DNA of 64,000 nucleotides from Galbibacter orientalis DSM 19592 (GTDB lineage: Bacteria > Bacteroidota > Bacteroidia > Flavobacteriales > Flavobacteriaceae): the NCBI RefSeq assembly GCF_000260115.1, contig NZ_JH651379.1, forward strand, positions 248,001 through 312,000. Reading direction: 5' to 3'. The notes below the pieces were generated by a model. It did no database searches. It was not told where the DNA came from and was given only the letters and a program-made list of their open reading frames with translations. The translations under genes and the position numbers were made by a program. Each line of letters opens with the position of its first letter. The first letter of the stretch is position 1. Positions 1 to 64,000 of this stretch are shown one piece after another.

Positions 1-2
1 TG

Positions 3-1622
3 CACCCACAGATTATGCAACCAGAACCTGGCGACTGCCCAATATGCGGTATGGATTTAATTCCCGCCGAAACTGGTGCGGAAGGGCTTGCAATGAACGA
101 AATAAAAATGAGCGACAATGCAATGGCACTGGCGAATATCCAAACTACAATTGTAGGAAATATTTCAGGAACCGACGATAACAAAATAACACTTTCCGGA
201 AAAATAATGGCCAACGAAGAAGCCAATGCGGTACAGGCAAGCTATTTTGAAGGACGTATTGAAAAGTTGAATGTCAATTTCACGGGCGAAGAAGTACGAA
301 AAGGACAGTTGTTGGCAACGATTTATGCACCAACGCTCGTTGCTGCCCAACAAGAACTTTTAACTGCTTCTGACCTGAAAGAATCACAACCAGGTTTATA
401 CAAAGCAGTTCGAAACAAATTAAAATTGTGGAAACTTTCTGAAAGCCAAATAGACCAAATAGAAAGTTCTGGCAAGGTGCGGGAAAATTTTCCGATTTAT
501 GCAACTGTTTCAGGCACCGTTTCCCAAAAAATGGCAGAAGAAGGCGACTATGTAAAACAAGGCCAGCCCATTGTTAAAGTAAGTGATTTGGGTACTGTTT
601 GGGCAATGTTTGACGCCTACGAAAGACAAATCTCGCAACTAAAGGAAGGTCAAAAGGTAACAATCACTAGTAACGCTTATCCCAATAAAGAATTTGAAGC
701 ATCAGTTTCATTTATCGACCCTACTTTGAATACAAAGTCCAGAACTGTTTCAGTGCGCGCCACATTGAACAATAAGGAAAATCTATTAAAACCAGGAATG
801 TTCGTAACCGCAAAAGTGGCAATGACAAAAGGCAATACTATGGAAAGTGCGATAAGCATACCTGCAACGGCAGTAATGTGGACAGGCGAGCGCTCATTGG
901 TGTACGTAAAGACCAATCCCAATGAACCCGTTTTTGAAATGCAAGAAGTGACTTTGGGAACGAAAAATGGTGAGAACTATACCATTATCGAAGGGCTTTC
1001 TAACGGCGATGAAGTGGTAACCAACGGAACATTTACCGTAGATGCCGCTGCACAGTTACAAGGAAAAAAATCTATGATGAATGCATCAGGTGGTAAAACA
1101 ATGACAGGTCACGAAGGGCATTTGGGAATGGAAAATTTAAACAACACAGTTGACGCCGCCAAGCGTATGGATGTAGCTTCCAAATTCCAAGAGCAGCTCA
1201 AAACAGTTTTTGATGATTATATTATGCTTAAAACAGCATTGACAAACGACCAAAGTGAAAAAGCAAAAACGGCCTCACAGACCTTACAGAAAAGTTTAAC
1301 ACAAGTTGACCTTGCTTTGCTAAAGGATAAAAATGCGAATAACCACTGGGCGCAACTTGAAAAAGAATTGAAGGCTTCCTCAAATGAAATTGCCCAGACA
1401 TCCGATATTAAAACCCAGAGAAATCATTTTATCAGTCTTTCAGCACACCTCATAAATGCAATGAAAGCGTTTGGCATCAACCAAGAAATTTACATAGATT
1501 TTTGTCCAATGGCAAATAATAATGAAGGCGCATATTGGTTGAGCACAGAAAAAAAGATACAAAATCCCTATTACGGACAAGCAATGTTGAAATGTGGGGA
1601 AGTAACAGAAACCGTACAATAG
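3..1622 (+). CDS. Efflux RND periplasmic adaptor, CusB-like, 5' end outside the window
   Basis: Membrane-fusion adaptor that would link an inner-membrane RND pump to a TolC-type channel for Cu(I)/Ag(I) export. The reading frame is open to the window edge, and the first visible residues (HPQIM, then CPICGMDLIP) are the heavy-metal-binding domain usual at the start of this family, so the true start lies to the left. Next come the barrel-sandwich/lipoyl and beta-barrel segments (about residues 75-370). A C-terminal DUF3347-type helical domain (about 385-535) follows, with a Cys-Pro-Met-Ala motif near residue 500 and a late Cys that may bind metal. The missing pump gene is expected upstream. It heads the metal-resistance genes of element A. 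A second adaptor (30676-31842) is a different protein. Confidence 0.9.
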   Translation, partial: HPQIMQPEPGDCPICGMDLIPAETGAEGLAMNEIKMSDNAMALANIQTTIVGNISGTDDNKITLSGKIMANEEANAVQASYFEGRIEKLNVNFTGEEVRKGQLLATIYAPTLVAAQQELLTASDLKESQPGLYKAVRNKLKLWKLSESQIDQIESSGKVRENFPIYATVSGTVSQKMAEEGDYVKQGQPIVKVSDLGTVWAMFDAYERQISQLKEGQKVTITSNAYPNKEFEASVSFIDPTLNTKSRTVSVRATLNNKENLLKPGMFVTAKVAMTKGNTMESAISIPATAVMWTGERSLVYVKTNPNEPVFEMQEVTLGTKNGENYTIIEGLSNGDEVVTNGTFTVDAAAQLQGKKSMMNASGGKTMTGHEGHLGMENLNNTVDAAKRMDVASKFQEQLKTVFDDYIMLKTALTNDQSEKAKTASQTLQKSLTQVDLALLKDKNANNHWAQLEKELKASSNEIAQTSDIKTQRNHFISLSAHLINAMKAFGINQEIYIDFCPMANNNEGAYWLSTEKKIQNPYYGQAMLKCGEVTETVQ

Positions 1623-1686
1623 TTTAAAACTATACTTAATTGGGTAGTTTAAATTAGTCATCTTGATTTTTTGAAGGAGAACGAGG

Positions 1687-1866
1687 ATGGGTGAAAGCAG
1701 AAGAAATAGAAGAAAGAATAAAAGAGTAAAGCAGCAGCAGCCGAAAAGTGGTATTTCAAAAAAAGATAAAATTATAGCTTTAGTCGTGATAGTATTGATT
1801 TTTGTAGTTGCTGCAATAGCTGCTGTTTATTATTCTCTATACAAATCTGGATTAACATTATTTTGA
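1687..1866 (+). CDS. Small basic single-pass membrane protein, 59 aa
   Basis: I do not recognise this gene. The ATG follows a purine-rich GAAGGAGAACGAGG stretch that could be a strong ribosome binding site. The first 28 or so residues are very basic (many Arg, Lys and Gln). One hydrophobic helix follows (about residues 30-50), then a short tail, which predicts an inside-N, single-pass inner-membrane peptide. It lies 64 bases after the efflux adaptor and before the broken regulator, so it may be cotranscribed with the efflux genes. A role as a small pump accessory is only a guess. Spurious translation cannot be excluded, but the ribosome binding site and clean helix argue for a real gene. Confidence 0.5.
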   Translation: MGESRRNRRKNKRVKQQQPKSGISKKDKIIALVVIVLIFVVAAIAAVYYSLYKSGLTLF

Positions 1867-1878
1867 AACAAGTACTAT

Positions 1879-2443
1879 ATGAATGAGATTATCCATATTA
1901 AAAATATGGTCTGCCCAAGATGCATCTCGGCGGTATCTAATATTTTGGAACAACTTGAATACTGTATGTTTCTATAAAATTGGGGGAGGTTTAATTAGTT
2001 CGATTATTAAATGTCCAGACCAAAAATGGTCTTTCCAAAGCGCTTCAAAATTCAGGTTTTAGTTTGATAGAGGACCGTAAAAATCAACTTATTGAACAAA
2101 TGAAAACATTGGTTGTAGATAAAATCCATCATTCTTCCGAGGAGCTCGATTTTAAATGGGCAGATATTGTTACAGGCGAACTTAACTTGGACTACAAATA
2201 TTTAAGTTCACTTTTTTCGTCGGTAGAAAGTATACGTTCGAGCAGTACATCATAAACCAGAAAATTGAACGTGTTAAAGAACTTATAGTTTATGACGAAT
2301 TAAACTTGAGTGAGATAGCTTTTAAACTTCATTATAGTAGTGTCGCGTATTTAAGCAATCAGTTTAAAAAGGTTACAGGAATGACACCTACACAGTTTAA
2401 AAAAAGCACAAATCAGAATCGCAAATCTTTGGATGAAATATGA
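1879..2443 (+). pseudogene. Broken AraC-family regulator with N-terminal HMA-like metal domain
   Basis: Three consecutive frames together spell one protein. Frame one gives MNEIIHIKNMVCPRC, a heavy-metal-associated start with a CPRC site. After a shift near 1955-1970 the frame continues to about 2040. A second shift leads into the stretch from about 2040 to 2232 (AL.NSGF..IEDRK..LIEQMK). A one-base loss near 2233 leads into the last part, which reads FEQYI, KIERVKELIVYDE, LSEIAF, HYSSVAYLSNQFKKVTG, the AraC-type helix-turn-helix. Such HMA-AraC proteins are known in Bacteroidota beside copper and mercury genes. With at least two frameshifts it should be non-functional. Sequencing error is possible but would need several independent mistakes. 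Confidence 0.85.
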
Positions 2444-2471
2444 TGTTAAATTCTGTTAATCCGTAAATTTC

Positions 2472-2489
2472 ACAAATCATTCGGCATAT
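2472..2489 (+). promoter_or_regulatory. Operator-like motif upstream of the copper-binding protein gene
   Basis: ACAAATCATTCGGCATAT lies 96 bases upstream of the DUF326 start. Seventeen of its 18 bases recur at 3073-3090 ahead of copA. Flanking bases are also kept at the same spacing (GTAA before it, TAACA nine bases after it). A binding site for the neighbouring AraC-type metal regulator is the simplest reading; this is inference. Confidence 0.5.
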
Positions 2490-2585
2490 TTTATAACAGA
2501 AAAGGATATTACCTACATTAAATTGTCTTTAGTAATATCCGCTATAGTAGTGGACTATTTTAACAATTTAAATTCTAAAATATTT

Positions 2586-2906
2586 ATGAAAAATTCAAAA
2601 TTAATCGAAGCTTTAAACAATTGTGTAGCACATTGTAATTACTGTGCAGATGCCTGTCTTGGCGAAGACAACATCAAGATGATGGTAGATTGTATAAGAA
2701 CTGATAGGGCTTGTGCTGAAATCTGTAGTGCAACTGCAAATTTACTTGCGTCAAATTATAAGGATGTAAGAGGTATGGTAGAGCAATGCCGTGATATCTG
2801 TAAAAAATGCGCTGATGTATGTGCCAAGCACGATCACAAACATTGTCAAGAATGTGCAGATGCCTGTAGAAAATGTGAGGAAGCTTGTGAGGAATATTTA
2901 AAATAA
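2586..2906 (+). CDS. Four-helix bundle copper-binding protein (DUF326 family)
   Basis: A 106-residue cytosolic Cys-rich protein. Members of this family bind Cu(I) along the inside of a four-helix bundle and act as a copper store or sink. Cysteines occur in repeated CxxxC and CxxC pairs along the whole chain (for example CVAHCNYCADAC near the start and CQECADACRKCEEAC at the end), and the length fits the family. I chose the ATG at 2586, preceded by an A/T-rich leader. An in-frame TTG 63 bases earlier would only add unrelated residues. It is flanked by the operator-like motif upstream and a terminator downstream, so it looks like its own transcription unit within the copper cluster. Confidence 0.9.
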   Translation: MKNSKLIEALNNCVAHCNYCADACLGEDNIKMMVDCIRTDRACAEICSATANLLASNYKDVRGMVEQCRDICKKCADVCAKHDHKHCQECADACRKCEEACEEYLK

Positions 2907-2956
2907 TACATCTCACTTTTGTTAAGCATTAAGAGGTTTTTTCACCTCAAATTCCG

Positions 2957-2990
2957 AAAGGCCACAACCAACATTGTGGTCTTTTGTTTT
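2957..2990 (+). terminator. Rho-independent terminator after the copper-binding protein gene
   Basis: An 11-bp stem (2957-2967 with 2974-2984, one G-U pair, core CCACAA/TTGTGG) has a six-base loop and is followed by a T-rich run. Confidence 0.7.
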
Positions 2991-3072
2991 GTTAAAATCA
3001 GGTATGAGTTATCTTCTTCGTATCGGAAACTTGATAAGTTTTCAAACTGGCGACCTTTACCAAGGTAATTCT

Positions 3073-3090
3073 ACAAATCATTCAGCATAT
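3073..3090 (+). promoter_or_regulatory. Operator-like motif upstream of copA
   Basis: ACAAATCATTCAGCATAT differs at one base from the motif at 2472-2489 and lies 61 bases before the copA ATG. The shared TAACA at the same distance downstream suggests that the whole promoter-operator block is related. Confidence 0.5.
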
Positions 3091-3151
3091 AACGTAACAT
3101 ATTAAAGACTTTAAATTCTGAAATTTGTAATGCATCAATAAGAATGCGATT

Positions 3152-5410
3152 ATGGAGACAATCAACATATTTGAAACCAAAGAAAAGAATACTAAAAAAG
3201 GAGTAAAGGAATCATTTCCTGTTACGGGAATGACCTGTGCCTCTTGTACAGCGAGTGTTGAATCTGTATTAAAACACACAGAAGGTGTGTTTGATGCAAG
3301 TGTTAATTTTGCCAATAGTTCTGTTCTTGTGGAATATGACAAGGAGTTGAGTCCAAATCAACTTCAAAACGCGCTTCGTGAGGTCGGTTATGATATTATA
3401 ATAGATGCAGAAGACCCTTCGGAAGTACAACAAGAACTTCAGCAAAAGCATTATCAGGACATAAAAAAACGTATCATCTGGTCGGCTATCCTTACACTAC
3501 CCATTTTTGTTTTGGGAATGTTCTATATGCAATGGGAACCAGGCAAATGGATTTCTTTGGTATTGACTTTTCCTATACTCTTTTGGTTTGGGCGCAGCTT
3601 TTTCATCAATGCCTTCAAGCAGGCCAAACACGGAAAAGCCAATATGGATACATTGGTAGCTTTAAGCACCGGAATCGCTTTTCTGTTTAGTGTGTTCAAT
3701 ACTTTTTTTCCTAAATTTTGGTTGAGTCGTGGTATCGAACCTCACGTGTATTACGAAGCGGCTACCGTGATTGTCACTTTTATTTCCTTGGGGAAACTAT
3801 TGGAAGAAAAAGCAAAATCAAATACATCTTCGGCCATTAAAAAACTAATGGGTCTTCAGCCTAAAACCCTTAAAATTATTGAGAATGGGGAAGAGAAGGA
3901 AATCCCTATTTCATCGGTACAGGTGGGTCAGACCATTTTGGTACGTCCCGGAGAAAAGATTCCTGTGGATGGCGAAGTTTCTAAAGGAAGCTCGTATGTA
4001 GATGAAAGTATGATAACGGGAGAACCTGTTCCCGTTCAGAAATCCCAAGGGGAAAAGGTCTTCGCAGGCACGGTAAATCAAAAAGGGAGCTTTCAATTTA
4101 CTGCCGAAAAAGTAGGTGGAGAAACCTTACTATCACAAATCATTAAAATGGTTCAGGAAGCTCAAGGAAGCAAGGCGCCGGTTCAAAAGCTGGTTGATAA
4201 GATTGCCGGAATATTTGTTCCTGTCGTATTAGTCATTTCTATCATTACATTCATTGTCTGGATGTCAGTTGGTGGCGATAACGCATTTTCACAAGCTTTG
4301 TTGACCTCTGTAGCCGTGTTGGTTATCGCTTGTCCTTGCGCATTGGGCTTGGCAACACCTACCGCAATTATGGTGGGAATTGGTAAAGGCGCAGAAAATA
4401 ATATTTTGATAAAGGATGCCGAAAGTTTAGAACTCGGTTATAAAGTGAATGCTATTATCCTTGATAAAACGGGTACAATTACCGAAGGAAAACCCTTAGT
4501 AACTGATATAATTTGGAAGAATAACCTTGAAAATCAAAATGAATACAAGCAAATTCTTTTGGCTATAGAAGCACAATCGGAACATCCTTTGGCGGAAGCA
4601 GTAGTCAACCATTTAAAAGATGAAAAGGTTGAACAAGCTGAAATTGCTTCTTTTGAAAGTATTACAGGAAAAGGTGTAAAGGCGCAATCAGAGAATGGTT
4701 CAAAATATTATGTGGGTAACCATAAACTAATGGTCGAAAAGAATATTGAAATTGAATCTTCTTTAATGCAAACAGCAGAAAGTCTCGAAGAGCAGGCTAA
4801 AACGGTCATATTCTTTGGTAATGAAAAACAATTGCTGGCGATACTCGCCATTGCAGACAAGATTAAGGAAACTTCAGAAAAGGCCATAGTAACGCTTCAG
4901 GAAAGAGGTATTGAGGTTTGTATGCTTACAGGAGATAATAATAAAACCGCATCTGCTGTCGCAAAACAAGTCGGAATAACAAATTACCAAGGCGAAGTAA
5001 TGCCTTCGGACAAGGCAGCTTTTGTTGAAAAATTGCAGGCGGACGGAAAGATAGTCGCAATGGTTGGCGATGGTATTAATGATTCCCAGGCTTTGGCGCA
5101 AGCCAATGTGAGTATTGCAATGGGAAAAGGTTCAGATATAGCGATGGACGTAGCAAAAATGACCTTGATAACATCAGATTTACGATCCATCCCAAAAGCG
5201 CTGGAATTATCAAAAAGAACGGTGTTGGGCATACGTCAGAATCTATTTTGGGCATTCATTTATAATCTCATTGGTATTCCAATTGCAGCAGGCGTTTTGT
5301 ATCCCGTAAATGGGTTCTTATTAGACCCAATGATAGCAGGAATGGCAATGGCTTTCAGTAGCGTGTCTGTAGTTCTAAATAGTTTAAGGCTTAAAGGAGT
5401 AAAACTTTAA
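3152..5410 (+). CDS. copA: Cu(I)-exporting P1B-type ATPase
   Basis: Pumps Cu(I) (or Ag(I)) from the cytosol to the periplasm using ATP. In order: an N-terminal HMA domain with GMTCASC (Cys29 and Cys32), paired membrane helices, the actuator loop with TGE (289-291), the CPC metal site in a membrane helix (394-396), the phosphorylated Asp438 in DKTGT, the His-Pro pair typical of P1B pumps (478-479), the hinge motif GDGIND (639-644), and two last membrane helices. The length of 752 residues and a single HMA domain are normal. It is followed 23 bases later by a separate HMA chaperone. Regulation through the upstream motif at 3073-3090 is inferred. Confidence 0.96.
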
Positions 5411-5433
5411 TATTAATTATAAATTCAAATACA

Positions 5434-5646
5434 ATGAAAACTTTAAAATTTAAAACAAATATCAATTGTGGTGGTTGTGTATCAAAAGTGACCCCTTTTT
5501 TAAACAAGCAAGAAGGTGTCGAAAGTTGGGAAGTGGATACCGCTAATCCTGATAAAATTTTAACCATAGAAAGCGATGGTGCTTCAGAAGAAGATGTAAA
5601 GGCTACCTTGCAAAAGGTAGGCTTTAAAGCGGAACGTGTAGATTAA
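5434..5646 (+). CDS. HMA-domain copper chaperone
   Basis: A free-standing heavy-metal-associated domain of 70 residues with a Cys12-Gly-Gly-Cys15 metal site, and no signal peptide or membrane segment. It would carry Cu(I) in the cytosol and hand it to the HMA domain of CopA, which ends 23 bases upstream; the two genes are very likely cotranscribed. The CGGC site differs from the more common CxxC forms of CopZ but is common in Bacteroidota relatives. Cysteines and length are seen; the transfer partner is inferred from position. Confidence 0.9.
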   Translation: MKTLKFKTNINCGGCVSKVTPFLNKQEGVESWEVDTANPDKILTIESDGASEEDVKATLQKVGFKAERVD

Positions 5647-5660
5647 TACCTCGCTATAAT

Positions 5661-6446
5661 ATGGTTTATATTTTAATTTTGGTTGTGATTCTTCTGTTTG
5701 CTATTCATTTTTATCGAAAAGAGAAACGGCATAGCGTAAAGCCATTTCCAGAGCATTGGCACAAATTATTAATGGAGAATGTTCTTTATTATAAAAATCT
5801 TTCAAAAGGCAGGCAACTTGTTTTTCAACAAAAAATGATGCAGTTTTTAAGTGAGGTTTATATAGATGGCGTGCAGTTTGAATTGGAAGAATTAGACAAA
5901 ATTTTAATTGCAGCAAGTGCGGTAATTCCTGTTTTCGGCTTTAAAGAATGGCATTACACTAATTTAAGTGGAATCCTCTTATACCCAGATAATTTTAATG
6001 AAGATATGCAATTTAGCAGTAAGGGTAACTCGCGCAATATTGGTGGGATAGTCGGGAACGGACGTTTTGAGAAACAAATGATTTTATCTAAAAAAGCATT
6101 GTATCACGGTTTTAGAAACACAACAGATAAAAGCAATACAGGCATACACGAATTTGTACACCTTATTGATAAGCTGGATGATAGAACAGATGGCGTTCCA
6201 GAGCGATTATTAGAACATCAATATGCAATACCTTGGCTGAATTTAATTCATAAGGAAATAGAAGCCATAAACGACAACCATTCTGATATCAGAAAATATG
6301 GTGGTACAAACCAAGCAGAATTCTTTGCAGTAGCTTCAGAATATTTCTTCGAGCGCCCAGATTTGCTCAAAAAGAAACATCCAGAACTTTATAAAATGTT
6401 AGTTAAATGCTTCAATCAAAAATTAGCAAATCCAATTAAAAATTAG
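5661..6446 (+). CDS. Zinc-dependent peptidase, MtfA-like (M90 family)
   Basis: One N-terminal membrane helix (about residues 1-16) is followed by a soluble peptidase domain. His163-Glu-x-x-His167 in HEFVHLIDKLDD is the zinc and catalytic site, and a downstream Asn-Gln-Ala-Glu-Phe-Phe-Ala segment matches the family pattern for the third zinc ligand region. Escherichia coli MtfA binds the Mlc repressor and has aminopeptidase activity, but the role in Bacteroidota is not known. It starts 14 bases after the copper chaperone, so it is probably the last gene of the copA operon. A large inverted repeat closes the unit before the convergent integrase. Confidence 0.85.
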   Translation: MVYILILVVILLFAIHFYRKEKRHSVKPFPEHWHKLLMENVLYYKNLSKGRQLVFQQKMMQFLSEVYIDGVQFELEELDKILIAASAVIPVFGFKEWHYTNLSGILLYPDNFNEDMQFSSKGNSRNIGGIVGNGRFEKQMILSKKALYHGFRNTTDKSNTGIHEFVHLIDKLDDRTDGVPERLLEHQYAIPWLNLIHKEIEAINDNHSDIRKYGGTNQAEFFAVASEYFFERPDLLKKKHPELYKMLVKCFNQKLANPIKN

Positions 6447-6487
6447 TTTCTATTTAGGAGAGATTAAATCTGTAATTGAAAATCGTA

Positions 6488-6543
6488 AAGAGCGGATATT
6501 TTGAATATGCTAAACTACTTATAGCAATAAAATATACGCTCTT
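6488..6543. terminator. Large inverted repeat between convergent genes, likely bidirectional terminator
   Basis: Bases 6488-6502 pair with 6529-6543 (14 of 15 positions, AAGAGCG outer end), with a further TGCTA/TAGCA stem inside the loop. It sits between the end of the MtfA-like gene and the end of integrase A. There is no strong T run, so termination is likely but not certain. Confidence 0.5.
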
Positions 6544-6558
6544 CAATTATTTATTTCC

Positions 6559-7773
6559 TCAAAAGTTTATAACACTATCCAATGCATCATCTGCCTCTTT
6601 ATGGATGAAATTGGCTTGATAGTTCAAGGTGGTTTTCAAATCACTATGGCGATATAATTTCTGTAGCATTAACGGATGAATGGCATCCCCAGCAATATTT
6701 CCAAAACTATGCCGTGCTATGTGCATCGTTATTTTCTTATTTATTTTAGCCTTTTTAGAGATTGATTTTAGATTGTCATTAAACCTCTTTGTAGCAGTTT
6801 TTCTCTTGTTATATAAATCTTTCGCATTTTCAGGGTCTGCCTTTTTCAATTCAGGGAAAACAAAATCATCATCACTTCTTTTATCATCTTTATATTGGTC
6901 TAAAATCTTTAGTACTTTTTCAGGAATTTTTAATGATAGAAGTTTTGCGTTTTTATGCATTCTATAATGCAGCCTGTTATCATAAATATCTGACCATTTG
7001 GTTCGTAGAACATCAGAAACCCTCATACCAGCAAAATTGAAACTAAAAAGCCAAACATTTCTAGTATGTATTTCAGAAGGTTTGAGATTTATCAAATTTT
7101 CAATTTGTTGAATCTCTAAAATATTTAGTCCGACTTTGGTAGTTTCAGGAAATTTGATTTTTATTTTATCGCCACCGAAGGGATATAATTCTCTGCTTAC
7201 AATTTTGTATTTAATTGCTCTGTTAAATAATAGCCTTACAAATACCAAAATGTTCATTATTGAGGTTTCAGACAGGGAGTACTTAACTTTTAAAGTTAAC
7301 ATCAATTTTTTAAGAAAACGTTCATCAATTTCTTGAAAAGACAATTGTTTCGAATTGTGATATTTTATAATAAAGCTCAACCACGCTTTATCAGTAGATA
7401 AACGATTTAGCTTTTCTGTACTTTCTAAATCGTCAAGATGTTCTTGTGCTAATTCAAAGAATGTAGCATTGATACCGGAGGAATATATTTCCTTCTTAAT
7501 TTGATTGGCAGAAGCATCTTTTTGTTCGGATTGAAGCGTAATAAGAGCATTGTTTAATTCAGAAAGTTTCAAGGATAACAAATTGTTCAAGGTTTTGAAA
7601 TTTATGTGTGATTTCTTAACCCGAATATTCTTTTCATCCCAATCTTCCAATTCAATGTAGTGACCTATATATTGGTATGTTGAGCGACGATTTTTTGTAA
7701 TACGTATGGCAAGAGGATACAAGCCTTCTTTATTAGGCTTTTTGCGAAGAACTATTTTAGCGTTTGATGACAT
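6559..7773 (-). CDS. Tyrosine recombinase, integrase A
   Basis: A site-specific recombinase of 404 residues of the Bacteroidota type: an N-terminal arm-binding domain (about 1-90), a SAM-like core-binding domain (about 100-200) and the catalytic domain. Catalytic residues are Arg251 (GMRVSD), His351 and Arg354 (HIARHSF), His376 (YRHSDLKTT) and Tyr385. I chose the ATG at 7773; an in-frame TTG ten codons upstream is also open. Its 5' end faces the tRNA-Leu fragment, with two 20-nt repeats between, as expected for an integrase that recombines at that tRNA gene. The last 17 codons have a close relic copy at 41865-41914. Confidence 0.92.
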   Translation of the reverse strand: MSSNAKIVLRKKPNKEGLYPLAIRITKNRRSTYQYIGHYIELEDWDEKNIRVKKSHINFKTLNNLLSLKLSELNNALITLQSEQKDASANQIKKEIYSSGINATFFELAQEHLDDLESTEKLNRLSTDKAWLSFIIKYHNSKQLSFQEIDERFLKKLMLTLKVKYSLSETSIMNILVFVRLLFNRAIKYKIVSRELYPFGGDKIKIKFPETTKVGLNILEIQQIENLINLKPSEIHTRNVWLFSFNFAGMRVSDVLRTKWSDIYDNRLHYRMHKNAKLLSLKIPEKVLKILDQYKDDKRSDDDFVFPELKKADPENAKDLYNKRKTATKRFNDNLKSISKKAKINKKITMHIARHSFGNIAGDAIHPLMLQKLYRHSDLKTTLNYQANFIHKEADDALDSVINF

Positions 7774-7807
7774 AATTGACCTAGTTTTGCGTACGAAAGC
7801 CAAATCA

Positions 7808-7912
7808 GGTACAACATAGGTACAACATTCAATTTTGAATGTTTAGTTTACCAAGAAGTTTTCCTAAAGATACAAATTTATTAGTTTCTCTGGGTACAAC
7901 ATAGGTACAACA
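7808..7912 (+). repeat. Two identical 20-nt repeats between integrase A and the tRNA fragment
   Basis: GGTACAACATAGGTACAACA occurs exactly at 7808-7827 and 7893-7912. Each copy is itself a tandem pair of GGTACAACA. The position beside the attachment site suggests arm-type binding sites for integrase A; this role is inferred. Confidence 0.6.
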
Positions 7913-8010
7913 AATATTGAAATCAATTGATATTAGATGATATCAAAGAAAATGACATATTATATAATCAATTGAAAATGAGTGGCTTTGGTGCTGTTTG
8001 GGCAAATGTA

Positions 8011-8069
8011 CGCTAGACTTAGGATCTAGTGCCGCAAGGTGTGAAGGTTCGAGTCCTTTCACCCGCACA
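8011..8069 (+). pseudogene. 3' fragment of tRNA-Leu(TAG), junction of elements A and B
   Basis: The anticodon stem-loop (CTAGA, loop CTTAGGA with anticodon TAG at 8020-8022, TCTAG), variable arm, T arm and 3' acceptor strand CACCCGC are present. The 5' acceptor strand that should read GCGGGTG is absent, and the D-arm region before 8011 is not recognisable. The fragment is therefore an attachment-site remnant, not a working tRNA. The intact gene is expected left of the window. Confidence 0.75.
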
Positions 8070-8073
8070 CACT

Positions 8074-8117
8074 AAAAAGCCTTTTTAATTGTAAATCAAT
8101 TAATTAGGCTTTTTTTA
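8074..8117 (+). terminator. Hairpin after the tRNA-Leu fragment
   Basis: AAAAAGCC (8074-8081) pairs with GGCTTTTT (8107-8114), followed by more Ts. It probably served as a terminator for the tRNA in the attachment site. Confidence 0.6.
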
Positions 8118-8126
8118 TTTTTGTTC

Positions 8127-8144
8127 TAGTCAACATTTAGTCAA
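8127..8144 (+). repeat. 18-nt end repeat of element B, left copy
   Basis: TAGTCAACATTTAGTCAA is identical to 19329-19346 near the other end of the element. It contains two copies of TAGTCAA and lies about 60 bases inside the attachment core. Likely an arm-type site for integrase B. Confidence 0.6.
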
Positions 8145-8154
8145 TAAAACAAAA

Positions 8155-8176
8155 AAACCTCTAAAAAAGAGGTTTT
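8155..8176 (-). terminator. Terminator downstream of the element B lipoprotein gene
   Basis: AAAACCTC and GAGGTTTT form an eight-pair stem around a six-base loop, with a T run when read on the minus strand. Confidence 0.6.
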
Positions 8177-8200
8177 GAGCTTCAAATGTTTTTAAACGTT

Positions 8201-8623
8201 TTATCTTACAAATACGTAATGTAGTTCTGACCCATTAGACACATCTAAAACCATGTCAATTTCATTTTCATTGACAATAGTAATATCATAATTAGTAAAA
8301 AACTCAGAAGTAACATAATCTACCTCATTTAAGATAATCTTATTTTCTTCAATCACGTAATCTGTTGCCTTAAAAGTTTGTGCTTCGCACGGCTCACTTG
8401 TTGAAAAAGATAAATACATGTTAATACTATTCTCGTTAATCGCTAGGCTGTTTGTTGTCAAGCAATCGTAGTCCGAGTAAGAATCACCGTTTATTTCAAA
8501 AGTCTGTAACTGATAGGATCCTTTAATAGTATCTTTTGATATACCAGGCTCTCCAGAATCATCATCCGAACTACATGAAACAAAAAAAAGAATGGCTGCT
8601 ACAAATAATAATTTTCTCATCAT
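8201..8623 (-). CDS. Lipoprotein, lipocalin-like, cargo of element B
   Basis: A 140-residue predicted lipoprotein. A hydrophobic signal of about 15 residues ends at the lipobox Cys in FFVSC, followed by Ser-Ser-Asp-Asp-Asp, which in Bacteroidota acts as an export signal to the cell surface. The rest is a small beta-rich domain starting with GSYQLQTFEING, similar in style to the lipocalin-like domains of many phylum lipoproteins; that fold is a guess. It lies at the attL end, after the tape measure gene and separated from it by about 90 bases. A lipoprotein at the end of a phage element is a common place for cargo, such as a superinfection-exclusion or surface-changing protein; no function is shown here. 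Confidence 0.75.
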   Translation of the reverse strand: MMRKLLFVAAILFFVSCSSDDDSGEPGISKDTIKGSYQLQTFEINGDSYSDYDCLTTNSLAINENSINMYLSFSTSEPCEAQTFKATDYVIEENKIILNEVDYVTSEFFTNYDITIVNENEIDMVLDVSNGSELHYVFVR

Positions 8624-8713
8624 TGGTTGTTTTTAAGTTTCTCTAAAGTTATAAATATAACTATTCACAACATTACGGAAAACCTCATTGTCTTTTGCCC
8701 TAAGTTCGGATGT

Positions 8714-11700
8714 TTATCCTTGTGCTTGAATTTGTAATAAACCACTTTCAATACCAGCCATGCGTCCGTCTATACTTTCTAAATAAGGCAAGTAGTTGGT
8801 TACCCCTTGTGAAATCGTAGCTAAGTATTGGCTATTTTGTGTAGCAATAGAAATACCACTAGCAACGTCTAAACGTATAGCGTTTAACGTTCCCTGAAGT
8901 ATATTGGCTGTATCTTCTGTGATGGTAGATATTGCGCCTGAAAGTCCTGTTTTTTGAGTTCCTTGACCTCCTAAACCATCCATTCCTAAGCCTTCCAAAA
9001 CCTCATTAATCGCTTCAATATCACTTTGAGCGCCGTTAATGATTGAATTATAAAGCGAGCGTAAAGAAGCTATCTCCGCAGGCGTGTATTCGCTGTCGCT
9101 TCCAGCTTTTGCAAATTCATCATAAAAGCCTCCAATAGCATCATCTAAAAATTTAACCTCAAAAGCTTGCAGCATTGCATCTTGCATTAAATCTTTGAAG
9201 TCATTAGCAAAGTCTGCTGCCGACTTTTTACCTTCCTTGAATCCAGAAATAATGCTGTCAACAATGGTAGTTTGTGTGGTTGCAGTAAACAGTTCATTAA
9301 GCTCTTCTTGAAATTCTACTACAGCTCTTTTTGCTTCCTCTAATTCTTTCTCCAAAGCATCAAGTTTGGCTTGGTCTGTGCCAGAACCTCTCCCTTTATT
9401 TGCAACTGTAATACCAAGGTATTTGATATCTTTTCTAGCATCACCCTCCGCCTTTATAGCCTCATTAAGTTCTTCTTGGAGTTCTTTTTGTTTCTCAATA
9501 GCACTTATTCTATTGTCAATCCTATCCTCTCCTACGCTTTTAGATATAGCATAATCAAGTTTCTCAATAGTTTTATTTAAATCCTTAATCGCTTTTTCAA
9601 ACTTTCCAGTATCAGAGCTTATTCCAGATTTAAAAACTGCATTTAAAGCCTGCAATCCACCTTGAACCATTTGGCCCGGATTACCAGAAAATAAATTCCC
9701 TGCTGCTGTTCCTAATTCAGATAAAACTCCTAAAGCTTCACTTATGCCTTCAGGTGCACCAAAGGTTTCAAGTAGTTTTTGAGCCTCTCCAATGGATGCT
9801 GTAACTTGACCAAAAACCTCAACAATCTTATCTGAGGTATTTTCAGATATAGCATCAATTTGGTTCATTATTAATTCAGTAGCCTTCTTGCTCTCTTCTG
9901 AACCATCATTATAAAGATCTAGTGTTTTTTTCCACTTATCTTTTTCCTCTTTAAGTTCTTTAAGACTTAGATCTCTTAACTCATAATTAAATTCTTTCTT
10001 AAGTTTTTCAAGGTCATTATATCCATTTTGAGCGACTTTAAGCTTTTTTTTCCAAATATCAAGATACTCTCTTATCTGCCCTCTATCATTTTCATTAGCA
10101 GCATCAAATTTGGCTTTTAAATCACGAATGGTAGCTTCTATAAAGTTTATAGAAGTAGTATCTACTGTGAAATCAAATTCTAGGTTTACTTTTTGATTTG
10201 TGATTGTATTAACTTCACTTACATTAGGTGTGTTTTTACCGCCTACATCACCAGTAGGTTTAAAAACAAACTCTAACACTTTTTTTCGTTCCTCAGCAGC
10301 TTTCTTTATTTGCTCGTTTTCAGATTCTAAATACTTAGCTAACGAATTTGGATTAGCTTTATACTCTTCTTTTGTAAGGTCTTTAATTTCGCCTAGTGCT
10401 GTCAAAACAACCTTTCTCGCTTCAATAGCATCTTTAATACCTTGAAATGAAAACTTTTCGTCAAATTCCGCTAAACCTTCAAGCGAATTTACTTTTTCGA
10501 CTTGCTTAACGATTTCTTTATATCCTTCTGCATTGTCATAGAGTTTGACCGTGAATTTATCCAAGCTTATTTGGTTTTCTTCTACGACATCCTTCGCTTT
10601 TTCTAACTGGTAATAGAATGTGCTTACTGCTTTTTCTGCTTGAAACAATGGAACAACAAAATCCTGATACGCTCCATCAACTCCACTAAATGCGCTTTCT
10701 ATTTTACTGTAAATGTCGTCTGGGTCATCATTTACCGATATAGGTATCTCAATACCGTTCTTTTCCGCAAACGCCAACGCCTTACCTACTAAGGTTTCAA
10801 AATCTGCTAACTCTCTTTGATATATAGCGTCTAACTCATTTCTCGTAGCTTCTGCCTCAGATACTTGCTGTTGAAGTCCTGCAACTGCTACACTTTTGTT
10901 TTTAAGGTTTTGTATCTGCTCTAAGACACCTCGAACACCTTCTAGGGTTTCTTTTAAATTATCGTTCTTAACTTTATCTAAATCTAAACTCGATAGGTAT
11001 TCTGGATATTCGTTTTTAAGCTGCGTTAATATTTCAAGCTTCTTATCAAATTCAACATTAGAATCATATAAAGAGGCTATTAAGTTTCTATATTCACTAG
11101 CTTGTTTTGCTACTTCATCCGTTAAATCCTCGGTACTTCCAATAGCATCATTCATTAAACCAACTACCGCATTTGAAAACCTTAAAAGGCTTTCTCCAAT
11201 ACCTTGCGTACTAGCCTTAATTCTATTGGTAAAGATGCTCCATTGATTGGCATTGGTACCGGTAACTTTAGAGAACGATCTGTCAACACTTCCAGCGGCA
11301 TCACTCATTGCGTTTAAGTCTTCAACCGCTCCTTCCATATTAGGTCCAGCAATTGAAAGAATGCCATTAACAGCCTCTACCCTTCCCGCCATCTCTTTTA
11401 ATTTGGTCTGGCTGCCATCTGCTGCCTTGTACATTTCGTTAAATGCATCTTGAAGAGATAAGGTTTCAAAAACACCATCTCCCATTACCTCGGTTGTAGA
11501 GACTATAGCGGAACGTATTTGCGTCATTGCCTGTCCGGCTGGCACCCCTTGTTTGGTCAATGTAGAAATTGCGGCTCCAATTTCTTGGAATGATATATTA
11601 CTTGCCGCTGCAATTGGTGCTACTTGTGCTATTTGGCTTGAAAGTTCTTCAAAGGATATCTTACCACGGTCGACGGTGGCAAACATTACATCTGCTACCT

Positions 11701-12199
11701 CCTGAGCATCTTCTGTTTGTAATTGGAAGGCATTTAAAATGGTAGTAAGTCCATCGGCTGCAACTTCTGTAGTTGTGATACCTGCGGTAGCGGCTTTGGA
11801 TGCTATTTCTAAAACGTCTAAAGCTTCAGCAGCATCATATCCAGCACCTATAATCTCATACAGTCCTTTCGCTAACTTATCAGGCGGTTCAGTTCCTAAT
11901 CGCTTATAAATATCAAAAAGCCTTTGCTCTAGCCCTCTCATTTCTTTTTCACTCACATTAGCGATGGTGCTTACCTCAGCCATTGCAGACTCAAAGCTTT
12001 TAGCCATGTCGTAGGCTTCTTTGGATATAGCTGTAAGCGCAGCAACTGCTACAGCAGAAAAAGCTATAAAAGGATTTATTTTAGTAATCTTGCTAGCCAT
12101 TTGACCAACAATATTAACCGCTTGATTTGCGCTTTGTTGAAGCCCTGAGTTGTCTATCTCGGGTTTAAAATATAAAGAGTTTTCGCCACGTATTGCCAT
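8714..12199 (-). CDS. Phage tail tape measure protein
   Basis: Tape measure proteins set tail length and fill the tail tube. This one has 1161 residues. Residues about 60-280 match the TP901-type core (AMAEVSTIANVSEKEMRGLE, a string of Ala/Gly-rich helices, then GVPAGQAMTQIRSAI). Long helical and coiled-coil stretches follow. The C-terminal third (from about 800) is Gly/Ala-rich and then helical. If the family rule of about 1.5 angstrom of tail per residue applies, the tail would be near 170 nm. It directly follows the gp10-like gene (18-base gap). What is odd is what is missing: no tube, tail chaperone, distal tail or baseplate gene lies on either side. Confidence 0.9.
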   Translation of the reverse strand: MAIRGENSLYFKPEIDNSGLQQSANQAVNIVGQMASKITKINPFIAFSAVAVAALTAISKEAYDMAKSFESAMAEVSTIANVSEKEMRGLEQRLFDIYKRLGTEPPDKLAKGLYEIIGAGYDAAEALDVLEIASKAATAGITTTEVAADGLTTILNAFQLQTEDAQEVADVMFATVDRGKISFEELSSQIAQVAPIAAASNISFQEIGAAISTLTKQGVPAGQAMTQIRSAIVSTTEVMGDGVFETLSLQDAFNEMYKAADGSQTKLKEMAGRVEAVNGILSIAGPNMEGAVEDLNAMSDAAGSVDRSFSKVTGTNANQWSIFTNRIKASTQGIGESLLRFSNAVVGLMNDAIGSTEDLTDEVAKQASEYRNLIASLYDSNVEFDKKLEILTQLKNEYPEYLSSLDLDKVKNDNLKETLEGVRGVLEQIQNLKNKSVAVAGLQQQVSEAEATRNELDAIYQRELADFETLVGKALAFAEKNGIEIPISVNDDPDDIYSKIESAFSGVDGAYQDFVVPLFQAEKAVSTFYYQLEKAKDVVEENQISLDKFTVKLYDNAEGYKEIVKQVEKVNSLEGLAEFDEKFSFQGIKDAIEARKVVLTALGEIKDLTKEEYKANPNSLAKYLESENEQIKKAAEERKKVLEFVFKPTGDVGGKNTPNVSEVNTITNQKVNLEFDFTVDTTSINFIEATIRDLKAKFDAANENDRGQIREYLDIWKKKLKVAQNGYNDLEKLKKEFNYELRDLSLKELKEEKDKWKKTLDLYNDGSEESKKATELIMNQIDAISENTSDKIVEVFGQVTASIGEAQKLLETFGAPEGISEALGVLSELGTAAGNLFSGNPGQMVQGGLQALNAVFKSGISSDTGKFEKAIKDLNKTIEKLDYAISKSVGEDRIDNRISAIEKQKELQEELNEAIKAEGDARKDIKYLGITVANKGRGSGTDQAKLDALEKELEEAKRAVVEFQEELNELFTATTQTTIVDSIISGFKEGKKSAADFANDFKDLMQDAMLQAFEVKFLDDAIGGFYDEFAKAGSDSEYTPAEIASLRSLYNSIINGAQSDIEAINEVLEGLGMDGLGGQGTQKTGLSGAISTITEDTANILQGTLNAIRLDVASGISIATQNSQYLATISQGVTNYLPYLESIDGRMAGIESGLLQIQAQG

Positions 12200-12217
12200 T
12201 TCGAATAATAGTTGTTA

Positions 12218-12670
12218 TCATGTATAATTAATCTTGCTTAAAAGCTGCTTTAATAACTGTTCTGTTTCCGTTCCTGCCCCAGTTATTACATCAAAGTTTT
12301 TAGCTTCGACCGCCGCGGCGTACTCCATTCCCGCTACTCCGATTAGCATTAACCCTCTAGGGTTCTCGCTCGCTAATCTTTCTGCAAACTCTTTAGCTTT
12401 TTTAACACCCTCTTCTCCCTTACCGTCATAAGTCTCAAACCTTTCACCGAGTATCTGACCGTCTTTAATTACCATGTAGCCAATAGAACTTCTAAGGTTT
12501 CCCGTTTGATCTTTATATCTACCTGTTAGACGTGCTTTATTTACAAATTCATTTCCCGCATACAAAAGAGATTCTTCTATCTGCCATTCAATACGATCCT
12601 TCCAGATTTCAAATGCTTTCTCAACTGTATTTCTTGTAAATAAGGCTTTAAGACCTCCTCCTCTTTTCAT
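12218..12670 (-). CDS. HK97-gp10-like tail/neck protein
   Basis: A 150-residue protein of the type placed between head completion and tail genes in siphophages. The characteristic segments are a helical N-terminus, RLTGRYKDQTGNLRSSIGY in the middle, and VAGMEYAAAVEAKNFDVI near the end. Family members take part in closing the head or terminating the tail. The gene begins after a 418-base non-coding gap, with a near-consensus minus-strand promoter about 30-55 bases upstream of its start (CAAATTA at 12697-12703 and CAA at 12722-12724, read on the other strand as TAATTTG and TTG). It forms an operon with the tape measure gene. Confidence 0.8.
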   Translation of the reverse strand: MKRGGGLKALFTRNTVEKAFEIWKDRIEWQIEESLLYAGNEFVNKARLTGRYKDQTGNLRSSIGYMVIKDGQILGERFETYDGKGEEGVKKAKEFAERLASENPRGLMLIGVAGMEYAAAVEAKNFDVITGAGTETEQLLKQLLSKINYT

Positions 12671-12872
12671 AATAAGAGCGTTAGTTTGTTCTATTGCAAA
12701 TTAGTTGAAGTGAGTGTTTTACAATAGTTTTACGATGTAGTAATTCCGTAGTGGCGTTATCATTTTACCTCATCACACTTATAAGATTTAATACGAAAAT
12801 GGATAAGTAAATTTTGCTGGAGACTACAAAGAAGTAACTCAATAAAAGGAATCACTCAAAAAGTAATCAAAT

Positions 12873-12902
12873 TTGAAGCTGGGTGTTAATGAAGTATCTT
12901 TG
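12873..12902 (+). promoter_or_regulatory. Consensus Bacteroidota promoter on the plus strand
   Basis: TTG at 12873-12875, a 19-base spacer and TATCTTTG at 12895-12902 match the TTG-N19-TAnnTTTG pattern exactly. It points away from the gp10 gene and against the direction of all genes in the element. Confidence 0.65.
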
Positions 12903-12906
12903 CGAA

Positions 12907-13069
12907 ATGAACAAAGCTTTGTGTATTATATTACTCAACAGGTTAATTCTTAATCCATTTCAACATAGCTAAATACATGAAAAAATTGTATCTTTGAATA
13001 GATAAAGCGTTGCCAAATTGCTTTACATTCGAATAAAATAAAAAGGGGCTTGAACAACCCCTTTTTTTT
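12907..13069 (+). ncRNA. Candidate small RNA of element B, possibly with a 21-residue leaderless peptide
   Basis: A consensus promoter ends at 12902 and a GC-rich hairpin with a T run ends near 13069, giving a transcript of roughly 160 bases. A second TATCTTTG box at 12989 could give a shorter form of about 70 bases. An ATG at 12907 opens a 21-codon frame (to 12972) rich in Leu and Ile (ALCIILLNRLIL), which would be nearly leaderless. An RNA regulator, a tiny membrane peptide or neither are all possible; only the signals are seen. Confidence 0.4.
13041..13069. terminator. Bidirectional terminator after the packaging operon
   Basis: AAAAGGGG (13041-13048) pairs with CCCCTTTT (13058-13065), with T runs on both strands. 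On the minus strand it lies just after the last coiled-coil gene (stop at 13089); on the plus strand it would end the candidate small RNA. Confidence 0.75.
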
Positions 13070-13088
13070 ATGCTTATTATTTAGGCTA

Positions 13089-13364
13089 TCATTTTAACCT
13101 TGTTGCCACATCTGCTATATCTCTTTCTGGTGGTCCACTCAAATTACGGATAATATTTTCCTCGCTATCGATATAGCTTTTCAGTTTTATAATCTCATCA
13201 TTTACCACTCTTCTAGCTTGATTATCCTCATAAGTATCTCTTGGTATAAAATGCAGCGTATGTTTAGCATGTAATATCTCATTTTCTAAAGCTTTAACTG
13301 TTTCTTTACGTTTACTTATTTCAGCATTTGCCTCTGACTGTAATTCTAATTTTGATTTATTCAT
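13089..13364 (-). CDS. Small coiled-coil protein of element B (91 aa)
   Basis: I do not recognise a family. The protein is almost entirely charged helix (Lys, Glu and Arg heptad-like pattern from residue 5 to about 70), with no membrane segment. I prefer the ATG at 13364, which has the A/T-rich leader usual in this phylum. An upstream in-frame ATG at 13388 overlaps the end of the previous gene by 13 bases and would add eight residues. It is the last gene of the run that holds the small terminase and is followed by the terminator at 13041-13069. In a phage this place often holds scaffold or head-assembly genes, but nothing in the sequence proves such a role. Confidence 0.6.
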   Translation of the reverse strand: MNKSKLELQSEANAEISKRKETVKALENEILHAKHTLHFIPRDTYEDNQARRVVNDEIIKLKSYIDSEENIIRNLSGPPERDIADVATRLK

Positions 13365-13375
13365 CTTTATAAATT

Positions 13376-13693
13376 TTAATGATTCCATTGTTTCATAACC
13401 TCAGCGATAGCATCATCACTTACTATTACGTTTCTCTCTTCGGTTTCCATTGCTTCAAGCTCCTTATTGAGTTGGTTTCTTTTTTGCAGCAAATTGTTAA
13501 TGCGTGCTTTTTTTTCTACAGATACACTTCTGTCAGCGTATTCACTATTTAATTCCGCTTTTACGGAATTAATTTCCGTTTGCTTACTCGCTATCTTTTT
13601 ACTGTAGCTTTCAAGTGTGCTAATTCGCTCTTTCACTTGGTCTTCGTACTTAGATTTAATTACCTCGTACGCTGGTGTTAATATAATGTCCAT
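13376..13693 (-). CDS. Small coiled-coil protein of element B (105 aa)
   Basis: Not recognised. It begins MDIILTPAYEVIK, followed by a long charged coiled coil (about residues 12-90) and a short acidic end. There are no Cys clusters, signal peptide or membrane helix. It lies between a 71-residue gene and a second coiled-coil gene, and the two coiled-coil genes nearly overlap, so they are probably translated together and may form one complex. A scaffold, a regulator of the helper phage or a packaging partner of the small terminase are possibilities from position alone. Confidence 0.6.
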   Translation of the reverse strand: MDIILTPAYEVIKSKYEDQVKERISTLESYSKKIASKQTEINSVKAELNSEYADRSVSVEKKARINNLLQKRNQLNKELEAMETEERNVIVSDDAIAEVMKQWNH

Positions 13694-13729
13694 TGTAGTT
13701 GAATTTATGCCCTATAGGGCTGTTAATAA

Positions 13730-13945
13730 TTAATTATTTACTTTTTGGTATGCTTGAAGTAAATCCTCTTCTACTTCTTTAGGCATATCTGCCGTCCATA
13801 ATCTAGGAGGAGTTATTCCTGATTCTGTCATTGTTTTCTTAGATTCAAAGCGATGAGACATCCAGTCTATTGTATCTTTTTTTAAATGTGGATACATAAG
13901 CTTGACAGCCTTAGTCATCTTGATAAACATTAAAGGTGATATCAT
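13730..13945 (-). CDS. Small protein of element B (71 aa), unknown
   Basis: Not recognised. The product is a short helical protein with a basic N-terminal half (MTKAVKLMYPHLKKDTIDWMSH) and a Pro-containing middle (TPPRLWTADMP). The first ATG is at 13945; a second Met at residue 10 would also make a sensible start. It sits 11 bases after the stop of the small terminase gene on the same strand. A DNA-binding or terminase-partner role is only suggested by context. Confidence 0.5.
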   Translation of the reverse strand: MISPLMFIKMTKAVKLMYPHLKKDTIDWMSHRFESKKTMTESGITPPRLWTADMPKEVEEDLLQAYQKVNN

Positions 13946-13956
13946 TTCTCAATCAT

Positions 13957-14361
13957 TTAAATTTCTCCTCTTCCATTATCTGGAATCTGAAATATTACTA
14001 CGTTATCTATTTTCTTTTGATTATTGTCCTTCTCATAGAATCCTAGCATTTTGTTTTGCTCTTTAATAGCTGCAATGGCATCACTGTATTTGCTTTCTTT
14101 CTTTGATTCTACTTTGATATCCTCCAAATCTTGAAGTTGGTTCTCAAACGTAACATCAAGCTTTTGTGACACTTCTGACACTTTAGTTTGAACATACTCT
14201 CTTATCCGTAGATTTCCGTAGATTTTTCTAAACCCAATATCAGCGGCGTTAGCGTTGGCTTTTGGGTATACTGCTTGATACGCTTTAGTTCCATTACGGC
14301 CATTGACAAACCACTCATCAATAACTGTTTTGTATTTAATAAAAGTTTTATCTGTCATCAC
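13957..14361 (-). CDS. Small terminase subunit (TerS-like)
   Basis: Small terminases recognise the packaging site and load the large-subunit motor. The N-terminal 60 residues show the usual helix-turn-helix pattern (ID.WFVNGRNGTKAYQAVYP, then a second helix pair around NLRIREYV). A coiled oligomerisation region follows (about 65-115), then a short tail. At 134 residues the length fits. The start overlaps the stop of the upstream gene (ATG within the last bases at 14361). No large terminase follows, which is the pattern of phage satellites that redirect a helper's motor to their own DNA. The family call is good; the redirecting role is inference. Confidence 0.75.
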   Translation of the reverse strand: MMTDKTFIKYKTVIDEWFVNGRNGTKAYQAVYPKANANAADIGFRKIYGNLRIREYVQTKVSEVSQKLDVTFENQLQDLEDIKVESKKESKYSDAIAAIKEQNKMLGFYEKDNNQKKIDNVVIFQIPDNGRGEI

Positions 14362-14597
14362 TACTTGAATTCAGCACAACTAAAACCGTTTTTAGTTGTT
14401 ATTTTTACTGTGTCATAGACTTTCTTTTCGCCTGAGGCTATCCCCTCCAGGGTCTCTCTAATCTTATGATATAGTTCAATTTCTTTTTCAGTTCTAGGCC
14501 TTTCATTTACCCACGCATCAAATGGTTTCGCCTTTTGTAATTCAGCTATTGCCCATCGTCTGGTTTTTTCCTGTTTATTTAAAGCCGCTTTACTCAT
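14361..14597 (-). CDS. Small basic protein of element B (78 aa)
   Basis: Not recognised. It is a soluble, helical, charged protein (NKQEKTRRWAIAELQKAKPF near the start, a Glu-rich middle, and a single Cys near the end). It overlaps the upstream gene by eight bases and touches the small terminase start, so the three are translationally coupled. Being locked between two packaging-type genes suggests a role in DNA recognition or packaging, but no motif shows it. Confidence 0.55.
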   Translation of the reverse strand: MSKAALNKQEKTRRWAIAELQKAKPFDAWVNERPRTEKEIELYHKIRETLEGIASGEKKVYDTVKITTKNGFSCAEFK

Positions 14598-14913
14598 TAC
14601 TCATCATTTTCCGTTGAAGCTCTTTAATGCGTTCGTCTCGCTCTTCTGGCGTCATTTTAACAACCTTACCACCTAACTCTATTTCTGTACGTTGAAGTTT
14701 AGGTATTACAAAGTCTGAGAGTTTAATAATAATATTAATCGCTTTCTCTGGATTCTCTTTAGCGACCTCATCAAGCCATTTCGATAGATCTGGTAGCTTA
14801 TCGCTAACTAATTGATGAAATGCTTGTCTTATTTCTTTTGTGTTCTTATTTGGCACTCCTTTTCTACTTGACTTTTTGCCTAGCTCTGAGGCTTTTTCTT
14901 TAGTTAGGTTCAT
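14590..14913 (-). CDS. Phage packaging-type protein (DUF5681-like)
   Basis: A 107-residue protein starting with a basic segment (SELGKKSSRKGVPNKNTKEIR) of the Gly-Arg-Pro-Lys-Gly-Ala-x-Asn-Lys type. This segment is common in short phage proteins encoded just before terminase genes in Bacteroidota. A helical stretch with SDFVIPKLQRTE follows. It opens the operon that contains the small terminase and lies downstream of the iteron-like repeats at 15017-15125. It may be a DNA-binding packaging factor. The family assignment rests on the basic motif and position and is moderate. Confidence 0.6.
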   Translation of the reverse strand: MNLTKEKASELGKKSSRKGVPNKNTKEIRQAFHQLVSDKLPDLSKWLDEVAKENPEKAINIIIKLSDFVIPKLQRTEIELGGKVVKMTPEERDERIKELQRKMMSNE

Positions 14914-15016
14914 TTTGTTTGTTTTACGTTATTTTATTGTTAGTTTAACAGAGTACATTCAAAATTTTTAAAAGTTGGTGAGCGAAGAAATCACTCTCTC
15001 AACATCTTTTTAAAAA

Positions 15017-15125
15017 ACCTTTCTATAGTACCTTTATATATTACCTTTCTATAGGTGTCGTACTTTTGTAGAAAAATATTAGAGTAAAAAAACAATTATG
15101 AAGTACCCTTTTATATAGGTGTCGT
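15017..15125. repeat. Iteron-like repeats between the replication-type and packaging genes
   Basis: A short motif recurs: ACCTTTCTATAG (15017-15028), ACCTTTATATA (15030-15040), ACCTTTCTATAGGTGTCGT (15043-15061) and ACCCTTTTATATAGGTGTCGT (15105-15125). TATAGGTGTCGT is exact in the last two. They lie in a 245-base gap after the gene ending at 15159 and 104 bases or more before the start at 14913. They could be a replication origin bound by an element-encoded initiator, or operators for the packaging operon. Confidence 0.5.
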
Positions 15126-15158
15126 TATGATGCTGTTATGAGGTTTTCATGATGTTGT

Positions 15159-15854
15159 TCACGGGGGCTCGTTTTTTATTCTGTCTAAAACTCTATTTAA
15201 GGCCACTTTTTCCTCAAACTTTTTCTGCTTTATCAATGTAGATTTTCGCTTCTTCTCAGCTTGGTAAATCAACTCTTCTAGAGAAAGCTTAAATGATACA
15301 TAAAAACCTCGTGTAAATCGAGAATAATGCGTTAAACCCCAGTTAATGATTAGCTCATCTTTAATTTTTGTTAGCTGCCAACGATTTGCGTATTTCTTAA
15401 CCTCATCAGACAGCTCATCATTTTCTGAAACCGACTTTACACGGCCATCCATTCGAGACAACCAAAAGCGGTTAGTGACTTTGCAATAGGTTTTGTTTTG
15501 AACAATTGATTTAATAGCTAGAAACCCTAATAAACTTATCTTCTCAAAGTCGGTTTTATGATCACCATAATATTCAAAAAACACACTCGTATTAATGCCA
15601 ACTTTAGGACTGTTATTTGGCGTGCACTCGTATAGCTTAGACCCATTATTATAACTTTTTTCATTATCCCTTATGACAACACCAAAGTATTTTTGTGCGG
15701 CTTTAAATCGCGCTGTATGTCCGCCGTGTTGGAGTTTCAAATAATGCTCATAGATTGCGTAATCGGAAATGTCATCTAATGATTTTTTGCTATTCCTCAT
15801 AAACCCTCGTAGCATCCAAATAGGGAAATTAAAATATCTCTCATCTCCACTCAT
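15159..15854 (-). CDS. Conserved-type unknown protein of element B, possibly replication or regulation (231 aa)
   Basis: No firm family. The N-terminal half reads like the winged-helix or initiator-type proteins found in Bacteroidota mobile elements (FNFPIWMLRGFM, DYAIYEHYLKL, AAQKYFGV). A middle helical region follows, and the last 40 residues are a basic coiled coil (AEKKRKSTLIKQKKFEEKVA). It overlaps the upstream winged-helix-like gene by four bases (ATGA), so the two products are probably made together. The iteron-like repeats lie immediately downstream, which is why a role in replication initiation is attractive. No Walker or primase motif is visible. Confidence 0.55.
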   Translation of the reverse strand: MSGDERYFNFPIWMLRGFMRNSKKSLDDISDYAIYEHYLKLQHGGHTARFKAAQKYFGVVIRDNEKSYNNGSKLYECTPNNSPKVGINTSVFFEYYGDHKTDFEKISLLGFLAIKSIVQNKTYCKVTNRFWLSRMDGRVKSVSENDELSDEVKKYANRWQLTKIKDELIINWGLTHYSRFTRGFYVSFKLSLEELIYQAEKKRKSTLIKQKKFEEKVALNRVLDRIKNEPP

Positions 15855-16156
15855 ACACTATGCTCTTCGTTTACAAATGAATTATAGTCTTTTATGTAGC
15901 AATACTTCACTTTATAGCCTGTCTGAATACTGGGCTTAATAACAAACGACAAAACCCCTTCATTTAATAAATCGTACACAGCTCGTGTAACACTCCCCAT
16001 TTCCATGCCAGTAATAGCACTAAAACTCCTATTATTGAGCGGCATATTGTTGTTTTGAATTAAAGCCTGTATGATTTTACCTTTTGCGGTTTTTCGTTTC
16101 TTAGAAGCCACGTATTGCTTCCATGCTAAACTTTTGGTATTTCTTTGCGTTGCCAT
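15851..16156 (-). CDS. Winged-helix-like DNA-binding protein (101 aa)
   Basis: A small basic protein. After a Lys/Arg-rich start, residues about 25-90 show a helix, helix, recognition helix and beta-wing order (GKIIQALIQNN, NRSFSAITGMEMGSVTRAVYDLLNEGVL, then YKVKYCYI), as in small winged-helix regulators and replication accessory proteins. It lies 12 bases after the excisionase-like gene and overlaps the next gene by four bases, forming one operon. A regulator or replication protein is likely; which of the two cannot be decided from sequence alone. Confidence 0.6.
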   Translation of the reverse strand: MATQRNTKSLAWKQYVASKKRKTAKGKIIQALIQNNNMPLNNRSFSAITGMEMGSVTRAVYDLLNEGVLSFVIKPSIQTGYKVKYCYIKDYNSFVNEEHSV

Positions 16157-16168
16157 GATACCAATTGT

Positions 16169-16432
16169 TTAAAGTTCAACAATTGCGCTTTCGACTTGTG
16201 ATCGCTTATAATAAATTCTCGATCCGATGGAATGAGCTTTAAGTATTCCCCGCTTAGTCCAATTATGAACTGTCGAAATATCAATTTTAAGCATTTCAGA
16301 AACCTCTGTTCTCGTTAAATATTCTGGAGGATCTTTTGGTTGTAGATTTTTTTGAAGTTCCCCTAACTTAAATTTTATCCTTTCTATGTCGTTTTTAACA
16401 CAGTCTGGCAAATCAATTTGTATTACATTCAT
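16169..16432 (-). CDS. Excisionase-like helix-turn-helix protein
   Basis: An 87-residue protein whose C-terminal 50 residues are a MerR/excisionase-type helix-turn-helix (EYLTRTEVSEMLKIDISTVH, then WTKRGILKAHSIGSRIYYKR). The short N-terminal helix may be for dimerisation. I chose the ATG at 16432, giving MNVIQIDLP; an in-frame ATG nine codons upstream lies in a poorly supported leader. Excisionases bend DNA at attachment sites and steer the integrase toward excision. Position in the early region of the element, in the same direction as the integrase, fits this role. Confidence 0.8.
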   Translation of the reverse strand: MNVIQIDLPDCVKNDIERIKFKLGELQKNLQPKDPPEYLTRTEVSEMLKIDISTVHNWTKRGILKAHSIGSRIYYKRSQVESAIVEL

Positions 16433-16516
16433 GACACTTGTTTTTAAATTCAAGTGCAATTAAGTGTAGGGTGTATCTGTGTGTAGAAAGTGTGTAAATA
16501 TAACTTTACACTATTT

Positions 16517-17251
16517 TTATTTATTTAAACTGTCTAAGTAGTTTTTTACTATGTCTGAATTGGGCTTTCCTTGATATTTCCCATTCATTAAATGCCTTGC
16601 GTTGGTTTCATTAATATCAAGTATTAGAGCGAGTAGTTTATATTTCTCAGTCTCAGATATATTGAGTTTTCTTATTTTAGATTCAATGTCAAAAAGTTTT
16701 TTAGCCACCTCAAACCTATCGTTTAAATTTAGTCTCTTACCTTCTATTAATAGGCTTTTGGACTTATTTTCTTTAACGCCATTTTTTACACTCTCACTGC
16801 TCCCTAACTCAATCTCTTTAATTTTATTTATTATTATAGATCTAAACTCTCTTAATCCATAAAACTCAAAAGGAAACATTATTGCTTCTATATCAATTAC
16901 TGGACTCAACTCTCCAATTGACTTTTCCAGCTTTTTCCTCTTTGATTTTTGCTCAATTGATAAATCTTTACGCTGAGTTCTTTTGAGCATAGGAATTTTT
17001 AACCCACTAATTTCATAAGATTTAAGCTGAATATCTAATTGAGTAGGATCAAGATTTGAAATCATTTCCTCTAACTCAATATTTATGTAAAGGTTTAAAT
17101 CTGACAACAAAGCCTTCATAAAGTCTAAATCAAAACCATTTGTTCTTTGATTTAGTAGATTCAAAAAGTCAAACTTTCCGTAATTATCATAATTCCTAAT
17201 ATCGTCAAACAAATCAAAAGATTTATTAAGTACACTTTTATGGTTTTCCAT
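16517..17251 (-). CDS. Unknown mobile-element protein with C-terminal HTH-like segment (244 aa)
   Basis: I do not recognise a named family. The protein is soluble and mostly helical. The last 70 residues (NLNDRFEVAKKLFDIESKIRK, then EKYKLLALILDINETNARHL and a Gly-Lys turn) look like a helix-turn-helix module, and similar ends occur in Bacteroidota integrative-element proteins. The N-terminal half has no clear motif. It is separated from the upstream gene by a terminator-like hairpin (17289-17313), so it may have its own promoter. It could be the element's regulator. Confidence 0.55.
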   Translation of the reverse strand: MENHKSVLNKSFDLFDDIRNYDNYGKFDFLNLLNQRTNGFDLDFMKALLSDLNLYINIELEEMISNLDPTQLDIQLKSYEISGLKIPMLKRTQRKDLSIEQKSKRKKLEKSIGELSPVIDIEAIMFPFEFYGLREFRSIIINKIKEIELGSSESVKNGVKENKSKSLLIEGKRLNLNDRFEVAKKLFDIESKIRKLNISETEKYKLLALILDINETNARHLMNGKYQGKPNSDIVKNYLDSLNK

Positions 17252-17288
17252 TCGAACAAATTTTAAACGTTGCCAATATAAATATATA

Positions 17289-17313
17289 AAACCCCTTGAA
17301 TTAAAGAGGTTTT
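17289..17313 (-). terminator. Hairpin between two early genes of element B
   Basis: AAACCCCTT pairs with AAGAGGTTT (17289-17297 and 17304-17312, one mismatch). On the minus strand it follows the gene that ends at 17346. Confidence 0.45.
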
Positions 17314-17345
17314 ATATCAATATCTTCAGTATAACAAGCATTGAA

Positions 17346-17981
17346 TTAAGCACTTAACTTATTAACATTAAAGTTGTTAATAACATTGTTTAGTCTTTCA
17401 AACATTTTCTTACCGTCACTCTCTTGAGTAAATATATCAAAGAAATCCTCGGTTAAATCTTCTATTATAAAAGCACCTCTCTCATGGCTTATTATTTCCT
17501 CAACCTTTTCCGGGTTAATTAAATAAGCAATACTGAATACTGGAGTATTCATACCGTCTCCGTGCAAAACAAGTGTTATTTCAAAAGCAATGCTAGTTAT
17601 GTGTGTAACTTCAAGTATTTTATATAGGTCACTATTCACAGACTCCTTATTTTTAATATCGCTTTCTACAACATCTAACGCATATAAAACCTCTTTTTTC
17701 ATGTTTTTATCATGAGCAGCTGGCGCAATACCCTTTATGATATTCAACCTTTCCTCAGAAACATTCGTTTCTTTTCCATCTAGCAACAAAATTGATTTTA
17801 ATGCATTGCTTAATAATTCGTCATCTATATCTAAATCTAGATACTTACCTATTGGTTCAGACTTAAATTTTTTATAATTAGATATTAATACATCAATTTC
17901 TGCAATGTATTTCAGTAAATCAATTCTAAGGTCATTTTTACTAATCATGAAATTACTTTGTGTACTGTTAATTGTTTTCAT
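17346..17981 (-). CDS. Unknown protein next to integrase B (211 aa)
   Basis: No family recognised. It is soluble, with a helical N-terminal half and a mixed C-terminal half (HITSIAFEITLVLHGDG, FSIAYLINPEKVEEII). No signal peptide, membrane helix or catalytic motif stands out. It starts 16 bases after the stop of integrase B and is probably cotranscribed with it. In satellites and phages this place often holds the repressor or a control gene, but no DNA-binding motif is visible. It could also be a defence or anti-helper protein. Confidence 0.55.
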   Translation of the reverse strand: MKTINSTQSNFMISKNDLRIDLLKYIAEIDVLISNYKKFKSEPIGKYLDLDIDDELLSNALKSILLLDGKETNVSEERLNIIKGIAPAAHDKNMKKEVLYALDVVESDIKNKESVNSDLYKILEVTHITSIAFEITLVLHGDGMNTPVFSIAYLINPEKVEEIISHERGAFIIEDLTEDFFDIFTQESDGKKMFERLNNVINNFNVNKLSA

Positions 17982-17997
17982 TATATAAAGTTTTAAA

Positions 17998-19293
17998 TTA
18001 ATTATTAGATACGTTTTTAATTACATTTAGCTGAGGTTCTTTTTTCTCCTTAATTGCTTGTTTTGTGTAGAAATCTGCTATTTGTTGCGCATAATCATAA
18101 GAAGATTTGCCTATATATCCCATGAAGGTTTTTTCTGTAGCGTGTGCCGTTATTTGCATTATTAAAGGCGTTGGAAGTTCACCATACAAATTTGTGGCAA
18201 ATGAACGTCTACAAACATGACTGGTTATTAATTCCCATTTCTCAAATGTTCCGCTTTCATTTCTTTTTGTCTCTGAATTAATTTTAGTGCCTTGAGTCAA
18301 CTCATTTAATTTAGCTTCTTTGCAAAGGATTTTTAAATACTTATTAAATTTCTGAGTAGAAATCTTATAAGGCATTCCATCATTCAAAATCTCTTTTGTT
18401 TTTGGCAATACTGGAATCGTTACTGTTTTGCCTGTTTTTTGTTGCTTTAACTCTATTACTTCTAAACCATTACGGAAAACAAAATTGTCGTTATTTATAC
18501 TCAATAAGTCGCCGCCCCTTTGCCCAATGTTACAGCCCAATAAAAGCCATTTACGGACATTTTTTAGCGAATCAGTTGAAAGATTAGTATTCTCTATTTT
18601 TTTAAGCTCTGCAGGCGTTAAATAAATAATAGACTCATTTTTAACTTTAAAACCAGTAACTTTCTTTATTTGCTTGCTTACTTCTACTCCATTCATTTCG
18701 GCATCTAGACAAATTGTTTTCAAGTTACCAAGCATACGCCCTGCATATCCCTTTGAATAATCTTTAACTCCAACCATCCAGTTAATAAATTGGTCTCTAA
18801 ACTTAATATCTATATCTTTTATCTGAAGAATGCCTTTTCCTTGAAAACTCTCGATAATACTCGATAGGCTTTTAAAGTCATTTATACGGCTTTGAGACAA
18901 ACCAACTCCGCCCTTAGCATTTCTTTTAATACTAGCGTTCGATATATAATGAGCTATGTAGCCAATAACAGTATTTAACTCATTATCGTTTTTATCTTGA
19001 TTAAAATGTTTAGATATAGTTTTTTCCAACCACAAACCATTTATAAGAACACCTTGTGCGAAATCCTTATTAAAGGAATCTATAATGTGCCCTTCTAACT
19101 TTTGAAGAGTAGATTTTAACTTTTTATTCTCCGGACCATTAGATTTAGGAAAACCAGTTTTTTTACTCCAATTATTTGAGTCAACAACTAATCCTGTTTT
19201 CTTTTTTGCAGATTTATGCCTTGCAATCGATAGCCTTGCATATATTGATGAGGTAGGTGATTCACTTTGTATTAAAAACTTAACCGTTGCCAT
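17998..19293 (-). CDS. Tyrosine recombinase, integrase B
   Basis: A site-specific recombinase of 431 residues from the ATG at 19293; an upstream Met adds 15 residues and is less likely. It has an arm-binding N-terminus, a core-binding domain (about 105-205) and a catalytic domain with Arg259 (IGQRGGD), His359 and Arg362 (SHVCRRSF), His384 (TAHATEKT) and Tyr393 (MGYIG). Its 5' end faces the right attachment core at 19479-19502, with the 18-nt repeat at 19329-19346 between. It is only distantly related to integrase A, and its repeats are different, so the two elements probably recombine independently at the same tRNA. Confidence 0.93.
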   Translation of the reverse strand: MATVKFLIQSESPTSSIYARLSIARHKSAKKKTGLVVDSNNWSKKTGFPKSNGPENKKLKSTLQKLEGHIIDSFNKDFAQGVLINGLWLEKTISKHFNQDKNDNELNTVIGYIAHYISNASIKRNAKGGVGLSQSRINDFKSLSSIIESFQGKGILQIKDIDIKFRDQFINWMVGVKDYSKGYAGRMLGNLKTICLDAEMNGVEVSKQIKKVTGFKVKNESIIYLTPAELKKIENTNLSTDSLKNVRKWLLLGCNIGQRGGDLLSINNDNFVFRNGLEVIELKQQKTGKTVTIPVLPKTKEILNDGMPYKISTQKFNKYLKILCKEAKLNELTQGTKINSETKRNESGTFEKWELITSHVCRRSFATNLYGELPTPLIMQITAHATEKTFMGYIGKSSYDYAQQIADFYTKQAIKEKKEPQLNVIKNVSNN

Positions 19294-19328
19294 ATTTTGA
19301 ACATTTGAACAGTCAAATATAATTAAAT

Positions 19329-19346
19329 TAGTCAACATTTAGTCAA
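19329..19346 (+). repeat. 18-nt end repeat of element B, right copy
   Basis: Identical to 8127-8144 (TAGTCAACATTTAGTCAA), continued by another CATTTA. It lies between the integrase start and the attachment core, the usual place for integrase arm sites. Confidence 0.6.
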
Positions 19347-19478
19347 CATTTACACTATTTATTTCGATAAATTTCAATATTATTCAATATAAAAACATGA
19401 TTAAATTCGCCAAAAACCCTTTAAAATTAGCACTTTACCCAGCATTTACAGTAGTCGATAATAATTCATTAATTGAAG

Positions 19479-19502
19479 GGTTCGACTCCTTTCACCCGCA
19501 CA
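19479..19502 (+). repeat. Right attachment core of element B (tRNA-Leu 3' end)
   Basis: Bases GGTTCGACTCC, then the acceptor strand ending CACCCGCACA, match 8046-8069 at 23 of 24 positions. The sequence upstream of it is unrelated to tRNA. This defines the right junction of the element. Confidence 0.75.
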
Positions 19503-19533
19503 AAAAGCTCTCAAAAAATTGAGAGCTTTTTTT
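19503..19533 (+). terminator. Terminator-like hairpin after the right attachment core
   Basis: AAAAGCTCTC (19503-19512) pairs with GAGAGCTTTT (19521-19530), followed by a T run. It is probably the original terminator of the tRNA-Leu gene. Confidence 0.65.
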
Positions 19534-19779
19534 TGCACTATAGTTAAGTACAAGAAACCGGATCATTCCCAATTGTTGGGATCATTCCCAAAAGTTGTGT
19601 TTATGCAAAGTTCCACAAAAAAAACCTTCTTCTTAAGAATCTCCTATACTTTTATATTTTCAACCCTTTGTGCTAAAAAAAAGATATTGACTATTAACAA
19701 CCTCTATTCCCTTTAAATCTTAACAAACAATAGGTATAGCATATTTTGACTATATTTAAGACAACCAAAACCTTTTTAT

Positions 19780-21129
19780 ATGAAAAATAAAAATAGCAGA
19801 AGAACATTCATAAAAAATTCTTCGCTAGCAATTACAGGACTTGGAATGACTAATTATATGTCTGCCCAAACATTTGCTTCTTTACAACAAAAAATAGGCC
19901 CAAACGATCAAATAAACTTTGGGGTAATTGGCTGTAAAGGAATGGGATGGAGCGACATGAAGGCTCATTTAAAAATCCCTGAAGTAAATTGTATTGCCTT
20001 AGCCGATATTGACCAAAATGTACTTGATCAAAGAGCGGCAAACGTAAAAGAGTTACGAAATAAAGCCCCAAAGCTTTATACTGATTACCGAAAAATGCTT
20101 GAAAATAAGGATATTGATGCAATTATTGTAGGTACTCCCGACCATTGGCATTGTTTAAATATGGTAGATGCTTGCGAAGCAGGAAAGCATGTATATCAAG
20201 AAAAACCTATTGCAAATAGCATTGAAGAATGCAATGTAATGGTAAAAGCCGCAAAAAAGTACAATCGTATAGTTCAAGTTGGTCAATGGCAACGAAGCGG
20301 CTCTCAGTATGACGAAGCTATAAAGTATGTTCAATCTGGCAAACTAGGTAATATTAGATTAGTTAAATGCTGGTCTTATCAAGGCTGGATGAAACCTGTA
20401 CCTGTGGTTCCAGATTCTGCTCCGCCAGAAGGTGTAGATTATAAAATGTGGCTTGGTCCAGCACCTCAACGTCCTTTTAATAAAAATAGATTTCATTTTA
20501 ATTTTAGATGGTTTTGGGATTATGCAGGTGGCTTAATGACAGATTGGGGAGTACATGAAATTGATATTGCTTTGTATGCAATGAATGTAAAGGCGCCCAA
20601 ATCAATCATAGCCTCGGGAGGTAAATTTGCATACCCAAACGATGCTTCCGAAACTCCAGATACCTTACAAACAGTATATGAGTTTGAAAATTTTAATTTA
20701 CTCTGGGAACATGCTACTGGTATTGACGGTGGAAACTATGGAAAAACAGAAGGTATTGCCTTTATTGGAAATAACGGAACGCTTGTTGTAAATAGACAAG
20801 GTTGGGAAGTAATCCCTGAAACCCAAGACAAAGACGGTCAAAAAGTGCTTAAAACTGAAAAAGTAGATTTTATTCCTGGTAAAAACAATGCCTTAGAAGT
20901 GCATGCTCAAAACTTTGTTAATGCTATCAAAGGGGAAACAACAAATTTAAATTGCGGCATAGAAACTGGTAGTATTGCTGCTATTAATGCCCATATGGGA
21001 AATATTGCTTATAAAACAGGTGAAAAAGTATATTGGGACGCTACAAAAGAACAGTTTACTAATAACGATAAAGCCAATGAACTTATAAAAGCTAATTACC
21101 ACAATGGATGGGAATTACCTAAAGTTTAA
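19780..21129 (+). CDS. Gfo/Idh/MocA-family oxidoreductase with Tat signal
   Basis: An NAD(P)-dependent sugar or polyol dehydrogenase-like protein. The first 30 residues hold a twin-arginine signal (SRRTFIKNSS, then a hydrophobic stretch), so it is likely exported folded to the periplasm. The Rossmann start is INFGVIGCKGMGW, and the family motif EKP appears in YQEKPIANS (about residue 145). The C-terminal alpha/beta domain follows, with HFNFRWFWDYAGG and a WGVHEIDIALYA segment around the usual catalytic His. The length of 449 residues is standard. It stands alone between element B and a terminator. The substrate cannot be read from the sequence. Confidence 0.9.
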   Translation: MKNKNSRRTFIKNSSLAITGLGMTNYMSAQTFASLQQKIGPNDQINFGVIGCKGMGWSDMKAHLKIPEVNCIALADIDQNVLDQRAANVKELRNKAPKLYTDYRKMLENKDIDAIIVGTPDHWHCLNMVDACEAGKHVYQEKPIANSIEECNVMVKAAKKYNRIVQVGQWQRSGSQYDEAIKYVQSGKLGNIRLVKCWSYQGWMKPVPVVPDSAPPEGVDYKMWLGPAPQRPFNKNRFHFNFRWFWDYAGGLMTDWGVHEIDIALYAMNVKAPKSIIASGGKFAYPNDASETPDTLQTVYEFENFNLLWEHATGIDGGNYGKTEGIAFIGNNGTLVVNRQGWEVIPETQDKDGQKVLKTEKVDFIPGKNNALEVHAQNFVNAIKGETTNLNCGIETGSIAAINAHMGNIAYKTGEKVYWDATKEQFTNNDKANELIKANYHNGWELPKV

Positions 21130-21203
21130 ATCGGTTTCATTAGATAAGAAACAAAACGGAAGCAGATTAACTCATCTTTTTAACTGCTTAGGAAATTAAG
21201 TTA

Positions 21204-21232
21204 CTCTGCACTGAAAGGTGCAGAGACTTTTT
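21204..21232 (+). terminator. Terminator after the Gfo/Idh/MocA gene
   Basis: An eight-bp stem CTCTGCAC/GTGCAGAG with a TGAAAG loop is followed by ACTTTTTAG. Confidence 0.75.
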
Positions 21233-21354
21233 AGCATACTTTTTGAAATAGACTTTAAGTCTGCTTATAACAAATCGAATCTACAAAAGCACTTCTCTTT
21301 CCCTGCATACATTACCACATCCTACTTAAAACTAATAAAATTTAACCCAATGGA

Positions 21355-22023
21355 TTAGCAGTTAACTTCTGCTTGGCTATTCTCTAAATTAACGTAAAAT
21401 ATTGGATTGTTTTTATCATAGATTTTTAATTGGTCGTCTATAGATAAATGGATTCGATCTATTTCTTTAGTATTAAAGTACAATCCATAATTCCTACGTT
21501 GATCATATATTAACCATTTTTTATTAGGATACTTTCTTTTAAAATATTTACCAATTAAAGGGAGCATATTAAAATTAGAATTTAATACCGCTAAATCCAT
21601 CCCATTATTAGATGGCTTAAAAGATAAGTAATTTTGTATATGATTCATTTCGCGAGTTACCATTCTCGCTACTTGAGATACACGTAATGCATTTACATTA
21701 GATAAATCTGTATAATTATAAGACTCACTAGCATACACATACATAATGTAGCGAAGCAGAACATCTTCAGTTCCTTTAATTTCACTTAAAAATGCTTTAT
21801 ACAATTCGTTTGCTCCATGTTTGGTAGTTTTAATTTCCAAAGAATTCCAAACTCTCTTAGCATAAATCTCAGAAGAAGCTACCTTCACACTTTCACTAAA
21901 CATATCGGGTACAAAATGTTTAGGCTTCACTATTGAAACCTCCTTTAAATTTTCATCAAAAACTTTATAAACAGCAGATAAAAATCCTGTAAAACTTCCG
22001 TCGTAAATTAAAATTGTATTCAT
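21355..22023 (-). CDS. TIGR03915-type putative DNA repair protein
   Basis: A 222-residue protein beginning MNTILIYDGSFTGFLSAVY, the conserved opening of the TIGR03915 family, which normally works beside a radical-SAM protein (TIGR03916) in an uncharacterised DNA modification or repair pathway. Further family-like parts are VARMVTREMNHIQNYL and the C-terminal PNKKWLIYDQRRNYGLYF. I placed the start at 22023. An upstream frame to 22152 would run through an operator palindrome and is very likely non-coding. The radical-SAM partner is not next to it here. The gene is divergent from a cleavable S24-type repressor, so damage-induced expression is plausible. Confidence 0.75.
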   Translation of the reverse strand: MNTILIYDGSFTGFLSAVYKVFDENLKEVSIVKPKHFVPDMFSESVKVASSEIYAKRVWNSLEIKTTKHGANELYKAFLSEIKGTEDVLLRYIMYVYASESYNYTDLSNVNALRVSQVARMVTREMNHIQNYLSFKPSNNGMDLAVLNSNFNMLPLIGKYFKRKYPNKKWLIYDQRRNYGLYFNTKEIDRIHLSIDDQLKIYDKNNPIFYVNLENSQAEVNC

Positions 22024-22080
22024 AGTAGTATGTTTTTTATTAAAATTAAAAAGCTTTCCAAATAAGTTTCTTTTCATTTT

Positions 22081-22196
22081 TGGAAATATTCCATTATATA
22101 ATGAATGTAGCTTCATATCTTTTAGTAAATTAGCTTTATAATAAGTTAGCACATTTCAAATGTATGGAATTTTTCCAATAAAAAGGAAATATTCCA
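22081..22196. promoter_or_regulatory. Three palindromic operator-like sites between the TIGR03915 and S24 repressor genes
   Basis: TGGAAATATTCCA (22081-22093), TGGAATTTTTCCA (22165-22177) and AGGAAATATTCCA (22183-22195) share the TGGAA-N3-TTCCA symmetry. They lie in the divergent intergenic region, where a self-regulating repressor would bind. Confidence 0.65.
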
Positions 22197-22250
22197 AAAT
22201 ATTTTATATATTTACATTGCTAAAAGCATCAAATTCAATTTTACATATAG

Positions 22251-23015
22251 ATGAAACCAACGCTACCTATAGAAGTTACTAGATTTAAGGAAGTTCGAGA
22301 AGCTCTTGATCTTACCCAGCATAATTTTGCTAAAGCACTGGAAATAAAAGGGTCTACAGCAGATATTGAACGTGGGAAATCTAAAATTACTGGCGGAATG
22401 GTAGTTGTTCTTATGGAAAAATTCCAAGTAAACCCACTTTGGCTCTATGGCAAAAGCACTCAAAAACAGCTTAACACAACCGTAAATACCTCCCCAAAAG
22501 TGCTAACAGTTACCCCAGAAAATAATGAAGGAATTGTTTTGGTTAACGTAAAAGCGGCAGCTGGCTACCCTCATAATATTCAGGATCTTGATTGGTACGA
22601 AGAGCTTCCAGCCTTCACAATTCCATTACCCGAATATAGAAATGCTACCTACCGCGGTTTTCAGGTGGAGGGAGATAGCATGCTCCCTATGTTACACCCT
22701 AAAGAATGGGTGCTTGGCAAAGCCGTAGAAAACATTTCTATGCTGGGAAATCATGTAATTTGTGTGGTTGTTATGCACGACAGCGTATTGGTAAAAAAAG
22801 TACAAAAGCATGAAAATAAAGAACTCCTTTCTCTAATTTCTATAAATCCAGAATACCCTCCAATAACCATAAACACACATCAAATTCAAGAAATTTGGGA
22901 AGTTAGTAGCAAAATAAGTTCGGAATTCGATGAAAGTGCTGGAAATATGGCACTCTCACAAATACAGCAATCGCTAACCGAGTTAAAAAAAGAAATTAAT
23001 TTACTAAAGAATTAG
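22251..23015 (+). CDS. XRE-type repressor with S24/LexA peptidase domain
   Basis: A 254-residue transcription factor. It has an N-terminal helix-turn-helix (residues about 10-65, REALDLTQHNFAKALEI), a linker, then an S24 self-cleavage domain. The cleavage dipeptide is Ala104-Gly105 in KAAAGYP, the catalytic Ser143 lies in VEGDSMLPML, and Lys182 in VLVKKV fits the base. A short coiled coil ends the protein. Such repressors cut themselves when RecA filaments form on damaged DNA. The palindromes at 22081-22196 lie just upstream and are its likely operators. It controls, by inference, itself and the divergent TIGR03915 gene. It may be the chromosome's own LexA-like regulator or a former phage repressor. 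Confidence 0.88.
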   Translation: MKPTLPIEVTRFKEVREALDLTQHNFAKALEIKGSTADIERGKSKITGGMVVVLMEKFQVNPLWLYGKSTQKQLNTTVNTSPKVLTVTPENNEGIVLVNVKAAAGYPHNIQDLDWYEELPAFTIPLPEYRNATYRGFQVEGDSMLPMLHPKEWVLGKAVENISMLGNHVICVVVMHDSVLVKKVQKHENKELLSLISINPEYPPITINTHQIQEIWEVSSKISSEFDESAGNMALSQIQQSLTELKKEINLLKN

Positions 23016-23156
23016 TAGCCCTATGGCATGGTCTATATAAGGTTCCGCTCTTGCCTGCTTTCGCCCATACACGGTATTTGGCTCAATCAGGGCTAGCAGC
23101 CAATTTTTATAAGCATAGCAGTAATTCATTAAGAGGTATCTCACTTAGCGAGTAAA

Positions 23157-23336
23157 TTATTGTTCTATACTCTCAGCTGCAAAAGTAGTAAGCGCTCCAT
23201 CTTCAAATGAAACGGTAACTTCTATTGGATTACAACATACCTCGCAATCTTCAACATAAGTTTGATTTACAGATGGATCTAAAAGCATGGAAACTTCTTC
23301 CCAACAATATGGACATTGAAAAAAGTGTTCAAACAT
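23157..23336 (-). CDS. CPXCG-type Cys-rich small protein (59 aa)
   Basis: A 59-residue protein that starts [18 protein letters not shown] and has a second pair in [12 protein letters not shown], giving two CxxC knuckles for one zinc. The acidic remainder and length match the CPXCG motif family of small proteins, whose role is unknown. It is close to the end of the S24 repressor gene (141 bases) but on the other strand. No strong ribosome binding site is visible, which is normal in this phylum. Confidence 0.8.
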
Positions 23337-23388
23337 ATCTCTAAGGTCTAAAACTTAAAGCTTAATTCCAATTTTCACCTCAAAAATT

Positions 23389-23421
23389 CCACAAAAAAAG
23401 AGTGTTAGAAAACTAACACTC
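23389..23421 (-). terminator. Terminator of the ABC-F gene
   Basis: A nine-bp stem GAGTGTTAG/CTAACACTC with an AAAA loop (23400-23421) is followed on the minus strand by a run of Ts. Confidence 0.75.
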
Positions 23422-23582
23422 CGTAAATCAATCAAACAAACTAACTAAAATATGGAACAAATGATTTGAACCATTAGTGACGCTAAAATTCAAATAATCT
23501 TGTTCATTTTTTGAATCACTAAGATACTAACAACTTCGCTAAAAAATCCTTAAAATGCATATTTTTTCGATGAAATGCATTT

Positions 23583-25499
23583 TTATTGAAGATTTTGTAG
23601 TTCTTCTGTTAGCAAATACCATTCTTCAGTTTGCTTTTCTAGTTGTTCTTTCTTCTTATTATAATTTTTAAAAAAGTTAGGTTTCGCAATAAGCTCATCA
23701 TGGTTTGTAGCCAATTCAGCATCAATCGTTGCAATCTCTTTTTCCAATTCGGCTACCGCTGCTTCCGCCTTACTTACTCTATTTTTTAAAGATTTTAATT
23801 TCTTCTGGTCTTCAAAAGATAATTTCTCCGAAGATTCGTTTTTTTGCGCACTTTTGGCTACTTCAGTTTTCTTTTCTACCGCTCTAAAATCTTCAACTTT
23901 TCTTTCTTCCAAATAGAAATTTATATCTCCTAAAAACTCTTTTATTTTACCATCTCTAAATTCGTAAACACTATCTGTTAACCCTTGAAGAAAATCTCGG
24001 TCGTGAGACACTAATAACAAAGTCCCTTCAAAATTCTGTAATGCTACTTTTAAAACATTTTTAGATTTAATATCCAAATGGTTGGTAGGCTCATCCATTA
24101 CCAATACATTAAAAGGATGTAATAACATTTTACAAAGAGCTAACCTATTTCTTTCTCCTCCAGAAAGTACTTTCACTTTTTTATCCACATCGTCTCCACG
24201 AAATAAAAAGGATCCCAACATATCCCTAACCTTTGAACGATTACTGTCTCGAGCTTCATCTAACATAGTGTCGAGAATTGTTTTCTCGCCATCTAGATAA
24301 TCGGCTTGATTTTGAGCAAAATATCCTATTTGAACATTGTGTCCTAATTTAAGCGTTCCACTATTTTCAATTTCTCCTACAATAATTTTAGCCAAAGTAG
24401 TTTTTCCTTGACCATTTTGTCCTACAAAAGCAGTTTTAGTGTTACGCTCAATCATCATATCAACTTCATTAAGCACCACTTTCTCTCCATATTTTTTTCC
24501 AACCCTCTCTGCTTCTACAACAACTCTACCTGGCTGTACAGAAACTGGGAAACGAATATTCATTACCGCATTGTCTTCTTCGTCAACCTCAATTCTTTCT
24601 ACTTTGTCTAATTTTTTAATGAGCGACTGTGCCATGGAAGCTTTAGAAGCTTTTGCTCTAAACTTTTCAATTAACTTTTCGGTTTGCTGAATTTGCTTCT
24701 CTTGATTTTTTTGAGCATTCATTTGAAGCTCTCTCATCTCCGCTCTAAGCTCTAAATATTCGGAATAAGGTTTATTATAATCGTATGCTTTTCCTAAAGA
24801 AATTTCAATCGTACGGTTGGTAACATTGTCTAAAAACATTTTATCATGAGAAACAATAACAACTACCCCCGCATAGGTTTTCAAAAATTGCTCCAACCAA
24901 ATAATAGATTCTATATCCAAGTGGTTAGTTGGCTCATCCAGTAAAAGCACGTCGTTATCTTGTAGTAATAATTTGGCCAACTCAATACGCATACGCCACC
25001 CCCCAGAAAACGTATCGGTTAATTTATTAAAATCTTCCCTCTTAAAACCAAGTCCTAATAATACTCTTTCTGTTTTTCCTTGATAATTATAACCTCCAAT
25101 TATTTCGTAACGATGCGTTAAATCGCTCAAATCAATCATTAATTGATTATACGCTTCACTTTCGTAATCTGTACGCTCTACTAATTGACGGTTTATGTTG
25201 TCTAACTGAAGTTCCATCGCTTTAATTTCCTCAAAGGCTTGGTACGCTTCTTCTAGCACGGTATTTCCTAAAACAAAATCTATATCTTGTTTTAAAAAGC
25301 CTATTCGTACTTCTTTATCTGTTGAAATAACGCCACTGTCTGGCTCCATTTCTTTAGACAATAATTTGAGCATGGTAGACTTTCCTGCACCGTTTTTTCC
25401 GATAAGACCAACACGATCTCCAGGGCTTAATCTAAAAGCTATTTCTTCAAATAAATATTCCCCTCCAAAGGAGACAGAAAGGTTATGGACATTCAACAT
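23583..25499 (-). CDS. ABC-F family ATPase
   Basis: A cytosolic protein with two ATP-binding cassettes and no membrane domain, 638 residues long. Walker A motifs are GKNGAGKST (about residue 36) and GQNGQGKTT (about 360). Signature motifs are FSGGWRMRIELAK and LSGGERNRLALCK, and Walker B segments are VLLLDEPTNHLD and VLVMDEPTNHLD. The linker between the cassettes is helical, and the C-terminus is a coiled coil (about 555-638). ABC-F proteins act on the ribosome, for example to relieve stalling; some give antibiotic resistance. The C-terminal coiled coil resembles the Uup type. The gene stands alone with a terminator downstream. Confidence 0.92.
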   Translation of the reverse strand: MLNVHNLSVSFGGEYLFEEIAFRLSPGDRVGLIGKNGAGKSTMLKLLSKEMEPDSGVISTDKEVRIGFLKQDIDFVLGNTVLEEAYQAFEEIKAMELQLDNINRQLVERTDYESEAYNQLMIDLSDLTHRYEIIGGYNYQGKTERVLLGLGFKREDFNKLTDTFSGGWRMRIELAKLLLQDNDVLLLDEPTNHLDIESIIWLEQFLKTYAGVVVIVSHDKMFLDNVTNRTIEISLGKAYDYNKPYSEYLELRAEMRELQMNAQKNQEKQIQQTEKLIEKFRAKASKASMAQSLIKKLDKVERIEVDEEDNAVMNIRFPVSVQPGRVVVEAERVGKKYGEKVVLNEVDMMIERNTKTAFVGQNGQGKTTLAKIIVGEIENSGTLKLGHNVQIGYFAQNQADYLDGEKTILDTMLDEARDSNRSKVRDMLGSFLFRGDDVDKKVKVLSGGERNRLALCKMLLHPFNVLVMDEPTNHLDIKSKNVLKVALQNFEGTLLLVSHDRDFLQGLTDSVYEFRDGKIKEFLGDINFYLEERKVEDFRAVEKKTEVAKSAQKNESSEKLSFEDQKKLKSLKNRVSKAEAAVAELEKEIATIDAELATNHDELIAKPNFFKNYNKKKEQLEKQTEEWYLLTEELQNLQ

Positions 25500-25562
25500 T
25501 TTAATGATAATTATCAGTTAGAAAATACTAGAATATAGTACTTTTACATAAAATTTTTGCAA

Positions 25563-25967
25563 ATGTTAAAAAAAGGAAGCAAACTATACAGCATTTTAAC
25601 AGGAACTTGTCCTAAATGTCATGAAGAAAGCATGTATGCTAGTCAAAACATGTACAATCCGAGTGAAACATTACATATGAAAGAACATTGTGCCTCTTGT
25701 GGCACTAAATATAAAATAGAACCTTCCTTTTTTTACGGAGCTATGTATGTAAGTTATGCCGTTGGAACAGCTTTTGCTGTAGCTGCTTTTATCATTTCAT
25801 TTCTTTTTATTGGTACAAGTTTAAAAACTTCCTTTTTTGTAATTATTGGGACTATGATTGCTTTTATGCCAATAATTATGAGATTGTCAAGAAATATTTG
25901 GATTAATTTTTTCTTTAAATACGATTCAAAAGCAGCTGCGCAATATAAAAATATAGCAGAATCATAA
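25563..25967 (+). CDS. DUF983 membrane protein
   Basis: A 134-residue protein with an N-terminal zinc-ribbon-like pair (GTCPKCHEES and HCASCGTKY) followed by two membrane helices (about residues 60-110). This matches DUF983, whose role is unknown. The ATG at 25563 is preferred to a TTG two codons upstream. It is divergent from the ABC-F gene, sharing a short intergenic region of 63 bases that must hold both promoters. Confidence 0.85.
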   Translation: MLKKGSKLYSILTGTCPKCHEESMYASQNMYNPSETLHMKEHCASCGTKYKIEPSFFYGAMYVSYAVGTAFAVAAFIISFLFIGTSLKTSFFVIIGTMIAFMPIIMRLSRNIWINFFFKYDSKAAAQYKNIAES

Positions 25968-26085
25968 TCTTTTTAATTCCCCAGACATTGTCTTGAGTAT
26001 ATTAAAGAGGTCTGCATCGAAATAAGTTAAATTTATTTCTTTTGAATACCTCATGAGCTCGCCTCGAAGTAGCTGATTTAATTCT

Positions 26086-27162
26086 TTAAATATCTTTTTT
26101 TCCAACATATTTAGTTGGATACTTCTTTTTATACCGAACAATATCCATCTCCTTTTCTAAAGGAATGTTTTTTTCTATAGAATCAAATAGTTTTTTTGCT
26201 GCGTAAGGAGAAATCATCACTCCACGACTTCCTAATCCATTTAAAATATGAAGTCGTTCATATTGAGGGTGTGTCCCTATTAAAGGTCTCCTATCTGTTA
26301 CAGTAGGACGAACCCCTGCTAAATGATCAACTATTTTATAAGTGCTTTTCAAAAATTTTTGTAACCCTTCCTCTAATTCCTCTTTCGATTCTTGTGTAGG
26401 GGTATTAGTTTTATCTTTCCATTTATTAGTAGCCCCAACCTTAAACTTATTGCCTCCTAAGGGAATAATAAACACTCCAGATTTTAATATAAAATCCAAT
26501 TCCAAATCTTCTACCTCTATATCTAAAAGCTCCCCCTTAGTCCCTACCAACGGCAAATAATTAAAGTACTTATTTTTATTAAGCCCAAAACCTTCACAAA
26601 AAATAATGTGTTTTGCTTTAATACCTCTGTAAGCTACATAATCGTCGTTTACAACAAGTTCATCATAATTAAAACGCTCTTGAACTAAATTATCATTTTC
26701 CTTTAAATAGTTTATATAACTAAGTTGCAATAAATCCGTATCCACTCTTCCTGTTCCGAGCACTTCCCCAAAACCAAGAGGTGCATCTATATTTGGGTTT
26801 GTATTTTTAATTAATTTATCTGATAAAAAAGGCTGTAGTATAGGTTTATCAGAAGCCTCAAACCACATATTTTGCTCTTCTACGGAAACAAACCTTCTAA
26901 AAACTGGAGTTTTATAATCTATTTTAATGGAGAGTTTGTTTTCTAACTTTTTATAGTATGGAGTTAACATTGCTAACTGCTCTTGCGACCGCCAAACTCC
27001 CGTAAACCTTTTTAACGTAACAGGGTTATACATTCCGCCAGCAACATTTGAGGATTGTTGGGAATTGTCATCAAAAACAATATAAGATTTATTATTCTCT
27101 TCTAATTGCTCACAAAAAGCAATCCCACCTAGACCTACCCCAATAATTATATAATCAATCAT
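26086..27162 (-). CDS. FAD-dependent oxidoreductase (DAO family)
   Basis: A 358-residue flavoprotein. The N-terminal dinucleotide-binding fold reads IIIGVGLGGIAFCE, a second FAD contact region is near SSNVAGGMYNPVT, and the C-terminal segment LHILNGLGSRGVMISPYAAKKL is typical of D-amino-acid-oxidase-like enzymes. It would oxidise an amine or amino acid with FAD; the substrate is unknown. This is the last chromosomal gene before the IS21 element. Its 5' end faces the insertion with about 195 bases between. Confidence 0.88.
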   Translation of the reverse strand: MIDYIIIGVGLGGIAFCEQLEENNKSYIVFDDNSQQSSNVAGGMYNPVTLKRFTGVWRSQEQLAMLTPYYKKLENKLSIKIDYKTPVFRRFVSVEEQNMWFEASDKPILQPFLSDKLIKNTNPNIDAPLGFGEVLGTGRVDTDLLQLSYINYLKENDNLVQERFNYDELVVNDDYVAYRGIKAKHIIFCEGFGLNKNKYFNYLPLVGTKGELLDIEVEDLELDFILKSGVFIIPLGGNKFKVGATNKWKDKTNTPTQESKEELEEGLQKFLKSTYKIVDHLAGVRPTVTDRRPLIGTHPQYERLHILNGLGSRGVMISPYAAKKLFDSIEKNIPLEKEMDIVRYKKKYPTKYVGKKDI

Positions 27163-27224
27163 ACTACAAAAATACTATTTCTGATTGAGAACATAAGGAA
27201 AGAATGTTTTGTTATAGAGTAAAC

Positions 27225-27352
27225 TCCCTCGGAGCAAGCTCACCAGGCAATCAACCACCTCGAGGCAAGCCTACGAAGTGTTCAAAGGAAAAATAATTTA
27301 ATCCATTTAGACGTAGAGCCCTTCAGAAAACTCAGGACAAGCTCTGGGTGTA
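27225..27352. repeat. Low-complexity intergenic stretch with a dispersed repeat
   Basis: The stretch contains CCCTTCAGAAAACTCAGGAC followed by AAGCTC, a motif that occurs between genes in many Bacteroidota. A shorter relative (AAACTCAGGACAGGCTTTAG) lies at 54594-54613. The gene-free interval here is broken by the left end of the IS21 element. Confidence 0.4.
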
Positions 27353-27431
27353 AATTCCTGTAAAGTTGACCCACCCATTCCTGTTTAAATTGAGCATAGT
27401 AAAACAGGTTCTAAAAAGAGCAGTTTTGTGC

Positions 27432-28178
27432 TTATAAAAATATAAAATTTATCATTGTTTTTTCTTTTTTTCTCATGGATTCACCTTTAAGTTCCACTCT
27501 ATGTGCTGCATGTACCAGTCGATCTAAAATAGCATCAGCAATAGTTTGTTCTCCGATAATTTGATGCCATCCCATAATTGGTAGTTGTGAGGCTATGATA
27601 GTAGCACGTTTTCCATGTCTATCTTCGATGATTTCCATAAAAGCTTGTCTTTTATTAGTATCAAGTTCTTGAAGTCCAAAATCATCAAGAATGAGCAAAT
27701 CCTGTTTTTCTATTCTATCGATTTCTTTCATGTATGAACCGTCTGCTTTAGCTAGTTTGAGTTTAGCAAAAAGCTTATTGATATTGTAATATTTGACTTT
27801 ATACCCTAGAGAACAAGCTTGGTATCCAATAGCTGAGGCAATAAAGCTTTTACCAACACCTGTGCTTCCTGTAATGAGTATGTTTTCCTTGTTTTTAATA
27901 AACTCGCACGATGTGAACCTAATTAATAGGTTTTTGTCAATCATTCGGCTGGATTCAAAAGATATCTCTTCTACAGAAGCTTTATATCTAAACTTGGCTG
28001 CTTTGGTTAATCGTTCTATTTTTCTATTGTGTTTATCATCCCATTCAGATTGTAATAAATACGCTACTAGCTCATCATTAGTATATGCTAGATGATTTGC
28101 TTCTAGTGTTGTCGTAAAGGCTCTATGCATGCCATATAGCCTTAGTTGTTTCATTTGTTGTAATGTTTGGTCATTCAT
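27432..28178 (-). CDS. istB: IS21 helper ATPase IstB
   Basis: An AAA+ ATPase of 248 residues that assists the IstA transposase in choosing the target. Walker A is GSTGVGKSF (about residue 105), Walker B is DLLILDDFGL (about 170), and the N-terminal helical region carries LRLYGMHRAF, typical of the family. It follows istA with a 17-base gap. Length and motifs are complete, so the helper seems intact. Confidence 0.95.
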   Translation of the reverse strand: MNDQTLQQMKQLRLYGMHRAFTTTLEANHLAYTNDELVAYLLQSEWDDKHNRKIERLTKAAKFRYKASVEEISFESSRMIDKNLLIRFTSCEFIKNKENILITGSTGVGKSFIASAIGYQACSLGYKVKYYNINKLFAKLKLAKADGSYMKEIDRIEKQDLLILDDFGLQELDTNKRQAFMEIIEDRHGKRATIIASQLPIMGWHQIIGEQTIADAILDRLVHAAHRVELKGESMRKKEKTMINFIFL

Positions 28179-28195
28179 AATTTATAATGATTTAA

Positions 28196-29740
28196 TTATT
28201 TATAATAATCGCCCCCTCTGATGTTTCCATGCTTAGGGATTGTAGATTCTGTATTGGTATCTTCCTGTATAAAATCCAATCCTTTTTCAAGAATACTTTT
28301 AACACTTTGATAATTGATGCGTTCATAATCTAAAGCTCGTTTACAAGCATTATCAAGACGTTCATTCCCAACTTTTTTAGCTAGCCCTAATACACCAGCA
28401 CAAGATTTATAGGATTGTTCAGGATGTTGTCTTTTTCCTAATAATAAAGTGATGAAAGTTTTACAATGGCCTCCAATACCTTCAGCCCAATTTAAAAAGG
28501 TGTCAGGATTCCAATCAGCTACATAACGATGTGTTGAAGGCATATGCTCGCTATCGGTAGTGTAACCATGACGTTTTAAGCCTCTTTTATGAACAGCAAT
28601 CCGTTTTTGCTTATAGTAAATTTCAACGGTGTCTTTTGTATAAATGATGCGAACCTTCTTTCCTATATAACGATAAGGAACGCTGTAATAATGCTTATCT
28701 TTATTAATGTGGATATGAGAGGTCTTATATACTGTTCCCATTAGGTAGGCACGTAGTTGATATTTATCTGTAGGCAATGGCAATAATTCTTCTTGCTCCA
28801 AAGATGTAAATAAATCTAACCTAGAACAGTCCCTTGCTTGAAAGTTAATTTTATTATGCTTCCCCGTGAGTTCTAATACAGCTTCATTTAAAGCACTTAA
28901 GGTATAATAATCATTCCCATTTAATGGAGCAAAAACTCTTGTGTAGATAATCTTTACAGCATTTTCTACTAGTGCCTTATCTCTTGGACGATAGGTTCTT
29001 GTTGGAAGTATCGTGGTATCATAATGAGTTGCCATAGCCAATAAACTCTCATTAAGGATAGGCTCATACTTGCTACTTTTTGTAACAGCTGACTTTAAGT
29101 TATCAGTTACTATTGCTCTAGGAACGCCTCCGAAAAAATGTAATGCACCTACTATGCACCCAATAAAATCCTCTCGTTTTTGTGAACGACAAGCTTCTAC
29201 ATAGGTATAGCCGCTTGCTCCTAGTACAGCAATAAATACTTCCATTTCTTTTAGTAAACCAGTAGCGGGATCTATGATAGCTAATTTCTTTCCTGTGAAG
29301 TCCACAAACATTTTATCCCCAGCCTTATGGTTAAATCGCATGACTGGATTTTGAGTACGAGACCAAACTCTATACAAATGACAAAATCTAGAATAAGAGA
29401 TAAATACCTTTTTATTTTGATAATAGTCCTCCCAGATCATGTAACGAGTAACTCCAACCTTTTTAAGGCGTTTGCTTACCTCTGGGTATAACTTAAAAAC
29501 ATACTCATGACGAGTCGTTATGTGGGTCTCATCAATATGCAATAATATACGTAAATCTTCAAAACCAAGCTTATCAACCTCTTCACTTGTAAGCTTGCTC
29601 TTTAGTAATAATTCGATGTATTTGCGAACAGTATTCCTGGATATACCAAGTTGTTTACTGATGCTCCGCTTACTAACTCCTTGAGTATGTAAACGATATA
29701 GTTGTTTGATTTTTCGCATGTCTAAATGTATGTTTGCCAT
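28196..29740 (-). CDS. istA: IS21 transposase IstA
   Basis: A DDE-type transposase of 514 residues. The N-terminal helix-turn-helix region includes YRLHTQGVSKRSISKQLGIS. The integrase-like core starts near 130 with KMFVDFTGKKL (first Asp) and continues with RAIVTDNLKSAV (second Asp) and DKALVENAVKII (Glu). The C-terminal beta-barrel-type DNA-binding region reads YYSVPYRYIGKKVR. All catalytic residues are present and no frameshift is seen, so the element could be active. Confidence 0.95.
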   Translation of the reverse strand: MANIHLDMRKIKQLYRLHTQGVSKRSISKQLGISRNTVRKYIELLLKSKLTSEEVDKLGFEDLRILLHIDETHITTRHEYVFKLYPEVSKRLKKVGVTRYMIWEDYYQNKKVFISYSRFCHLYRVWSRTQNPVMRFNHKAGDKMFVDFTGKKLAIIDPATGLLKEMEVFIAVLGASGYTYVEACRSQKREDFIGCIVGALHFFGGVPRAIVTDNLKSAVTKSSKYEPILNESLLAMATHYDTTILPTRTYRPRDKALVENAVKIIYTRVFAPLNGNDYYTLSALNEAVLELTGKHNKINFQARDCSRLDLFTSLEQEELLPLPTDKYQLRAYLMGTVYKTSHIHINKDKHYYSVPYRYIGKKVRIIYTKDTVEIYYKQKRIAVHKRGLKRHGYTTDSEHMPSTHRYVADWNPDTFLNWAEGIGGHCKTFITLLLGKRQHPEQSYKSCAGVLGLAKKVGNERLDNACKRALDYERINYQSVKSILEKGLDFIQEDTNTESTIPKHGNIRGGDYYK

Positions 29741-29884
29741 GGTTATTTTTCTTGATTATAACCATACAAGTTATTTAATACATGCTCTTTCTAGAGGTGG
29801 GTCAATTTAGACAGGAATACCCGGGTCACTTTAAATAGGATTCAGTGGGTCACTTTCGCAGGATTACATGGGTCAGTTTGGCAA

Positions 29885-30673
29885 GAATTTCCAGTTAGAC
29901 AATACACCTATTTAGATAGTCTGTACAGTCAATTTGCAAGTGCTGCAAAGAAAAGATATAATGTTGGCGAAACCAATTTATTGGAAAAACTTACGGCAGA
30001 AACGAAGCAAAAAGAAATAGCCATTGCTTTAACCCAAGCACATGAGGATGTTTCAAGAGCACATACCATTCTCAATCAATGGGTGCAAAGTGACACATTG
30101 ATTACGGTAAGTGAAGACAAACTTCCAAGGCTAGCATTAGAGGAGCTCAATATCACTAACCACCCAGGAATGTTGTATTACAATTCAGAAGAAAGTTTGG
30201 CAAAATCCTCACTCTCGTTAGAACGACAAAAGTTATTGCCCGATATACATTTTTCAGTATTTCAAGGCACTAATAATGGTGTGAATGCAAAAAACTACAA
30301 TGGGTTTCAAGTGGGTGTTGCAGTACCGTTGTGGTTTGGAGCAAACAAATCAAAAATTAATGCCGCAAAAACCGAAACTATGATTGTGGCCAATGAATTT
30401 GAAAATTATAAAATTCAACTGCAATCAAATTATGATGCCCTTCTTTCTGATTTAAAAAAATATCAAGAAACGGTTGATTATTATGAAACTACAGGTAAGA
30501 AACTTTCAAAGGAATTAACAACAACCGCTTCAAAAGCATTTCAAAATGGCGAGATAGATTTCTTGCAATATGTACAGCTATTGGAAAGTTCAAAAAACAT
30601 TGAAATCAATTATTTACAGAACTTAAACAAGTACAACAATACCGTTTTAGAGTTAAACTATTTAACCAATTAA
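29885..30673 (+). pseudogene. TolC-family outer-membrane factor, 5' end lost at the IS21 element
   Basis: The open frame runs from the IS edge (EFPVRQYTYLDSLYSQF) to a stop at 30673. It holds the second half of a TolC/CusC-type efflux channel: paired long helices (KRYNVGETNLLEKLTAETKQ, later QNGEIDFLQYVQLLESS) and a strand region (QVGVAVPLWFGANKSKINAAK). In Bacteroidota this domain is often fused to the C-terminus of a CusA/CzcA pump, so the lost part may have been a pump. Without its signal and first half it cannot work. An internal TTG at 29981 is not a credible start. It ends two bases before the adaptor gene, with which it formed an operon. Confidence 0.85.
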
Positions 30674-30675
30674 AA

Positions 30676-31842
30676 ATGAAAAATCCACACAACAATTCAT
30701 CAAATTCAATTTTTTTCAAAAGCCTTTTATTGGTCGCAATAATGGCTTTAGCTTCTTGTAACTCAAATGAAAAAACTGAAGCTGCAAATACAGCCGAAAC
30801 TGAAACAACTGAAGATACCGACATCATTACAATTACAGAAAATCAGTTTTCTGCAGGAAATATGGAAGTTGGAAAAGTAACCACGCAGCCTTTTAACACC
30901 ATTGTAAAAGCCAATGGTATGTTTGCTGTGCCACCAGAAAACCAAGCAGATGTAAGTGCTTATTTTGCAGGCTATGTAAAAAACATCAGCCTGTTACCAG
31001 GCGACCCTGTTAAAAAAGGACAGACCTTATTCACGATTGAAAATCCTGAATACGTGCAAGTACAACAAGATTTCTTAGAAGCCAAAGGACGTTTGAGCTA
31101 CTTAAAATCAGATTATGAGCGCCAAAAGGAGTTGATGGCAGATAACGTAACCTCAAAAAAGAATTTTCTAAAAGCAGAATCGGAATATACTGTAACCATG
31201 GCGCAATATCAATCCCTTAAAAAGAAGTTGAGCTTAATGAACATTAATCCGAATACATTATCGGGAGAGAATATTCGTTCAGTCATTAGCGTACTATCGC
31301 CATTATCGGGTTATGCAACAACCATTAATGCTACTAAAGGAATGTACTTAAATCCTTCGGATGTTGCTGTAACCGTTACTAATACTGATGATTTACACAT
31401 TGAACTAAAGATTTTCGAAAAAGACCTTCCAATGGTAAAAGAAGGACAATTTATTAATGTACGACTACAAAATGATATGAATAAAGTGTATCAAGGCAAA
31501 GTGCATTTAGTAAATAAAGCGATAAATGCCCAAGACAGAACCGTCGCCATTCACGGCGATTTGGTAAACGAAAGTGATGTAAAACTATTTGCACCTGGAA
31601 TGTATATAGAAGGAGAAATATTAACTACCACTTCAGAACATCCTGCGTTACCAGTAGAAGCAGTTGCGAATATTGATAATGACTACTTTGTTTTGGTTAA
31701 AGAAAACGGTACAACTTTTAAAAGGGTGTTAGTCAAAGTGGGTGCTGCTAATAATGGCTTTATTCAAATAATTAACGCCAATGATTTTAAACCAGATACA
31801 GAATTTTTGACCAAAGGGACATTTAATCTAATAACAGAATAG
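30676..31842 (+). CDS. Efflux RND periplasmic adaptor lipoprotein
   Basis: A membrane-fusion protein of 388 residues. A lipoprotein signal ends in ALASCNSNEK (Cys about 28). The barrel-sandwich domain follows (FAGYVKNISLLPGDPVKKGQTLFTIENPEY), then a helical hairpin (about 125-190), the second lipoyl half (SPLSGYATTINATKG) and beta-barrel regions to the end. It would connect a metal RND pump to the TolC factor encoded just upstream, which is now truncated, so the adaptor has lost its local partners. The next gene starts at the very next base, indicating tight coupling. Confidence 0.9.
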   Translation: MKNPHNNSSNSIFFKSLLLVAIMALASCNSNEKTEAANTAETETTEDTDIITITENQFSAGNMEVGKVTTQPFNTIVKANGMFAVPPENQADVSAYFAGYVKNISLLPGDPVKKGQTLFTIENPEYVQVQQDFLEAKGRLSYLKSDYERQKELMADNVTSKKNFLKAESEYTVTMAQYQSLKKKLSLMNINPNTLSGENIRSVISVLSPLSGYATTINATKGMYLNPSDVAVTVTNTDDLHIELKIFEKDLPMVKEGQFINVRLQNDMNKVYQGKVHLVNKAINAQDRTVAIHGDLVNESDVKLFAPGMYIEGEILTTTSEHPALPVEAVANIDNDYFVLVKENGTTFKRVLVKVGAANNGFIQIINANDFKPDTEFLTKGTFNLITE

Positions 31843-32559
31843 ATGGAAGATAAAGAACAAGGATTAGACAATTATTTAGATAGCCATTTCATCCACAGAA
31901 GTAATTGGTTAAGAGCAGCGGTACTTGGCGCAAATGACGGTATTTTATCAACAGCAAGTCTCGCCATAGGTGTTGCAGCTGCAAGTGCGACACGAGAGCC
32001 TATTATTTTGGCAACATTAGCAGGTCTTGTTGCTGGTGCTTTGTCAATGGCAGCAGGAGAATACGTTTCCGTGAGTTCACAAACCGATGTGGAAAAGGCA
32101 GACATTGAACGCGAAAAACAAGAATTAAGCGAAATGCCCGAAATTGAATTACAACGCCTTGCAGAAATTTATGAAAAAAGAGGTTTGAAAAAAGAAACAG
32201 CTTTAACCGTAGCTAAAGAATTAACAGAACACGATGCTTTGGGTGCACACATTAGAGATGAATTGGGAATAAATGAAATTAGCCAAGCCAAACCTATTCA
32301 AGCGGCTTTTGCATCTGGGGCGGCATTTACCGTAGGTGGATTACTTCCTTTTTTGGTAACACTTTTTCTGCCTTTAAATAGTATGGAATATTCTCTTTAT
32401 GGTTTTGCACTTTTCTTCTTGATAATTCTGGGAGCACTAGCTGCTAAAACAGGCGGTTCAAATATCGTTAAAGCCATTGCTCGTATCACGTTTTGGGGAA
32501 CAGTTGCAATGGGTCTAACTGCATTGGTCGGTTACTTGTTCAATGTAAATATGGTTTAA
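31843..32559 (+). CDS. VIT1/CCC1-family transporter
   Basis: A membrane transporter of 238 residues in the family that moves Fe2+ or Mn2+ into vacuoles in eukaryotes and out of the cytosol in bacteria. The opening segment HRSNWLRAAVLGANDGILST is the family hallmark (helix 1), followed by helix 2 with AGALSMAAGEYVSVSSQTD. A charged cytosolic helical domain (about 85-150) and three C-terminal helices complete it. It fits the metal-homeostasis content of this part of the island and starts right after the adaptor stop codon. Confidence 0.92.
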   Translation: MEDKEQGLDNYLDSHFIHRSNWLRAAVLGANDGILSTASLAIGVAAASATREPIILATLAGLVAGALSMAAGEYVSVSSQTDVEKADIEREKQELSEMPEIELQRLAEIYEKRGLKKETALTVAKELTEHDALGAHIRDELGINEISQAKPIQAAFASGAAFTVGGLLPFLVTLFLPLNSMEYSLYGFALFFLIILGALAAKTGGSNIVKAIARITFWGTVAMGLTALVGYLFNVNMV

Positions 32560-32574
32560 ACAAAAAAATAAATT

Positions 32575-33063
32575 ATGAACGACGCACATTTTCATTTAGT
32601 AGTCAATCATTTGCCTATTGTGGGCGTATTGATTGGTTTTTTAGTGTTGTTAGCAGGTTTAATTATGAAAAAACCGCAAATCAAAAATACAGCATTAGGT
32701 ATTTTTATTTTTTCTGCATTAACAGCTATTGCAGCTTTTTTAACAGGTGAAGGTGCTGAAGAAATAGTTGAGAATTTACCTGGAATTAGTGAAACACTAA
32801 TCCATAAACACGAAGATTATGCAGAATTGTTTCTTACGATGATGCTGATTTTAGGAGGCGTATCGCTAATAACCTTGTTTTTACAATACAAAAAGTTGCC
32901 ATTCTCAAAATATGGATTTGTACTCATTTTACTGCTTTCTATGGTAACAATGGGAATTGCTAAATACGTTGGGACAAGTGGCGGAGAAATAACACACATA
33001 GAGATTAGAAGCGATGCAAATGTTATTCAATTAGATGGAAACCAGGACCACAACGATGATTAG
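32575..33063 (+). CDS. Four-helix membrane protein (DUF2231-like)
   Basis: A 162-residue integral membrane protein with four predicted helices (about residues 15-32, 42-58, 82-102 and 112-132), starting MNDAHFHLVVNHLPIVGVLIG. The early His residues (HFH, NHLP) and general layout resemble the DUF2231-type proteins, some of which may bind haem. The tail after helix four is soluble and acidic. It belongs to the same run as the VIT-type transporter. The function is unknown. Confidence 0.7.
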   Translation: MNDAHFHLVVNHLPIVGVLIGFLVLLAGLIMKKPQIKNTALGIFIFSALTAIAAFLTGEGAEEIVENLPGISETLIHKHEDYAELFLTMMLILGGVSLITLFLQYKKLPFSKYGFVLILLLSMVTMGIAKYVGTSGGEITHIEIRSDANVIQLDGNQDHNDD

Positions 33064-33640
33064 TAGCGTTGCTACATATTGTAAAGATTTATTGACGACT
33101 TCAAAATGTTCGGCATTGCCTTTTCATAATCTTCAACATACCAAGGAAGTGGTGCAGAATGTAAAATACTTATGCGCTGCTATGGATATTAATAAGCAAA
33201 ATACAGAGATTCTTGTCGTTGCAGCGTGGTTTCACGATACAGGATTCTCAACCACCTACAAAGGTCACGAGGATGAAAGTAAATTGATAGCCACCCATTT
33301 TTTAAAAAAAGAAAAAGTTAGTAAAGATTTTATAGAAAAAGTCAATAATTGTATCGATGCCACTAAAATGCCACAATGTCCAACCACAGCTTTGGCCGAA
33401 GTGCTTTGCGATGCCGATATTTTTCACATCAGCAATTCGCATTTCTTTTATCGAAAACTTTTGCTTCGTAGGGAATGGGAAGTGTATTGCGATAACAAAG
33501 TAACCGATTTTGAATGGCATAAACTGAATTTAGAATTTTTAAAAAAGCACCATTTTAGAACCCTTTACGGAGAAGATATCCTTGAACAAGGAAAACAAGA
33601 AAATATACATAAAGTAGAACAAATATTAGCTAGTTACTAG
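33056..33640 (+). CDS. HD-domain phosphohydrolase-like protein
   Basis: A 194-residue protein of the HD superfamily. Metal-binding residues are visible as His in FHNLQHTKEV, the His-Asp pair in AAWFHDTGF, and Asp residues in VLCDADIFHI. Such enzymes hydrolyse phosphate esters of nucleotides or nucleic acids; the substrate is unknown. I chose the ATG at 33056, which overlaps the stop of the membrane protein gene by eight bases; a longer start at 33035 is possible. Translational coupling to the membrane protein suggests a joint role. Confidence 0.8.
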   Translation: MISSVATYCKDLLTTSKCSALPFHNLQHTKEVVQNVKYLCAAMDINKQNTEILVVAAWFHDTGFSTTYKGHEDESKLIATHFLKKEKVSKDFIEKVNNCIDATKMPQCPTTALAEVLCDADIFHISNSHFFYRKLLLRREWEVYCDNKVTDFEWHKLNLEFLKKHHFRTLYGEDILEQGKQENIHKVEQILASY

Positions 33641-33672
33641 CTGAAAATTACATCTTAAAAACCTTAAATAAA

Positions 33673-35649
33673 ATGTCAAAAATCTTCCCAATGCGCTTCA
33701 CTTTATTCAAAGCCTATATTGGCTTGTTTTTAATACTTTCTTTTATAGTAAGGTGTAGTTTCTTTATTTGGAATTTTTCTGAAGTAGATAAAGAAGCATT
33801 TACTCTTATTGAAACCTTCGGAATAGGCTTCTTGTTCGATATAGCAACAATTTCATTTTTTGCTATACCTTATTTAGCATACTTATTGTTTTTTCCAAAA
33901 CGATTTTATGGTTCTATAGTAGATAAAATCATTACTTATTTTGGATTCTCAATTGGTGTGCTGATTATATTTTTTTCCTTCTTTGGAGAGTTTACATTTT
34001 GGGATGAATTTCAAAGAAGATATAATTTTATAGCTGTAGATTATTTAATTTATACTTACGAGGTAGTAAAGAACATTAATGAATCTTACCCGTTGCCTAT
34101 CCTTATTTCTGCTATGTTAATATTGGTTTTAACGAGTTTATTTATTGTGTATAAGTTAGGCTATTTTAATAAAACATTTAAAAGTGATACAACATTCAAA
34201 CCTAAATTAATCGCTTCGTTTCCTTGGATAGTTATTGTTGTTATTAGTCTCATGTTTATTACAAATAAACAAGCGGATTTTTCTGAAAACCGATACAATA
34301 ACGAACTGGCAAAATCAGGAATTTACTCATTCTTTGCAGCCTTCCGTAATAACGAGTTGCCTTATAATGAATTTTATAAAACCATTCCAAAAGAAGAAGC
34401 TTTTAAAACCGTTAAAGCGAGTTTGTTAAATTCAAAAAATGCGTTTGGAAATGCAAATATAAATTCGATTTATAGAACAATATTAAATACAGATAGTATT
34501 CAGAAATCAATAACACCCAATGTCATTTTCATTTGTATAGAAAGTTTAAGTGCCGATTTTTTAAGTGAATTTGGTAATAAAAATAACATTTCACCAATAC
34601 TAGATTCATTAGCCAATAACAGTCTGTTATTTCTAAATCTCTATGCAACAGGAACACGAACAGTAAGAGGAATGGAAGCGATAACCTTATCCATTCCGCC
34701 AACACCAGGACGTAGTATTGTAAAACGAAAAAATAATCAAGATTTATTTACCATTGGAGAGGTATTTAAACAAAAGGGTTACGAACGTAATTTCTTCTAT
34801 GGAGGCGATGGCTACTTTGATAATATGAACACCTATTTTGGAGGAAACGGTTTTAATATCGTTGATAGAGGACGTGGTTTTCTCTTGGATAAAAACATTA
34901 CAACCACTCGTACTAATATTGAAGATGACGAAGTTACTTTTGAAAATGCTTGGGGAGTTTGTGATATGGATATTTACAATAAAGTACTAAAAGAAGCTGA
35001 TAAGGCCTACGTAACGGGAAAACTATTTTTCGATTTTGTAATGACGACTTCTAATCACAAACCTTATACCTACCCAGAGGGCAAAATAGATATACCTTCA
35101 GGAACAGGGAGAAATGGCGCAGTAAAATATACCGATTATGCAATTGGTCAATTTATAAAAAAGGCACAGCAAAAACCTTGGTTTAAAAATACGGTATTCG
35201 TAATAATGAGTGACCATTGTGCAAGTAGCGCAGGACGTTGGGAATTGGATGTTAAAAATTACCACATACCGGCATTAATTTTCAATTTACCGAATCAACA
35301 ACCAGAAAAAATAAACAAGCTGGCTTCTCAAATTGATGTATTTCCAACCTTGTTTTCGGCCCTGCATTGGAACTATAAGTCCAATCTCTTCGGAAATGAT
35401 ATTATGTCAATGCAACCACAAGATGAGCGTGCGTTTATAGGAAACTATAGAAAATTAGGGTATCTAAAAGACAATAAAATCTTGATATTAGATGAACAGA
35501 AAAATGCAAATTTCTACTCTTGGAATCCTTCAGATAATAGCTTGACAACCATTCCTTCCGAAGAAAGTTTTGAGAAAAAAAGTATTTCATTCTATGAGGT
35601 TTCAGATGATTTATATAGAAATGAAGGTTTAAAACTAAAGCGTAAATAA
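33673..35649 (+). CDS. LTA synthase-like phosphoglycerol/phosphoethanolamine transferase
   Basis: A 658-residue membrane enzyme of the alkaline-phosphatase (sulfatase) superfamily. There are five N-terminal membrane helices (to about residue 190) and then a periplasmic catalytic domain. The metal-binding start is PNVIFICIESLSADFLSEFG, the likely nucleophile is a Thr in ATGTRTVRGMEA (about 326-330), and the C-terminal metal site reads VIMSDHCASSAGRW. In other bacteria such enzymes move phosphoglycerol or phosphoethanolamine from a lipid to a glycan or lipid A, leaving diacylglycerol. The next gene is a lipid kinase that could recycle that diacylglycerol. Confidence 0.88.
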   Translation: MSKIFPMRFTLFKAYIGLFLILSFIVRCSFFIWNFSEVDKEAFTLIETFGIGFLFDIATISFFAIPYLAYLLFFPKRFYGSIVDKIITYFGFSIGVLIIFFSFFGEFTFWDEFQRRYNFIAVDYLIYTYEVVKNINESYPLPILISAMLILVLTSLFIVYKLGYFNKTFKSDTTFKPKLIASFPWIVIVVISLMFITNKQADFSENRYNNELAKSGIYSFFAAFRNNELPYNEFYKTIPKEEAFKTVKASLLNSKNAFGNANINSIYRTILNTDSIQKSITPNVIFICIESLSADFLSEFGNKNNISPILDSLANNSLLFLNLYATGTRTVRGMEAITLSIPPTPGRSIVKRKNNQDLFTIGEVFKQKGYERNFFYGGDGYFDNMNTYFGGNGFNIVDRGRGFLLDKNITTTRTNIEDDEVTFENAWGVCDMDIYNKVLKEADKAYVTGKLFFDFVMTTSNHKPYTYPEGKIDIPSGTGRNGAVKYTDYAIGQFIKKAQQKPWFKNTVFVIMSDHCASSAGRWELDVKNYHIPALIFNLPNQQPEKINKLASQIDVFPTLFSALHWNYKSNLFGNDIMSMQPQDERAFIGNYRKLGYLKDNKILILDEQKNANFYSWNPSDNSLTTIPSEESFEKKSISFYEVSDDLYRNEGLKLKRK

Positions 35650-35650
35650 G

Positions 35651-36535
35651 GTGGTAACTATTCATTTCATAATTAACCCAATTGCAGGAACCGGTCATCA
35701 TAGTTTTTCTGAAACATTACTTCATAATTACTTTGAAGTAGATAAATATAATATCAGTATTAAATTTTCAAATTACAAAGGACACGCAATCGATTTAACC
35801 AAAGAATCTATCAAACAAAAAGCGAATATCATTGTTGCTTGTGGCGGAGATGGCACTATAAATGAAGTGGCTTCAACTTTGGTTGGCACCTCTATTCCTT
35901 TAGGTATTATCCCAATTGGTTCAGGTAATGGTTTAGCTTCTAATTTGAATATTCCAAGAAATATTATAAAAGCACTTAAAATCATTAAAAATAATAACCA
36001 AACAAAAATTGATGTTGGCTGCATAAATGAAAGATATTTTTTTAGTAATACTGGTTTTGGCTTTACGGCTAGTGTTATAGGAAACTATGAATCTTTAAAG
36101 CAAAGAACACTTTTTTATTATATAAAAGCTTCTTTTAAATCATTTAAAGAATTTAATAAAGTAAAGGAAAATATTACCATTATAAATGGCGCTTCTGAAA
36201 TCGTAAATCCATTTTTAATTTTTATTTCAAATTCAAATGTAATGGGGTATAATTTCAGTTTAACACCTAAAGCTTCATTACAAGATGGTCTGTTAGATGT
36301 GGTTATTGTACCTAAAATAAGTAAACTGAAGATGTTACTTTTTGGCTTTTGTATGATAATCAAAAAACCAAATGTATTAAAAGGCGTTAAAAGCTTTCAA
36401 ACAAAGGAAATTTTGCTTTCTCGAAATCAAAATAATTTTTTCGAATTTCAAATTGATGGAGAATTAGCTCAACTAAAAGAACAATCTCTTTCTGTGTATT
36501 TAAAAGAGAAGTCATTACGTGTTATCATTTGTTAA
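35651..36535 (+). CDS. Diacylglycerol/lipid kinase family protein
   Basis: A cytosolic lipid kinase of 294 residues. The nucleotide-binding motif is VACGGDGTINEVAS, and a second conserved segment is IPIGSGNGLASNLNIP. The C-terminal beta-sandwich domain has QIDGELAQLKEQSL. Its GTG start lies two bases after the stop of the LtaS-like gene, so the two are cotranscribed. Together they make biochemical sense: the transferase would release diacylglycerol, and this enzyme would phosphorylate it back to phosphatidic acid. The partnership is inferred. Confidence 0.88.
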   Translation: MVTIHFIINPIAGTGHHSFSETLLHNYFEVDKYNISIKFSNYKGHAIDLTKESIKQKANIIVACGGDGTINEVASTLVGTSIPLGIIPIGSGNGLASNLNIPRNIIKALKIIKNNNQTKIDVGCINERYFFSNTGFGFTASVIGNYESLKQRTLFYYIKASFKSFKEFNKVKENITIINGASEIVNPFLIFISNSNVMGYNFSLTPKASLQDGLLDVVIVPKISKLKMLLFGFCMIIKKPNVLKGVKSFQTKEILLSRNQNNFFEFQIDGELAQLKEQSLSVYLKEKSLRVIIC

Positions 36536-36773
36536 AAAAAAATAAAATATGAGACAAATTAGTTTAATTAAATTAAGTAAATCGATTGCCTTTTATGTTG
36601 AATGTGAAGAGTTATAAAGAAGATGAACGTATATTTACCAAAGGCAGAAGCAATTTATTAGGCTTATATCGAGCCATTAAAAGTTTATGTTTTTATTAAA
36701 AATAATTGATATCATTATATGATATTAATAAAAAAAACCGTTTAGTATATAACTTTGTAAATTATTTTATTTT
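36536..36773 (+). promoter_or_regulatory. Intergenic region with gene debris and a promoter for the Trx-ApbE operon
   Basis: No intact gene is present. Short frames such as the one reading YKEDERIFTKGRSNLLGLYR (about 36610-36700) look like debris of a lost gene. A TAACTTTG box at 36750-36757 fits the TAnnTTTG pattern and lies 16 bases before the Trx gene start; its TTG partner is not clear. Confidence 0.45.
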
Positions 36774-37214
36774 ATGAAAAAAAATTTATCAGTAGCATTG
36801 TTATTTATAGCTACAATTACCTTAGTAAATGCCCAAGAATGGCAAACAAATTTTGCGAAAGCAAAAGAAAAAGCAGCAAAAGAAAGCAAACCAATTATAC
36901 TAGTTTTTCAAGGCTCGGACTGGTGTGCACCTTGTATAAAGTTAGATAGAGAAATTTGGAGCACAGAAGTTTTTAAAACCTATGCAGCAAAACATTATGT
37001 AATGTTACGAGCTGATTTTCCTAGAAAAAAGAAAAACGCATTATCAGAATCTCAAACAAAAGCCAACGCTACACTTGCAGAAAAATACAACAAACAAGGT
37101 TATTTCCCATTTGTGGTAGTGCTTGATTCTAATGGTAACGTTTTAGGCGAAAATAGTTATAAAAAAACAACACCAGAAAATTATATTAAAGAATTAAATA
37201 CATTTATAAAATAA
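36774..37214 (+). CDS. Exported thioredoxin-family protein
   Basis: A periplasmic thioredoxin-fold protein of 146 residues. A signal peptide ends at LVNAQ (about residue 21). The redox motif is Cys-Ala-Pro-Cys in GSDWCAPCIKLDREIW, and cis-Pro is in YFPFVVVLDSNG. It begins a five-gene operon with ApbE, DUF4266, DUF3570 and DsbD, a gene neighbourhood that recurs in Bacteroidota. It may receive electrons from DsbD and reduce a partner made by this operon. The promoter lies just upstream. Confidence 0.88.
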   Translation: MKKNLSVALLFIATITLVNAQEWQTNFAKAKEKAAKESKPIILVFQGSDWCAPCIKLDREIWSTEVFKTYAAKHYVMLRADFPRKKKNALSESQTKANATLAEKYNKQGYFPFVVVLDSNGNVLGENSYKKTTPENYIKELNTFIK

Positions 37215-37215
37215 T

Positions 37216-38196
37216 TTGAAACATCATTTTTTTATATTATTTCTGTCTTTTACATTAGCTTGTATTGCTCAGGAGCCGTACAAACGCACACTCAAATTAA
37301 TGGGTAGTCGTTTTGATATTACGGTTGTTGCTAACGATTCTGTACAAGGAAACCAATATATTGATACCGCTGTTGCGGAAATTTCAAGAATAGAAAAACT
37401 CATCTCATCTTGGGATGGAAATTCTCAAACTTCAAAAATTAATAGAAATGCCGGAATAAAACCTGTAAAAGTAGATTCAGAACTTTTTGAGTTAATAGAA
37501 AGAGCCATTGGAATTTCAAAACTTACCGATGGTGCTTTTGATATCAGTTATGCATCAATGGACAACATTTGGAAATTTGATGGTAGTATGACCACTATGC
37601 CTTCGGAAGAAGAAATTACAGCTTCGGTATCTAAAGTGGGTTATCAAAATATTATACTTAACAAAGAAAATAGTACGGTTTTCTTGAAATCTGAAGGGAT
37701 GAAAATTGGCTTCGGTGCCATTGGCAAGGGCTATGCGGCAGATAAAGCCAAAGATTTACTAATTTCAAAAGGAGTGCCATCAGGAATCATAAATGCTTCT
37801 GGAGATATGAATACTTGGGGAAAACAGCCCAATGGAAAAGAATGGAAAGTGGCCATTACCAATCCAATAGATAAGAATAAAGTTTTTGCTTTGCTTCCTA
37901 TTACAAACGAAGCAGTTGTAACCTCTGGTAATTATGAAAAGTTTGTCAATTTTAACGGCACTCGGTATTCACATATCATAGACCCACGAACAGGTTATCC
38001 ATCTACCGGAATTATAAGCGTAACCGTTTTTGCACCCAAAGCAGAATTGGCTGATGCTCTGGCAACGTCCGTTTTTGTAATGGGAAAAGAAGCGGGATTG
38101 GACCGTATCAATCAATTGCCAAAAATAGAATGCATCATTATAGATGATAAAGGAAATATCACAAAATCAAAGAACATAGAAATCGATAAACTATGA
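37216..38196 (+). CDS. apbE: FAD:protein FMN transferase (ApbE)
   Basis: Transfers FMN from FAD to a Thr or Ser of an exported target protein, with Mg2+. It has 326 residues with a signal-like N-terminus (FFILFLSFTLACIAQ). Family motifs are DGAFDISYASM, GAIGKGYAADKAKDLL, INASGDMNTWG, SHIIDPRTGYPS and AELADALATSVFVMG, the last two carrying the usual metal-site Asp and Ala-Thr pair. The start seems to be a TTG two bases after the previous stop. The end overlaps the DUF4266 gene by four bases. The flavinylated partner is not identified. Confidence 0.93.
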   Translation: MKHHFFILFLSFTLACIAQEPYKRTLKLMGSRFDITVVANDSVQGNQYIDTAVAEISRIEKLISSWDGNSQTSKINRNAGIKPVKVDSELFELIERAIGISKLTDGAFDISYASMDNIWKFDGSMTTMPSEEEITASVSKVGYQNIILNKENSTVFLKSEGMKIGFGAIGKGYAADKAKDLLISKGVPSGIINASGDMNTWGKQPNGKEWKVAITNPIDKNKVFALLPITNEAVVTSGNYEKFVNFNGTRYSHIIDPRTGYPSTGIISVTVFAPKAELADALATSVFVMGKEAGLDRINQLPKIECIIIDDKGNITKSKNIEIDKL

Positions 38197-38405
38197 TGAA
38201 GAAAATAATAATGCTCACTATGATTACGTGCTTCTTTAGCAGTTGCGTAGTGGTTAAGGAATATGAGAAGGTTAATATAAATGACCCAGATATGGCACTC
38301 GCAGATAAGAAATGTGACCGTAATGTAACAACTGCACATTCTTATAGAGAAGCTGCCGTTGGGGCAAACGGAGGAAAAACTGGAGGAGGCTGCGGCTGTA
38401 ATTAA
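38193..38405 (+). CDS. DUF4266 small lipoprotein
   Basis: A 70-residue lipoprotein. The signal ends at the lipobox Cys in FFSSCVVVKEYEK. The mature part holds SYREAAVGANGG and ends with a Gly- and Cys-rich tail (GGGCGCN), the hallmark of DUF4266. The gene starts inside the last bases of apbE (overlap of four) and precedes the DUF3570 gene. Because these families travel with ApbE, this peptide could be the modified or redox-active partner, but this is unproved. Confidence 0.88.
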   Translation: MMKKIIMLTMITCFFSSCVVVKEYEKVNINDPDMALADKKCDRNVTTAHSYREAAVGANGGKTGGGCGCN

Positions 38406-38418
38406 ATCAAAATTTCAA

Positions 38419-39732
38419 TTGAAAAAATTTATTCTTTTTATGTGTGTATTCGCTTTTGCGAAAGCGTACTCTCAAACTAGTCAAGACTCAACCAAAGTCT
38501 ATAAAAAACGTGTATTAGAAACTGTTGAAGTAGATTTTTTATCAAGCTATTATAGTCAAGATGGAGATAACGCAGCGGTAAGCGGTGGTATCGGGACTGA
38601 AGAATTGACTGATGTTACAGGGACATTTGTAGTCTCTATTCCTTTAAATGATGATGATGTATTAACAATTGATGCAGGTGTATCGGCATACACCTCTGCT
38701 TCATCAAGTAATGTGGGGCCTTTTGATGATGGTCCTGCAGACCCTTTTCAAGCGTCATCAGGTGCATCAAGTAGTGACTTGTGGGCGAATGTAACAGGAA
38801 GTTACAGTCATAGTTCTGACGACCGAAACGATATTTGGTCTGCCAAATTATCGGTATCCACTGAATACGATTACTTTTCGGTAGGTGTCGGGGGTAGTTA
38901 TACCAAACTTTTTAACGAAAAAAACACTGAAGTTAGTGTAAACGGGAATGTATATATAGATACCTGGAACGCTATTTATCCTACAGAATTGAGGCCGTTT
39001 GGTGCTGGTGGAGATGGATTGAATAATCGTTTGTTTACCCAAAATACCATAACAGGAAATGCCAATTATAATCCGAGGTTTGAGCCTTTTGATAGTGAAG
39101 GGCGTAATTCCTATTCCTTAGGCTTTGGTTTCTCGCAAATTTTACATAAAAATGTACAAGGTTCATTGGCGTTAGATTTTGTGCAACAACAAGGGTTGTT
39201 GTCTACACCATTTCAACGCGTCTATTTTGGAGATGTAGCCGATTCCTTTATTGATGATTTTCAGCTTGCAGATGCTATTGAGCGCTTGCCCGATTCAAGA
39301 TTTAAAGTAGCTGTAGGTGGTCGTTTAAATTGGTATCTCAATGAAACCTTTACAGTAAGAACCTTCTATCGTTATTATTTTGACGATTGGGGAATCAATT
39401 CACACACTGCAAGTATTGAAGTGCCAGTGAAAATTACCGATAAGTTTACGCTGTATCCTTCTTACAGGTTCTATAATCAAACCGCAGCCGATTATTTTAA
39501 CCCATACGAAGGTGCTTTGTCCACAGATGAGTTTTACACTTCAGATTATGACCTTTCGGAATATTCGGCAAATCAATTTGGGTTTGGAGTGTCTTACACA
39601 GACATTTTTGCGAAAGCCCATCTCTGGAAATTTGGACTTAAAAGTATAGACCTGAAATTCTATCAATATGATAGGGATACCACATTTAGTTCTAGCATCA
39701 TTACAGCAGGATTTAAGTTTGTGATGGATTAA
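38419..39732 (+). CDS. DUF3570 outer-membrane-type protein
   Basis: A 437-residue exported protein. I chose the TTG at 38419 because it gives a clean signal peptide (KKFILFMCVFAFAKAYSQ); an earlier ATG at 38359 lies inside the DUF4266 gene and adds only unlikely residues. The mature part is made of many alternating strands with aromatic ends and finishes in a Phe-containing strand (AGFKFVMD), as expected of a beta-barrel. DUF3570 is always near ApbE and DUF4266 in this phylum. A palindromic 16-mer (38451-38466) sits inside the signal sequence. Confidence 0.88.
   Translation: MKKFILFMCVFAFAKAYSQTSQDSTKVYKKRVLETVEVDFLSSYYSQDGDNAAVSGGIGTEELTDVTGTFVVSIPLNDDDVLTIDAGVSAYTSASSSNVGPFDDGPADPFQASSGASSSDLWANVTGSYSHSSDDRNDIWSAKLSVSTEYDYFSVGVGGSYTKLFNEKNTEVSVNGNVYIDTWNAIYPTELRPFGAGGDGLNNRLFTQNTITGNANYNPRFEPFDSEGRNSYSLGFGFSQILHKNVQGSLALDFVQQQGLLSTPFQRVYFGDVADSFIDDFQLADAIERLPDSRFKVAVGGRLNWYLNETFTVRTFYRYYFDDWGINSHTASIEVPVKITDKFTLYPSYRFYNQTAADYFNPYEGALSTDEFYTSDYDLSEYSANQFGFGVSYTDIFAKAHLWKFGLKSIDLKFYQYDRDTTFSSSIITAGFKFVMD
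38451..38466. repeat. Palindromic 16-mer inside the DUF3570 signal peptide
   Basis: CGCTTTTGCGAAAGCG, with arms CGCTTT and AAAGCG, encodes part of AFAKA. The same 16 bases occur at 41358-41373 in the dsbD gene, in the same frame, and also encode AFAKA. Confidence 0.75.
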
Positions 39733-39801
39733 CTCAAGATTTATAAAATGATAACTGTCTTGTGGTTTTTAACCACAGGGCAGGAAAACTATACCTTATG
39801 T

Positions 39802-41748
39802 ATGAAGAAATTAATAATAATATTTGCTGTTTTTGCAAGCTTTTTAGCAAATGCGCAACAGGGAATTATTGAGCCTGTTACTTGGAATTCTAAAGTGCAA
39901 AAGATTTCTGATACCGAATATAATATTATTCTAACGGGTAGTATTGATGAAGAATGGCACGTTTTTTCTCAATTTACTAATGAAGATGGTTCTTTACCTT
40001 CGGTATTAACTTTTAAAAATAGTGAAGGGAATTATGAACTGGTAGATAATGCAAAAGAAGGTGAAACCGTAAAGGCATTTAACGATATTTTCGAAGTAGA
40101 GGAAACCTACTTTTTAAATAAAGCCCAATTCACACAGCGTATAAGCTTACTTTCAGAAGGTGTAAAACAAGTAAATGTTCATTTGGAATATCAGGTATGT
40201 AAGGACGTCTGTATTAACAAGGAAGAAAATTTCATTATAAACTTGGACGGGACTAAAGCTGAGCTTACTAATGTAGTATTAGACGAAAAAAGTAAAGCAC
40301 TCTCTAATAGTTTGCTATTAGATTTAAAGCACAAAGAACGCTTACAATCCGGTTCAGATGAAATCACCACAGAAGGTAATTTATGGAAAATTTTTGCACT
40401 TGGCTTTTTAGGCGGCCTTGTAGCGTTGCTCACCCCTTGTGTGTTTCCTATGATACCACTTACGGTATCTTTTTTTACCAAGCAATCCGGTAATAAAAGT
40501 AAGGGAATCACAAATGCCATTTTATATGGAGCTTTTATAGTCATTATCTATGTGGGCTTAAGTGTTCCATTTCATTTTTTGGATTCGGTAGACCCGGAAA
40601 TTTTAAATACGATATCTACAAATATTTGGCTCAATGTTATATTTTTTATCATATTCATCTTTTTTGCTTTTTCATTCTTTGGTTATTACGAATTAACATT
40701 GCCTAGTTCCTGGTCAAATAAAATGGATTCCGCTTCTAGTGCTGGTGGTCTAATAGGAATCTTCTTTATGGCGGTAACACTCGCTTTGGTTTCTTTCTCG
40801 TGTACAGGACCCATTTTAGGCTCGCTATTGGCAGGTTCGCTAACTAGTGCTGGTGGTGCGTTTCAACTTACCGCAGGAATGACTGGATTTGGTGCTGCAC
40901 TTGCGCTACCATTTGCACTATTTGCCTTGTTTCCTAACTTGTTGAAATCCTTACCAAAATCTGGCGGATGGTTAACCACAGTAAAAGTGTTATTAGGTTT
41001 TGTGGAGCTAGCATTGGCCTTTAAATTCTTATCAAATGCGGATTTGGTAGCACATTGGGGAATTCTTAAACGAGAAGTTTTCATAGGTATTTGGATGGTC
41101 ATATTCCTGTTAATGGCATTATACTTCTTTGGTGTTATTCGCTTTCCACACGATGGCAAAAAGAAATTGAGTTTCCCAAAAATTTCATTTGCCATATTAG
41201 TGGTTGCGTTTGTCATTTATCTAGGAACGGGACTTACTAAAAATTCACACCTAAAATTGTTGGCAGGGTTTCCGCCACCTACATTTTACAGCCTATATGA
41301 ACAAGAATCTGATTGTCCACTAGGGTTAGACTGCTATAAAGATTTTGATGAAGGTCTCGCTTTTGCGAAAGCGAATAACAAACCTATTCTTTTAGATTTT
41401 ACAGGATGGGCTTGTGTTAATTGTAGAAAGATGGAAGAAAATGTTTGGAGCGACCCAAAAGTTTATAAACTACTAAAGGAAGACTATGTTTTAATTTCAC
41501 TTTATGTAGACGACCGCAAAGCACTCTCTGAAGATGAGCAATTCAAAATAAAACTTAGCGAAAATCATTTAAAATCTATTGAAACCGTAGGCGATAAATG
41601 GTCAACATTTCAATATGTAAACTTCCAGACGGCTTCTCAACCTTACTATGTAACTATGAATGCCAACCTTGAAATACTCAACGAGGCAAAACAGTATGCT
41701 GGGATTGATGAGTATTATGAGTGGTTAAAGGTTGGTGTTAGGAAGTAG
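39802..41748 (+). CDS. Thiol:disulfide interchange protein DsbD-like
   Basis: A 648-residue reductant conductor across the inner membrane. The start at 39802 gives a signal peptide (KKLIIIFAVFASFLANAQ). An N-terminal periplasmic domain follows (about 20-185), then the CcdA-like eight-helix domain with redox Cys213 (LTPCVFPM) and Cys334 (FSCTGPILGS), then a thioredoxin domain with Cys538-Val-Asn-Cys541 (GWACVNCRK). It passes electrons from cytosolic thioredoxin outward, here probably to the exported Trx protein of the same operon. An in-frame ATG 18 codons earlier is less likely. A palindromic 16-mer is embedded at 41358-41373. Confidence 0.93.
   Translation: MKKLIIIFAVFASFLANAQQGIIEPVTWNSKVQKISDTEYNIILTGSIDEEWHVFSQFTNEDGSLPSVLTFKNSEGNYELVDNAKEGETVKAFNDIFEVEETYFLNKAQFTQRISLLSEGVKQVNVHLEYQVCKDVCINKEENFIINLDGTKAELTNVVLDEKSKALSNSLLLDLKHKERLQSGSDEITTEGNLWKIFALGFLGGLVALLTPCVFPMIPLTVSFFTKQSGNKSKGITNAILYGAFIVIIYVGLSVPFHFLDSVDPEILNTISTNIWLNVIFFIIFIFFAFSFFGYYELTLPSSWSNKMDSASSAGGLIGIFFMAVTLALVSFSCTGPILGSLLAGSLTSAGGAFQLTAGMTGFGAALALPFALFALFPNLLKSLPKSGGWLTTVKVLLGFVELALAFKFLSNADLVAHWGILKREVFIGIWMVIFLLMALYFFGVIRFPHDGKKKLSFPKISFAILVVAFVIYLGTGLTKNSHLKLLAGFPPPTFYSLYEQESDCPLGLDCYKDFDEGLAFAKANNKPILLDFTGWACVNCRKMEENVWSDPKVYKLLKEDYVLISLYVDDRKALSEDEQFKIKLSENHLKSIETVGDKWSTFQYVNFQTASQPYYVTMNANLEILNEAKQYAGIDEYYEWLKVGVRK
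41358..41373. repeat. Palindromic 16-mer inside dsbD
   Basis: Exact copy of the sequence at 38451-38466 (CGCTTTTGCGAAAGCG), in the linker before the thioredoxin domain, coding AFAKA. Confidence 0.75.
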
Positions 41749-41864
41749 AATTTTGTTTGCTTTTGTTATTTTAAGTTGCGCTATAATTATTTAACTATCA
41801 CGTTTTTATCAAATGCATAGGTTATGGTTTCGACATAAAATTATTTGTCGATAAAAACTATCAC

Positions 41865-41914
41865 TCAAAAGTTAATAACACTATCCAATGCATCATCAGC
41901 ATCTTTGTGGATGA
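41865..41914 (-). pseudogene. Relic: last 17 codons of an integrase like integrase A
   Basis: Read on the minus strand it gives LIHKDADDALDSVINF and a stop, against FIHKEADDALDSVINF in integrase A (6559-7773). At the DNA level, ATAACACTATCCAATGCATC is shared. Homology stops at about 41914, next to the end of the SEC-C gene at 41929. The rest of that integrase is gone. Confidence 0.8.
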
Positions 41915-41928
41915 GAAATCTAAATAAT

Positions 41929-43158
41929 TTAGGCTTTAGGAAGATGACAATCTTTAAAAGCTTTCCCGCTTTTACAAGGACAAGGATCATCTGGGGACAT
42001 AAACATTTCTTTTACTACAAAATCTGCTTCCCCTTTAAATTTTCCTTCTTTACCAGTTTCCGCAATTTTTAAAATTTCTTCCATTTCAGCTTCTTTTGTT
42101 TTTAATTCTTCGGCAGAAGGTTTGAGTCTTCGAGTAAGTTCCATATCAAAAATATTGTCCCATATTCGATACGTTTCAGAATCTTTAACAGGCGGCTCAT
42201 CAAATACTTTCCCTTCTACATTTACTGCTTTGAATTTTTTAAAATCGTCTTTAAGTTGTGGTAATGTGACAAAGAATGTATCGGTTGGTTGGACAGCAAA
42301 GAAGAGATTCTTTAAAAATTTGTCATTTGTACTAAACACTCTTGCAAAAGGCGCATAGAACAAGTATTCTAAATCCAAGAGGTTTGTTAACCGTTCCCCA
42401 CACAAAGAATTATTTATACCAATGAAGTAGAGGCAGACAATTTCGTAACAATACATAGCATAATTGGCAAAGCTATGTAAATCTGGATGTGACTCGTTTT
42501 TCCATCGAGCTTGGATAGACTCTCTTAAGTCTGGACTGATTTCAAAATAATCTATTACAAGATTTAATGTGTCAGCGGGTTCAAGTTCAACATAAAGTCG
42601 TTCCTGTAATCGTTCTTTTAATGCTAAAAACTTCTCTTCGTTTGAAGGTTTGTGGTCTTTTATTTTTATGCCTTTAAGATGGTCAAACTTTCCTTTAAAT
42701 TCATCTACTACATTTTCATCTTTAGATTCTGTTCGCCATACTTCAGCTATGATTTCATCCAATTTGTCAAAATCGCCTTTTTTCCATCGTTTAATAGAGA
42801 GTTCTTCGAGTGTTTCAACGAATGTCATTCCTTTTTTTGTTGGCGTATTTATGGATTTCTTAGCGTTTAGAAAAGGTCGATTATCAGCTGTGGTAAATTC
42901 GCCAGTCAATGATTTTTCAACCAGCACCTTATAATTCATATTCACATAGGCATTATATGGGAACATTTTTTTTGCAAGATCAATAACTTGGTCTTTAGGT
43001 GTTTTTCTACCTTCCTTTTCTTCTTTTGCAAGGTCGCCAAGAATCTCTGAAACCAATAAGGGTGTAATGTTGACGATGTAATATTTATGAAGTTCTATTA
43101 TATCTTCATAATTAAGACCTTGGAATGTTGATTTATCTAATACTATTGGTATTGACAT
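41929..43158 (-). CDS. SEC-C-motif protein of unknown role (409 aa)
   Basis: A large soluble protein with a typical SEC-C zinc tail at the very end (SPDDPCPCKSGKAFKDCHLPKA), a small metal-binding module found on SecA and on many stand-alone proteins. The rest is mostly helical and not recognised; charged stretches such as AKEEKEGRKTPKDQ and VEETL-like helices are common, with no nuclease or ATPase motif. It is the last of four minus-strand genes (41929-45649) that lie between an integrase relic and an intact integrase. Its position suggests element cargo, perhaps defence. Confidence 0.7.
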   Translation of the reverse strand: MSIPIVLDKSTFQGLNYEDIIELHKYYIVNITPLLVSEILGDLAKEEKEGRKTPKDQVIDLAKKMFPYNAYVNMNYKVLVEKSLTGEFTTADNRPFLNAKKSINTPTKKGMTFVETLEELSIKRWKKGDFDKLDEIIAEVWRTESKDENVVDEFKGKFDHLKGIKIKDHKPSNEEKFLALKERLQERLYVELEPADTLNLVIDYFEISPDLRESIQARWKNESHPDLHSFANYAMYCYEIVCLYFIGINNSLCGERLTNLLDLEYLFYAPFARVFSTNDKFLKNLFFAVQPTDTFFVTLPQLKDDFKKFKAVNVEGKVFDEPPVKDSETYRIWDNIFDMELTRRLKPSAEELKTKEAEMEEILKIAETGKEGKFKGEADFVVKEMFMSPDDPCPCKSGKAFKDCHLPKA

Positions 43159-43245
43159 ATTTGTAGTTTTAATTTCGCAAAATTCATTTTGTTTTTATGT
43201 CTTTCAAAATTATCATTATTTGCGAATAAAACTTTTCGCTTGGAA

Positions 43246-43956
43246 TTATAGATATAGACCTGGAATATATGTTTTAGGTGTAAGAAATGGAATTGACAAT
43301 CTCGCCTGAACGGTTTGATTAAAATTGAAATTTTTGAAATCTGTTACTTCATAAAAATCATTTCGAGTAGGTTCAGAATCCAAAGCATATACAACACCAT
43401 ATGGTGGGAATGTAATTTCCCCAAGGGTATGATAGCCTTTTTTAGTTCTTGCCATTCCCCAACCATTTCTTACTTGTTTTGTAACGGTGTGATAAACAAA
43501 AACTCTCAAACTTTCTGGAAAAGCCTTTGAGTCTTTATCCAAAATGTAATCTGAAAGCCCTTTTAAATTTAATAGCTGGTCGCTTGTGTCTATGGCCATA
43601 AACATTGCTAATATCTGTTTTAAAATATTTAGGGGCTGTATGGCATATTCAAAGTTTATGGTTTTCGACGCCCAGATTCTATTTGTTAAAGCCATCATCC
43701 CCATATAGGCAAACTTTTTATAGCTGTCCCCATAGTAACTGCCCGTAAGATTATTACAAGGCTCGCATAAATAATAACCACCAGCACCTTGATTACTACG
43801 AATTTTTTTACCGTACAAATAGCTTTTTTTGTCGTGAAGATGGATGGACTTTTGAAAGAATACAGGATTAGAATTAAATGCACTTTGTGGTGGAACGCGC
43901 TCGAACGTTAGTTTTCCATAATTACCGCAAATTCTGCAAATTCCTTCTTTCTTCAA
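43246..43956 (-). CDS. CxxC zinc-finger, HNH-like protein (236 aa)
   Basis: The N-terminus reads CRICGNYGKLTFERVPPQSAF and after about 50 residues CEPCNNLTGSYYGDSYKKF. This CxxC, Glu-Arg/His-x-Pro-Pro, CxxCN layout is that of HNH-like nuclease or zinc-ribbon domains, though a clear His-Asn-His triad is not visible. The remaining two thirds are a mixed fold of unknown type. It starts eight bases after the stop of the PD-(D/E)XK-like gene and is part of the same operon. A nucleic-acid-binding or cutting role is likely but unproved. Confidence 0.55.
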   Translation of the reverse strand: MKKEGICRICGNYGKLTFERVPPQSAFNSNPVFFQKSIHLHDKKSYLYGKKIRSNQGAGGYYLCEPCNNLTGSYYGDSYKKFAYMGMMALTNRIWASKTINFEYAIQPLNILKQILAMFMAIDTSDQLLNLKGLSDYILDKDSKAFPESLRVFVYHTVTKQVRNGWGMARTKKGYHTLGEITFPPYGVVYALDSEPTRNDFYEVTDFKNFNFNQTVQARLSIPFLTPKTYIPGLYL

Positions 43957-43963
43957 ATAATAC

Positions 43964-44740
43964 TTAGTGATTAAGGTTTTTAATTTTCTCAGTTAATTCT
44001 TTGTTTTGAAATCTTTCTTTAGCTTCACGTTCAATTCTTAATCCCAAGCCTTTTGTCTGATTGATATGATTTGAGGTAAGTTGACTGATATAGGCATAGA
44101 TTATACCAACGTCCTTATTCATTTTTGTGTTCCAGTCGAAGTTATAAAGTTCTTTCAATTCTTCTGTCGGTGTAGTTCTGAATACGAAATTAGGGTTTTT
44201 ATAGTGTCTGCCATCGTCCAGCAATATGACCATAAGAAAGACTCTGCTAAACCCTATCTTAACGTAGCCATCTGCTTGCTTTGTTCCCTTTTTCTGAACG
44301 CTTGTAATCTTGTTGATTTTTGGCGATTGATTTTCTAAGGATTCTGATTTTACTATTTTACATTCTATTCCAACAGCATTACTTTCATCGCTTGCTTTGT
44401 AAAGAAGGATATCAATATCGCCAGGTTTCTTTTTAGGTTCAGTAATTGGTTCCTTTACGCCACAATGATGGATGACAGAGGATGATGAAAATAGCTTTCT
44501 GTATAACATCTGTTTAAAATTATCATTGCTTATTAACCAATCAATGACATCGTTCTCATTTTCAAAGGTTCTGGTCACACTTACATCTGGCTCGGAATTA
44601 TTTACAAAAAATGAAATTTTTGATGCGCCCGTTATAGGTTGTCTATCTGAAATGACAAACTGTGTAACCTCGTATTCCGGTGGTGGTTCTTTTTGAAAGA
44701 AAGCCTTAATTGTTTTTTGAAGTCTCGCCAGTATTTTCAT
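43964..44740 (-). CDS. PD-(D/E)XK-like nuclease family protein (258 aa)
   Basis: The centre of the protein has KKPGDIDILLYKASDESNAV followed by GIECKIVKSES. An Asp in a short strand and then Glu-Cys-Lys ten to fifteen residues later is the active-site pattern of PD-(D/E)XK nucleases (restriction enzymes and repair nucleases). The N-terminal 90 residues and the C-terminal 100 residues (TKQADGYVKIGFSRVFLMVIL, then a helical end) are not recognised. It lies three bases downstream of the 301-residue gene and eight bases upstream of the CxxC gene, so the block is one operon. The motif is seen; the target is unknown. Confidence 0.6.
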   Translation of the reverse strand: MKILARLQKTIKAFFQKEPPPEYEVTQFVISDRQPITGASKISFFVNNSEPDVSVTRTFENENDVIDWLISNDNFKQMLYRKLFSSSSVIHHCGVKEPITEPKKKPGDIDILLYKASDESNAVGIECKIVKSESLENQSPKINKITSVQKKGTKQADGYVKIGFSRVFLMVILLDDGRHYKNPNFVFRTTPTEELKELYNFDWNTKMNKDVGIIYAYISQLTSNHINQTKGLGLRIEREAKERFQNKELTEKIKNLNH

Positions 44741-44743
44741 AGA

Positions 44744-45649
44744 TTAAAATGGCAATACTTGGTCAGTAAATTGCTTGAATATTTCACTGGCGAGCGCTTT
44801 GTCGAATGCTTTTTGAGATACTAAATCATACAATTTAGCTTTAAGAAGTTGACCAAATGATTTTTTGTCAAGGTTTGGAATATCCTCTCGTAGCTCATCA
44901 AATTCATCGAAGATGATTTGCTGGCCATAACCTAATTTTTCAATTTCTGAGAGTACTTTTTTAATCAGTTCCTTTAGTTCTTCATCAGAACTGCTAATTT
45001 TTGAGTAGTCTGTAACCTTTACTTTTCTTGCCTGTTCTATAGCGTATTTACCCTCAAGAGTTAAACGAGCACCAGTATCCTTAGTTGTAAGGATATCGAC
45101 AAATCCTCTATTCTCTAACATTTTACCATAATCCCAATCTTCCCCGTGAATTTTCATTTCCACACCATTGCCTTCAAGTATCCACTTGATGGAATGATAT
45201 TTTCTGTCATCGTATAGCTCATATAATTTGGAAAGAACGAGGTCGAGCCTACCGTCTGTGTCTAAATTTTTTCGTTCTTCTAAATCAATTTCATCAATCC
45301 TCACAATAGCATCTGAAATGGATAACGATTTCACATAATAAGCAAGACCATTAATCTCACTTTTAAGTGCTTCAATAGTATTTCTTATTTTTTGAGCAAT
45401 GGGTAGCTTGAAACCAGTATTGAATCCACGTTTCTCTTTAAATTCATAGCCAAAATTTCTATGTTCAGGTTCAAAAGAAGTTTTTACGTAGTCAATTACT
45501 TCGCTTTCCCAGCTTTGCTTTTCTTCCTTTAGGTTTTCTAAATCATTTTCAGTTCTTGAAGACTTATATTTTTCAACTAAAGCTTTGCCTTCTGCTTTGT
45601 GTCCTTCAATTTTATTTTTGAAATCTTTCCATTTGACCTTTAGAATCAT
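44744..45649 (-). CDS. Unknown protein, first gene of the island operon (301 aa)
   Basis: Not recognised. The N-terminal third is a charged coiled coil (VKWKDFKNKIEGHKAEGKAL, then NDLENLKEEKQSWESE). The middle has a winged-helix-like part (ILEGNGVEMKIHGEDWDYGK, then GARLTLEGKYAIEQ), and the C-terminal third is helical. There is no membrane helix or catalytic motif. It begins the run of four genes and lies about 100 bases from the integrase stop. It may be a DNA-binding sensor or scaffold for the nuclease-like partner. Confidence 0.55.
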   Translation of the reverse strand: MILKVKWKDFKNKIEGHKAEGKALVEKYKSSRTENDLENLKEEKQSWESEVIDYVKTSFEPEHRNFGYEFKEKRGFNTGFKLPIAQKIRNTIEALKSEINGLAYYVKSLSISDAIVRIDEIDLEERKNLDTDGRLDLVLSKLYELYDDRKYHSIKWILEGNGVEMKIHGEDWDYGKMLENRGFVDILTTKDTGARLTLEGKYAIEQARKVKVTDYSKISSSDEELKELIKKVLSEIEKLGYGQQIIFDEFDELREDIPNLDKKSFGQLLKAKLYDLVSQKAFDKALASEIFKQFTDQVLPF

Positions 45650-45748
45650 AAAAAATATTTTAGTTCATAAAGGTAGTGGAATGGAAATGCAAACTATTAA
45701 ATTCTTAATTGAAGATTTCAACAGTCCGTTAAATCTAATTAAATTTTA

Positions 45749-46969
45749 TTAGCCAATTTTTGATTTGAGAAGCGCCATATCATCACTCACTTTCCTCTCA
45801 ACGACCCTTGCATAGATTTGTGTTGTGGATAGTTTGGTATGCCCTAATAATTTGGATACCGTCTCTATTGGAACACCATTGCTTAAAGTTACTGTTGTAG
45901 CAAAAGTATGGCGAGCCATATGAAAAGTTAGGTTTTTTTTGATACCACATAGGTCGGCGATTTCTTTTAAATAACTGTTCAATTTCTGATTGGATAACCT
46001 GGGCAAAAGATTGGATGTGTCATTGGTTCTATAATGGTCTTTATATTTATCTATTAAGATTGCAGCTTTGGGCAATAGTGGAATTTTGAACGGTGCACCT
46101 GTTTTTACCCTTTTGGCCATTATCCAAGGACTACCATCTATACCCATTACAATATTATCTTCATTTAATTGTACAATGTCAACATAAGAAATACCGGTGT
46201 AACAACTAAAAACAAATAAATCTTTCACAACCATAAGACGCTCTATGGACGAAGACAAATCTTCAATACTTAATAATTCAAAATCTGTAAGGAAACCACG
46301 TTCTTTCTTTTCAATTTTCATTTTAAAATTGACAAACGGGTCTCTTTCCATCCATTTCATCCGATAGGCAAGAGTAACCATTCTGCGTAAACGCTTAATA
46401 TGCTTCATTGCGGTATTATTGCCAATTTTAGATTGACCACTTTTAGGTACATACGACCGAAGAAAATCTTCAAAGCCCACGATAAAACCATATTCAAGGT
46501 TGAAGAGTGGGATGTCTGTAAGTTTGTATTCCTTTAGAATATATTCCATCATATAACGTTGACTGGTCTTATATTGACCCATCGTATTCCTATGCAACTT
46601 GTGTTGCATCTTTTCATTGTAGTAGTCTACAAGGTTTTGAAAGGAAAAACGTGTTTTATCTTCGCCTAAAAATTTGGCTTTGACCATTTGGGAAGTGAAA
46701 GGCACTTCATCCCTCTTGAAATCTTCGTAAATCCTATATACTTTTGATTGTACTTCGTTCAAGTAAAGATTGAGAATACGGGAATCCTTATCGGTCCCAC
46801 TTGCTCTTTGTAGTTTTTCATCCCAAGTAGAAATATTGATTTTCTTCTTGAGACTAATGTTAACACGTTTACCGTTTAAGGTAACCCGAATGTAGATGTT
46901 TGCTTTGTTGTTTACAGCACGTTTTCCGTACACCCAAAACAAAATTGAAAATGTTGATGAAGTTCGCAT
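45749..46969 (-). CDS. Tyrosine recombinase of the IntDOT type
   Basis: A 406-residue integrase. It has an arm-binding domain with VYGKRAVNNKANIYIRVTL, a core-binding domain (about 105-205), and a catalytic domain with His350 and Arg353 (FHMARHTFAT), His377 (LLGHTKLSTT) and Tyr386. At the place of the first catalytic Arg it has Ser261 (YTGISYVD), a substitution known from IntDOT of Bacteroides conjugative transposons. Its 5' end faces the 3' end of a tRNA-Asp gene 230 bases away, so it probably recombines there. It is only distantly related to integrases A and B. Confidence 0.92.
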   Translation of the reverse strand: MRTSSTFSILFWVYGKRAVNNKANIYIRVTLNGKRVNISLKKKINISTWDEKLQRASGTDKDSRILNLYLNEVQSKVYRIYEDFKRDEVPFTSQMVKAKFLGEDKTRFSFQNLVDYYNEKMQHKLHRNTMGQYKTSQRYMMEYILKEYKLTDIPLFNLEYGFIVGFEDFLRSYVPKSGQSKIGNNTAMKHIKRLRRMVTLAYRMKWMERDPFVNFKMKIEKKERGFLTDFELLSIEDLSSSIERLMVVKDLFVFSCYTGISYVDIVQLNEDNIVMGIDGSPWIMAKRVKTGAPFKIPLLPKAAILIDKYKDHYRTNDTSNLLPRLSNQKLNSYLKEIADLCGIKKNLTFHMARHTFATTVTLSNGVPIETVSKLLGHTKLSTTQIYARVVERKVSDDMALLKSKIG

Positions 46970-47141
46970 AATTGTCGTCTTTAATGATTAAACATTTAGT
47001 GAGACGAAAGTCAAATCAACTATACTAACATCAGTAAGTTACGTCAATCTGTCAACATAATCGCAGATAAAAAAATATGTTGACGATTTGTGACCTTTTA
47101 GATGCAAATGATATGAAATTATATGATTGCCCTAAAAACAT

Positions 47142-47175
47142 AAAACCTTGCAAATCATAAGATTTACAAGGTTTT
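47142..47175 (-). terminator. Terminator of the first tRNA-Asp
   Basis: AAAACCTTG, one mismatch, AAATC pairs with GATTT, ACAAGGTTTT around a short loop. It lies just beyond the 3' end of the tRNA on the minus strand. Confidence 0.65.
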
Positions 47176-47199
47176 GAGGGAATTTGATTTCCCATTTAG

Positions 47200-47273
47200 C
47201 GGTCTGGACGGGATTCGAACCCGCGACCCCATGCGTGACAGGCATGTATTCTAACCAGCTGAACTACCAGACC
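47200..47273 (-). tRNA. tRNA-Asp(GTC), copy 1
   Basis: A complete cloverleaf of 74 bases: acceptor GGTCTGG with CCAGACC, discriminator G, D arm AGCTGGTTAG, anticodon loop CTGTCAC with GTC, and T loop TTCGAAT. No CCA is encoded. It is adjacent to the IntDOT-type integrase. Confidence 0.97.
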
Positions 47274-47454
47274 TTTTTTATTGGAGTGCAAATATACACG
47301 CTATTATTAATTATACAAACCTTTTCTAGAAAATGAATAAAATAAAAAAAGCCTTCAACAGCTCGACAGAATCGAGAGGAAAGCCTTTCATTGGTTTAAC
47401 TACTAAACCGCCGACAGTATTTTCATACCATCGAACAACACAACTATTTTTATG

Positions 47455-47486
47455 CGAAAAAAGCTTCAATTCTCATTGAAGCTTCT
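47455..47486 (-). terminator. Terminator of the second tRNA-Asp
   Basis: AAGCTTCAAT (47461-47470) and ATTGAAGCTT (47475-47484) form a perfect ten-bp stem with a TCTC loop, followed by a T run on the minus strand. Confidence 0.75.
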
Positions 47487-47495
47487 TGCTTTTCG

Positions 47496-47569
47496 CGGTC
47501 TGGACGGGATTCGAACCCGCGACCCCATGCGTGACAGGCATGTATTCTAACCAGCTGAACTACCAGACC
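47496..47569 (-). tRNA. tRNA-Asp(GTC), copy 2
   Basis: Identical to copy 1 over the full 74 bases (47200-47273) and complete. The two tRNAs are 222 bases apart, and each has its own terminator hairpin. Confidence 0.97.
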
Positions 47570-47653
47570 CTTTGTTATTGCGAGTGCAAATATACAGCGC
47601 ATTTTTAATTCTACAAGTATTTTTATCTAAAAAATAAAAATATTTTTTAGATC

Positions 47654-48586
47654 CTAAATAAACTTTTGACGTTCAACTAAATACGTTTGAAGTATTTTAT
47701 TAAAATTCTGATTCACATCAACTTCAACGTATGTAATTCCATATTTAGCACAGCGTAATTTAAGTTCTTCTTGAAAATGCAGCATCATTTTCTCGTAAGA
47801 CTCCTTTATATTTTCAGCAAATAAATCTATAGACACTCCTGTTTCCACATCTACAAATCGTTTTGGAGTATTGTTAAACTGAAATTCAAACTCCTTTTCT
47901 TTATCCATAACATGAAAAAAGACAACCTCATGTTTATTGTATTTTAAATGTTGAAGTGCTTGAAATAACTTTTCTTGGTCTGTTTCTGTTTGAAACAGAT
48001 CTGTAAACAAAAAAATAAGACTTCGCCTATGAATTTTAGTTGCTATTTGGTGTAAGTAAGTGTAGGTTTTTGTTTGAGCAGCATTCAACTTATTTTTTAT
48101 TAAAAGACCTTCCAAAGTATTTAATAATAAATGTCTATGGCGCTCACTCCCTTTCTCTGGCGCATAAAAATCGTACGCATCAGAATAAATACTTAAACCT
48201 ACAGCATCACGCTGTTTTTTAAGAAACTTCATTAATGCAGCAGAAGCCAATACCGAAAAACCTATTTTATTTAGGTTGTTAATAGATTGCTTTTTTATAG
48301 ATGGATAATGCATCGATGCGGAATTATCTATAATTAAATGACACCGTAAATTGGTTTCCTCATCATACTTTTTAGTATACAATTTATCTGTTTTCCCAAA
48401 TAGCTTCCAATCAATATGGCGGGTACTTTCGCCTTGATTATATATTTTATGCTCTGCAAATTCTGAAGAAAAACCATGAAACGGACTTTTATGCATTCCA
48501 CTAATAAACCCCTCCACAACTTGACTGGCTAGTAATTCTAAATTGCCAGATAATTCTAAATTATTAATTACTGCTTGTAATTTCAT
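47654..48586 (-). CDS. DUF58 / vWA-like protein
   Basis: A 310-residue cytosolic protein. It carries the DUF58 signature GESTRHIDWKLFGKTDKLYTKKYDEE and a following metal-site-like DNSASMHYP, the start of a von Willebrand A fold. Such proteins usually work with MoxR-type ATPases in cell-envelope or protein-complex assembly; no MoxR gene is visible here. The ATG at 48586 has a ribosome binding site (AGGAGA) ten bases upstream, and the longer frame to 48634 is unlikely. It is divergent from ftsX. Confidence 0.88.
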   Translation of the reverse strand: MKLQAVINNLELSGNLELLASQVVEGFISGMHKSPFHGFSSEFAEHKIYNQGESTRHIDWKLFGKTDKLYTKKYDEETNLRCHLIIDNSASMHYPSIKKQSINNLNKIGFSVLASAALMKFLKKQRDAVGLSIYSDAYDFYAPEKGSERHRHLLLNTLEGLLIKNKLNAAQTKTYTYLHQIATKIHRRSLIFLFTDLFQTETDQEKLFQALQHLKYNKHEVVFFHVMDKEKEFEFQFNNTPKRFVDVETGVSIDLFAENIKESYEKMMLHFQEELKLRCAKYGITYVEVDVNQNFNKILQTYLVERQKFI

Positions 48587-48724
48587 GCTATCTCTTTCTC
48601 CTAAAATAATATGCCTCCTAAAAACTGTAGGCATTTTTTATAATTTACTTACAATCTTAACCGTTATAAATTATAGTGATTAAATTTACTTTATTACTTT
48701 TACACATCCAATTATATTTAACAC

Positions 48725-49603
48725 ATGAGCAAATCTTTTGAGCGCTACCAGAAACGCAAACTTATATCTTCATACTTTTCTGTGATTTTAAGTATCGCCC
48801 TTGTTTTGTTTTTATTAGGTGTTTTAGGCTTACTTGTAATTAACACCAAAAAACTAGCAAACCACTTTAAAGAACAAGTAGCAATTACTGTATTTTTAAA
48901 AGATAACGCTAAAGAAGTAGAAATAAACCAGCTACAAAAAAGTTTGGCAATGACAGCCTATACCAAAACGGCTACTTTTGTATCTAAAGAAGAAGCTGCA
49001 GAAGACCATAGCAAAGAAATTGGGGAGAATTTCTTAGATTTTTTGGGGTATAACCCGCTTCAAAATTCAATAGATGTACACCTCAATGCCGATTATGTAG
49101 CTACAGATAGTATTCAAAAAATAGCAGATAACCTCTCTAAAAAAGATTATGTAGCTGAAGTTTCCTACGACAAACCTTTAATTTCTTTACTGAATGAAAA
49201 TGTAAAACGGATGAGTTTTTGGATTCTAATTGCTAGTGGTGTTTTTACATTAATTGCTGTTTTATTAATTAACAGCTCTATTCGTTTATCGGTATATTCT
49301 AAAAGGTTTATCATTAAAACGATGCAAATGGTGGGAGCCACAAAAAGATTTATTCGTAAACCTTTTATATGGAATAGCATAAAACTTGGCATGGTTGGCG
49401 CTTTGGTTGCCATAATTGCTATGGCCGGTCTCTTATACTATGTAAATAGCATTATGCCACAACTAAATTTACTCTCAGATCCACTTATGTTGGTCATTTT
49501 ATTTATAGGAATATTTGTAATAGGCATCATTATTACGTGGATAAGTACGTATATTGCCACCCAACGATTTTTGAACTTAAGAACAGACGATTTATATTAT
49601 TAA
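48725..49603 (+). CDS. ftsX: Cell-division protein FtsX
   Basis: A 292-residue inner-membrane protein of the ABC-type FtsEX complex, which drives peptidoglycan hydrolases during division. It has one N-terminal helix (YFSVILSIALVLFLLGVLGL), a periplasmic domain (about 45-170), then three helices with the FtsX-type loop NSSIRLSVYSKRFIIKTMQMVGAT between helices two and three. It starts a conserved Bacteroidota order: ftsX, DUF3098, uppP, truB. FtsE is not encoded next to it. Confidence 0.92.
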   Translation: MSKSFERYQKRKLISSYFSVILSIALVLFLLGVLGLLVINTKKLANHFKEQVAITVFLKDNAKEVEINQLQKSLAMTAYTKTATFVSKEEAAEDHSKEIGENFLDFLGYNPLQNSIDVHLNADYVATDSIQKIADNLSKKDYVAEVSYDKPLISLLNENVKRMSFWILIASGVFTLIAVLLINSSIRLSVYSKRFIIKTMQMVGATKRFIRKPFIWNSIKLGMVGALVAIIAMAGLLYYVNSIMPQLNLLSDPLMLVILFIGIFVIGIIITWISTYIATQRFLNLRTDDLYY

Positions 49604-49613
49604 AAAGAATATC

Positions 49614-49874
49614 GTGAAAAATAAAACACAAAATACTACAGATAAAGAATTTATATTTCAAAAGAAGAATTATATGTTTATGTTCATCGGTCTAGCCTTT
49701 ATTGCTATAGGTTTTATATTGATGAGTGGCGGTGGGAGTAACGACCCAGCTGTTTTTAATCCTGATATTTATAATTTTAGAAGAATTAGGTTAGCACCTA
49801 CGCTAGTTCTTATTGGTTTTGGAATTGAGGTTTACGCTATCCTTTTAAATCCAAATAAAAAGAAAAATAACTAA
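49614..49874 (+). CDS. DUF3098 small membrane protein
   Basis: An 86-residue protein with two membrane helices (about residues 20-38 and 62-78) and a short soluble loop containing GGGSNDPAVFNPDIYNFRRI, the DUF3098 signature. The start is GTG, ten bases after ftsX. It is a conserved neighbour of ftsX and uppP in Bacteroidota. The role is unknown, probably in division or cell-wall assembly. Confidence 0.88.
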   Translation: MKNKTQNTTDKEFIFQKKNYMFMFIGLAFIAIGFILMSGGGSNDPAVFNPDIYNFRRIRLAPTLVLIGFGIEVYAILLNPNKKKNN

Positions 49875-49902
49875 TTTAAATTTAATTCCATCACTATAAA
49901 GC

Positions 49903-50697
49903 ATGGAGGTTATAGACGCTATAATCCTTGGTATTATACAAGGCCTTACAGAATTTTTACCAGTTTCTTCTAGCGGACATTTAGAGCTTGGAAAGGCTAT
50001 TTTAGGAGATAATTCCGTACCACAAGAAAGTTTACTTTTTACAGTTGTGCTCCATTTTGCTACTGCTTTAAGCACCATGGTAGTTTTTAGAAAAGATATT
50101 TTAGAAATTCTCAAAGGCATTTTTCAGTTTACTTGGAACGAGGAACTTAAATTTTCTTTAAAAATAATTATCTCCATGGTTCCAGCTGCACTCATTGGCT
50201 TCTTCTTTGAGGAACAGCTAGGAATGCTATTTAACGGTAACGTTTTACTAGTTGGTTTTATGCTTATAGTTACCGCTCTTTTACTTTATTTGGCGGATAA
50301 AGCTAAACACACTGGAAAACCTGTAAGCTATTCCAATGCATTTGTTATTGGTATTTCTCAAGCTATTGCAATGCTTCCAGGTATTTCAAGGTCTGGCGCA
50401 ACAATCTCTACTTCTGTGTTATTAGGAAATGACAAAAGTAAAGCTGCCCGTTTTTCCTTTTTAATGGTAGTTCCGCTTATCTTCGGAAAAATAGCTAAAG
50501 ATATTCTAAGTGGAGATTTATCCTATGAAGGACATAACACACAAGCATTAGCAATGGGTTTTTTAGCAGCTTTTATTTCTGGAATTCTAGCTTGTACCTG
50601 GATGATTAAATTAGTAAAAAACAGCAAATTGGTGTATTTTGCTATGTACTGTTTTATTGTTGGGCTAATTGCAATAACGCTTGGCTATTTTTATTAA
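49903..50697 (+). CDS. uppP: Undecaprenyl-diphosphatase
   Basis: Recycles the lipid carrier of cell-wall synthesis by removing a phosphate from undecaprenyl diphosphate. It has 264 residues with about eight membrane helices. Catalytic motifs are LTEFLPVSSSGHLELG near the N-terminus and MLPGISRSGATIS in the middle, both complete. It lies 28 bases after the DUF3098 gene in a wall and division operon, and truB follows 15 bases later. Confidence 0.96.
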   Translation: MEVIDAIILGIIQGLTEFLPVSSSGHLELGKAILGDNSVPQESLLFTVVLHFATALSTMVVFRKDILEILKGIFQFTWNEELKFSLKIIISMVPAALIGFFFEEQLGMLFNGNVLLVGFMLIVTALLLYLADKAKHTGKPVSYSNAFVIGISQAIAMLPGISRSGATISTSVLLGNDKSKAARFSFLMVVPLIFGKIAKDILSGDLSYEGHNTQALAMGFLAAFISGILACTWMIKLVKNSKLVYFAMYCFIVGLIAITLGYFY

Positions 50698-50712
50698 TCG
50701 AATTCTTTTTTT

Positions 50713-51408
50713 ATGATATATACCGAAGAAAATATTAAAAGCGGACAAATATTACTTATTGACAAACCGCTAACTTGGTCTTCTTTTCAAGCGGTAAATA
50801 AAATAAAATGGGCTATCAAGAAAAAATTTGGCCTTAAAAAAATAAAAGTCGGACATGCTGGAACTCTAGACCCATTAGCAACAGGACTTTTAATTATCTG
50901 TACTGGAAAATTCACTAAAAAAATTCCAGAACTACAAGGACAAATAAAAGAGTACACAGGCACTATTACATTGGGCGCTACACGTCCATCTTATGACATG
51001 GAGACAGAAGTGGACCAAGTATTTCCTATTGAGCATATTTCAGAAGAAAAAATTAAAGAAGCTACTAAAAACTTTATAGGAGAAATAGATCAATTCCCTC
51101 CTGTTTTTTCAGCCTTAAAAAAAGACGGAAAACGACTCTATGAATATGCTCGTGAAGGTGTTGAAGTGGAAATAAAATCGCGTAAAATAACTATCGAAGC
51201 ATTTGAAATTACTGCTATTAACCTTCCAGAAGTAGCGTTTAGAGTTGTTTGCAGCAAAGGCACCTACATTAGGTCACTAGCACACGATTTTGGCAAAGCT
51301 CTTAATTCAGGAGGATATTTATCTGTGTTAAGAAGAACCAAAATAGGAGATTTCAACGTAGATAATGCTATAACACCCGATGATTTTACAGAAATATTAC
51401 AACCCTAA
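50713..51408 (+). CDS. truB: tRNA pseudouridine(55) synthase
   Basis: Changes U55 of the T loop of tRNAs to pseudouridine. It has 231 residues with the catalytic Asp53 in KVGHAGTLDPLATGLL. The later motifs DQFPPVFSALKKDGKRLYEYAREG and CSKGTYIRSLAHDFG are in order. The C-terminus is short, without a PUA domain, as in many Bacteroidota. It closes the ftsX-uppP operon. Confidence 0.96.
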   Translation: MIYTEENIKSGQILLIDKPLTWSSFQAVNKIKWAIKKKFGLKKIKVGHAGTLDPLATGLLIICTGKFTKKIPELQGQIKEYTGTITLGATRPSYDMETEVDQVFPIEHISEEKIKEATKNFIGEIDQFPPVFSALKKDGKRLYEYAREGVEVEIKSRKITIEAFEITAINLPEVAFRVVCSKGTYIRSLAHDFGKALNSGGYLSVLRRTKIGDFNVDNAITPDDFTEILQP

Positions 51409-51454
51409 AAGACATAAATATTTTTATCTTTAGCATTCAGGTCGTTTTTAAAAT

Positions 51455-52240
51455 ATGGACTTAAAAGAACTAATAAAAAAACTCAACGAAGCTAATGATA
51501 AATTTATTAGCAAATTAGACGAGCTTAATAACAAGCAATTAGCACTTATTATTTCGAGCTGTTTAATGGGGATTTTTTTGTTGACACTGCTTAACATAAA
51601 ATTGTCTGGACAAAAAGAAGAAGAGTTTTTATATGAATTAAGCTTCGACGAGGAACTCTTAAAAGAAGAAATTCCGCAGGAAGAAGAAATGACCCTAACC
51701 GAACTAGAAACTCATAAAGCATATAATGAAGCTGAAAAAAGTGAATATGCAGATGATGTTGATAATTTTAAAACTCTTGAAGAATTAGAGCAAGAAAAGC
51801 AAGATGCTGCTAGTGAAAATCCTGATAACTCTGAAAGTCTAAACGACAACGCTGCTATAAATGAAGGTTATTCTAGTGAATATGCAAAAAAACTACAAGA
51901 ACAACGCAGAAAAATAGAAGCGCTAAAAAGAAAAGGAGAAGCACCAAAAGTTAACATAAAAAGAAGAACTACAATTAGCTATTCCTTAATTGATAGATAT
52001 GATGTAAGTCTTCCAAATCCTGTTTATACTTGCGAGAGCTTTGGCAAAGTGGTAATAAATATAAAAGTTAGTCCACAAGGAGATGTAACAGACGCTTCTT
52101 TTAATAAAAATAGCTCTACCACCCAAAACGGATGCCTTGTAGACAACGCCATAAATTACGCACTAAAAGCTAAATTTAGCTCCGCAAACACAAGTTCAGA
52201 ACAACCTGGAACGATTACCTATTTATTTCAAGGAGAGTAA
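51455..52240 (+). CDS. TonB-type C-terminal domain membrane protein
   Basis: A 261-residue protein with one membrane helix (about residues 28-48). A long charged coiled-coil stretch follows (about 60-165), then a domain with YTCESFGKVVINIKVSPQGDVTDASFNKN, similar to energy-transducing TonB C-termini. It may be a TonB-like or envelope-spanning protein, but no Pro-rich region is present. Its stop overlaps the end of the convergent thioredoxin-like gene by 18 bases. It probably follows truB in the same run. Confidence 0.75.
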   Translation: MDLKELIKKLNEANDKFISKLDELNNKQLALIISSCLMGIFLLTLLNIKLSGQKEEEFLYELSFDEELLKEEIPQEEEMTLTELETHKAYNEAEKSEYADDVDNFKTLEELEQEKQDAASENPDNSESLNDNAAINEGYSSEYAKKLQEQRRKIEALKRKGEAPKVNIKRRTTISYSLIDRYDVSLPNPVYTCESFGKVVINIKVSPQGDVTDASFNKNSSTTQNGCLVDNAINYALKAKFSSANTSSEQPGTITYLFQGE

Positions 52241-52834
52241 TTCCAAAAGATCGGCTATTGTATTTTCTCCCTTATCTTTATTGTACCAAATTTGCAAATC
52301 TTGTTTAAACTCAGCAGTTAAAGTTCCGTGCTTTTCTTTATAAGTTTTTACCATATTTGTTGCTATAGAAGGTCTCGGTCCCCAACAATCTATAACCTCT
52401 TTTATAGCTTCATCAACCATTATAAGTTTAGGAATAGAACGGCTTCCACGTGTTAAAAAGTTATCCATCAACTCAGAATTTTCGTCTCTTAAAACAACTT
52501 TAAGAGTTATATTATTAGAAGCTTCGGCTATTTTATTAATTATAGGGAGTGTTTGCGCCGCATCCCCACACCAACTTTCAGTCAAAACTACCCAAATAAC
52601 TTTTCTGTCCAAAGACTGCAATTTTTCTAGCACTTCTTCAGAAAGCTTAGTAGTTTTATCCAACCGCTTCATCCGTTTATGGTTTAACAAACTATAATTA
52701 CTCAAAGCTTCTGTCTGCGCTACTCCAGTTGATTTATTTTCTAACACTAACTGGTCCACTAACACTCGGTAATCTGAATATGTATATCCTGTTTTAAACG
52801 CTTCTTTAATGAGTTTTTTTACTATTTCTTCCAT
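52223..52834 (-). CDS. Thioredoxin-family protein with single Cys
   Basis: A 203-residue cytosolic protein with a thioredoxin fold. The redox site is LTESWCGDAAQTLP, where only Cys89 remains and Asp replaces the second position pair, so it cannot form the usual disulfide. Family relatives with WCGDA are common in Flavobacteria. The cis-Pro segment is RSIPKLIMVDE. It could be a redox sensor or bacilliredoxin-like protein. It is convergent with the TonB-type gene and overlaps it by 18 bases. Confidence 0.8.
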   Translation of the reverse strand: MEEIVKKLIKEAFKTGYTYSDYRVLVDQLVLENKSTGVAQTEALSNYSLLNHKRMKRLDKTTKLSEEVLEKLQSLDRKVIWVVLTESWCGDAAQTLPIINKIAEASNNITLKVVLRDENSELMDNFLTRGSRSIPKLIMVDEAIKEVIDCWGPRPSIATNMVKTYKEKHGTLTAEFKQDLQIWYNKDKGENTIADLLELLSLK

Positions 52835-52929
52835 AAAATTTATATCGGCAAATACTACATTATTATTTCATATCTTAGACTCAAATTTATGTAAAACTTA
52901 CAGCAATTAAGCTGATAAATATCATACGT

Positions 52930-53496
52930 ATGCAACGATGTGGATGGTGTGTAGGCGATACACTTTACGAAGATTATCATGACAATGAATGGGGAGTTCC
53001 AGTTTATGATGATGCTACTATTTTTGAGTTTCTAATCCTAGAAACCTTTCAAGCTGGACTTAGTTGGATTACCATTCTAAGAAAGCGTGAGAATTTCCGA
53101 AAAGCTTTTGACAATTTTGACTATAAAAAAATTGCGAAGTACAACACCTCTAAATATGATTCTCTTCTTTTAGATGAAGGAATTATTAGAAATAAGTTAA
53201 AAATTAAAGCAACTATTTCCAACGCTCAGAATTTTATTAAAATTCAAGAAGAACATGGAAGTTTTAGTAAATATATATGGAGTTTTGTTGATGGGAAACC
53301 GATTCAAAACAAAGTTGAAAATTACAAAGAAGCTCCTGCAAATACAGCTATTTCTGATGCTCTGAGTAAAGATTTAAAAAAACGCGGATTTAAATTTGTA
53401 GGCTCTACAGTAATGTATGCACATATGCAAGCTACTGGTATGGTTAACGACCATGAAGTTAATTGCTTTAGATATAACCAAGTAAAATCTCCTTGA
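52930..53496 (+). CDS. tag: DNA-3-methyladenine glycosylase I
   Basis: Removes 3-methyladenine from alkylated DNA. It has 188 residues with the zinc ligands Cys4 and His17 at the N-terminus (MQRCGWCVGD, EDYHDNEWG) and the C-terminal NDHEVNCFRY (His and Cys). The helix-hairpin-helix core and the ILRKRENFRKAF region match. It stands alone between the thioredoxin-like gene (divergent) and aat (convergent). Confidence 0.95.
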   Translation: MQRCGWCVGDTLYEDYHDNEWGVPVYDDATIFEFLILETFQAGLSWITILRKRENFRKAFDNFDYKKIAKYNTSKYDSLLLDEGIIRNKLKIKATISNAQNFIKIQEEHGSFSKYIWSFVDGKPIQNKVENYKEAPANTAISDALSKDLKKRGFKFVGSTVMYAHMQATGMVNDHEVNCFRYNQVKSP

Positions 53497-53613
53497 GAAC
53501 ACCCAAGCAAAACCTAAAATACTAAAAGAGAACTAAAAAGTATTTTGCCACAAAACTCTGGGCATACTCAGAACAATTTATAAAACATTTAAGTATTGAT
53601 TATTGAGGACAAA

Positions 53614-54252
53614 CTAATTAGATTTCAAAACACTTATAAAAACCTCCCTTGGAATTTCACGAGCGCCAAGGGAATACAAATGATCTGTATATAACTGACA
53701 ATCTATTAACTTATAATTTTCTTTTTCTAACTTCTGTGCTAAATATATAAACGCAGTTTTGGAGGCATTACTCATTTTTGAAAACATACTTTCACCACAA
53801 AATATATGTCCTAAATCTACCCCATAGAGTCCGCCAACCAATTCATTTTCATACCAAACCTCAACAGATTTAGCCACTCCCATCTTATGCAGTTTTATAT
53901 AAGCGGTAGTCATATCTTCATCAATCCAAGTTCCATCTTGCCCCTTTCTCTCAATTTTAGCACAATTTCTAATAACATCTTCGAAAGCTTTATTATAAGT
54001 AATTTTGAAAATCTTCTTCTTCAAAACAGTCTTCATACTTTTAGAAATTTTTATGTGAGAAGGCACTAAAACCATTCTCGGATCTGGACTCCACCACAAT
54101 ATTAAATCTCCTTGATCAAACCATGGAAAAATTCCTTGGTTATACGCCTCAATAAGTCTTTCTGTTGATAAATCTCCCCCTACGGCAACTACTCCATCTA
54201 CAGAAGCATTTTCTACTGGCGGAAATACTATCTTTTCTGTGAGAAAAAACAT
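53614..54252 (-). CDS. aat: Leucyl/phenylalanyl-tRNA-protein transferase
   Basis: Adds Leu or Phe from a charged tRNA to the N-terminus of proteins with Lys or Arg starts, marking them for ClpAP. It has 212 residues. Family motifs are VAVGGDLSTERLIEAYNQGIFPW, LILWWSPDPRMVL and GLYGVDLGHIFCGESMFS. The length is normal and the sequence intact. It ends 117 bases from tag and is transcribed toward it. Confidence 0.96.
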   Translation of the reverse strand: MFFLTEKIVFPPVENASVDGVVAVGGDLSTERLIEAYNQGIFPWFDQGDLILWWSPDPRMVLVPSHIKISKSMKTVLKKKIFKITYNKAFEDVIRNCAKIERKGQDGTWIDEDMTTAYIKLHKMGVAKSVEVWYENELVGGLYGVDLGHIFCGESMFSKMSNASKTAFIYLAQKLEKENYKLIDCQLYTDHLYSLGAREIPREVFISVLKSN

Positions 54253-54634
54253 TTAATCCTTTGTTTTTAGTTGTAAAATTTAAAAAATATAGTAAAAAAA
54301 GTATATTTAACTTGTATATATTGAATTATTATTACATTTTTGATATATGTCATTGTAACCAATTATTTTCATCATTGCTTTTTGAGTTTAATACAATGAC
54401 GTACCTAAAACCACAATATTAAGTCTCAACAATTTTTGTTGAGACTTTTTTTATATATCACTTATAATTTACACCAAAAAAAAGAGCCCTTAGGACTCCT
54501 TTTTTCTTTCTATTTTTTTTATCACACCTTAGATCAAGCCTAAGATGTATTTATATAAAACAAATTAACTCATTGAGCGCAGATTCCTTTAATAAACTCA
54601 GGACAGGCTTTAGAGAATTAAACTCACTATGAGA
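54253..54634. other. 382-base gap with two hairpins and a repeat motif, no gene
   Basis: No coding frame is convincing. A near-perfect stem AGTCTCAACA/TGTTGAGACT with a T run (about 54422-54448) is a plus-strand terminator without an upstream gene. AAGAGCCC/GGACTCCTTTTTT (about 54478-54507) fits a terminator for the minus-strand DUF3127 gene. AAACTCAGGACAGGCTTTAG at 54594-54613 belongs to the dispersed motif also seen at 27330. A near-promoter (TTG 54312, TACATTTTTG 54333) could make a transcript of about 100 bases. Confidence 0.45.
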
Positions 54635-55015
54635 TTAAAAAGGAAGATCGTCGTGATCATCTTCTTTAAAATCGTTTGCTGGTTCAAAAGCATCTTCCGG
54701 CGGCATTGGTGGCATTTCTGGCGCACCATTTCCTGCTGGCTGTAAATTCTCAATTCTCCAACCTTGGATAGAATTAAAATACTTAGTTTCTCCTTGCGGA
54801 TTAACCCATTCTCTACCTCTAAGATTAATACTTACCTTTACTTGTTGTCCTACTTGATATGCGTTAAGAATATCGCATTTATCTTGAACAAACTCAATCA
54901 TAATATGTTGAGGATATTGCTCTTCCGTAGTTACTACCATTTCTCTTTTTCTAAAACCATTGTTTCCAAAAGTTTTAGTCTCATCAATCAACTTTATTTT
55001 TCCTTGTACTTCCAT
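54635..55015 (-). CDS. DUF3127 OB-fold-like protein
   Basis: A 126-residue protein. The core (residues 1-100) has EVQGKIKLIDETKTFGNNGF, YPQHIMIEFVQDKCD and QKVKV-like strands with RGREWVNPQGETKYFNSIQGW, the pattern of DUF3127. This is a small single-stranded-DNA-binding-type OB fold of Bacteroidota. The acidic tail ends DDLPF, as in many SSB-like proteins, where such tails bind partner enzymes. The role is not known. It is followed by a terminator on the minus strand. Confidence 0.88.
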   Translation of the reverse strand: MEVQGKIKLIDETKTFGNNGFRKREMVVTTEEQYPQHIMIEFVQDKCDILNAYQVGQQVKVSINLRGREWVNPQGETKYFNSIQGWRIENLQPAGNGAPEMPPMPPEDAFEPANDFKEDDHDDLPF

Positions 55016-55043
55016 GCGTCAAAAATATTAAAATATATTCAAT

Positions 55044-55916
55044 TTATTTAGCCAATAATAGTTTCCATGCAGAAACAACATCATTATTTGCAATCATCTC
55101 TTGAGCTTTTGCGTGTATCTGTGCTATATCATCGGCACTTATTAACTCTCTTATTTTTATAGAACTCTCAACAAACTCTTCTATTTCTTCTTTTGAGGGA
55201 ACTCTTTCTACATTCCCTAAAACACCTAAATCGTTACCTGTTAGCACTTTACTATTTCTAATATCAAAAGGAATATTATCAATCCCAATTCCTATGCTAG
55301 CTAAAGGCTTTGGCACCTCAAACATTCCTAAATTAGCACGACTGTACCAATTTCCTCCCATTCTACTTACCAAATCTATTTTGTGCTGATCTATTTGTCC
55401 ATTTTCATCTAAAACAGCTTCATTTATATGAAGTTTAACTACTTCACAAACAATTAAATTTCCAGCCCCCCCTTCTTCTCCTAGAGCAATAACTTCATTC
55501 ACTTTACACTCAAATTGTACTGGCGACTCCCCCACTCTAAATGGTTTTATAAGCTCCGACTTTAACATTGTAAGTCCTGCTTTTTCAAACTCATTAACTC
55601 CTTTTGGATACTCTGTACTACTTAAAGAAACTTGCTGAACTATATTATAATTTACAATGTTAACAACAACTTCTTTAGTTTCTAATATATTTTCCAAAGT
55701 ATGCTTTGTAGTATTATCTCGAACCCTTCTATTTGCAGAAAAAATCATAATAGGTGGATTGGAACTATACACATTAAAAAAACTAAAAGGCGATAGATTT
55801 ACAGCTCCATTAGCATCAATAGTACTAGCAAAAGCAATAGGCCTTGGTCCTACTGCTCCAAGTAGATAACCATGAAGTTTGCCTGTGGATATTTCTTTAG
55901 GATCTATAGATAACAT
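55044..55916 (-). CDS. Flavin reductase-like protein
   Basis: A 290-residue FMN-binding split-barrel protein. The N-terminal motif GAVGPRPIAFASTID and SFFNVYSSNPPIMIFSANRR are typical of flavin reductase-like domains (about 10-200), and a C-terminal helical extension follows. It may reduce a flavin for another enzyme or act on small substrates. It ends 29 bases after the start of the DUF3127 gene on the same strand, so the two could be cotranscribed. Confidence 0.88.
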   Translation of the reverse strand: MLSIDPKEISTGKLHGYLLGAVGPRPIAFASTIDANGAVNLSPFSFFNVYSSNPPIMIFSANRRVRDNTTKHTLENILETKEVVVNIVNYNIVQQVSLSSTEYPKGVNEFEKAGLTMLKSELIKPFRVGESPVQFECKVNEVIALGEEGGAGNLIVCEVVKLHINEAVLDENGQIDQHKIDLVSRMGGNWYSRANLGMFEVPKPLASIGIGIDNIPFDIRNSKVLTGNDLGVLGNVERVPSKEEIEEFVESSIKIRELISADDIAQIHAKAQEMIANNDVVSAWKLLLAK

Positions 55917-56317
55917 ACTGTTGTTTTAAACAAAAATAGCTTAAATAAAACGGGGGCAAAAATGTTTTAATACAAAGTAATCCCTCCATTTTTAAATTTT
56001 AAAAAGCCCCTAGTTTAGAATTGCGTTGATGGCTAGCGCAGCTAAAACCCTTATCCGCAGAATAGTAACCGAAATCTCTGAGATCAGGAGTGTAGCGACG
56101 CAGCGTTACGGTTTTTCGACCTCGTTGTCAAAAAAACCATACATTTTAAACCTTTGTAGGTGAAGCAACAATAAATTTGATGGTTTTACTTTATATTTAT
56201 ACATTGTCAAGTAAAATTCCTCAAAAAAGCCATGAGATATAAGAGGAAATAAATTTTTCGACAAAAGTGTCGGAGCAATAAACCTCGATAAATGAGTAAA
56301 AACTTTTCTTCGAATAA
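55917..56317. other. 401-base gap with a G+C-richer, possibly structured stretch
   Basis: No gene is visible. Bases 56020-56150 are richer in G and C than the surroundings and contain inverted pieces: GTAGCG with CGTTAC, AACCG with CGGTT, and ATCTCTGAGAT. They may form a structured RNA leader of the histidine kinase gene or be a dispersed repeat. The last part before 56318 is A/T rich, as in ordinary promoters of this phylum. Confidence 0.35.
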
Positions 56318-57460
56318 ATGAAAAAAGCTACCCGTTGGATTCTTATAATGTCCTCATTTGTAATTGTTATTTCTATTTTATGGAATACCTATGTTTTCTT
56401 TCAGAAATTTAAAGAAGAAGAGCGTACTAAAATGAAAATTTGGGCGGAAGCATTAGGAGAGTTTTTACAAACTACCGATTTAGACCGCGATTTAGGGAAT
56501 CTTACCTTAGCTGTTATAAAAAATAACACCAGTACTCCTATGATATATATGGGGAAAAATGGAGAAGTTAGGTCGAATAATCTTCCAGAAGAAAAAGCCA
56601 ATGATTCTATATATATAAGAAATAAAGTCCGACAATTTGTATCCGAAAATGCTCCTATTGAAGTTACTTTTAGAGCAGAAGAATACGGAACATTATATTA
56701 CGGAAATTCAGATGTTTTAAACAATTTAAAATATTATCCCATAGCGCTTATTTTAATAATCGTTTTCTTTGGAGGTACTGTTTACTTTTTTTATCAAATT
56801 TCTAAAGTAGCAGATCAAAATAAACTCTGGGCTGGAATGGCAAAAGAAACTGCACACCAAATAGGAACTCCGCTCTCTTCTCTTTTAGGATGGGCAGAAC
56901 TATTAAAGTCTGAAAATGTAAACCCTACCATTACTCAAGAAATAGAAAAAGATATCGATAGACTTTCTACCATTACAGAACGTTTTTCCAAAATAGGCTC
57001 TGTACCAAAATTAGAACGCCTAGATGTTATTTCAGAAACAAAAAATACATTTGATTATATCCAAGCCAGAAGTTCTAAATTGGTAGATTTTCATTTCAAA
57101 GCTCCAGCTAAAGAAATATACAGTCTTGTTAACCCTCAACTTTATAGTTGGACTATTGAAAACCTCATCATAAACTCTATTGATGCTATGAAAGGAAAGG
57201 GGAAATTAGAAATTGAAATTTTTGAAGATAAGAAAACAGTAAAAATAAACGTTATAGACACAGGAAAAGGAATTATGAAAAGTGATTTTTACAAAATATT
57301 CGAACCAGGCTATACCACCAAAAAAAGAGGTTGGGGTCTAGGATTATCTCTGGTAAGAAGAATTATTGAAGATTACCATGATGGGAAAGTAAAAGTTTTA
57401 AATTCTGTTTTAGGAAAAGGAAGTACTATACAAGTTACTCTTAAGACTGAAGAACCATAA
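56318..57460 (+). CDS. Sensor histidine kinase
   Basis: A 380-residue membrane-bound kinase. It has one N-terminal helix (about 8-26), a periplasmic sensor of about 110 residues, a second helix (about 140-160) and the kinase core. The H box is MAKETAHQIGTPLSSLLGW (His about 180); the N, G1 and G2 boxes are ENLIINSIDAM, VIDTGKGIMKSDF and GWGLGLSLVRRII. No response regulator is encoded next to it, so its partner lies elsewhere. The upstream gap may carry its control region. Confidence 0.93.
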   Translation: MKKATRWILIMSSFVIVISILWNTYVFFQKFKEEERTKMKIWAEALGEFLQTTDLDRDLGNLTLAVIKNNTSTPMIYMGKNGEVRSNNLPEEKANDSIYIRNKVRQFVSENAPIEVTFRAEEYGTLYYGNSDVLNNLKYYPIALILIIVFFGGTVYFFYQISKVADQNKLWAGMAKETAHQIGTPLSSLLGWAELLKSENVNPTITQEIEKDIDRLSTITERFSKIGSVPKLERLDVISETKNTFDYIQARSSKLVDFHFKAPAKEIYSLVNPQLYSWTIENLIINSIDAMKGKGKLEIEIFEDKKTVKINVIDTGKGIMKSDFYKIFEPGYTTKKRGWGLGLSLVRRIIEDYHDGKVKVLNSVLGKGSTIQVTLKTEEP

Positions 57461-57477
57461 ATCAAAATAAACCTACA

Positions 57478-57831
57478 GTGAAAACTATACAAAAAGAAAT
57501 TAAGGAAGCCTCATTAACCAATAATTGTCCTGAATGTTTTTCAAACCAAGGGCTCTTACTCACTTTTTACCAAAAACATATTGAGAGTGCTTGGTATATA
57601 AATGCTACAAAAGAAATAACCGACAAAATTGTTTGTGGAAATTGTAACACAACTATTTATCCTGTTCGATGGACGGAAGACATTGAAAGAGTAAGAGAGT
57701 TTTATGCAAAAACTGTTGAAAACCCAAAAACATACTTTAAACTAACTCGGCTTTCTATTTTTATGATGTTAGCAATTGTTGGAATTGCCATTGCAGTTTT
57801 TATATTTCTACGTAGCAATAATAGTATCTAA
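57478..57831 (+). CDS. Zinc-ribbon membrane-anchored protein, unknown
   Basis: A 117-residue protein with two Cys pairs (NNCPECFSNQ and KIVCGNCNTTIYP) and one C-terminal helix (about 92-112), so the ribbon faces the cytosol. The start is GTG, 17 bases after the histidine kinase, which suggests cotranscription and perhaps a supporting role in that signalling system. No named family recognised. Confidence 0.65.
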   Translation: MKTIQKEIKEASLTNNCPECFSNQGLLLTFYQKHIESAWYINATKEITDKIVCGNCNTTIYPVRWTEDIERVREFYAKTVENPKTYFKLTRLSIFMMLAIVGIAIAVFIFLRSNNSI

Positions 57832-57835
57832 AAGA

Positions 57836-58228
57836 CTAAACTATAGCAGCACTTACTTTTTCAGCAATTTCTTTAAACTCCTCATCGGATAGCTTTACTT
57901 TTTGCTGAAAAGTCATTTCGCTCATAGCATTTAAAGGAATTAAATGAACATGCGTATGCGGAACTTCTAGTCCTACCACAGCAATCCCTACTCTTTTACA
58001 ATCTATTACTTTTTCAAGTGCTTTGGCTACTTTTCTAGAAAAAGACATTAACCCCATATAAGTCTCTTCATCTAAATCGAAGATTTTATCTGTTTCTTTT
58101 TTAGGAATACATAGCGTATGGCCTTTTGCATTAGGATTGATATCCAAAAAGGCGTAAAAATTTTCATCTTCAGCTACTTTATAACTAGGGATATCTCCAT
58201 TAATAATTTTTGTAAAAATTGTTGCCAT
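57836..58228 (-). CDS. HIT-family nucleotide hydrolase
   Basis: A 130-residue histidine-triad protein. The triad HTHVHLIPL is complete, and the N-terminal part MATIFTKIINGDIPSYKVAED is the usual HIT opening. HIT proteins cleave nucleotide-phosphoramidates or similar bonds. It lies about 90 bases upstream of the trxA gene's terminator and is transcribed in the same direction, but with a terminator between the two. Confidence 0.92.
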   Translation of the reverse strand: MATIFTKIINGDIPSYKVAEDENFYAFLDINPNAKGHTLCIPKKETDKIFDLDEETYMGLMSFSRKVAKALEKVIDCKRVGIAVVGLEVPHTHVHLIPLNAMSEMTFQQKVKLSDEEFKEIAEKVSAAIV

Positions 58229-58267
58229 ACAAGGAAAAAACTTCAGTTTCTATTTAAACTCTAAAAT

Positions 58268-58300
58268 AAAAAAGGTTTGACTAACAGCCAAACCTTTTTT
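58268..58300 (-). terminator. Terminator of trxA
   Basis: AAAAAAGGTTTG pairs with CAAACCTTTTTT around a nine-base loop, with T runs on both strands. Confidence 0.75.
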
Positions 58301-58318
58301 ATACTAAACACCGTTTAA

Positions 58319-58636
58319 TTATAACAATGTATCGATTGCTTCATTATATGCTGTTTTAGGAGCAACACCTACTTGTCTTCCTACAACTTCTCCATTTTGA
58401 AAAACTAAAACTGTAGGTATATTTCTTACGCCGTATTTAGCTGCAAATTCTTGATTAGCATCAACATCTACTTTTCCAATAACAGCTTTACCTTCGTATT
58501 CTTCGGTTAATTGGTCAATAATTGGAGCCACCATTCTACATGGACCACACCAAGCTGCCCAAAAATCTACTAATACTGGTTTGTCACTTTTTAAAACTAC
58601 TTCATCAAAAGTAGCATCTGTTATCTCTAAAGCCAT
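58319..58636 (-). CDS. trxA: Thioredoxin
   Basis: A standard cytosolic thioredoxin of 105 residues with Cys30-Gly-Pro-Cys33 (FWAAWCGPCRMVAP) and cis-Pro in NIPTVLVFQNGE. It reduces disulfides in many targets and can feed the DsbD-type protein in the membrane. It is a single gene with its own terminator; an IS982 element lies upstream. Confidence 0.96.
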   Translation of the reverse strand: MALEITDATFDEVVLKSDKPVLVDFWAAWCGPCRMVAPIIDQLTEEYEGKAVIGKVDVDANQEFAAKYGVRNIPTVLVFQNGEVVGRQVGVAPKTAYNEAIDTLL

Positions 58637-58786
58637 TTTATTTAATTTTAATGTGTTCTACTTTATTATGCAAATTTAGTCAAATATTTCTCGAATCCTT
58701 ACAGAGAGCATATATGTTTTTACTATAAAACCATTTGATTTTCTGATAGGAATCTTAAATTTATAAAATAACTATTAATATTATTA

Positions 58787-59753
58787 ACCCGTTGTGCATT
58801 TAGAAAAAGTTGTGCAAACTGCTAAAATGCAGTAAATTGTAGTAACCACACTATAATTTATATGCACAACTTTCAAGCAAATTACGACAAAATCCTCAAG
58901 GTTTTAAAAGAATTGGATTGTAAAATGGATTATTTACATCAAATCCGTAAACCTAAATTAAGAGATAAAGAGCTTATAGCTATTGATTTAACATCAGAAT
59001 ATATGAGTGTTGATAGTGAATGCCAGCTTTTTCGAATGTTACCTGCTGGTCTATCCAGCAAAATAGAGCGCAGTGTCTACAATAGAAGAAAGCGTAAGTT
59101 GTTTTCTTTTAGAGAATCACTTCGCAAGGCATTAGTGAGAAAGTTGAATAAATCTGAGCATTGTTATATTGTTGACAGTATGCCGTTAGAGGTCTGTAAA
59201 TTATCAAGAAGCGCTAGAAGTAAGATATGTAAAGAACAAAACTACAGTCTGCCCGAAAAAGGATATTGTGCAAGTCAATCAAGCCATTATTATGGATATA
59301 AATTACATGCTGTCTGTTCTGCTCAGGGTGTTATCGAAAGTATGGATATTAGTCCAGCCTCTGTGCACGATATTAATTATTTAAAGGATATAAAGCATCA
59401 ATTAAGTGATTGCATATTACTTGGTGATAAAGGGTATTTGTCGGCTGAATATCAATTGAATTTATTTGAATATCATAATATTAGACTTGAAACCCCTATG
59501 AGAACAAACCAGCATAACTATAGGGAGCAGCCGTACGTTTTTAAGAAATCCAGAAAGCGTATTGAAACATTGTTTTCTCAACTTTGCGACCAATTTATGA
59601 TTCGAAGGAATTATGCTAAATCTTTTGAGGGATTCAAAAACAGAATATTATCTAAGATTACGGCTATGACGGTCATTCAATATATAAACATATTTGAATT
59701 CAACAGAAATATCAATAACCTAAAAATCAATATTGCCTAAATGCACAACGGGT
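58787..59753 (+). mobile_element. IS982-family insertion sequence with 7-bp target duplication
   Basis: A 967-bp element with perfect 17-bp inverted ends (ACCCGTTGTGCATTTAG at 58787-58803 and its complement at 59737-59753). The target ATTATTA is duplicated directly outside (58780-58786 and 59754-59760). One intact transposase gene is inside. Perfect ends and an unchanged duplication point to a recent insertion. Confidence 0.95.
58862..59740 (+). CDS. IS982-family transposase
   Basis: A DDE-type transposase of 292 residues. An N-terminal helical DNA-binding part (about 1-90) is followed by the RNase-H-like core with the first Asp in CYIVDSMPLEVCK, the second in CILLGDKGYLSAEY and the Glu in RKRIETLFSQLCDQF. 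The family-typical segment YCASQSSHYYGYKLH lies between the two Asp motifs. No frameshift or truncation is seen, so it may be active. Confidence 0.95.
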   Translation: MHNFQANYDKILKVLKELDCKMDYLHQIRKPKLRDKELIAIDLTSEYMSVDSECQLFRMLPAGLSSKIERSVYNRRKRKLFSFRESLRKALVRKLNKSEHCYIVDSMPLEVCKLSRSARSKICKEQNYSLPEKGYCASQSSHYYGYKLHAVCSAQGVIESMDISPASVHDINYLKDIKHQLSDCILLGDKGYLSAEYQLNLFEYHNIRLETPMRTNQHNYREQPYVFKKSRKRIETLFSQLCDQFMIRRNYAKSFEGFKNRILSKITAMTVIQYINIFEFNRNINNLKINIA

Positions 59754-59781
59754 ATTATTACTATTTTACTATCTTCATAAG

Positions 59782-60201
59782 ATGAAGCACCCCTCTATAC
59801 TTTTATTTTTTTTAGTTTCGAGTTTCATTATTAAAGCACAAGAACTCAATTCCATAGAAGACAATTTTTTATGGAGCCCCCTATATGTAAAAGCCTCTGC
59901 ATACAATTCTTTAAAAACGCAAACCGTTGGAAATCCTGCTATAAGTGCATGGGGAGATACTTTACAATCTGGAATGAAAGCAATTGCAATCTCAAGAGAT
60001 TTACTAAAATTAGGAATTACCCATAATACCCCTATTAAAATTGAAGGTTATGAAGGCATTTATTTTGTAAAAGATAAAATGAATGCACGCTACCGAAAAA
60101 AAATTGATATTTATATGGGAATAGAGCTTCAAAAAGCGAGGGATTTTGGAAACAAGAATCTTAAAATCTGGTATGGAATTCCTCAAAAAAATGAAAATTA
60201 A
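59782..60201 (+). CDS. Exported 3D-domain-like protein
   Basis: A 139-residue exported protein. A signal peptide (SILLFFLVSSFIIKAQ) is followed by a domain with VKASAYNSLKTQTVG, NPAISAWGDTL and VKDKMNARYRKKIDIYMG. This is the pattern of the 3D (Asp-Asp-Asp) domain of wall-active proteins such as lytic transglycosylase MltA C-termini. It may bind or cut peptidoglycan. It starts 21 bases after the IS982 target duplication, so the insertion may have cut it from its natural promoter. Confidence 0.75.
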   Translation: MKHPSILLFFLVSSFIIKAQELNSIEDNFLWSPLYVKASAYNSLKTQTVGNPAISAWGDTLQSGMKAIAISRDLLKLGITHNTPIKIEGYEGIYFVKDKMNARYRKKIDIYMGIELQKARDFGNKNLKIWYGIPQKNEN

Positions 60202-60297
60202 CGTCTAAAACTAATTTTCTACTAAAATTGACACCTACTTTTTAAATTCCAGAGGAAAAGTTCTATTTTTAGAAATCATTAATCAAAAAATACTATC

Positions 60298-62202
60298 ATG
60301 AAGTCTTTAATTTATCTTTTATCATTCTTAATTCTACTAGCTTCCTGCAAAAATGAACCTGAAGGGACTAACGCTTTAACCTTAGGAAAACTTACTCTTG
60401 AGGATGCCACCCCCTCTCCAGGAGATTCATTAAATATAAGTTACAATGAAAAAGCAGTAGATAGCATCGAAGCTATGTTCTATTACCTTGTAGATACCAA
60501 TGCTTATGCAGTTGATATTCATTTAAAAAATGATACTAAAAATACATTAAAAGCAACAATTCAAATTCCTGATTCGGCTGCTGCTATTGCCTTCAATATT
60601 AAAAAAAATGAAGAAATAGATAACAACAACAAAGAAGGTTACATTATTCCTTTGCACAATTCTGAAGGACATATTATTGCTGGAAGTAATGCCGCAAAAG
60701 CATATTATAGATTAAATTTTGGCGAAAGAAATGAATTGGAGGTAAATAAAGATTCTATTGTTACTGCAATCCAAAAAGATATTACAGAACACCCTGAAAT
60801 TTCTAAAGAATGGAAGCTTGTTTACCTAGACTTAATGTATAAAGAACGTAAAGAAGAAGGAAAAAAATTAGTAACTAAATACATCGATTCGCTGTCTTCT
60901 AAAGAGTCTCTAACAGAAAAAGAGTATCAATCTTTACTAAGAATGTATAATTTAACTGGAAATAAAGAAAAGGCAGATTCTATAAAAACTGCTGCAATTG
61001 CTACTTTTCCAAAAAGTAAAATTGCAGAACGAGAATCGCTAATTAAAGTTTATGAAATTAAAGATTTAGATGAAAAAACTAAGGCTTATGCAGATTTTAA
61101 GACGAAATTTCCTGAAGCAACTGGTCAAATAAACGATGCTGTACTTAGAACTATTGCATTGGCATATAATAAAGAAGGAGACGTTGCTAAATTTGATGAA
61201 TACGCTAATCAAATCGATGAAGAATTAAACAAAGCTTCTGTTTATAATAGTGTTGCTTGGGAAAAAGCAGAAGCAAAAAAAGATTTAGATTTTGCTGAAA
61301 ACCTATCCAAACAATCTCTTGAATTAATTAATTCTCTAAAAGAAGAACCCTCTAATAAGCCGGATTATTTCTCTGAAAGTCAGTTTAAAAACAGACTAGA
61401 GGGAACTTATCAAATGTATGCCGATACGTATGGTTTAATTTTATTTCAACAAGGAAAAACAAAAGAAGCTATTGATACTCAAAAAATAGCTGTAGGCGAT
61501 GGAAAAAGCGTAGATGTAAATAAAAGATATCTAGAGTTTTTAATGACCGATAAACAATACAAAACTTTATTGGAAAAAGGAGAATCTTTTATAAAGTCTG
61601 GAAACTCTAATCCTGAAATGTTAGATTATTATGTTACAGCATATAAAGAAGTTAATGGAGAAGAAGGGCTTGAAGCTAAAGTTGCCGAATTAGAAGCTGC
61701 TGCACATAATTTATTAGTAGAAAAAATTAAAAGCAATTTAATAAGTGAAGAAGCAGCAGAATTTGCGCTAAAAGACATGGAAGGTAAAGAGGTGAGTCTT
61801 TCTTCATTAAAAGGAAAAGTTGTTATTCTTGATTTTTGGGCAACTTGGTGTGGCCCATGTAAAGCCTCTTTTCCAGAGATGCAACAGCTTGTAGAAAAAT
61901 ATAAAGACAATGAAAATGTGGCAATTTTGTTTGTAAATACTTTTGAGAACACTCCTAAAAGAGAAAAAGACATTACCGATTTTATTACTAAAAACAAATA
62001 TGATTTCCATGTAATTCTCGATGCTCCAATTAAAGACAGTAGAAATTTTGAGGTAGCCGACAGTTATGGAATTAGAGGAATTCCTACAAAAATTATTATT
62101 AGTCCAGAGGGAAAAATTAATTATAAATCTGTGGGCTACGAGGGCAACGGAAAGCTCTTAACCGAAATGGAAATTTTAATAGAGCTTATAGAAAAAAGCT
62201 AA
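60298..62202 (+). CDS. TlpA-like redoxin lipoprotein (634 aa)
   Basis: A large lipoprotein. A signal with Cys about 17 (LASCKNEPEG) is followed by an N-terminal immunoglobulin-like domain and a long helical TPR-like part (about 160-480). A C-terminal thioredoxin domain of the TlpA type has Cys518-Gly-Pro-Cys521 in LDFWATWCGPCKASFPEM and cis-Pro in GIRGIPTKIII. It should work as a periplasmic disulfide reductase anchored to a membrane, with the repeats as a binding arm. The length is greater than that of plain TlpA proteins. It ends before a strong bidirectional terminator. Confidence 0.88.
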   Translation: MKSLIYLLSFLILLASCKNEPEGTNALTLGKLTLEDATPSPGDSLNISYNEKAVDSIEAMFYYLVDTNAYAVDIHLKNDTKNTLKATIQIPDSAAAIAFNIKKNEEIDNNNKEGYIIPLHNSEGHIIAGSNAAKAYYRLNFGERNELEVNKDSIVTAIQKDITEHPEISKEWKLVYLDLMYKERKEEGKKLVTKYIDSLSSKESLTEKEYQSLLRMYNLTGNKEKADSIKTAAIATFPKSKIAERESLIKVYEIKDLDEKTKAYADFKTKFPEATGQINDAVLRTIALAYNKEGDVAKFDEYANQIDEELNKASVYNSVAWEKAEAKKDLDFAENLSKQSLELINSLKEEPSNKPDYFSESQFKNRLEGTYQMYADTYGLILFQQGKTKEAIDTQKIAVGDGKSVDVNKRYLEFLMTDKQYKTLLEKGESFIKSGNSNPEMLDYYVTAYKEVNGEEGLEAKVAELEAAAHNLLVEKIKSNLISEEAAEFALKDMEGKEVSLSSLKGKVVILDFWATWCGPCKASFPEMQQLVEKYKDNENVAILFVNTFENTPKREKDITDFITKNKYDFHVILDAPIKDSRNFEVADSYGIRGIPTKIIISPEGKINYKSVGYEGNGKLLTEMEILIELIEKS

Positions 62203-62235
62203 TAAAAATATAGCATATCTATACTTTATAAAACT

Positions 62236-62280
62236 AAACGATCAACTTTTTCTGAAAAAATCAGCTAAAGTTGATCGTTT
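62236..62280. terminator. Bidirectional terminator between convergent genes
   Basis: A 14-bp perfect stem, AAACGATCAACTTT with AAAGTTGATCGTTT, surrounds a 17-base loop. It separates the redoxin gene from dnaE. Confidence 0.8.
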
Positions 62281-62332
62281 AATTATTTTTACAAGCTAGT
62301 CCAACCCTTTGAATGGGAAGGATAATAAACTT

Positions 62333-64000
62333 CTAGTTTAATTTATAAACAACATTTTGAAGGTTCAATTCTTGAAGTAACTCATTAGAGATATTCACTT
62401 TTTGTTTTCTGCTTGGCATTGTTAATTTAATTTCATTCTCCATTTCATACACCACAAAATTTAAAGTATGATCTCCTTTATGCATGGAAATTACATCTTT
62501 TAAAGTATCAATACGATTATCTTCTAATTCATCAAGTTTTAAATGAATGGTAAGTTTTCGAGCATATTTATCCATTACATCCTGCAATTGTTCCATAGAG
62601 TTAAATTGCAATCTAGGATCTCCTCTTTTACCAGTTTCTCTATTTACCCAACCTTCTCTAACAAAGGCTTTGATATAAATAAAAGAGTTTATCATTAAAA
62701 AATGGCGGAATTTAAGATATTCTTCTCCAAACATTCTAAATTCATACGTATCTGTATAATCTTCAACGGTAAATAATGCCCATCCTTTTCCATTTTTAGA
62801 AACCCTATGTTGCACATCAGAAATAACCCCTGCAAAAGAAACTTCTCGGTTAACAATAGCTTCCAAATCATTAAAAGCTCCGATAGTTCCATTACAGAAT
62901 ACATTAATTTCAGTTTTAAAATCGTCTAATGGGTGTCCGGAAATATAGATTCCAACCACTTCCTTTTCACGTTTTAATTTCTCCATGGTTCCCCAGGTTT
63001 CGCATGGTGGAACTTGGGGTTCGGGAATTTGCACATCGCTAGCCTCTCCAAAAAGACTTACTTGCGAGGAGTTTTCGTTTTCCTGAAATTTAGCCCCATA
63101 CTTCACTGCTTTTTCCAAAAAAGTTATCCCATCTCCTTCTGCATGAAAATATTGCGCCCTATGTGTATCTCCAAACGAATCGAGTCCTCCTGCTAATGCT
63201 AAGTTTTCAAATGCTTTTTTATTGGCTGCTCTTAAATCTATCCGTTTTGCCAAATCAAAAATAGACTTATACTTTCCGCCTTCTCTTCCTTCTACAATGG
63301 TATTTACAGCACCACGACCAACACCTTTTACTGCGCCCATTCCAAAACGAATAGCACCATCGTTATTAACCGTAAATTTATAGTAAGATTCATTTACATC
63401 TGGACCAAGAACTTCAATTCCCATTCGCTTACATTCCTCTAAAAAGAAAGTAACCTGTTTAATATCGTTCATATTATTAGACAGTACAGCTGCCATATAT
63501 TCCGCAGGATAATTTGCCTTTAAATATGCTGTTTGATACCCAATCCAAGCATAACAGGTAGAATGCGATTTATTAAAAGCATAACTTGCAAATGCCTCCC
63601 AATCTTTCCAAACTTTCTCCAGCGTTTCTCTAGAATGCCCTCGAGCCTCTCCTCCATCTAAAAACTTTGGTTTAAGCTGTTCTAGTAATGCAAATATTTT
63701 CTTTCCCATTGCCTTACGCAAAACATCGGCTTCCCCCTTTGTAAAACCTGCTAACTTTTGAGAAAGCAACATTACCTGCTCCTGGTAAACCGTAATCCCG
63801 TAGGTTTCCTGAAGGTATTCTTCCATGGCATCGAGATCATATTTAATCTCTTCATCTCCATGTTTTCTACGGATAAAACTCGGGATATATTCCAAAGGCC
63901 CTGGACGATATAAGGCGTTCATTGCAATTAAATCGGCAAAAACGGTAGGTTTTAAATCCTTCATATGTTTCTGCATTCCGGCAGATTCATATTGGAAAAT
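62333..64000 (-). CDS. dnaE: DNA polymerase III alpha subunit, C-terminal part, 5' end outside window
   Basis: The frame is open to the window edge, where the residues before the first internal Met (IFQYESAG) continue the family sequence, so the true start lies to the right. The visible 555 codons hold the end of the polymerase fingers (KPTVFADLIAMNALYRPGPL, EEYLQETYGITVYQEQVM, AYAFNKSHSTCYAWIGYQTA), the helix-hairpin-helix region, and an OB-fold (EVSFAGVISDVQHRVSKNGK). The end is PSRKQKVNISNELLQELNLQ, typical of Bacteroidota DnaE. This is the main replicative polymerase. It ends next to a strong terminator. Confidence 0.97.
   Translation of the reverse strand: MFQYESAGMQKHMKDLKPTVFADLIAMNALYRPGPLEYIPSFIRRKHGDEEIKYDLDAMEEYLQETYGITVYQEQVMLLSQKLAGFTKGEADVLRKAMGKKIFALLEQLKPKFLDGGEARGHSRETLEKVWKDWEAFASYAFNKSHSTCYAWIGYQTAYLKANYPAEYMAAVLSNNMNDIKQVTFFLEECKRMGIEVLGPDVNESYYKFTVNNDGAIRFGMGAVKGVGRGAVNTIVEGREGGKYKSIFDLAKRIDLRAANKKAFENLALAGGLDSFGDTHRAQYFHAEGDGITFLEKAVKYGAKFQENENSSQVSLFGEASDVQIPEPQVPPCETWGTMEKLKREKEVVGIYISGHPLDDFKTEINVFCNGTIGAFNDLEAIVNREVSFAGVISDVQHRVSKNGKGWALFTVEDYTDTYEFRMFGEEYLKFRHFLMINSFIYIKAFVREGWVNRETGKRGDPRLQFNSMEQLQDVMDKYARKLTIHLKLDELEDNRIDTLKDVISMHKGDHTLNFVVYEMENEIKLTMPSRKQKVNISNELLQELNLQNVVYKLN

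Follow-up and report, generated by a model that had tools for sequence, protein, structure and literature searches.

The chromosome of Galbibacter orientalis DSM 19592 contains an integrated element that raises the question of what kind of mobile DNA would encode a phage tail tape measure protein (TMP) and a small terminase without a recognised capsid. The element is intact, approximately 11.4 kb long, and occupies positions 8046-19502 of the window, i.e. the whole stretch of 64,000 nucleotides that was analysed. The reading favoured here, with a probability of roughly two in three, is that of a phage satellite substituting its own TMP into the tails of a flavobacterial siphophage helper. Annotation revealed 15 genes, every one of them open and on the minus strand, in agreement with the preliminary description of this DNA, which had noted no visibly broken gene and a single coding strand. 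The features are given below, where L009 denotes a second copy of the element and the 27 loci are those carrying related initiator genes.

8046-8069, no strand: left attachment core, part of the 3'-terminal 60 nt of the native tRNA-Leu(tag) that remain at 8010-8069
8127-8144, no strand: integrase arm-type repeat TAGTCAACATTTAGTCAA, 18 nt, with an exact copy at 19329-19346; function inferred
8201-8623, minus: lipocalin-like small lipoprotein, accessory gene (Pfam Lipocalin_4 4.7e-4, just under cut-off)
8714-12199, minus: TMP, 1161 aa (phrog_991 6.6e-44; PF10145 5.5e-25)
12218-12670, minus: neck/tail-completion (HK97 gp10-like) protein, 150 aa (phrog_5377, unknown function, 1.9e-40; phrog_5, tail completion, 1.3e-3)
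12671-13088, no strand: non-coding gap; a hairpin resembling a terminator lies near 13040-13070
13089-13388, minus: coiled-coil-like protein (cc99), 99 aa, unknown (no PHROG below 0.035; identical in L009)
13376-13693, minus: coiled-coil protein, 105 aa, unknown (weak matches only, mostly coiled-coil families)
13730-13945, minus: 71-aa protein, unknown (no family match)
13957-14361, minus: terminase small subunit (TerS), 134 aa (phrog_51 1.4e-5; Pfam Terminase_2 only under cut-off)
14361-14597, minus: 78-aa protein, unknown (relative in L009 only)
14590-14913, minus: second small-terminase-like protein, 107 aa (p107 family, found in 7 of the 27 loci)
15016-15125, minus: probable replication origin, with two ACGACACCTATA boxes 64 nt apart and CTATAGAAAGGT repeats 26 nt apart
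15159-15854, minus: replication-initiator-like protein, 231 aa, marker of the 27-member family
15851-16156, minus: regulator-like protein, 101 aa (phrog_142, Ren-like, 2.1e-4; MarR-like 1.8e-3)
16169-16459, minus: excisionase/MerR-type HTH protein (HTH_17 2.3e-11; phrog_66, excisionase, 1.6e-9)
16517-17251, minus: 244-aa protein, unknown (C-terminal part not the same in L009)
17346-17981, minus: 211-aa protein, unknown (81% to L009; no convincing family match)
17998-19338, minus: tyrosine integrase (PF00589 1.8e-8; phrog_1 4.4e-19)
19329-19357, no strand: integrase arm-type repeats of the right end, including a third partial copy from 19340; function inferred
19479-19502, no strand: right attachment core, identical to 8046-8069 at 23 of 24 positions

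The matching cores and 18-nt repeats at the two ends, along with the integrase and the excisionase-like protein, had been pointed out in the preliminary description and are confirmed. The tRNA-Leu gene that it placed at 7982-8068 had to be revised: only a 60-nt 3' fragment lies at the left end, the gene having been split by a separate island of about 58 kb. In all three same-genus genomes examined, tRNA-Leu(tag) abuts, with no interruption, the terminator found after 19502; only about 60 bp of the right flank is common to them, because the next host gene sits elsewhere in those genomes. The end repeats and the uninterrupted site in three relatives are what is expected of a discrete element integrated site-specifically. 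A megablast search of the plasmid collection gave no match.

The second copy, L009, shares 97.4% DNA identity with the element over 7,543 bp, including an identical 105-aa coiled-coil protein. Its integrase and Xis are only 30% and 54% identical, its cargo is different, with an unrelated 118-aa gene in place of the lipocalin-like one, and it has its own 16-bp end repeat. Since the core is near-identical while these parts differ, the core moves as a unit. The gap in L009 (7355-7772) is of the same size, and the cc99-to-gp10 junction is the same, comprising 418 nt devoid of any ORF that reaches 60 aa. Large terminase, portal or capsid genes between 12670 and 13089 in relatives would have pointed to a deleted prophage; none is inserted in L009, the sole close relative found, and a one-off prophage deletion is an unlikely origin. 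An ncRNA proposed earlier for 12671-13088 is unsupported, with no Rfam match, a fold z of -1.9 and 3 of 100 shuffles as stable. The coiled-coil-like nature of the 99-aa protein is a reading common to the preliminary description and the present authors.

As for virion genes, none of the 15 element proteins matched TerL, portal, tail-tube or tail-tip families in PHROGs or Pfam, and the sole weak capsid match (phrog_10, major head protein, 4.8e-4) was to a coiled coil. A complete virion gene set is absent, as expected of an element in need of a helper, and the complete head, motor and tail modules of a prophage are not present. The absence of capsid and motor stated in the preliminary description is borne out as far as recognised families go. 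PHROGs leaves unnamed the tube and chaperone genes of phage contig L010, probable by position in our reading, so that a divergent tube or chaperone could go unseen in the element; its coiled-coil genes carry no assigned role, which also speaks against a firm absence of either. The PF05065 test is uninformative: it was negative in all seven records searched (including L009, L120, L121 and L122), but it likewise missed L010, a phage contig in which a major head protein is present. Within the host's own genome, neither a PF04860 portal (the only portal family searched) nor a second PF10145 TMP was detected, so the helper must be an infecting or different phage.

The TMP and gp10-like genes noted in the preliminary description are present and have phage counterparts. 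Over its full length the window TMP shares 51% identity with that of L010, and the gp10-like protein is 53% identical to its counterpart there; both are thereby homologous to parts of the L010 siphophage tail module. The arrangement differs, however, in that four extra ORFs (130, 183, 154 and 186 aa) separate gp10 from TMP in L010 and a 789-aa tail protein follows TMP, whereas in the satellite gp10 adjoins TMP. Identity of the window TMP to the TMPs of L120, L121 and L122 is lower, at 37-44%. A likeness to Cellulophaga phage Nekkels consists in a homologous TMP, this phage being the best phage match of the L097 TMP (46%, 91% covered); that of the L100 TMP is a Leeuwenhoekiella phage (37% over a third). 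A TMP scan of genome contigs gave no relatives, and among viral contigs the window TMP matched only the L009 record again and the L097 TMP matched none. The HK97-gp10_like Pfam match of the 150-aa protein fell under the cut-off, and its AlphaFold model (pLDDT 76.7) found no useful match in the PDB. The dN/dS values between the window and L009 were 0.16 for TMP, 0.05 for gp10 and 0.18 for rep, and the TMP is retained at full length in both; judged by these ratios, TMP and gp10 are under purifying selection.

The small terminase of the preliminary description is likewise supported: in phage contig L087, a protein 53% identical to it directly precedes a large terminase (phrog_979 3.2e-33). A TerS search of 396 Flavobacteriaceae genomes gave matches in nine, its own genome included. 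For the p107 member of L097, phage homologues lie directly before, and overlap, an annotated large terminase in two of three hit records (the two inspected).

The replication initiator defines a conserved family of 27 loci across Bacteroidota. Clustering gave 28 loci, the initiator of the remaining one (L119) being cut by the locus end; seven weak order-level matches (E between 2e-5 and 1e-3) were left uncounted. No complete phage was found in the sequence examined of the 27. The window initiator had no match below E 0.07 in PHROGs, none in Pfam and none among 50,697 phage records, while its only match among viral contigs, when searched alone, was L009; its structural model (pLDDT 93.5) matched phage and plasmid-type initiators weakly. 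Iterons, suspected earlier, are real and lie within 15016-15125. Of the 27 regions downstream of rep, 17 contain the origin box motif, 13 of them with a pair of boxes and 4 with a single one. Its 30 matches in 12.7 kb (one strand) compare with 8 in 808 kb elsewhere (both strands); this enrichment is descriptive, since the motif was picked after inspection of the same regions. End repeats at a tRNA or tmRNA 3' end were found in 13 of the 16 comparable loci. Eighteen loci had been entered; L100 and L106, without an integrase side, gave no result, and the three failures were L105 and L110, which matched only themselves, and L112, whose repeat is outside its tRNA.

TMPs, of three dissimilar types, occur in seven of the 27 loci (L009 being counted by its 96% identity to the window), and each of these seven also carries TerS or the p107 family; a neck protein accompanies TMP in two. 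Small-terminase-like genes are present in at least 13 of the 27 members, a lower bound because the TerS search skipped some genes after the initiator. When 305 proteins from 26 loci were compared with the ORFs of 81 IMG/VR contigs (L109 and L119 excluded, element bounds drawn by eye for loci without a known att repeat), the only virion matches were to TerS, TerL, portal, MuF, gp10 and TMP. L120 and L121 carry portal, MuF, TerS, TerL and TMP. In L099, L103 and L107 (4.9-6.2 kb) no phage structural gene was recognised, so the family is broader than a group of TMP satellites. The TMP of L131 is split into two frames; L130, the same kind of record, has its integrase at the far end, reversed. Left out of the TMP count were a 1194-aa protein of L118 (phrog_14478), a 905-aa protein of L108 (phrog_21537 2.8e-15; TMP phrog_1538 only 8.2e-4) and a 1627-aa type IIG restriction enzyme of L113. 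A 1027-aa protein of L101 and its 778-aa partner in L114 were rejected as tape measures and taken as host genes, since both are located past the tRNA-Gln att site of their loci and the L101 protein has no PHROG match.

The identical L009 junction, the 27 initiator loci and the recurrence of TMP within the family support the view, put forward in the preliminary description, that the element is a phage satellite; helper identity, excision, packaging, incorporation of TMP into virions and any gain from the swap are inferred only. The tRNA-integrated element would excise by Int/Xis and replicate by means of an initiator and origin of its own, and its small terminase(s) would mark its DNA for packaging. 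Capsid, portal, motor, tail tube, tip and fibres would be borrowed from an infecting flavobacterial siphophage, while the element's TMP, probably with the gp10-like neck protein, would take the place of the helper's and give chimeric tails on satellite particles. The swap might make tail assembly specific to the satellite, evade inhibitors of tail assembly, change how DNA is ejected or harm the helper. Against the satellite reading, there is no experiment, induced circle, packaged DNA or identified helper, and TMP is a minority trait (7/27). Large proteins of L118 (phrog_14478) and L108 (phrog_21537), filed by PHROGs under head and packaging, also sit poorly with a lack of shell genes.

The TMP may instead be a weapon rather than a virion part, a decoy poisoning the tail assembly of infecting phages and so protecting the host. 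Tail-assembly inhibition (Tai) is carried by PICIs and P4-like satellites, according to PMC11364771, and Rta of PLE11 appears to target the ICP1 TMP (PMC12987554); other defence-type genes occur in the present family, namely the L113 restriction enzyme and a type II methylase of L108. Rta, however, is an 80-aa protein, not a full-length TMP, whereas full TMP length is retained in the window element and L009, and the small terminase in 7/7 TMP members with the neck protein in two indicates particle building. This explanation is unlikely, though not negligible. The element could also be a remnant prophage, in which int, xis, TerS, gp10 and TMP survive from a siphophage whose head, motor and most tail genes have disappeared. 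The 51-53% identity of TMP and gp10 to those of a real phage fits such decay, L120 and L121 could resemble its intermediates, and the TMP of L131 is broken. The junction is nevertheless the same in L009 despite another integrase and cargo, purifying selection is inferred for both tail genes, the initiator is absent from the phage records searched, and a compact replicon is common to 27 loci; we consider a remnant improbable. Conjugative transfer as an integrative mobilisable element, with phage genes as captured passengers, would suit the small size, tRNA integration, own replicon and several members without recognised structural genes, but is very unlikely, as no relaxase or mobilisation family was found in Pfam or PHROGs among the 15 proteins (oriT was outside the search) and the frequency of small-terminase-like genes makes packaging the likelier route.

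The satellite reading may be extended, tentatively and with considerable doubt, to a phylum-wide family with a new initiator and origin. Such satellites would acquire those virion components that contact or steer the DNA (both terminase subunits, portal, MuF, neck and tape measure) and leave shells to the helper, TMPs from different helper lineages having been captured more than once to fit different helpers, so that the genome loaded and its ejection are re-addressed. An own TMP was possibly gained more than once in this lineage. The number of captures is uncertain, since the L097 and L100 TMPs have the same best PHROG (18891); a single gain also remains compatible with the rep tree, whose resolution is poor, with 15 of 24 inner branches left open. 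L108 was labelled as TMP in that test, which had eight TMP rows, not seven. Cultured hosts for tests are Muricauda sp. TY007 (L097) and Flavobacterium soyangense (L100), both TMP members, and Mesoflavibacter zeaxanthinifaciens DSM 18436 (L108), whose TMP is doubtful.

Among known satellites, the element reproduces the layout of PICIs, in which int, a regulator or xis, a replication gene and TerS follow one another at a specific att site. Derepression of PICIs depends on a helper phage. Apart from packaging or capsid-redirecting genes, PICIs are not known to contain phage structural genes, whereas the element has TMP and a neck-like gene. The likeness to PICI and P4-like satellites extends to size, tRNA-type sites and accessory or defence cargo; the differences are an initiator without Pfam or PHROG match, the tail genes and the phylum, Bacteroidota. 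No published work on Bacteroidota phage satellites was among the matches listed, most subscription journals being outside the search. The capsid-forming cfPICIs are similar in combining packaging genes with borrowed tails, and differ in making their own capsid, none being recognised among the 15 window proteins; a figure legend (Extended Data Fig. 10, PMC12987554) mentions putative tmp genes in a sampling of them. Charybdis elements, small and marine, are discussed in PMC12324425 as possible satellites that give tail parts and obtain the capsid elsewhere, as proposed here, but with probable archaeal hosts, no terminase and no recognisable replication gene.

A precedent is offered by the PLE satellites of Vibrio cholerae (PLE1, PLE4, PLE11), which are integrated and combine their own TMP with the helper's other tail parts. 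This was shown for PLE11, whose TMP is built into tails that consist of ICP1 components in all other respects, deletion of tmp lowering transduction by roughly 99.9% (2026, PMC12987554). An own TMP, presented in the preliminary description as an unusual trait, is thus carried but not unprecedented. SviR is, like TAC and BhuB, a PLE gene family. PLEs, by the same source, use the contractile ICP1 tail and encode TAC and, in some, BhuB, whereas the element has a TMP of the flavobacterial-siphophage kind, a neck-like protein, two small-terminase-like proteins and no recognised TAC, and its family has Bacteroidota rather than Vibrio hosts; no PLE sequence was compared directly. The own-TMP trait recurs here in a satellite lineage of another replicon and another phylum, with siphophage-type TMPs, which would make tail re-tooling a satellite strategy of wider occurrence.

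The element at 8046-19502 belongs, with a probability of about two in three, to a Bacteroidota lineage of phage satellites, in which certain members encode a tail tape measure protein (TMP) of their own. It is intact, about 11.4 kb long, and has 15 genes on a single strand.

Gene order of the element at 8046-19502
First part: integrase, two unknown genes, excisionase (Xis), a regulator-like gene, a 231-aa initiator-like protein (15159-15854, minus strand), putative origin
Middle part, after the putative origin: small-terminase-like proteins of 107 aa and 134 aa, which flank a 78-aa gene, then a 71-aa gene
Last part: two coiled-coil-like genes, a 418-nt non-coding gap, a gp10/neck-like gene, a 1161-aa TMP, a lipoprotein

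The attachment cores at the two ends are identical at 23 of 24 positions, and an 18-nt repeat just within both ends is an apparent integrase arm site. Three genomes of the same genus were examined; in these, tRNA-Leu(tag) directly joins a terminator resembling the one after 19502; the right flank common to these genomes is only ~60 bp, and the host gene at 19780 sits elsewhere there. The tRNA at 7982-8068, earlier taken for an intact gene, is not one, since its match to native tRNA-Leu(tag) is limited to the 3' 60 nt; its Rfam score is 25.9 bits, below the gathering score of 29. The 5' half of the native gene lies in the same genome at G000:C1:197804-197842, separated from the 3' 60 nt by ~58 kb (within C1:197804-256069), which is taken as one second element. 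This island begins with a complete tRNA-Leu(tag), supplied as a replacement for the native gene split at the 15-bp anticodon-arm core ACGCTAGACTTAGGA; its integrase is at 6559-7803, and metal/efflux transporter proteins (AcrB-type pump, P-type ATPases, multicopper oxidase) are among the nine of its proteins that were scanned. The satellite adjoins the island and is not nested in it. Next to the island's integrase, 20-nt repeats GGTACAACATAGGTACAACA at 7808-7827 and 7893-7912 are likely arm sites of that enzyme, and a similar sequence, GTTGTACCTATGTTGTACCC, is found next to tRNA-Leu(tag) at a Pricia antarctica locus.

A close second copy, L009, is an IMG/VR contig of 12,333 bp whose core matches the window at 97.4% identity across 7,543 bp and at 92.9% across 1,209 bp. 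The integrases of the two copies are only 30% identical and their Xis proteins 54%; the 244-aa protein differs in its C-terminal part, and the gene after the TMP is unrelated. The core of the element is a mobile unit. Between the copies the TMP differs by 94.5 synonymous changes and 61.5 non-synonymous ones (dN/dS 0.16), and dN/dS is 0.05 for gp10 and 0.18 for the initiator. A 16-bp repeat lies at 420-435 of L009 and again at its extreme end, so that the right flank is not visible. The flanks of both copies hold a 31-bp dispersed sequence (window 19579-19609, L009 91-121) that was confined to this genus among the matches listed for 40 relatives searched, and the host of L009 is therefore probably near kin. 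The preliminary description had held that phage genes in a relative, in the interval matching 12670-13089, would reveal a deleted prophage; L009 has a gap of the same size there and no phage genes, and the satellite reading stood.

The initiator defines the family. It had no Pfam match, no PHROG match below E 0.07 and no match at E 0.01 in 50,697 phage records, and is rare, occurring in 3 of 299 Flavobacteriaceae genomes, this one included. Scanning with an alignment turned up 23 loci in species genomes and four in IMG/VR, which with the window makes 28; 27 initiators form one cluster (that of L119 is cut), and clusters hold Xis from 26 loci and integrase from 24. Hosts include Flavobacteriaceae, Weeksellaceae, Chitinophagaceae, Cyclobacteriaceae, Prolixibacteraceae and Kapaibacterium. 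In 13 of 16 loci compared, the 3' end of a tRNA or tmRNA gene carries an exact 13-56-bp repeat, and the elements so delimited measure 4.9-13.5 kb. The predicted initiator fold is confident (pLDDT 93.5), and every structural match falls short of 1e-3; among viral proteins a phage replication initiator ranks first (E 0.009), while PDB matches are headed by ORC subunits and include 4pt7 'initiator' and 5kbj 'Rep-DNA complex' (E ~0.1), which we take to be RepA-type.

The 450-nt regions that follow the initiator gene (12.7 kb in all, one strand) hold 30 copies of the box ACGAC(0-2)CTAT, compared with 8 in the remaining 808 kb of the same loci (both strands); as these regions also served to choose the motif, this enrichment is only descriptive. 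Two boxes at a distance of 64-84 nt are found in 13 of 27 loci, a single one in four and none in ten, and short repeats spaced 13 or 26 nt lie nearby in 8 of 15 such regions. On sequence grounds alone, we read this region as the origin.

Several members differ in content. At L130 the integrase (15173-16444) is reversed and at the end far from the initiator, unlike in other members. L098, L099, L103, L107 and L116 measure only 4.9-6.2 kb, have few genes besides integrase and initiator, and are possible minimal forms. A small protein, c3, presumably a VRR-NUC nuclease, lies near the initiator in 13 loci (e.g. L097 9516-9998), and in six of them matches a protein of phage contig L087 (1674-2105). 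Defence-type cargo comprises a type IIG restriction enzyme (L113 9546-14429) and a type II methylase (L108 15898-17220), one neighbour of which has weaker PADLOC matches and the other none.

Eight of the 27 loci have TerS and seven have the p107 family, a second small-terminase-like protein; together they cover at least 13 of 27, among them all seven TMP carriers. In two of three phage records, the ones inspected, the p107-family gene directly precedes and overlaps the annotated large terminase.

Loci with a clear TMP by PHROGs (E value)
Window: 6.6e-44
L097, Muricauda: 1.8e-104
L100, Flavobacterium soyangense: 5.9e-65
L120: 2.9e-43
L121: 8e-48
L122: 2.2e-41

With L009, counted through the 96% identity of its TMP to that of the window, TMPs occur in 7 of 27 loci and cluster into three types: window/L009/L120/L121/L122, L097, and L100. 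The last two have the same best PHROG despite their separate clusters. The window TMP is 51% identical over its full length to that of phage contig L010, and 37-44% identical to those of L120, L121 and L122 over the first 650-680 residues; the best phage match of the L097 TMP is Cellulophaga phage Nekkels (46%, 91% covered), and that of L100 a Leeuwenhoekiella phage (37% over a third). These differing matches suggest more than one TMP capture, as far as protein comparison can indicate. On the initiator tree, with the TMP label on 8 rows (among them the doubtful L108), 4 changes suffice for its distribution, where shuffled labels give a mean of 7.1; 15 of 24 inner branches are unresolved and a single TMP origin is not excluded, so the tree cannot count captures. 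In the IMG/VR contig L131 the TMP occupies two frames (9452-12616 and 12785-13435), either a broken gene or a sequencing error.

Further phage genes are portal, MuF and TerL in L120 and L121 and MuF in L122. No capsid, tube or tip was recognised in the whole L120 and L121 records, and nine further proteins scanned from them had no virion match. When 305 proteins of 26 loci were compared with the ORFs on 81 IMG/VR contigs, the only virion proteins matched were TerS, TerL, portal, MuF, gp10 and TMP; these contigs were fetched via gp10 or TerS, which leaves other phage types outside coverage. Since the proteins found contact or guide DNA, a tentative and rather doubtful extension is that members gather such proteins, leave shells to the helper, and re-address loading and ejection, repeated TMP captures fitting different helpers. 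Against this stand large proteins of L118 and L108 that PHROGs assigns to its head and packaging category; that of L118 (11677-15261) is a phage virion protein of 1194 aa (phrog_14478, 1197 bits). The capsid and tube negatives are soft, because PHROGs leaves the probable tube and chaperone of L010 unnamed, and PF05065 is uninformative on capsid absence, having missed the L010 capsid as well; confidence in both the satellite reading and its extension is slightly lowered for this reason.

Searches of the host genome gave neither a PF04860 portal nor a second PF10145 TMP, and an infecting helper is therefore expected. Every step past integration is inferred: helper infection would trigger excision and replication, the satellite's small terminase would steer the helper motor onto satellite DNA, this DNA would fill helper capsids, and tails would assemble on the satellite TMP, perhaps closed by the gp10-like protein. 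The text of the report on PLE11, which has no word starting with Flavobacter or Bacteroid, describes TMP exchange demonstrated by electron microscopy, western blot and mass spectrometry, and a fall in transduction of roughly 99.9% on tmp deletion (PMC12987554). Exchange for its own TMP has thus been shown for PLE11, and is proposed likewise, by inference, for the present satellite.
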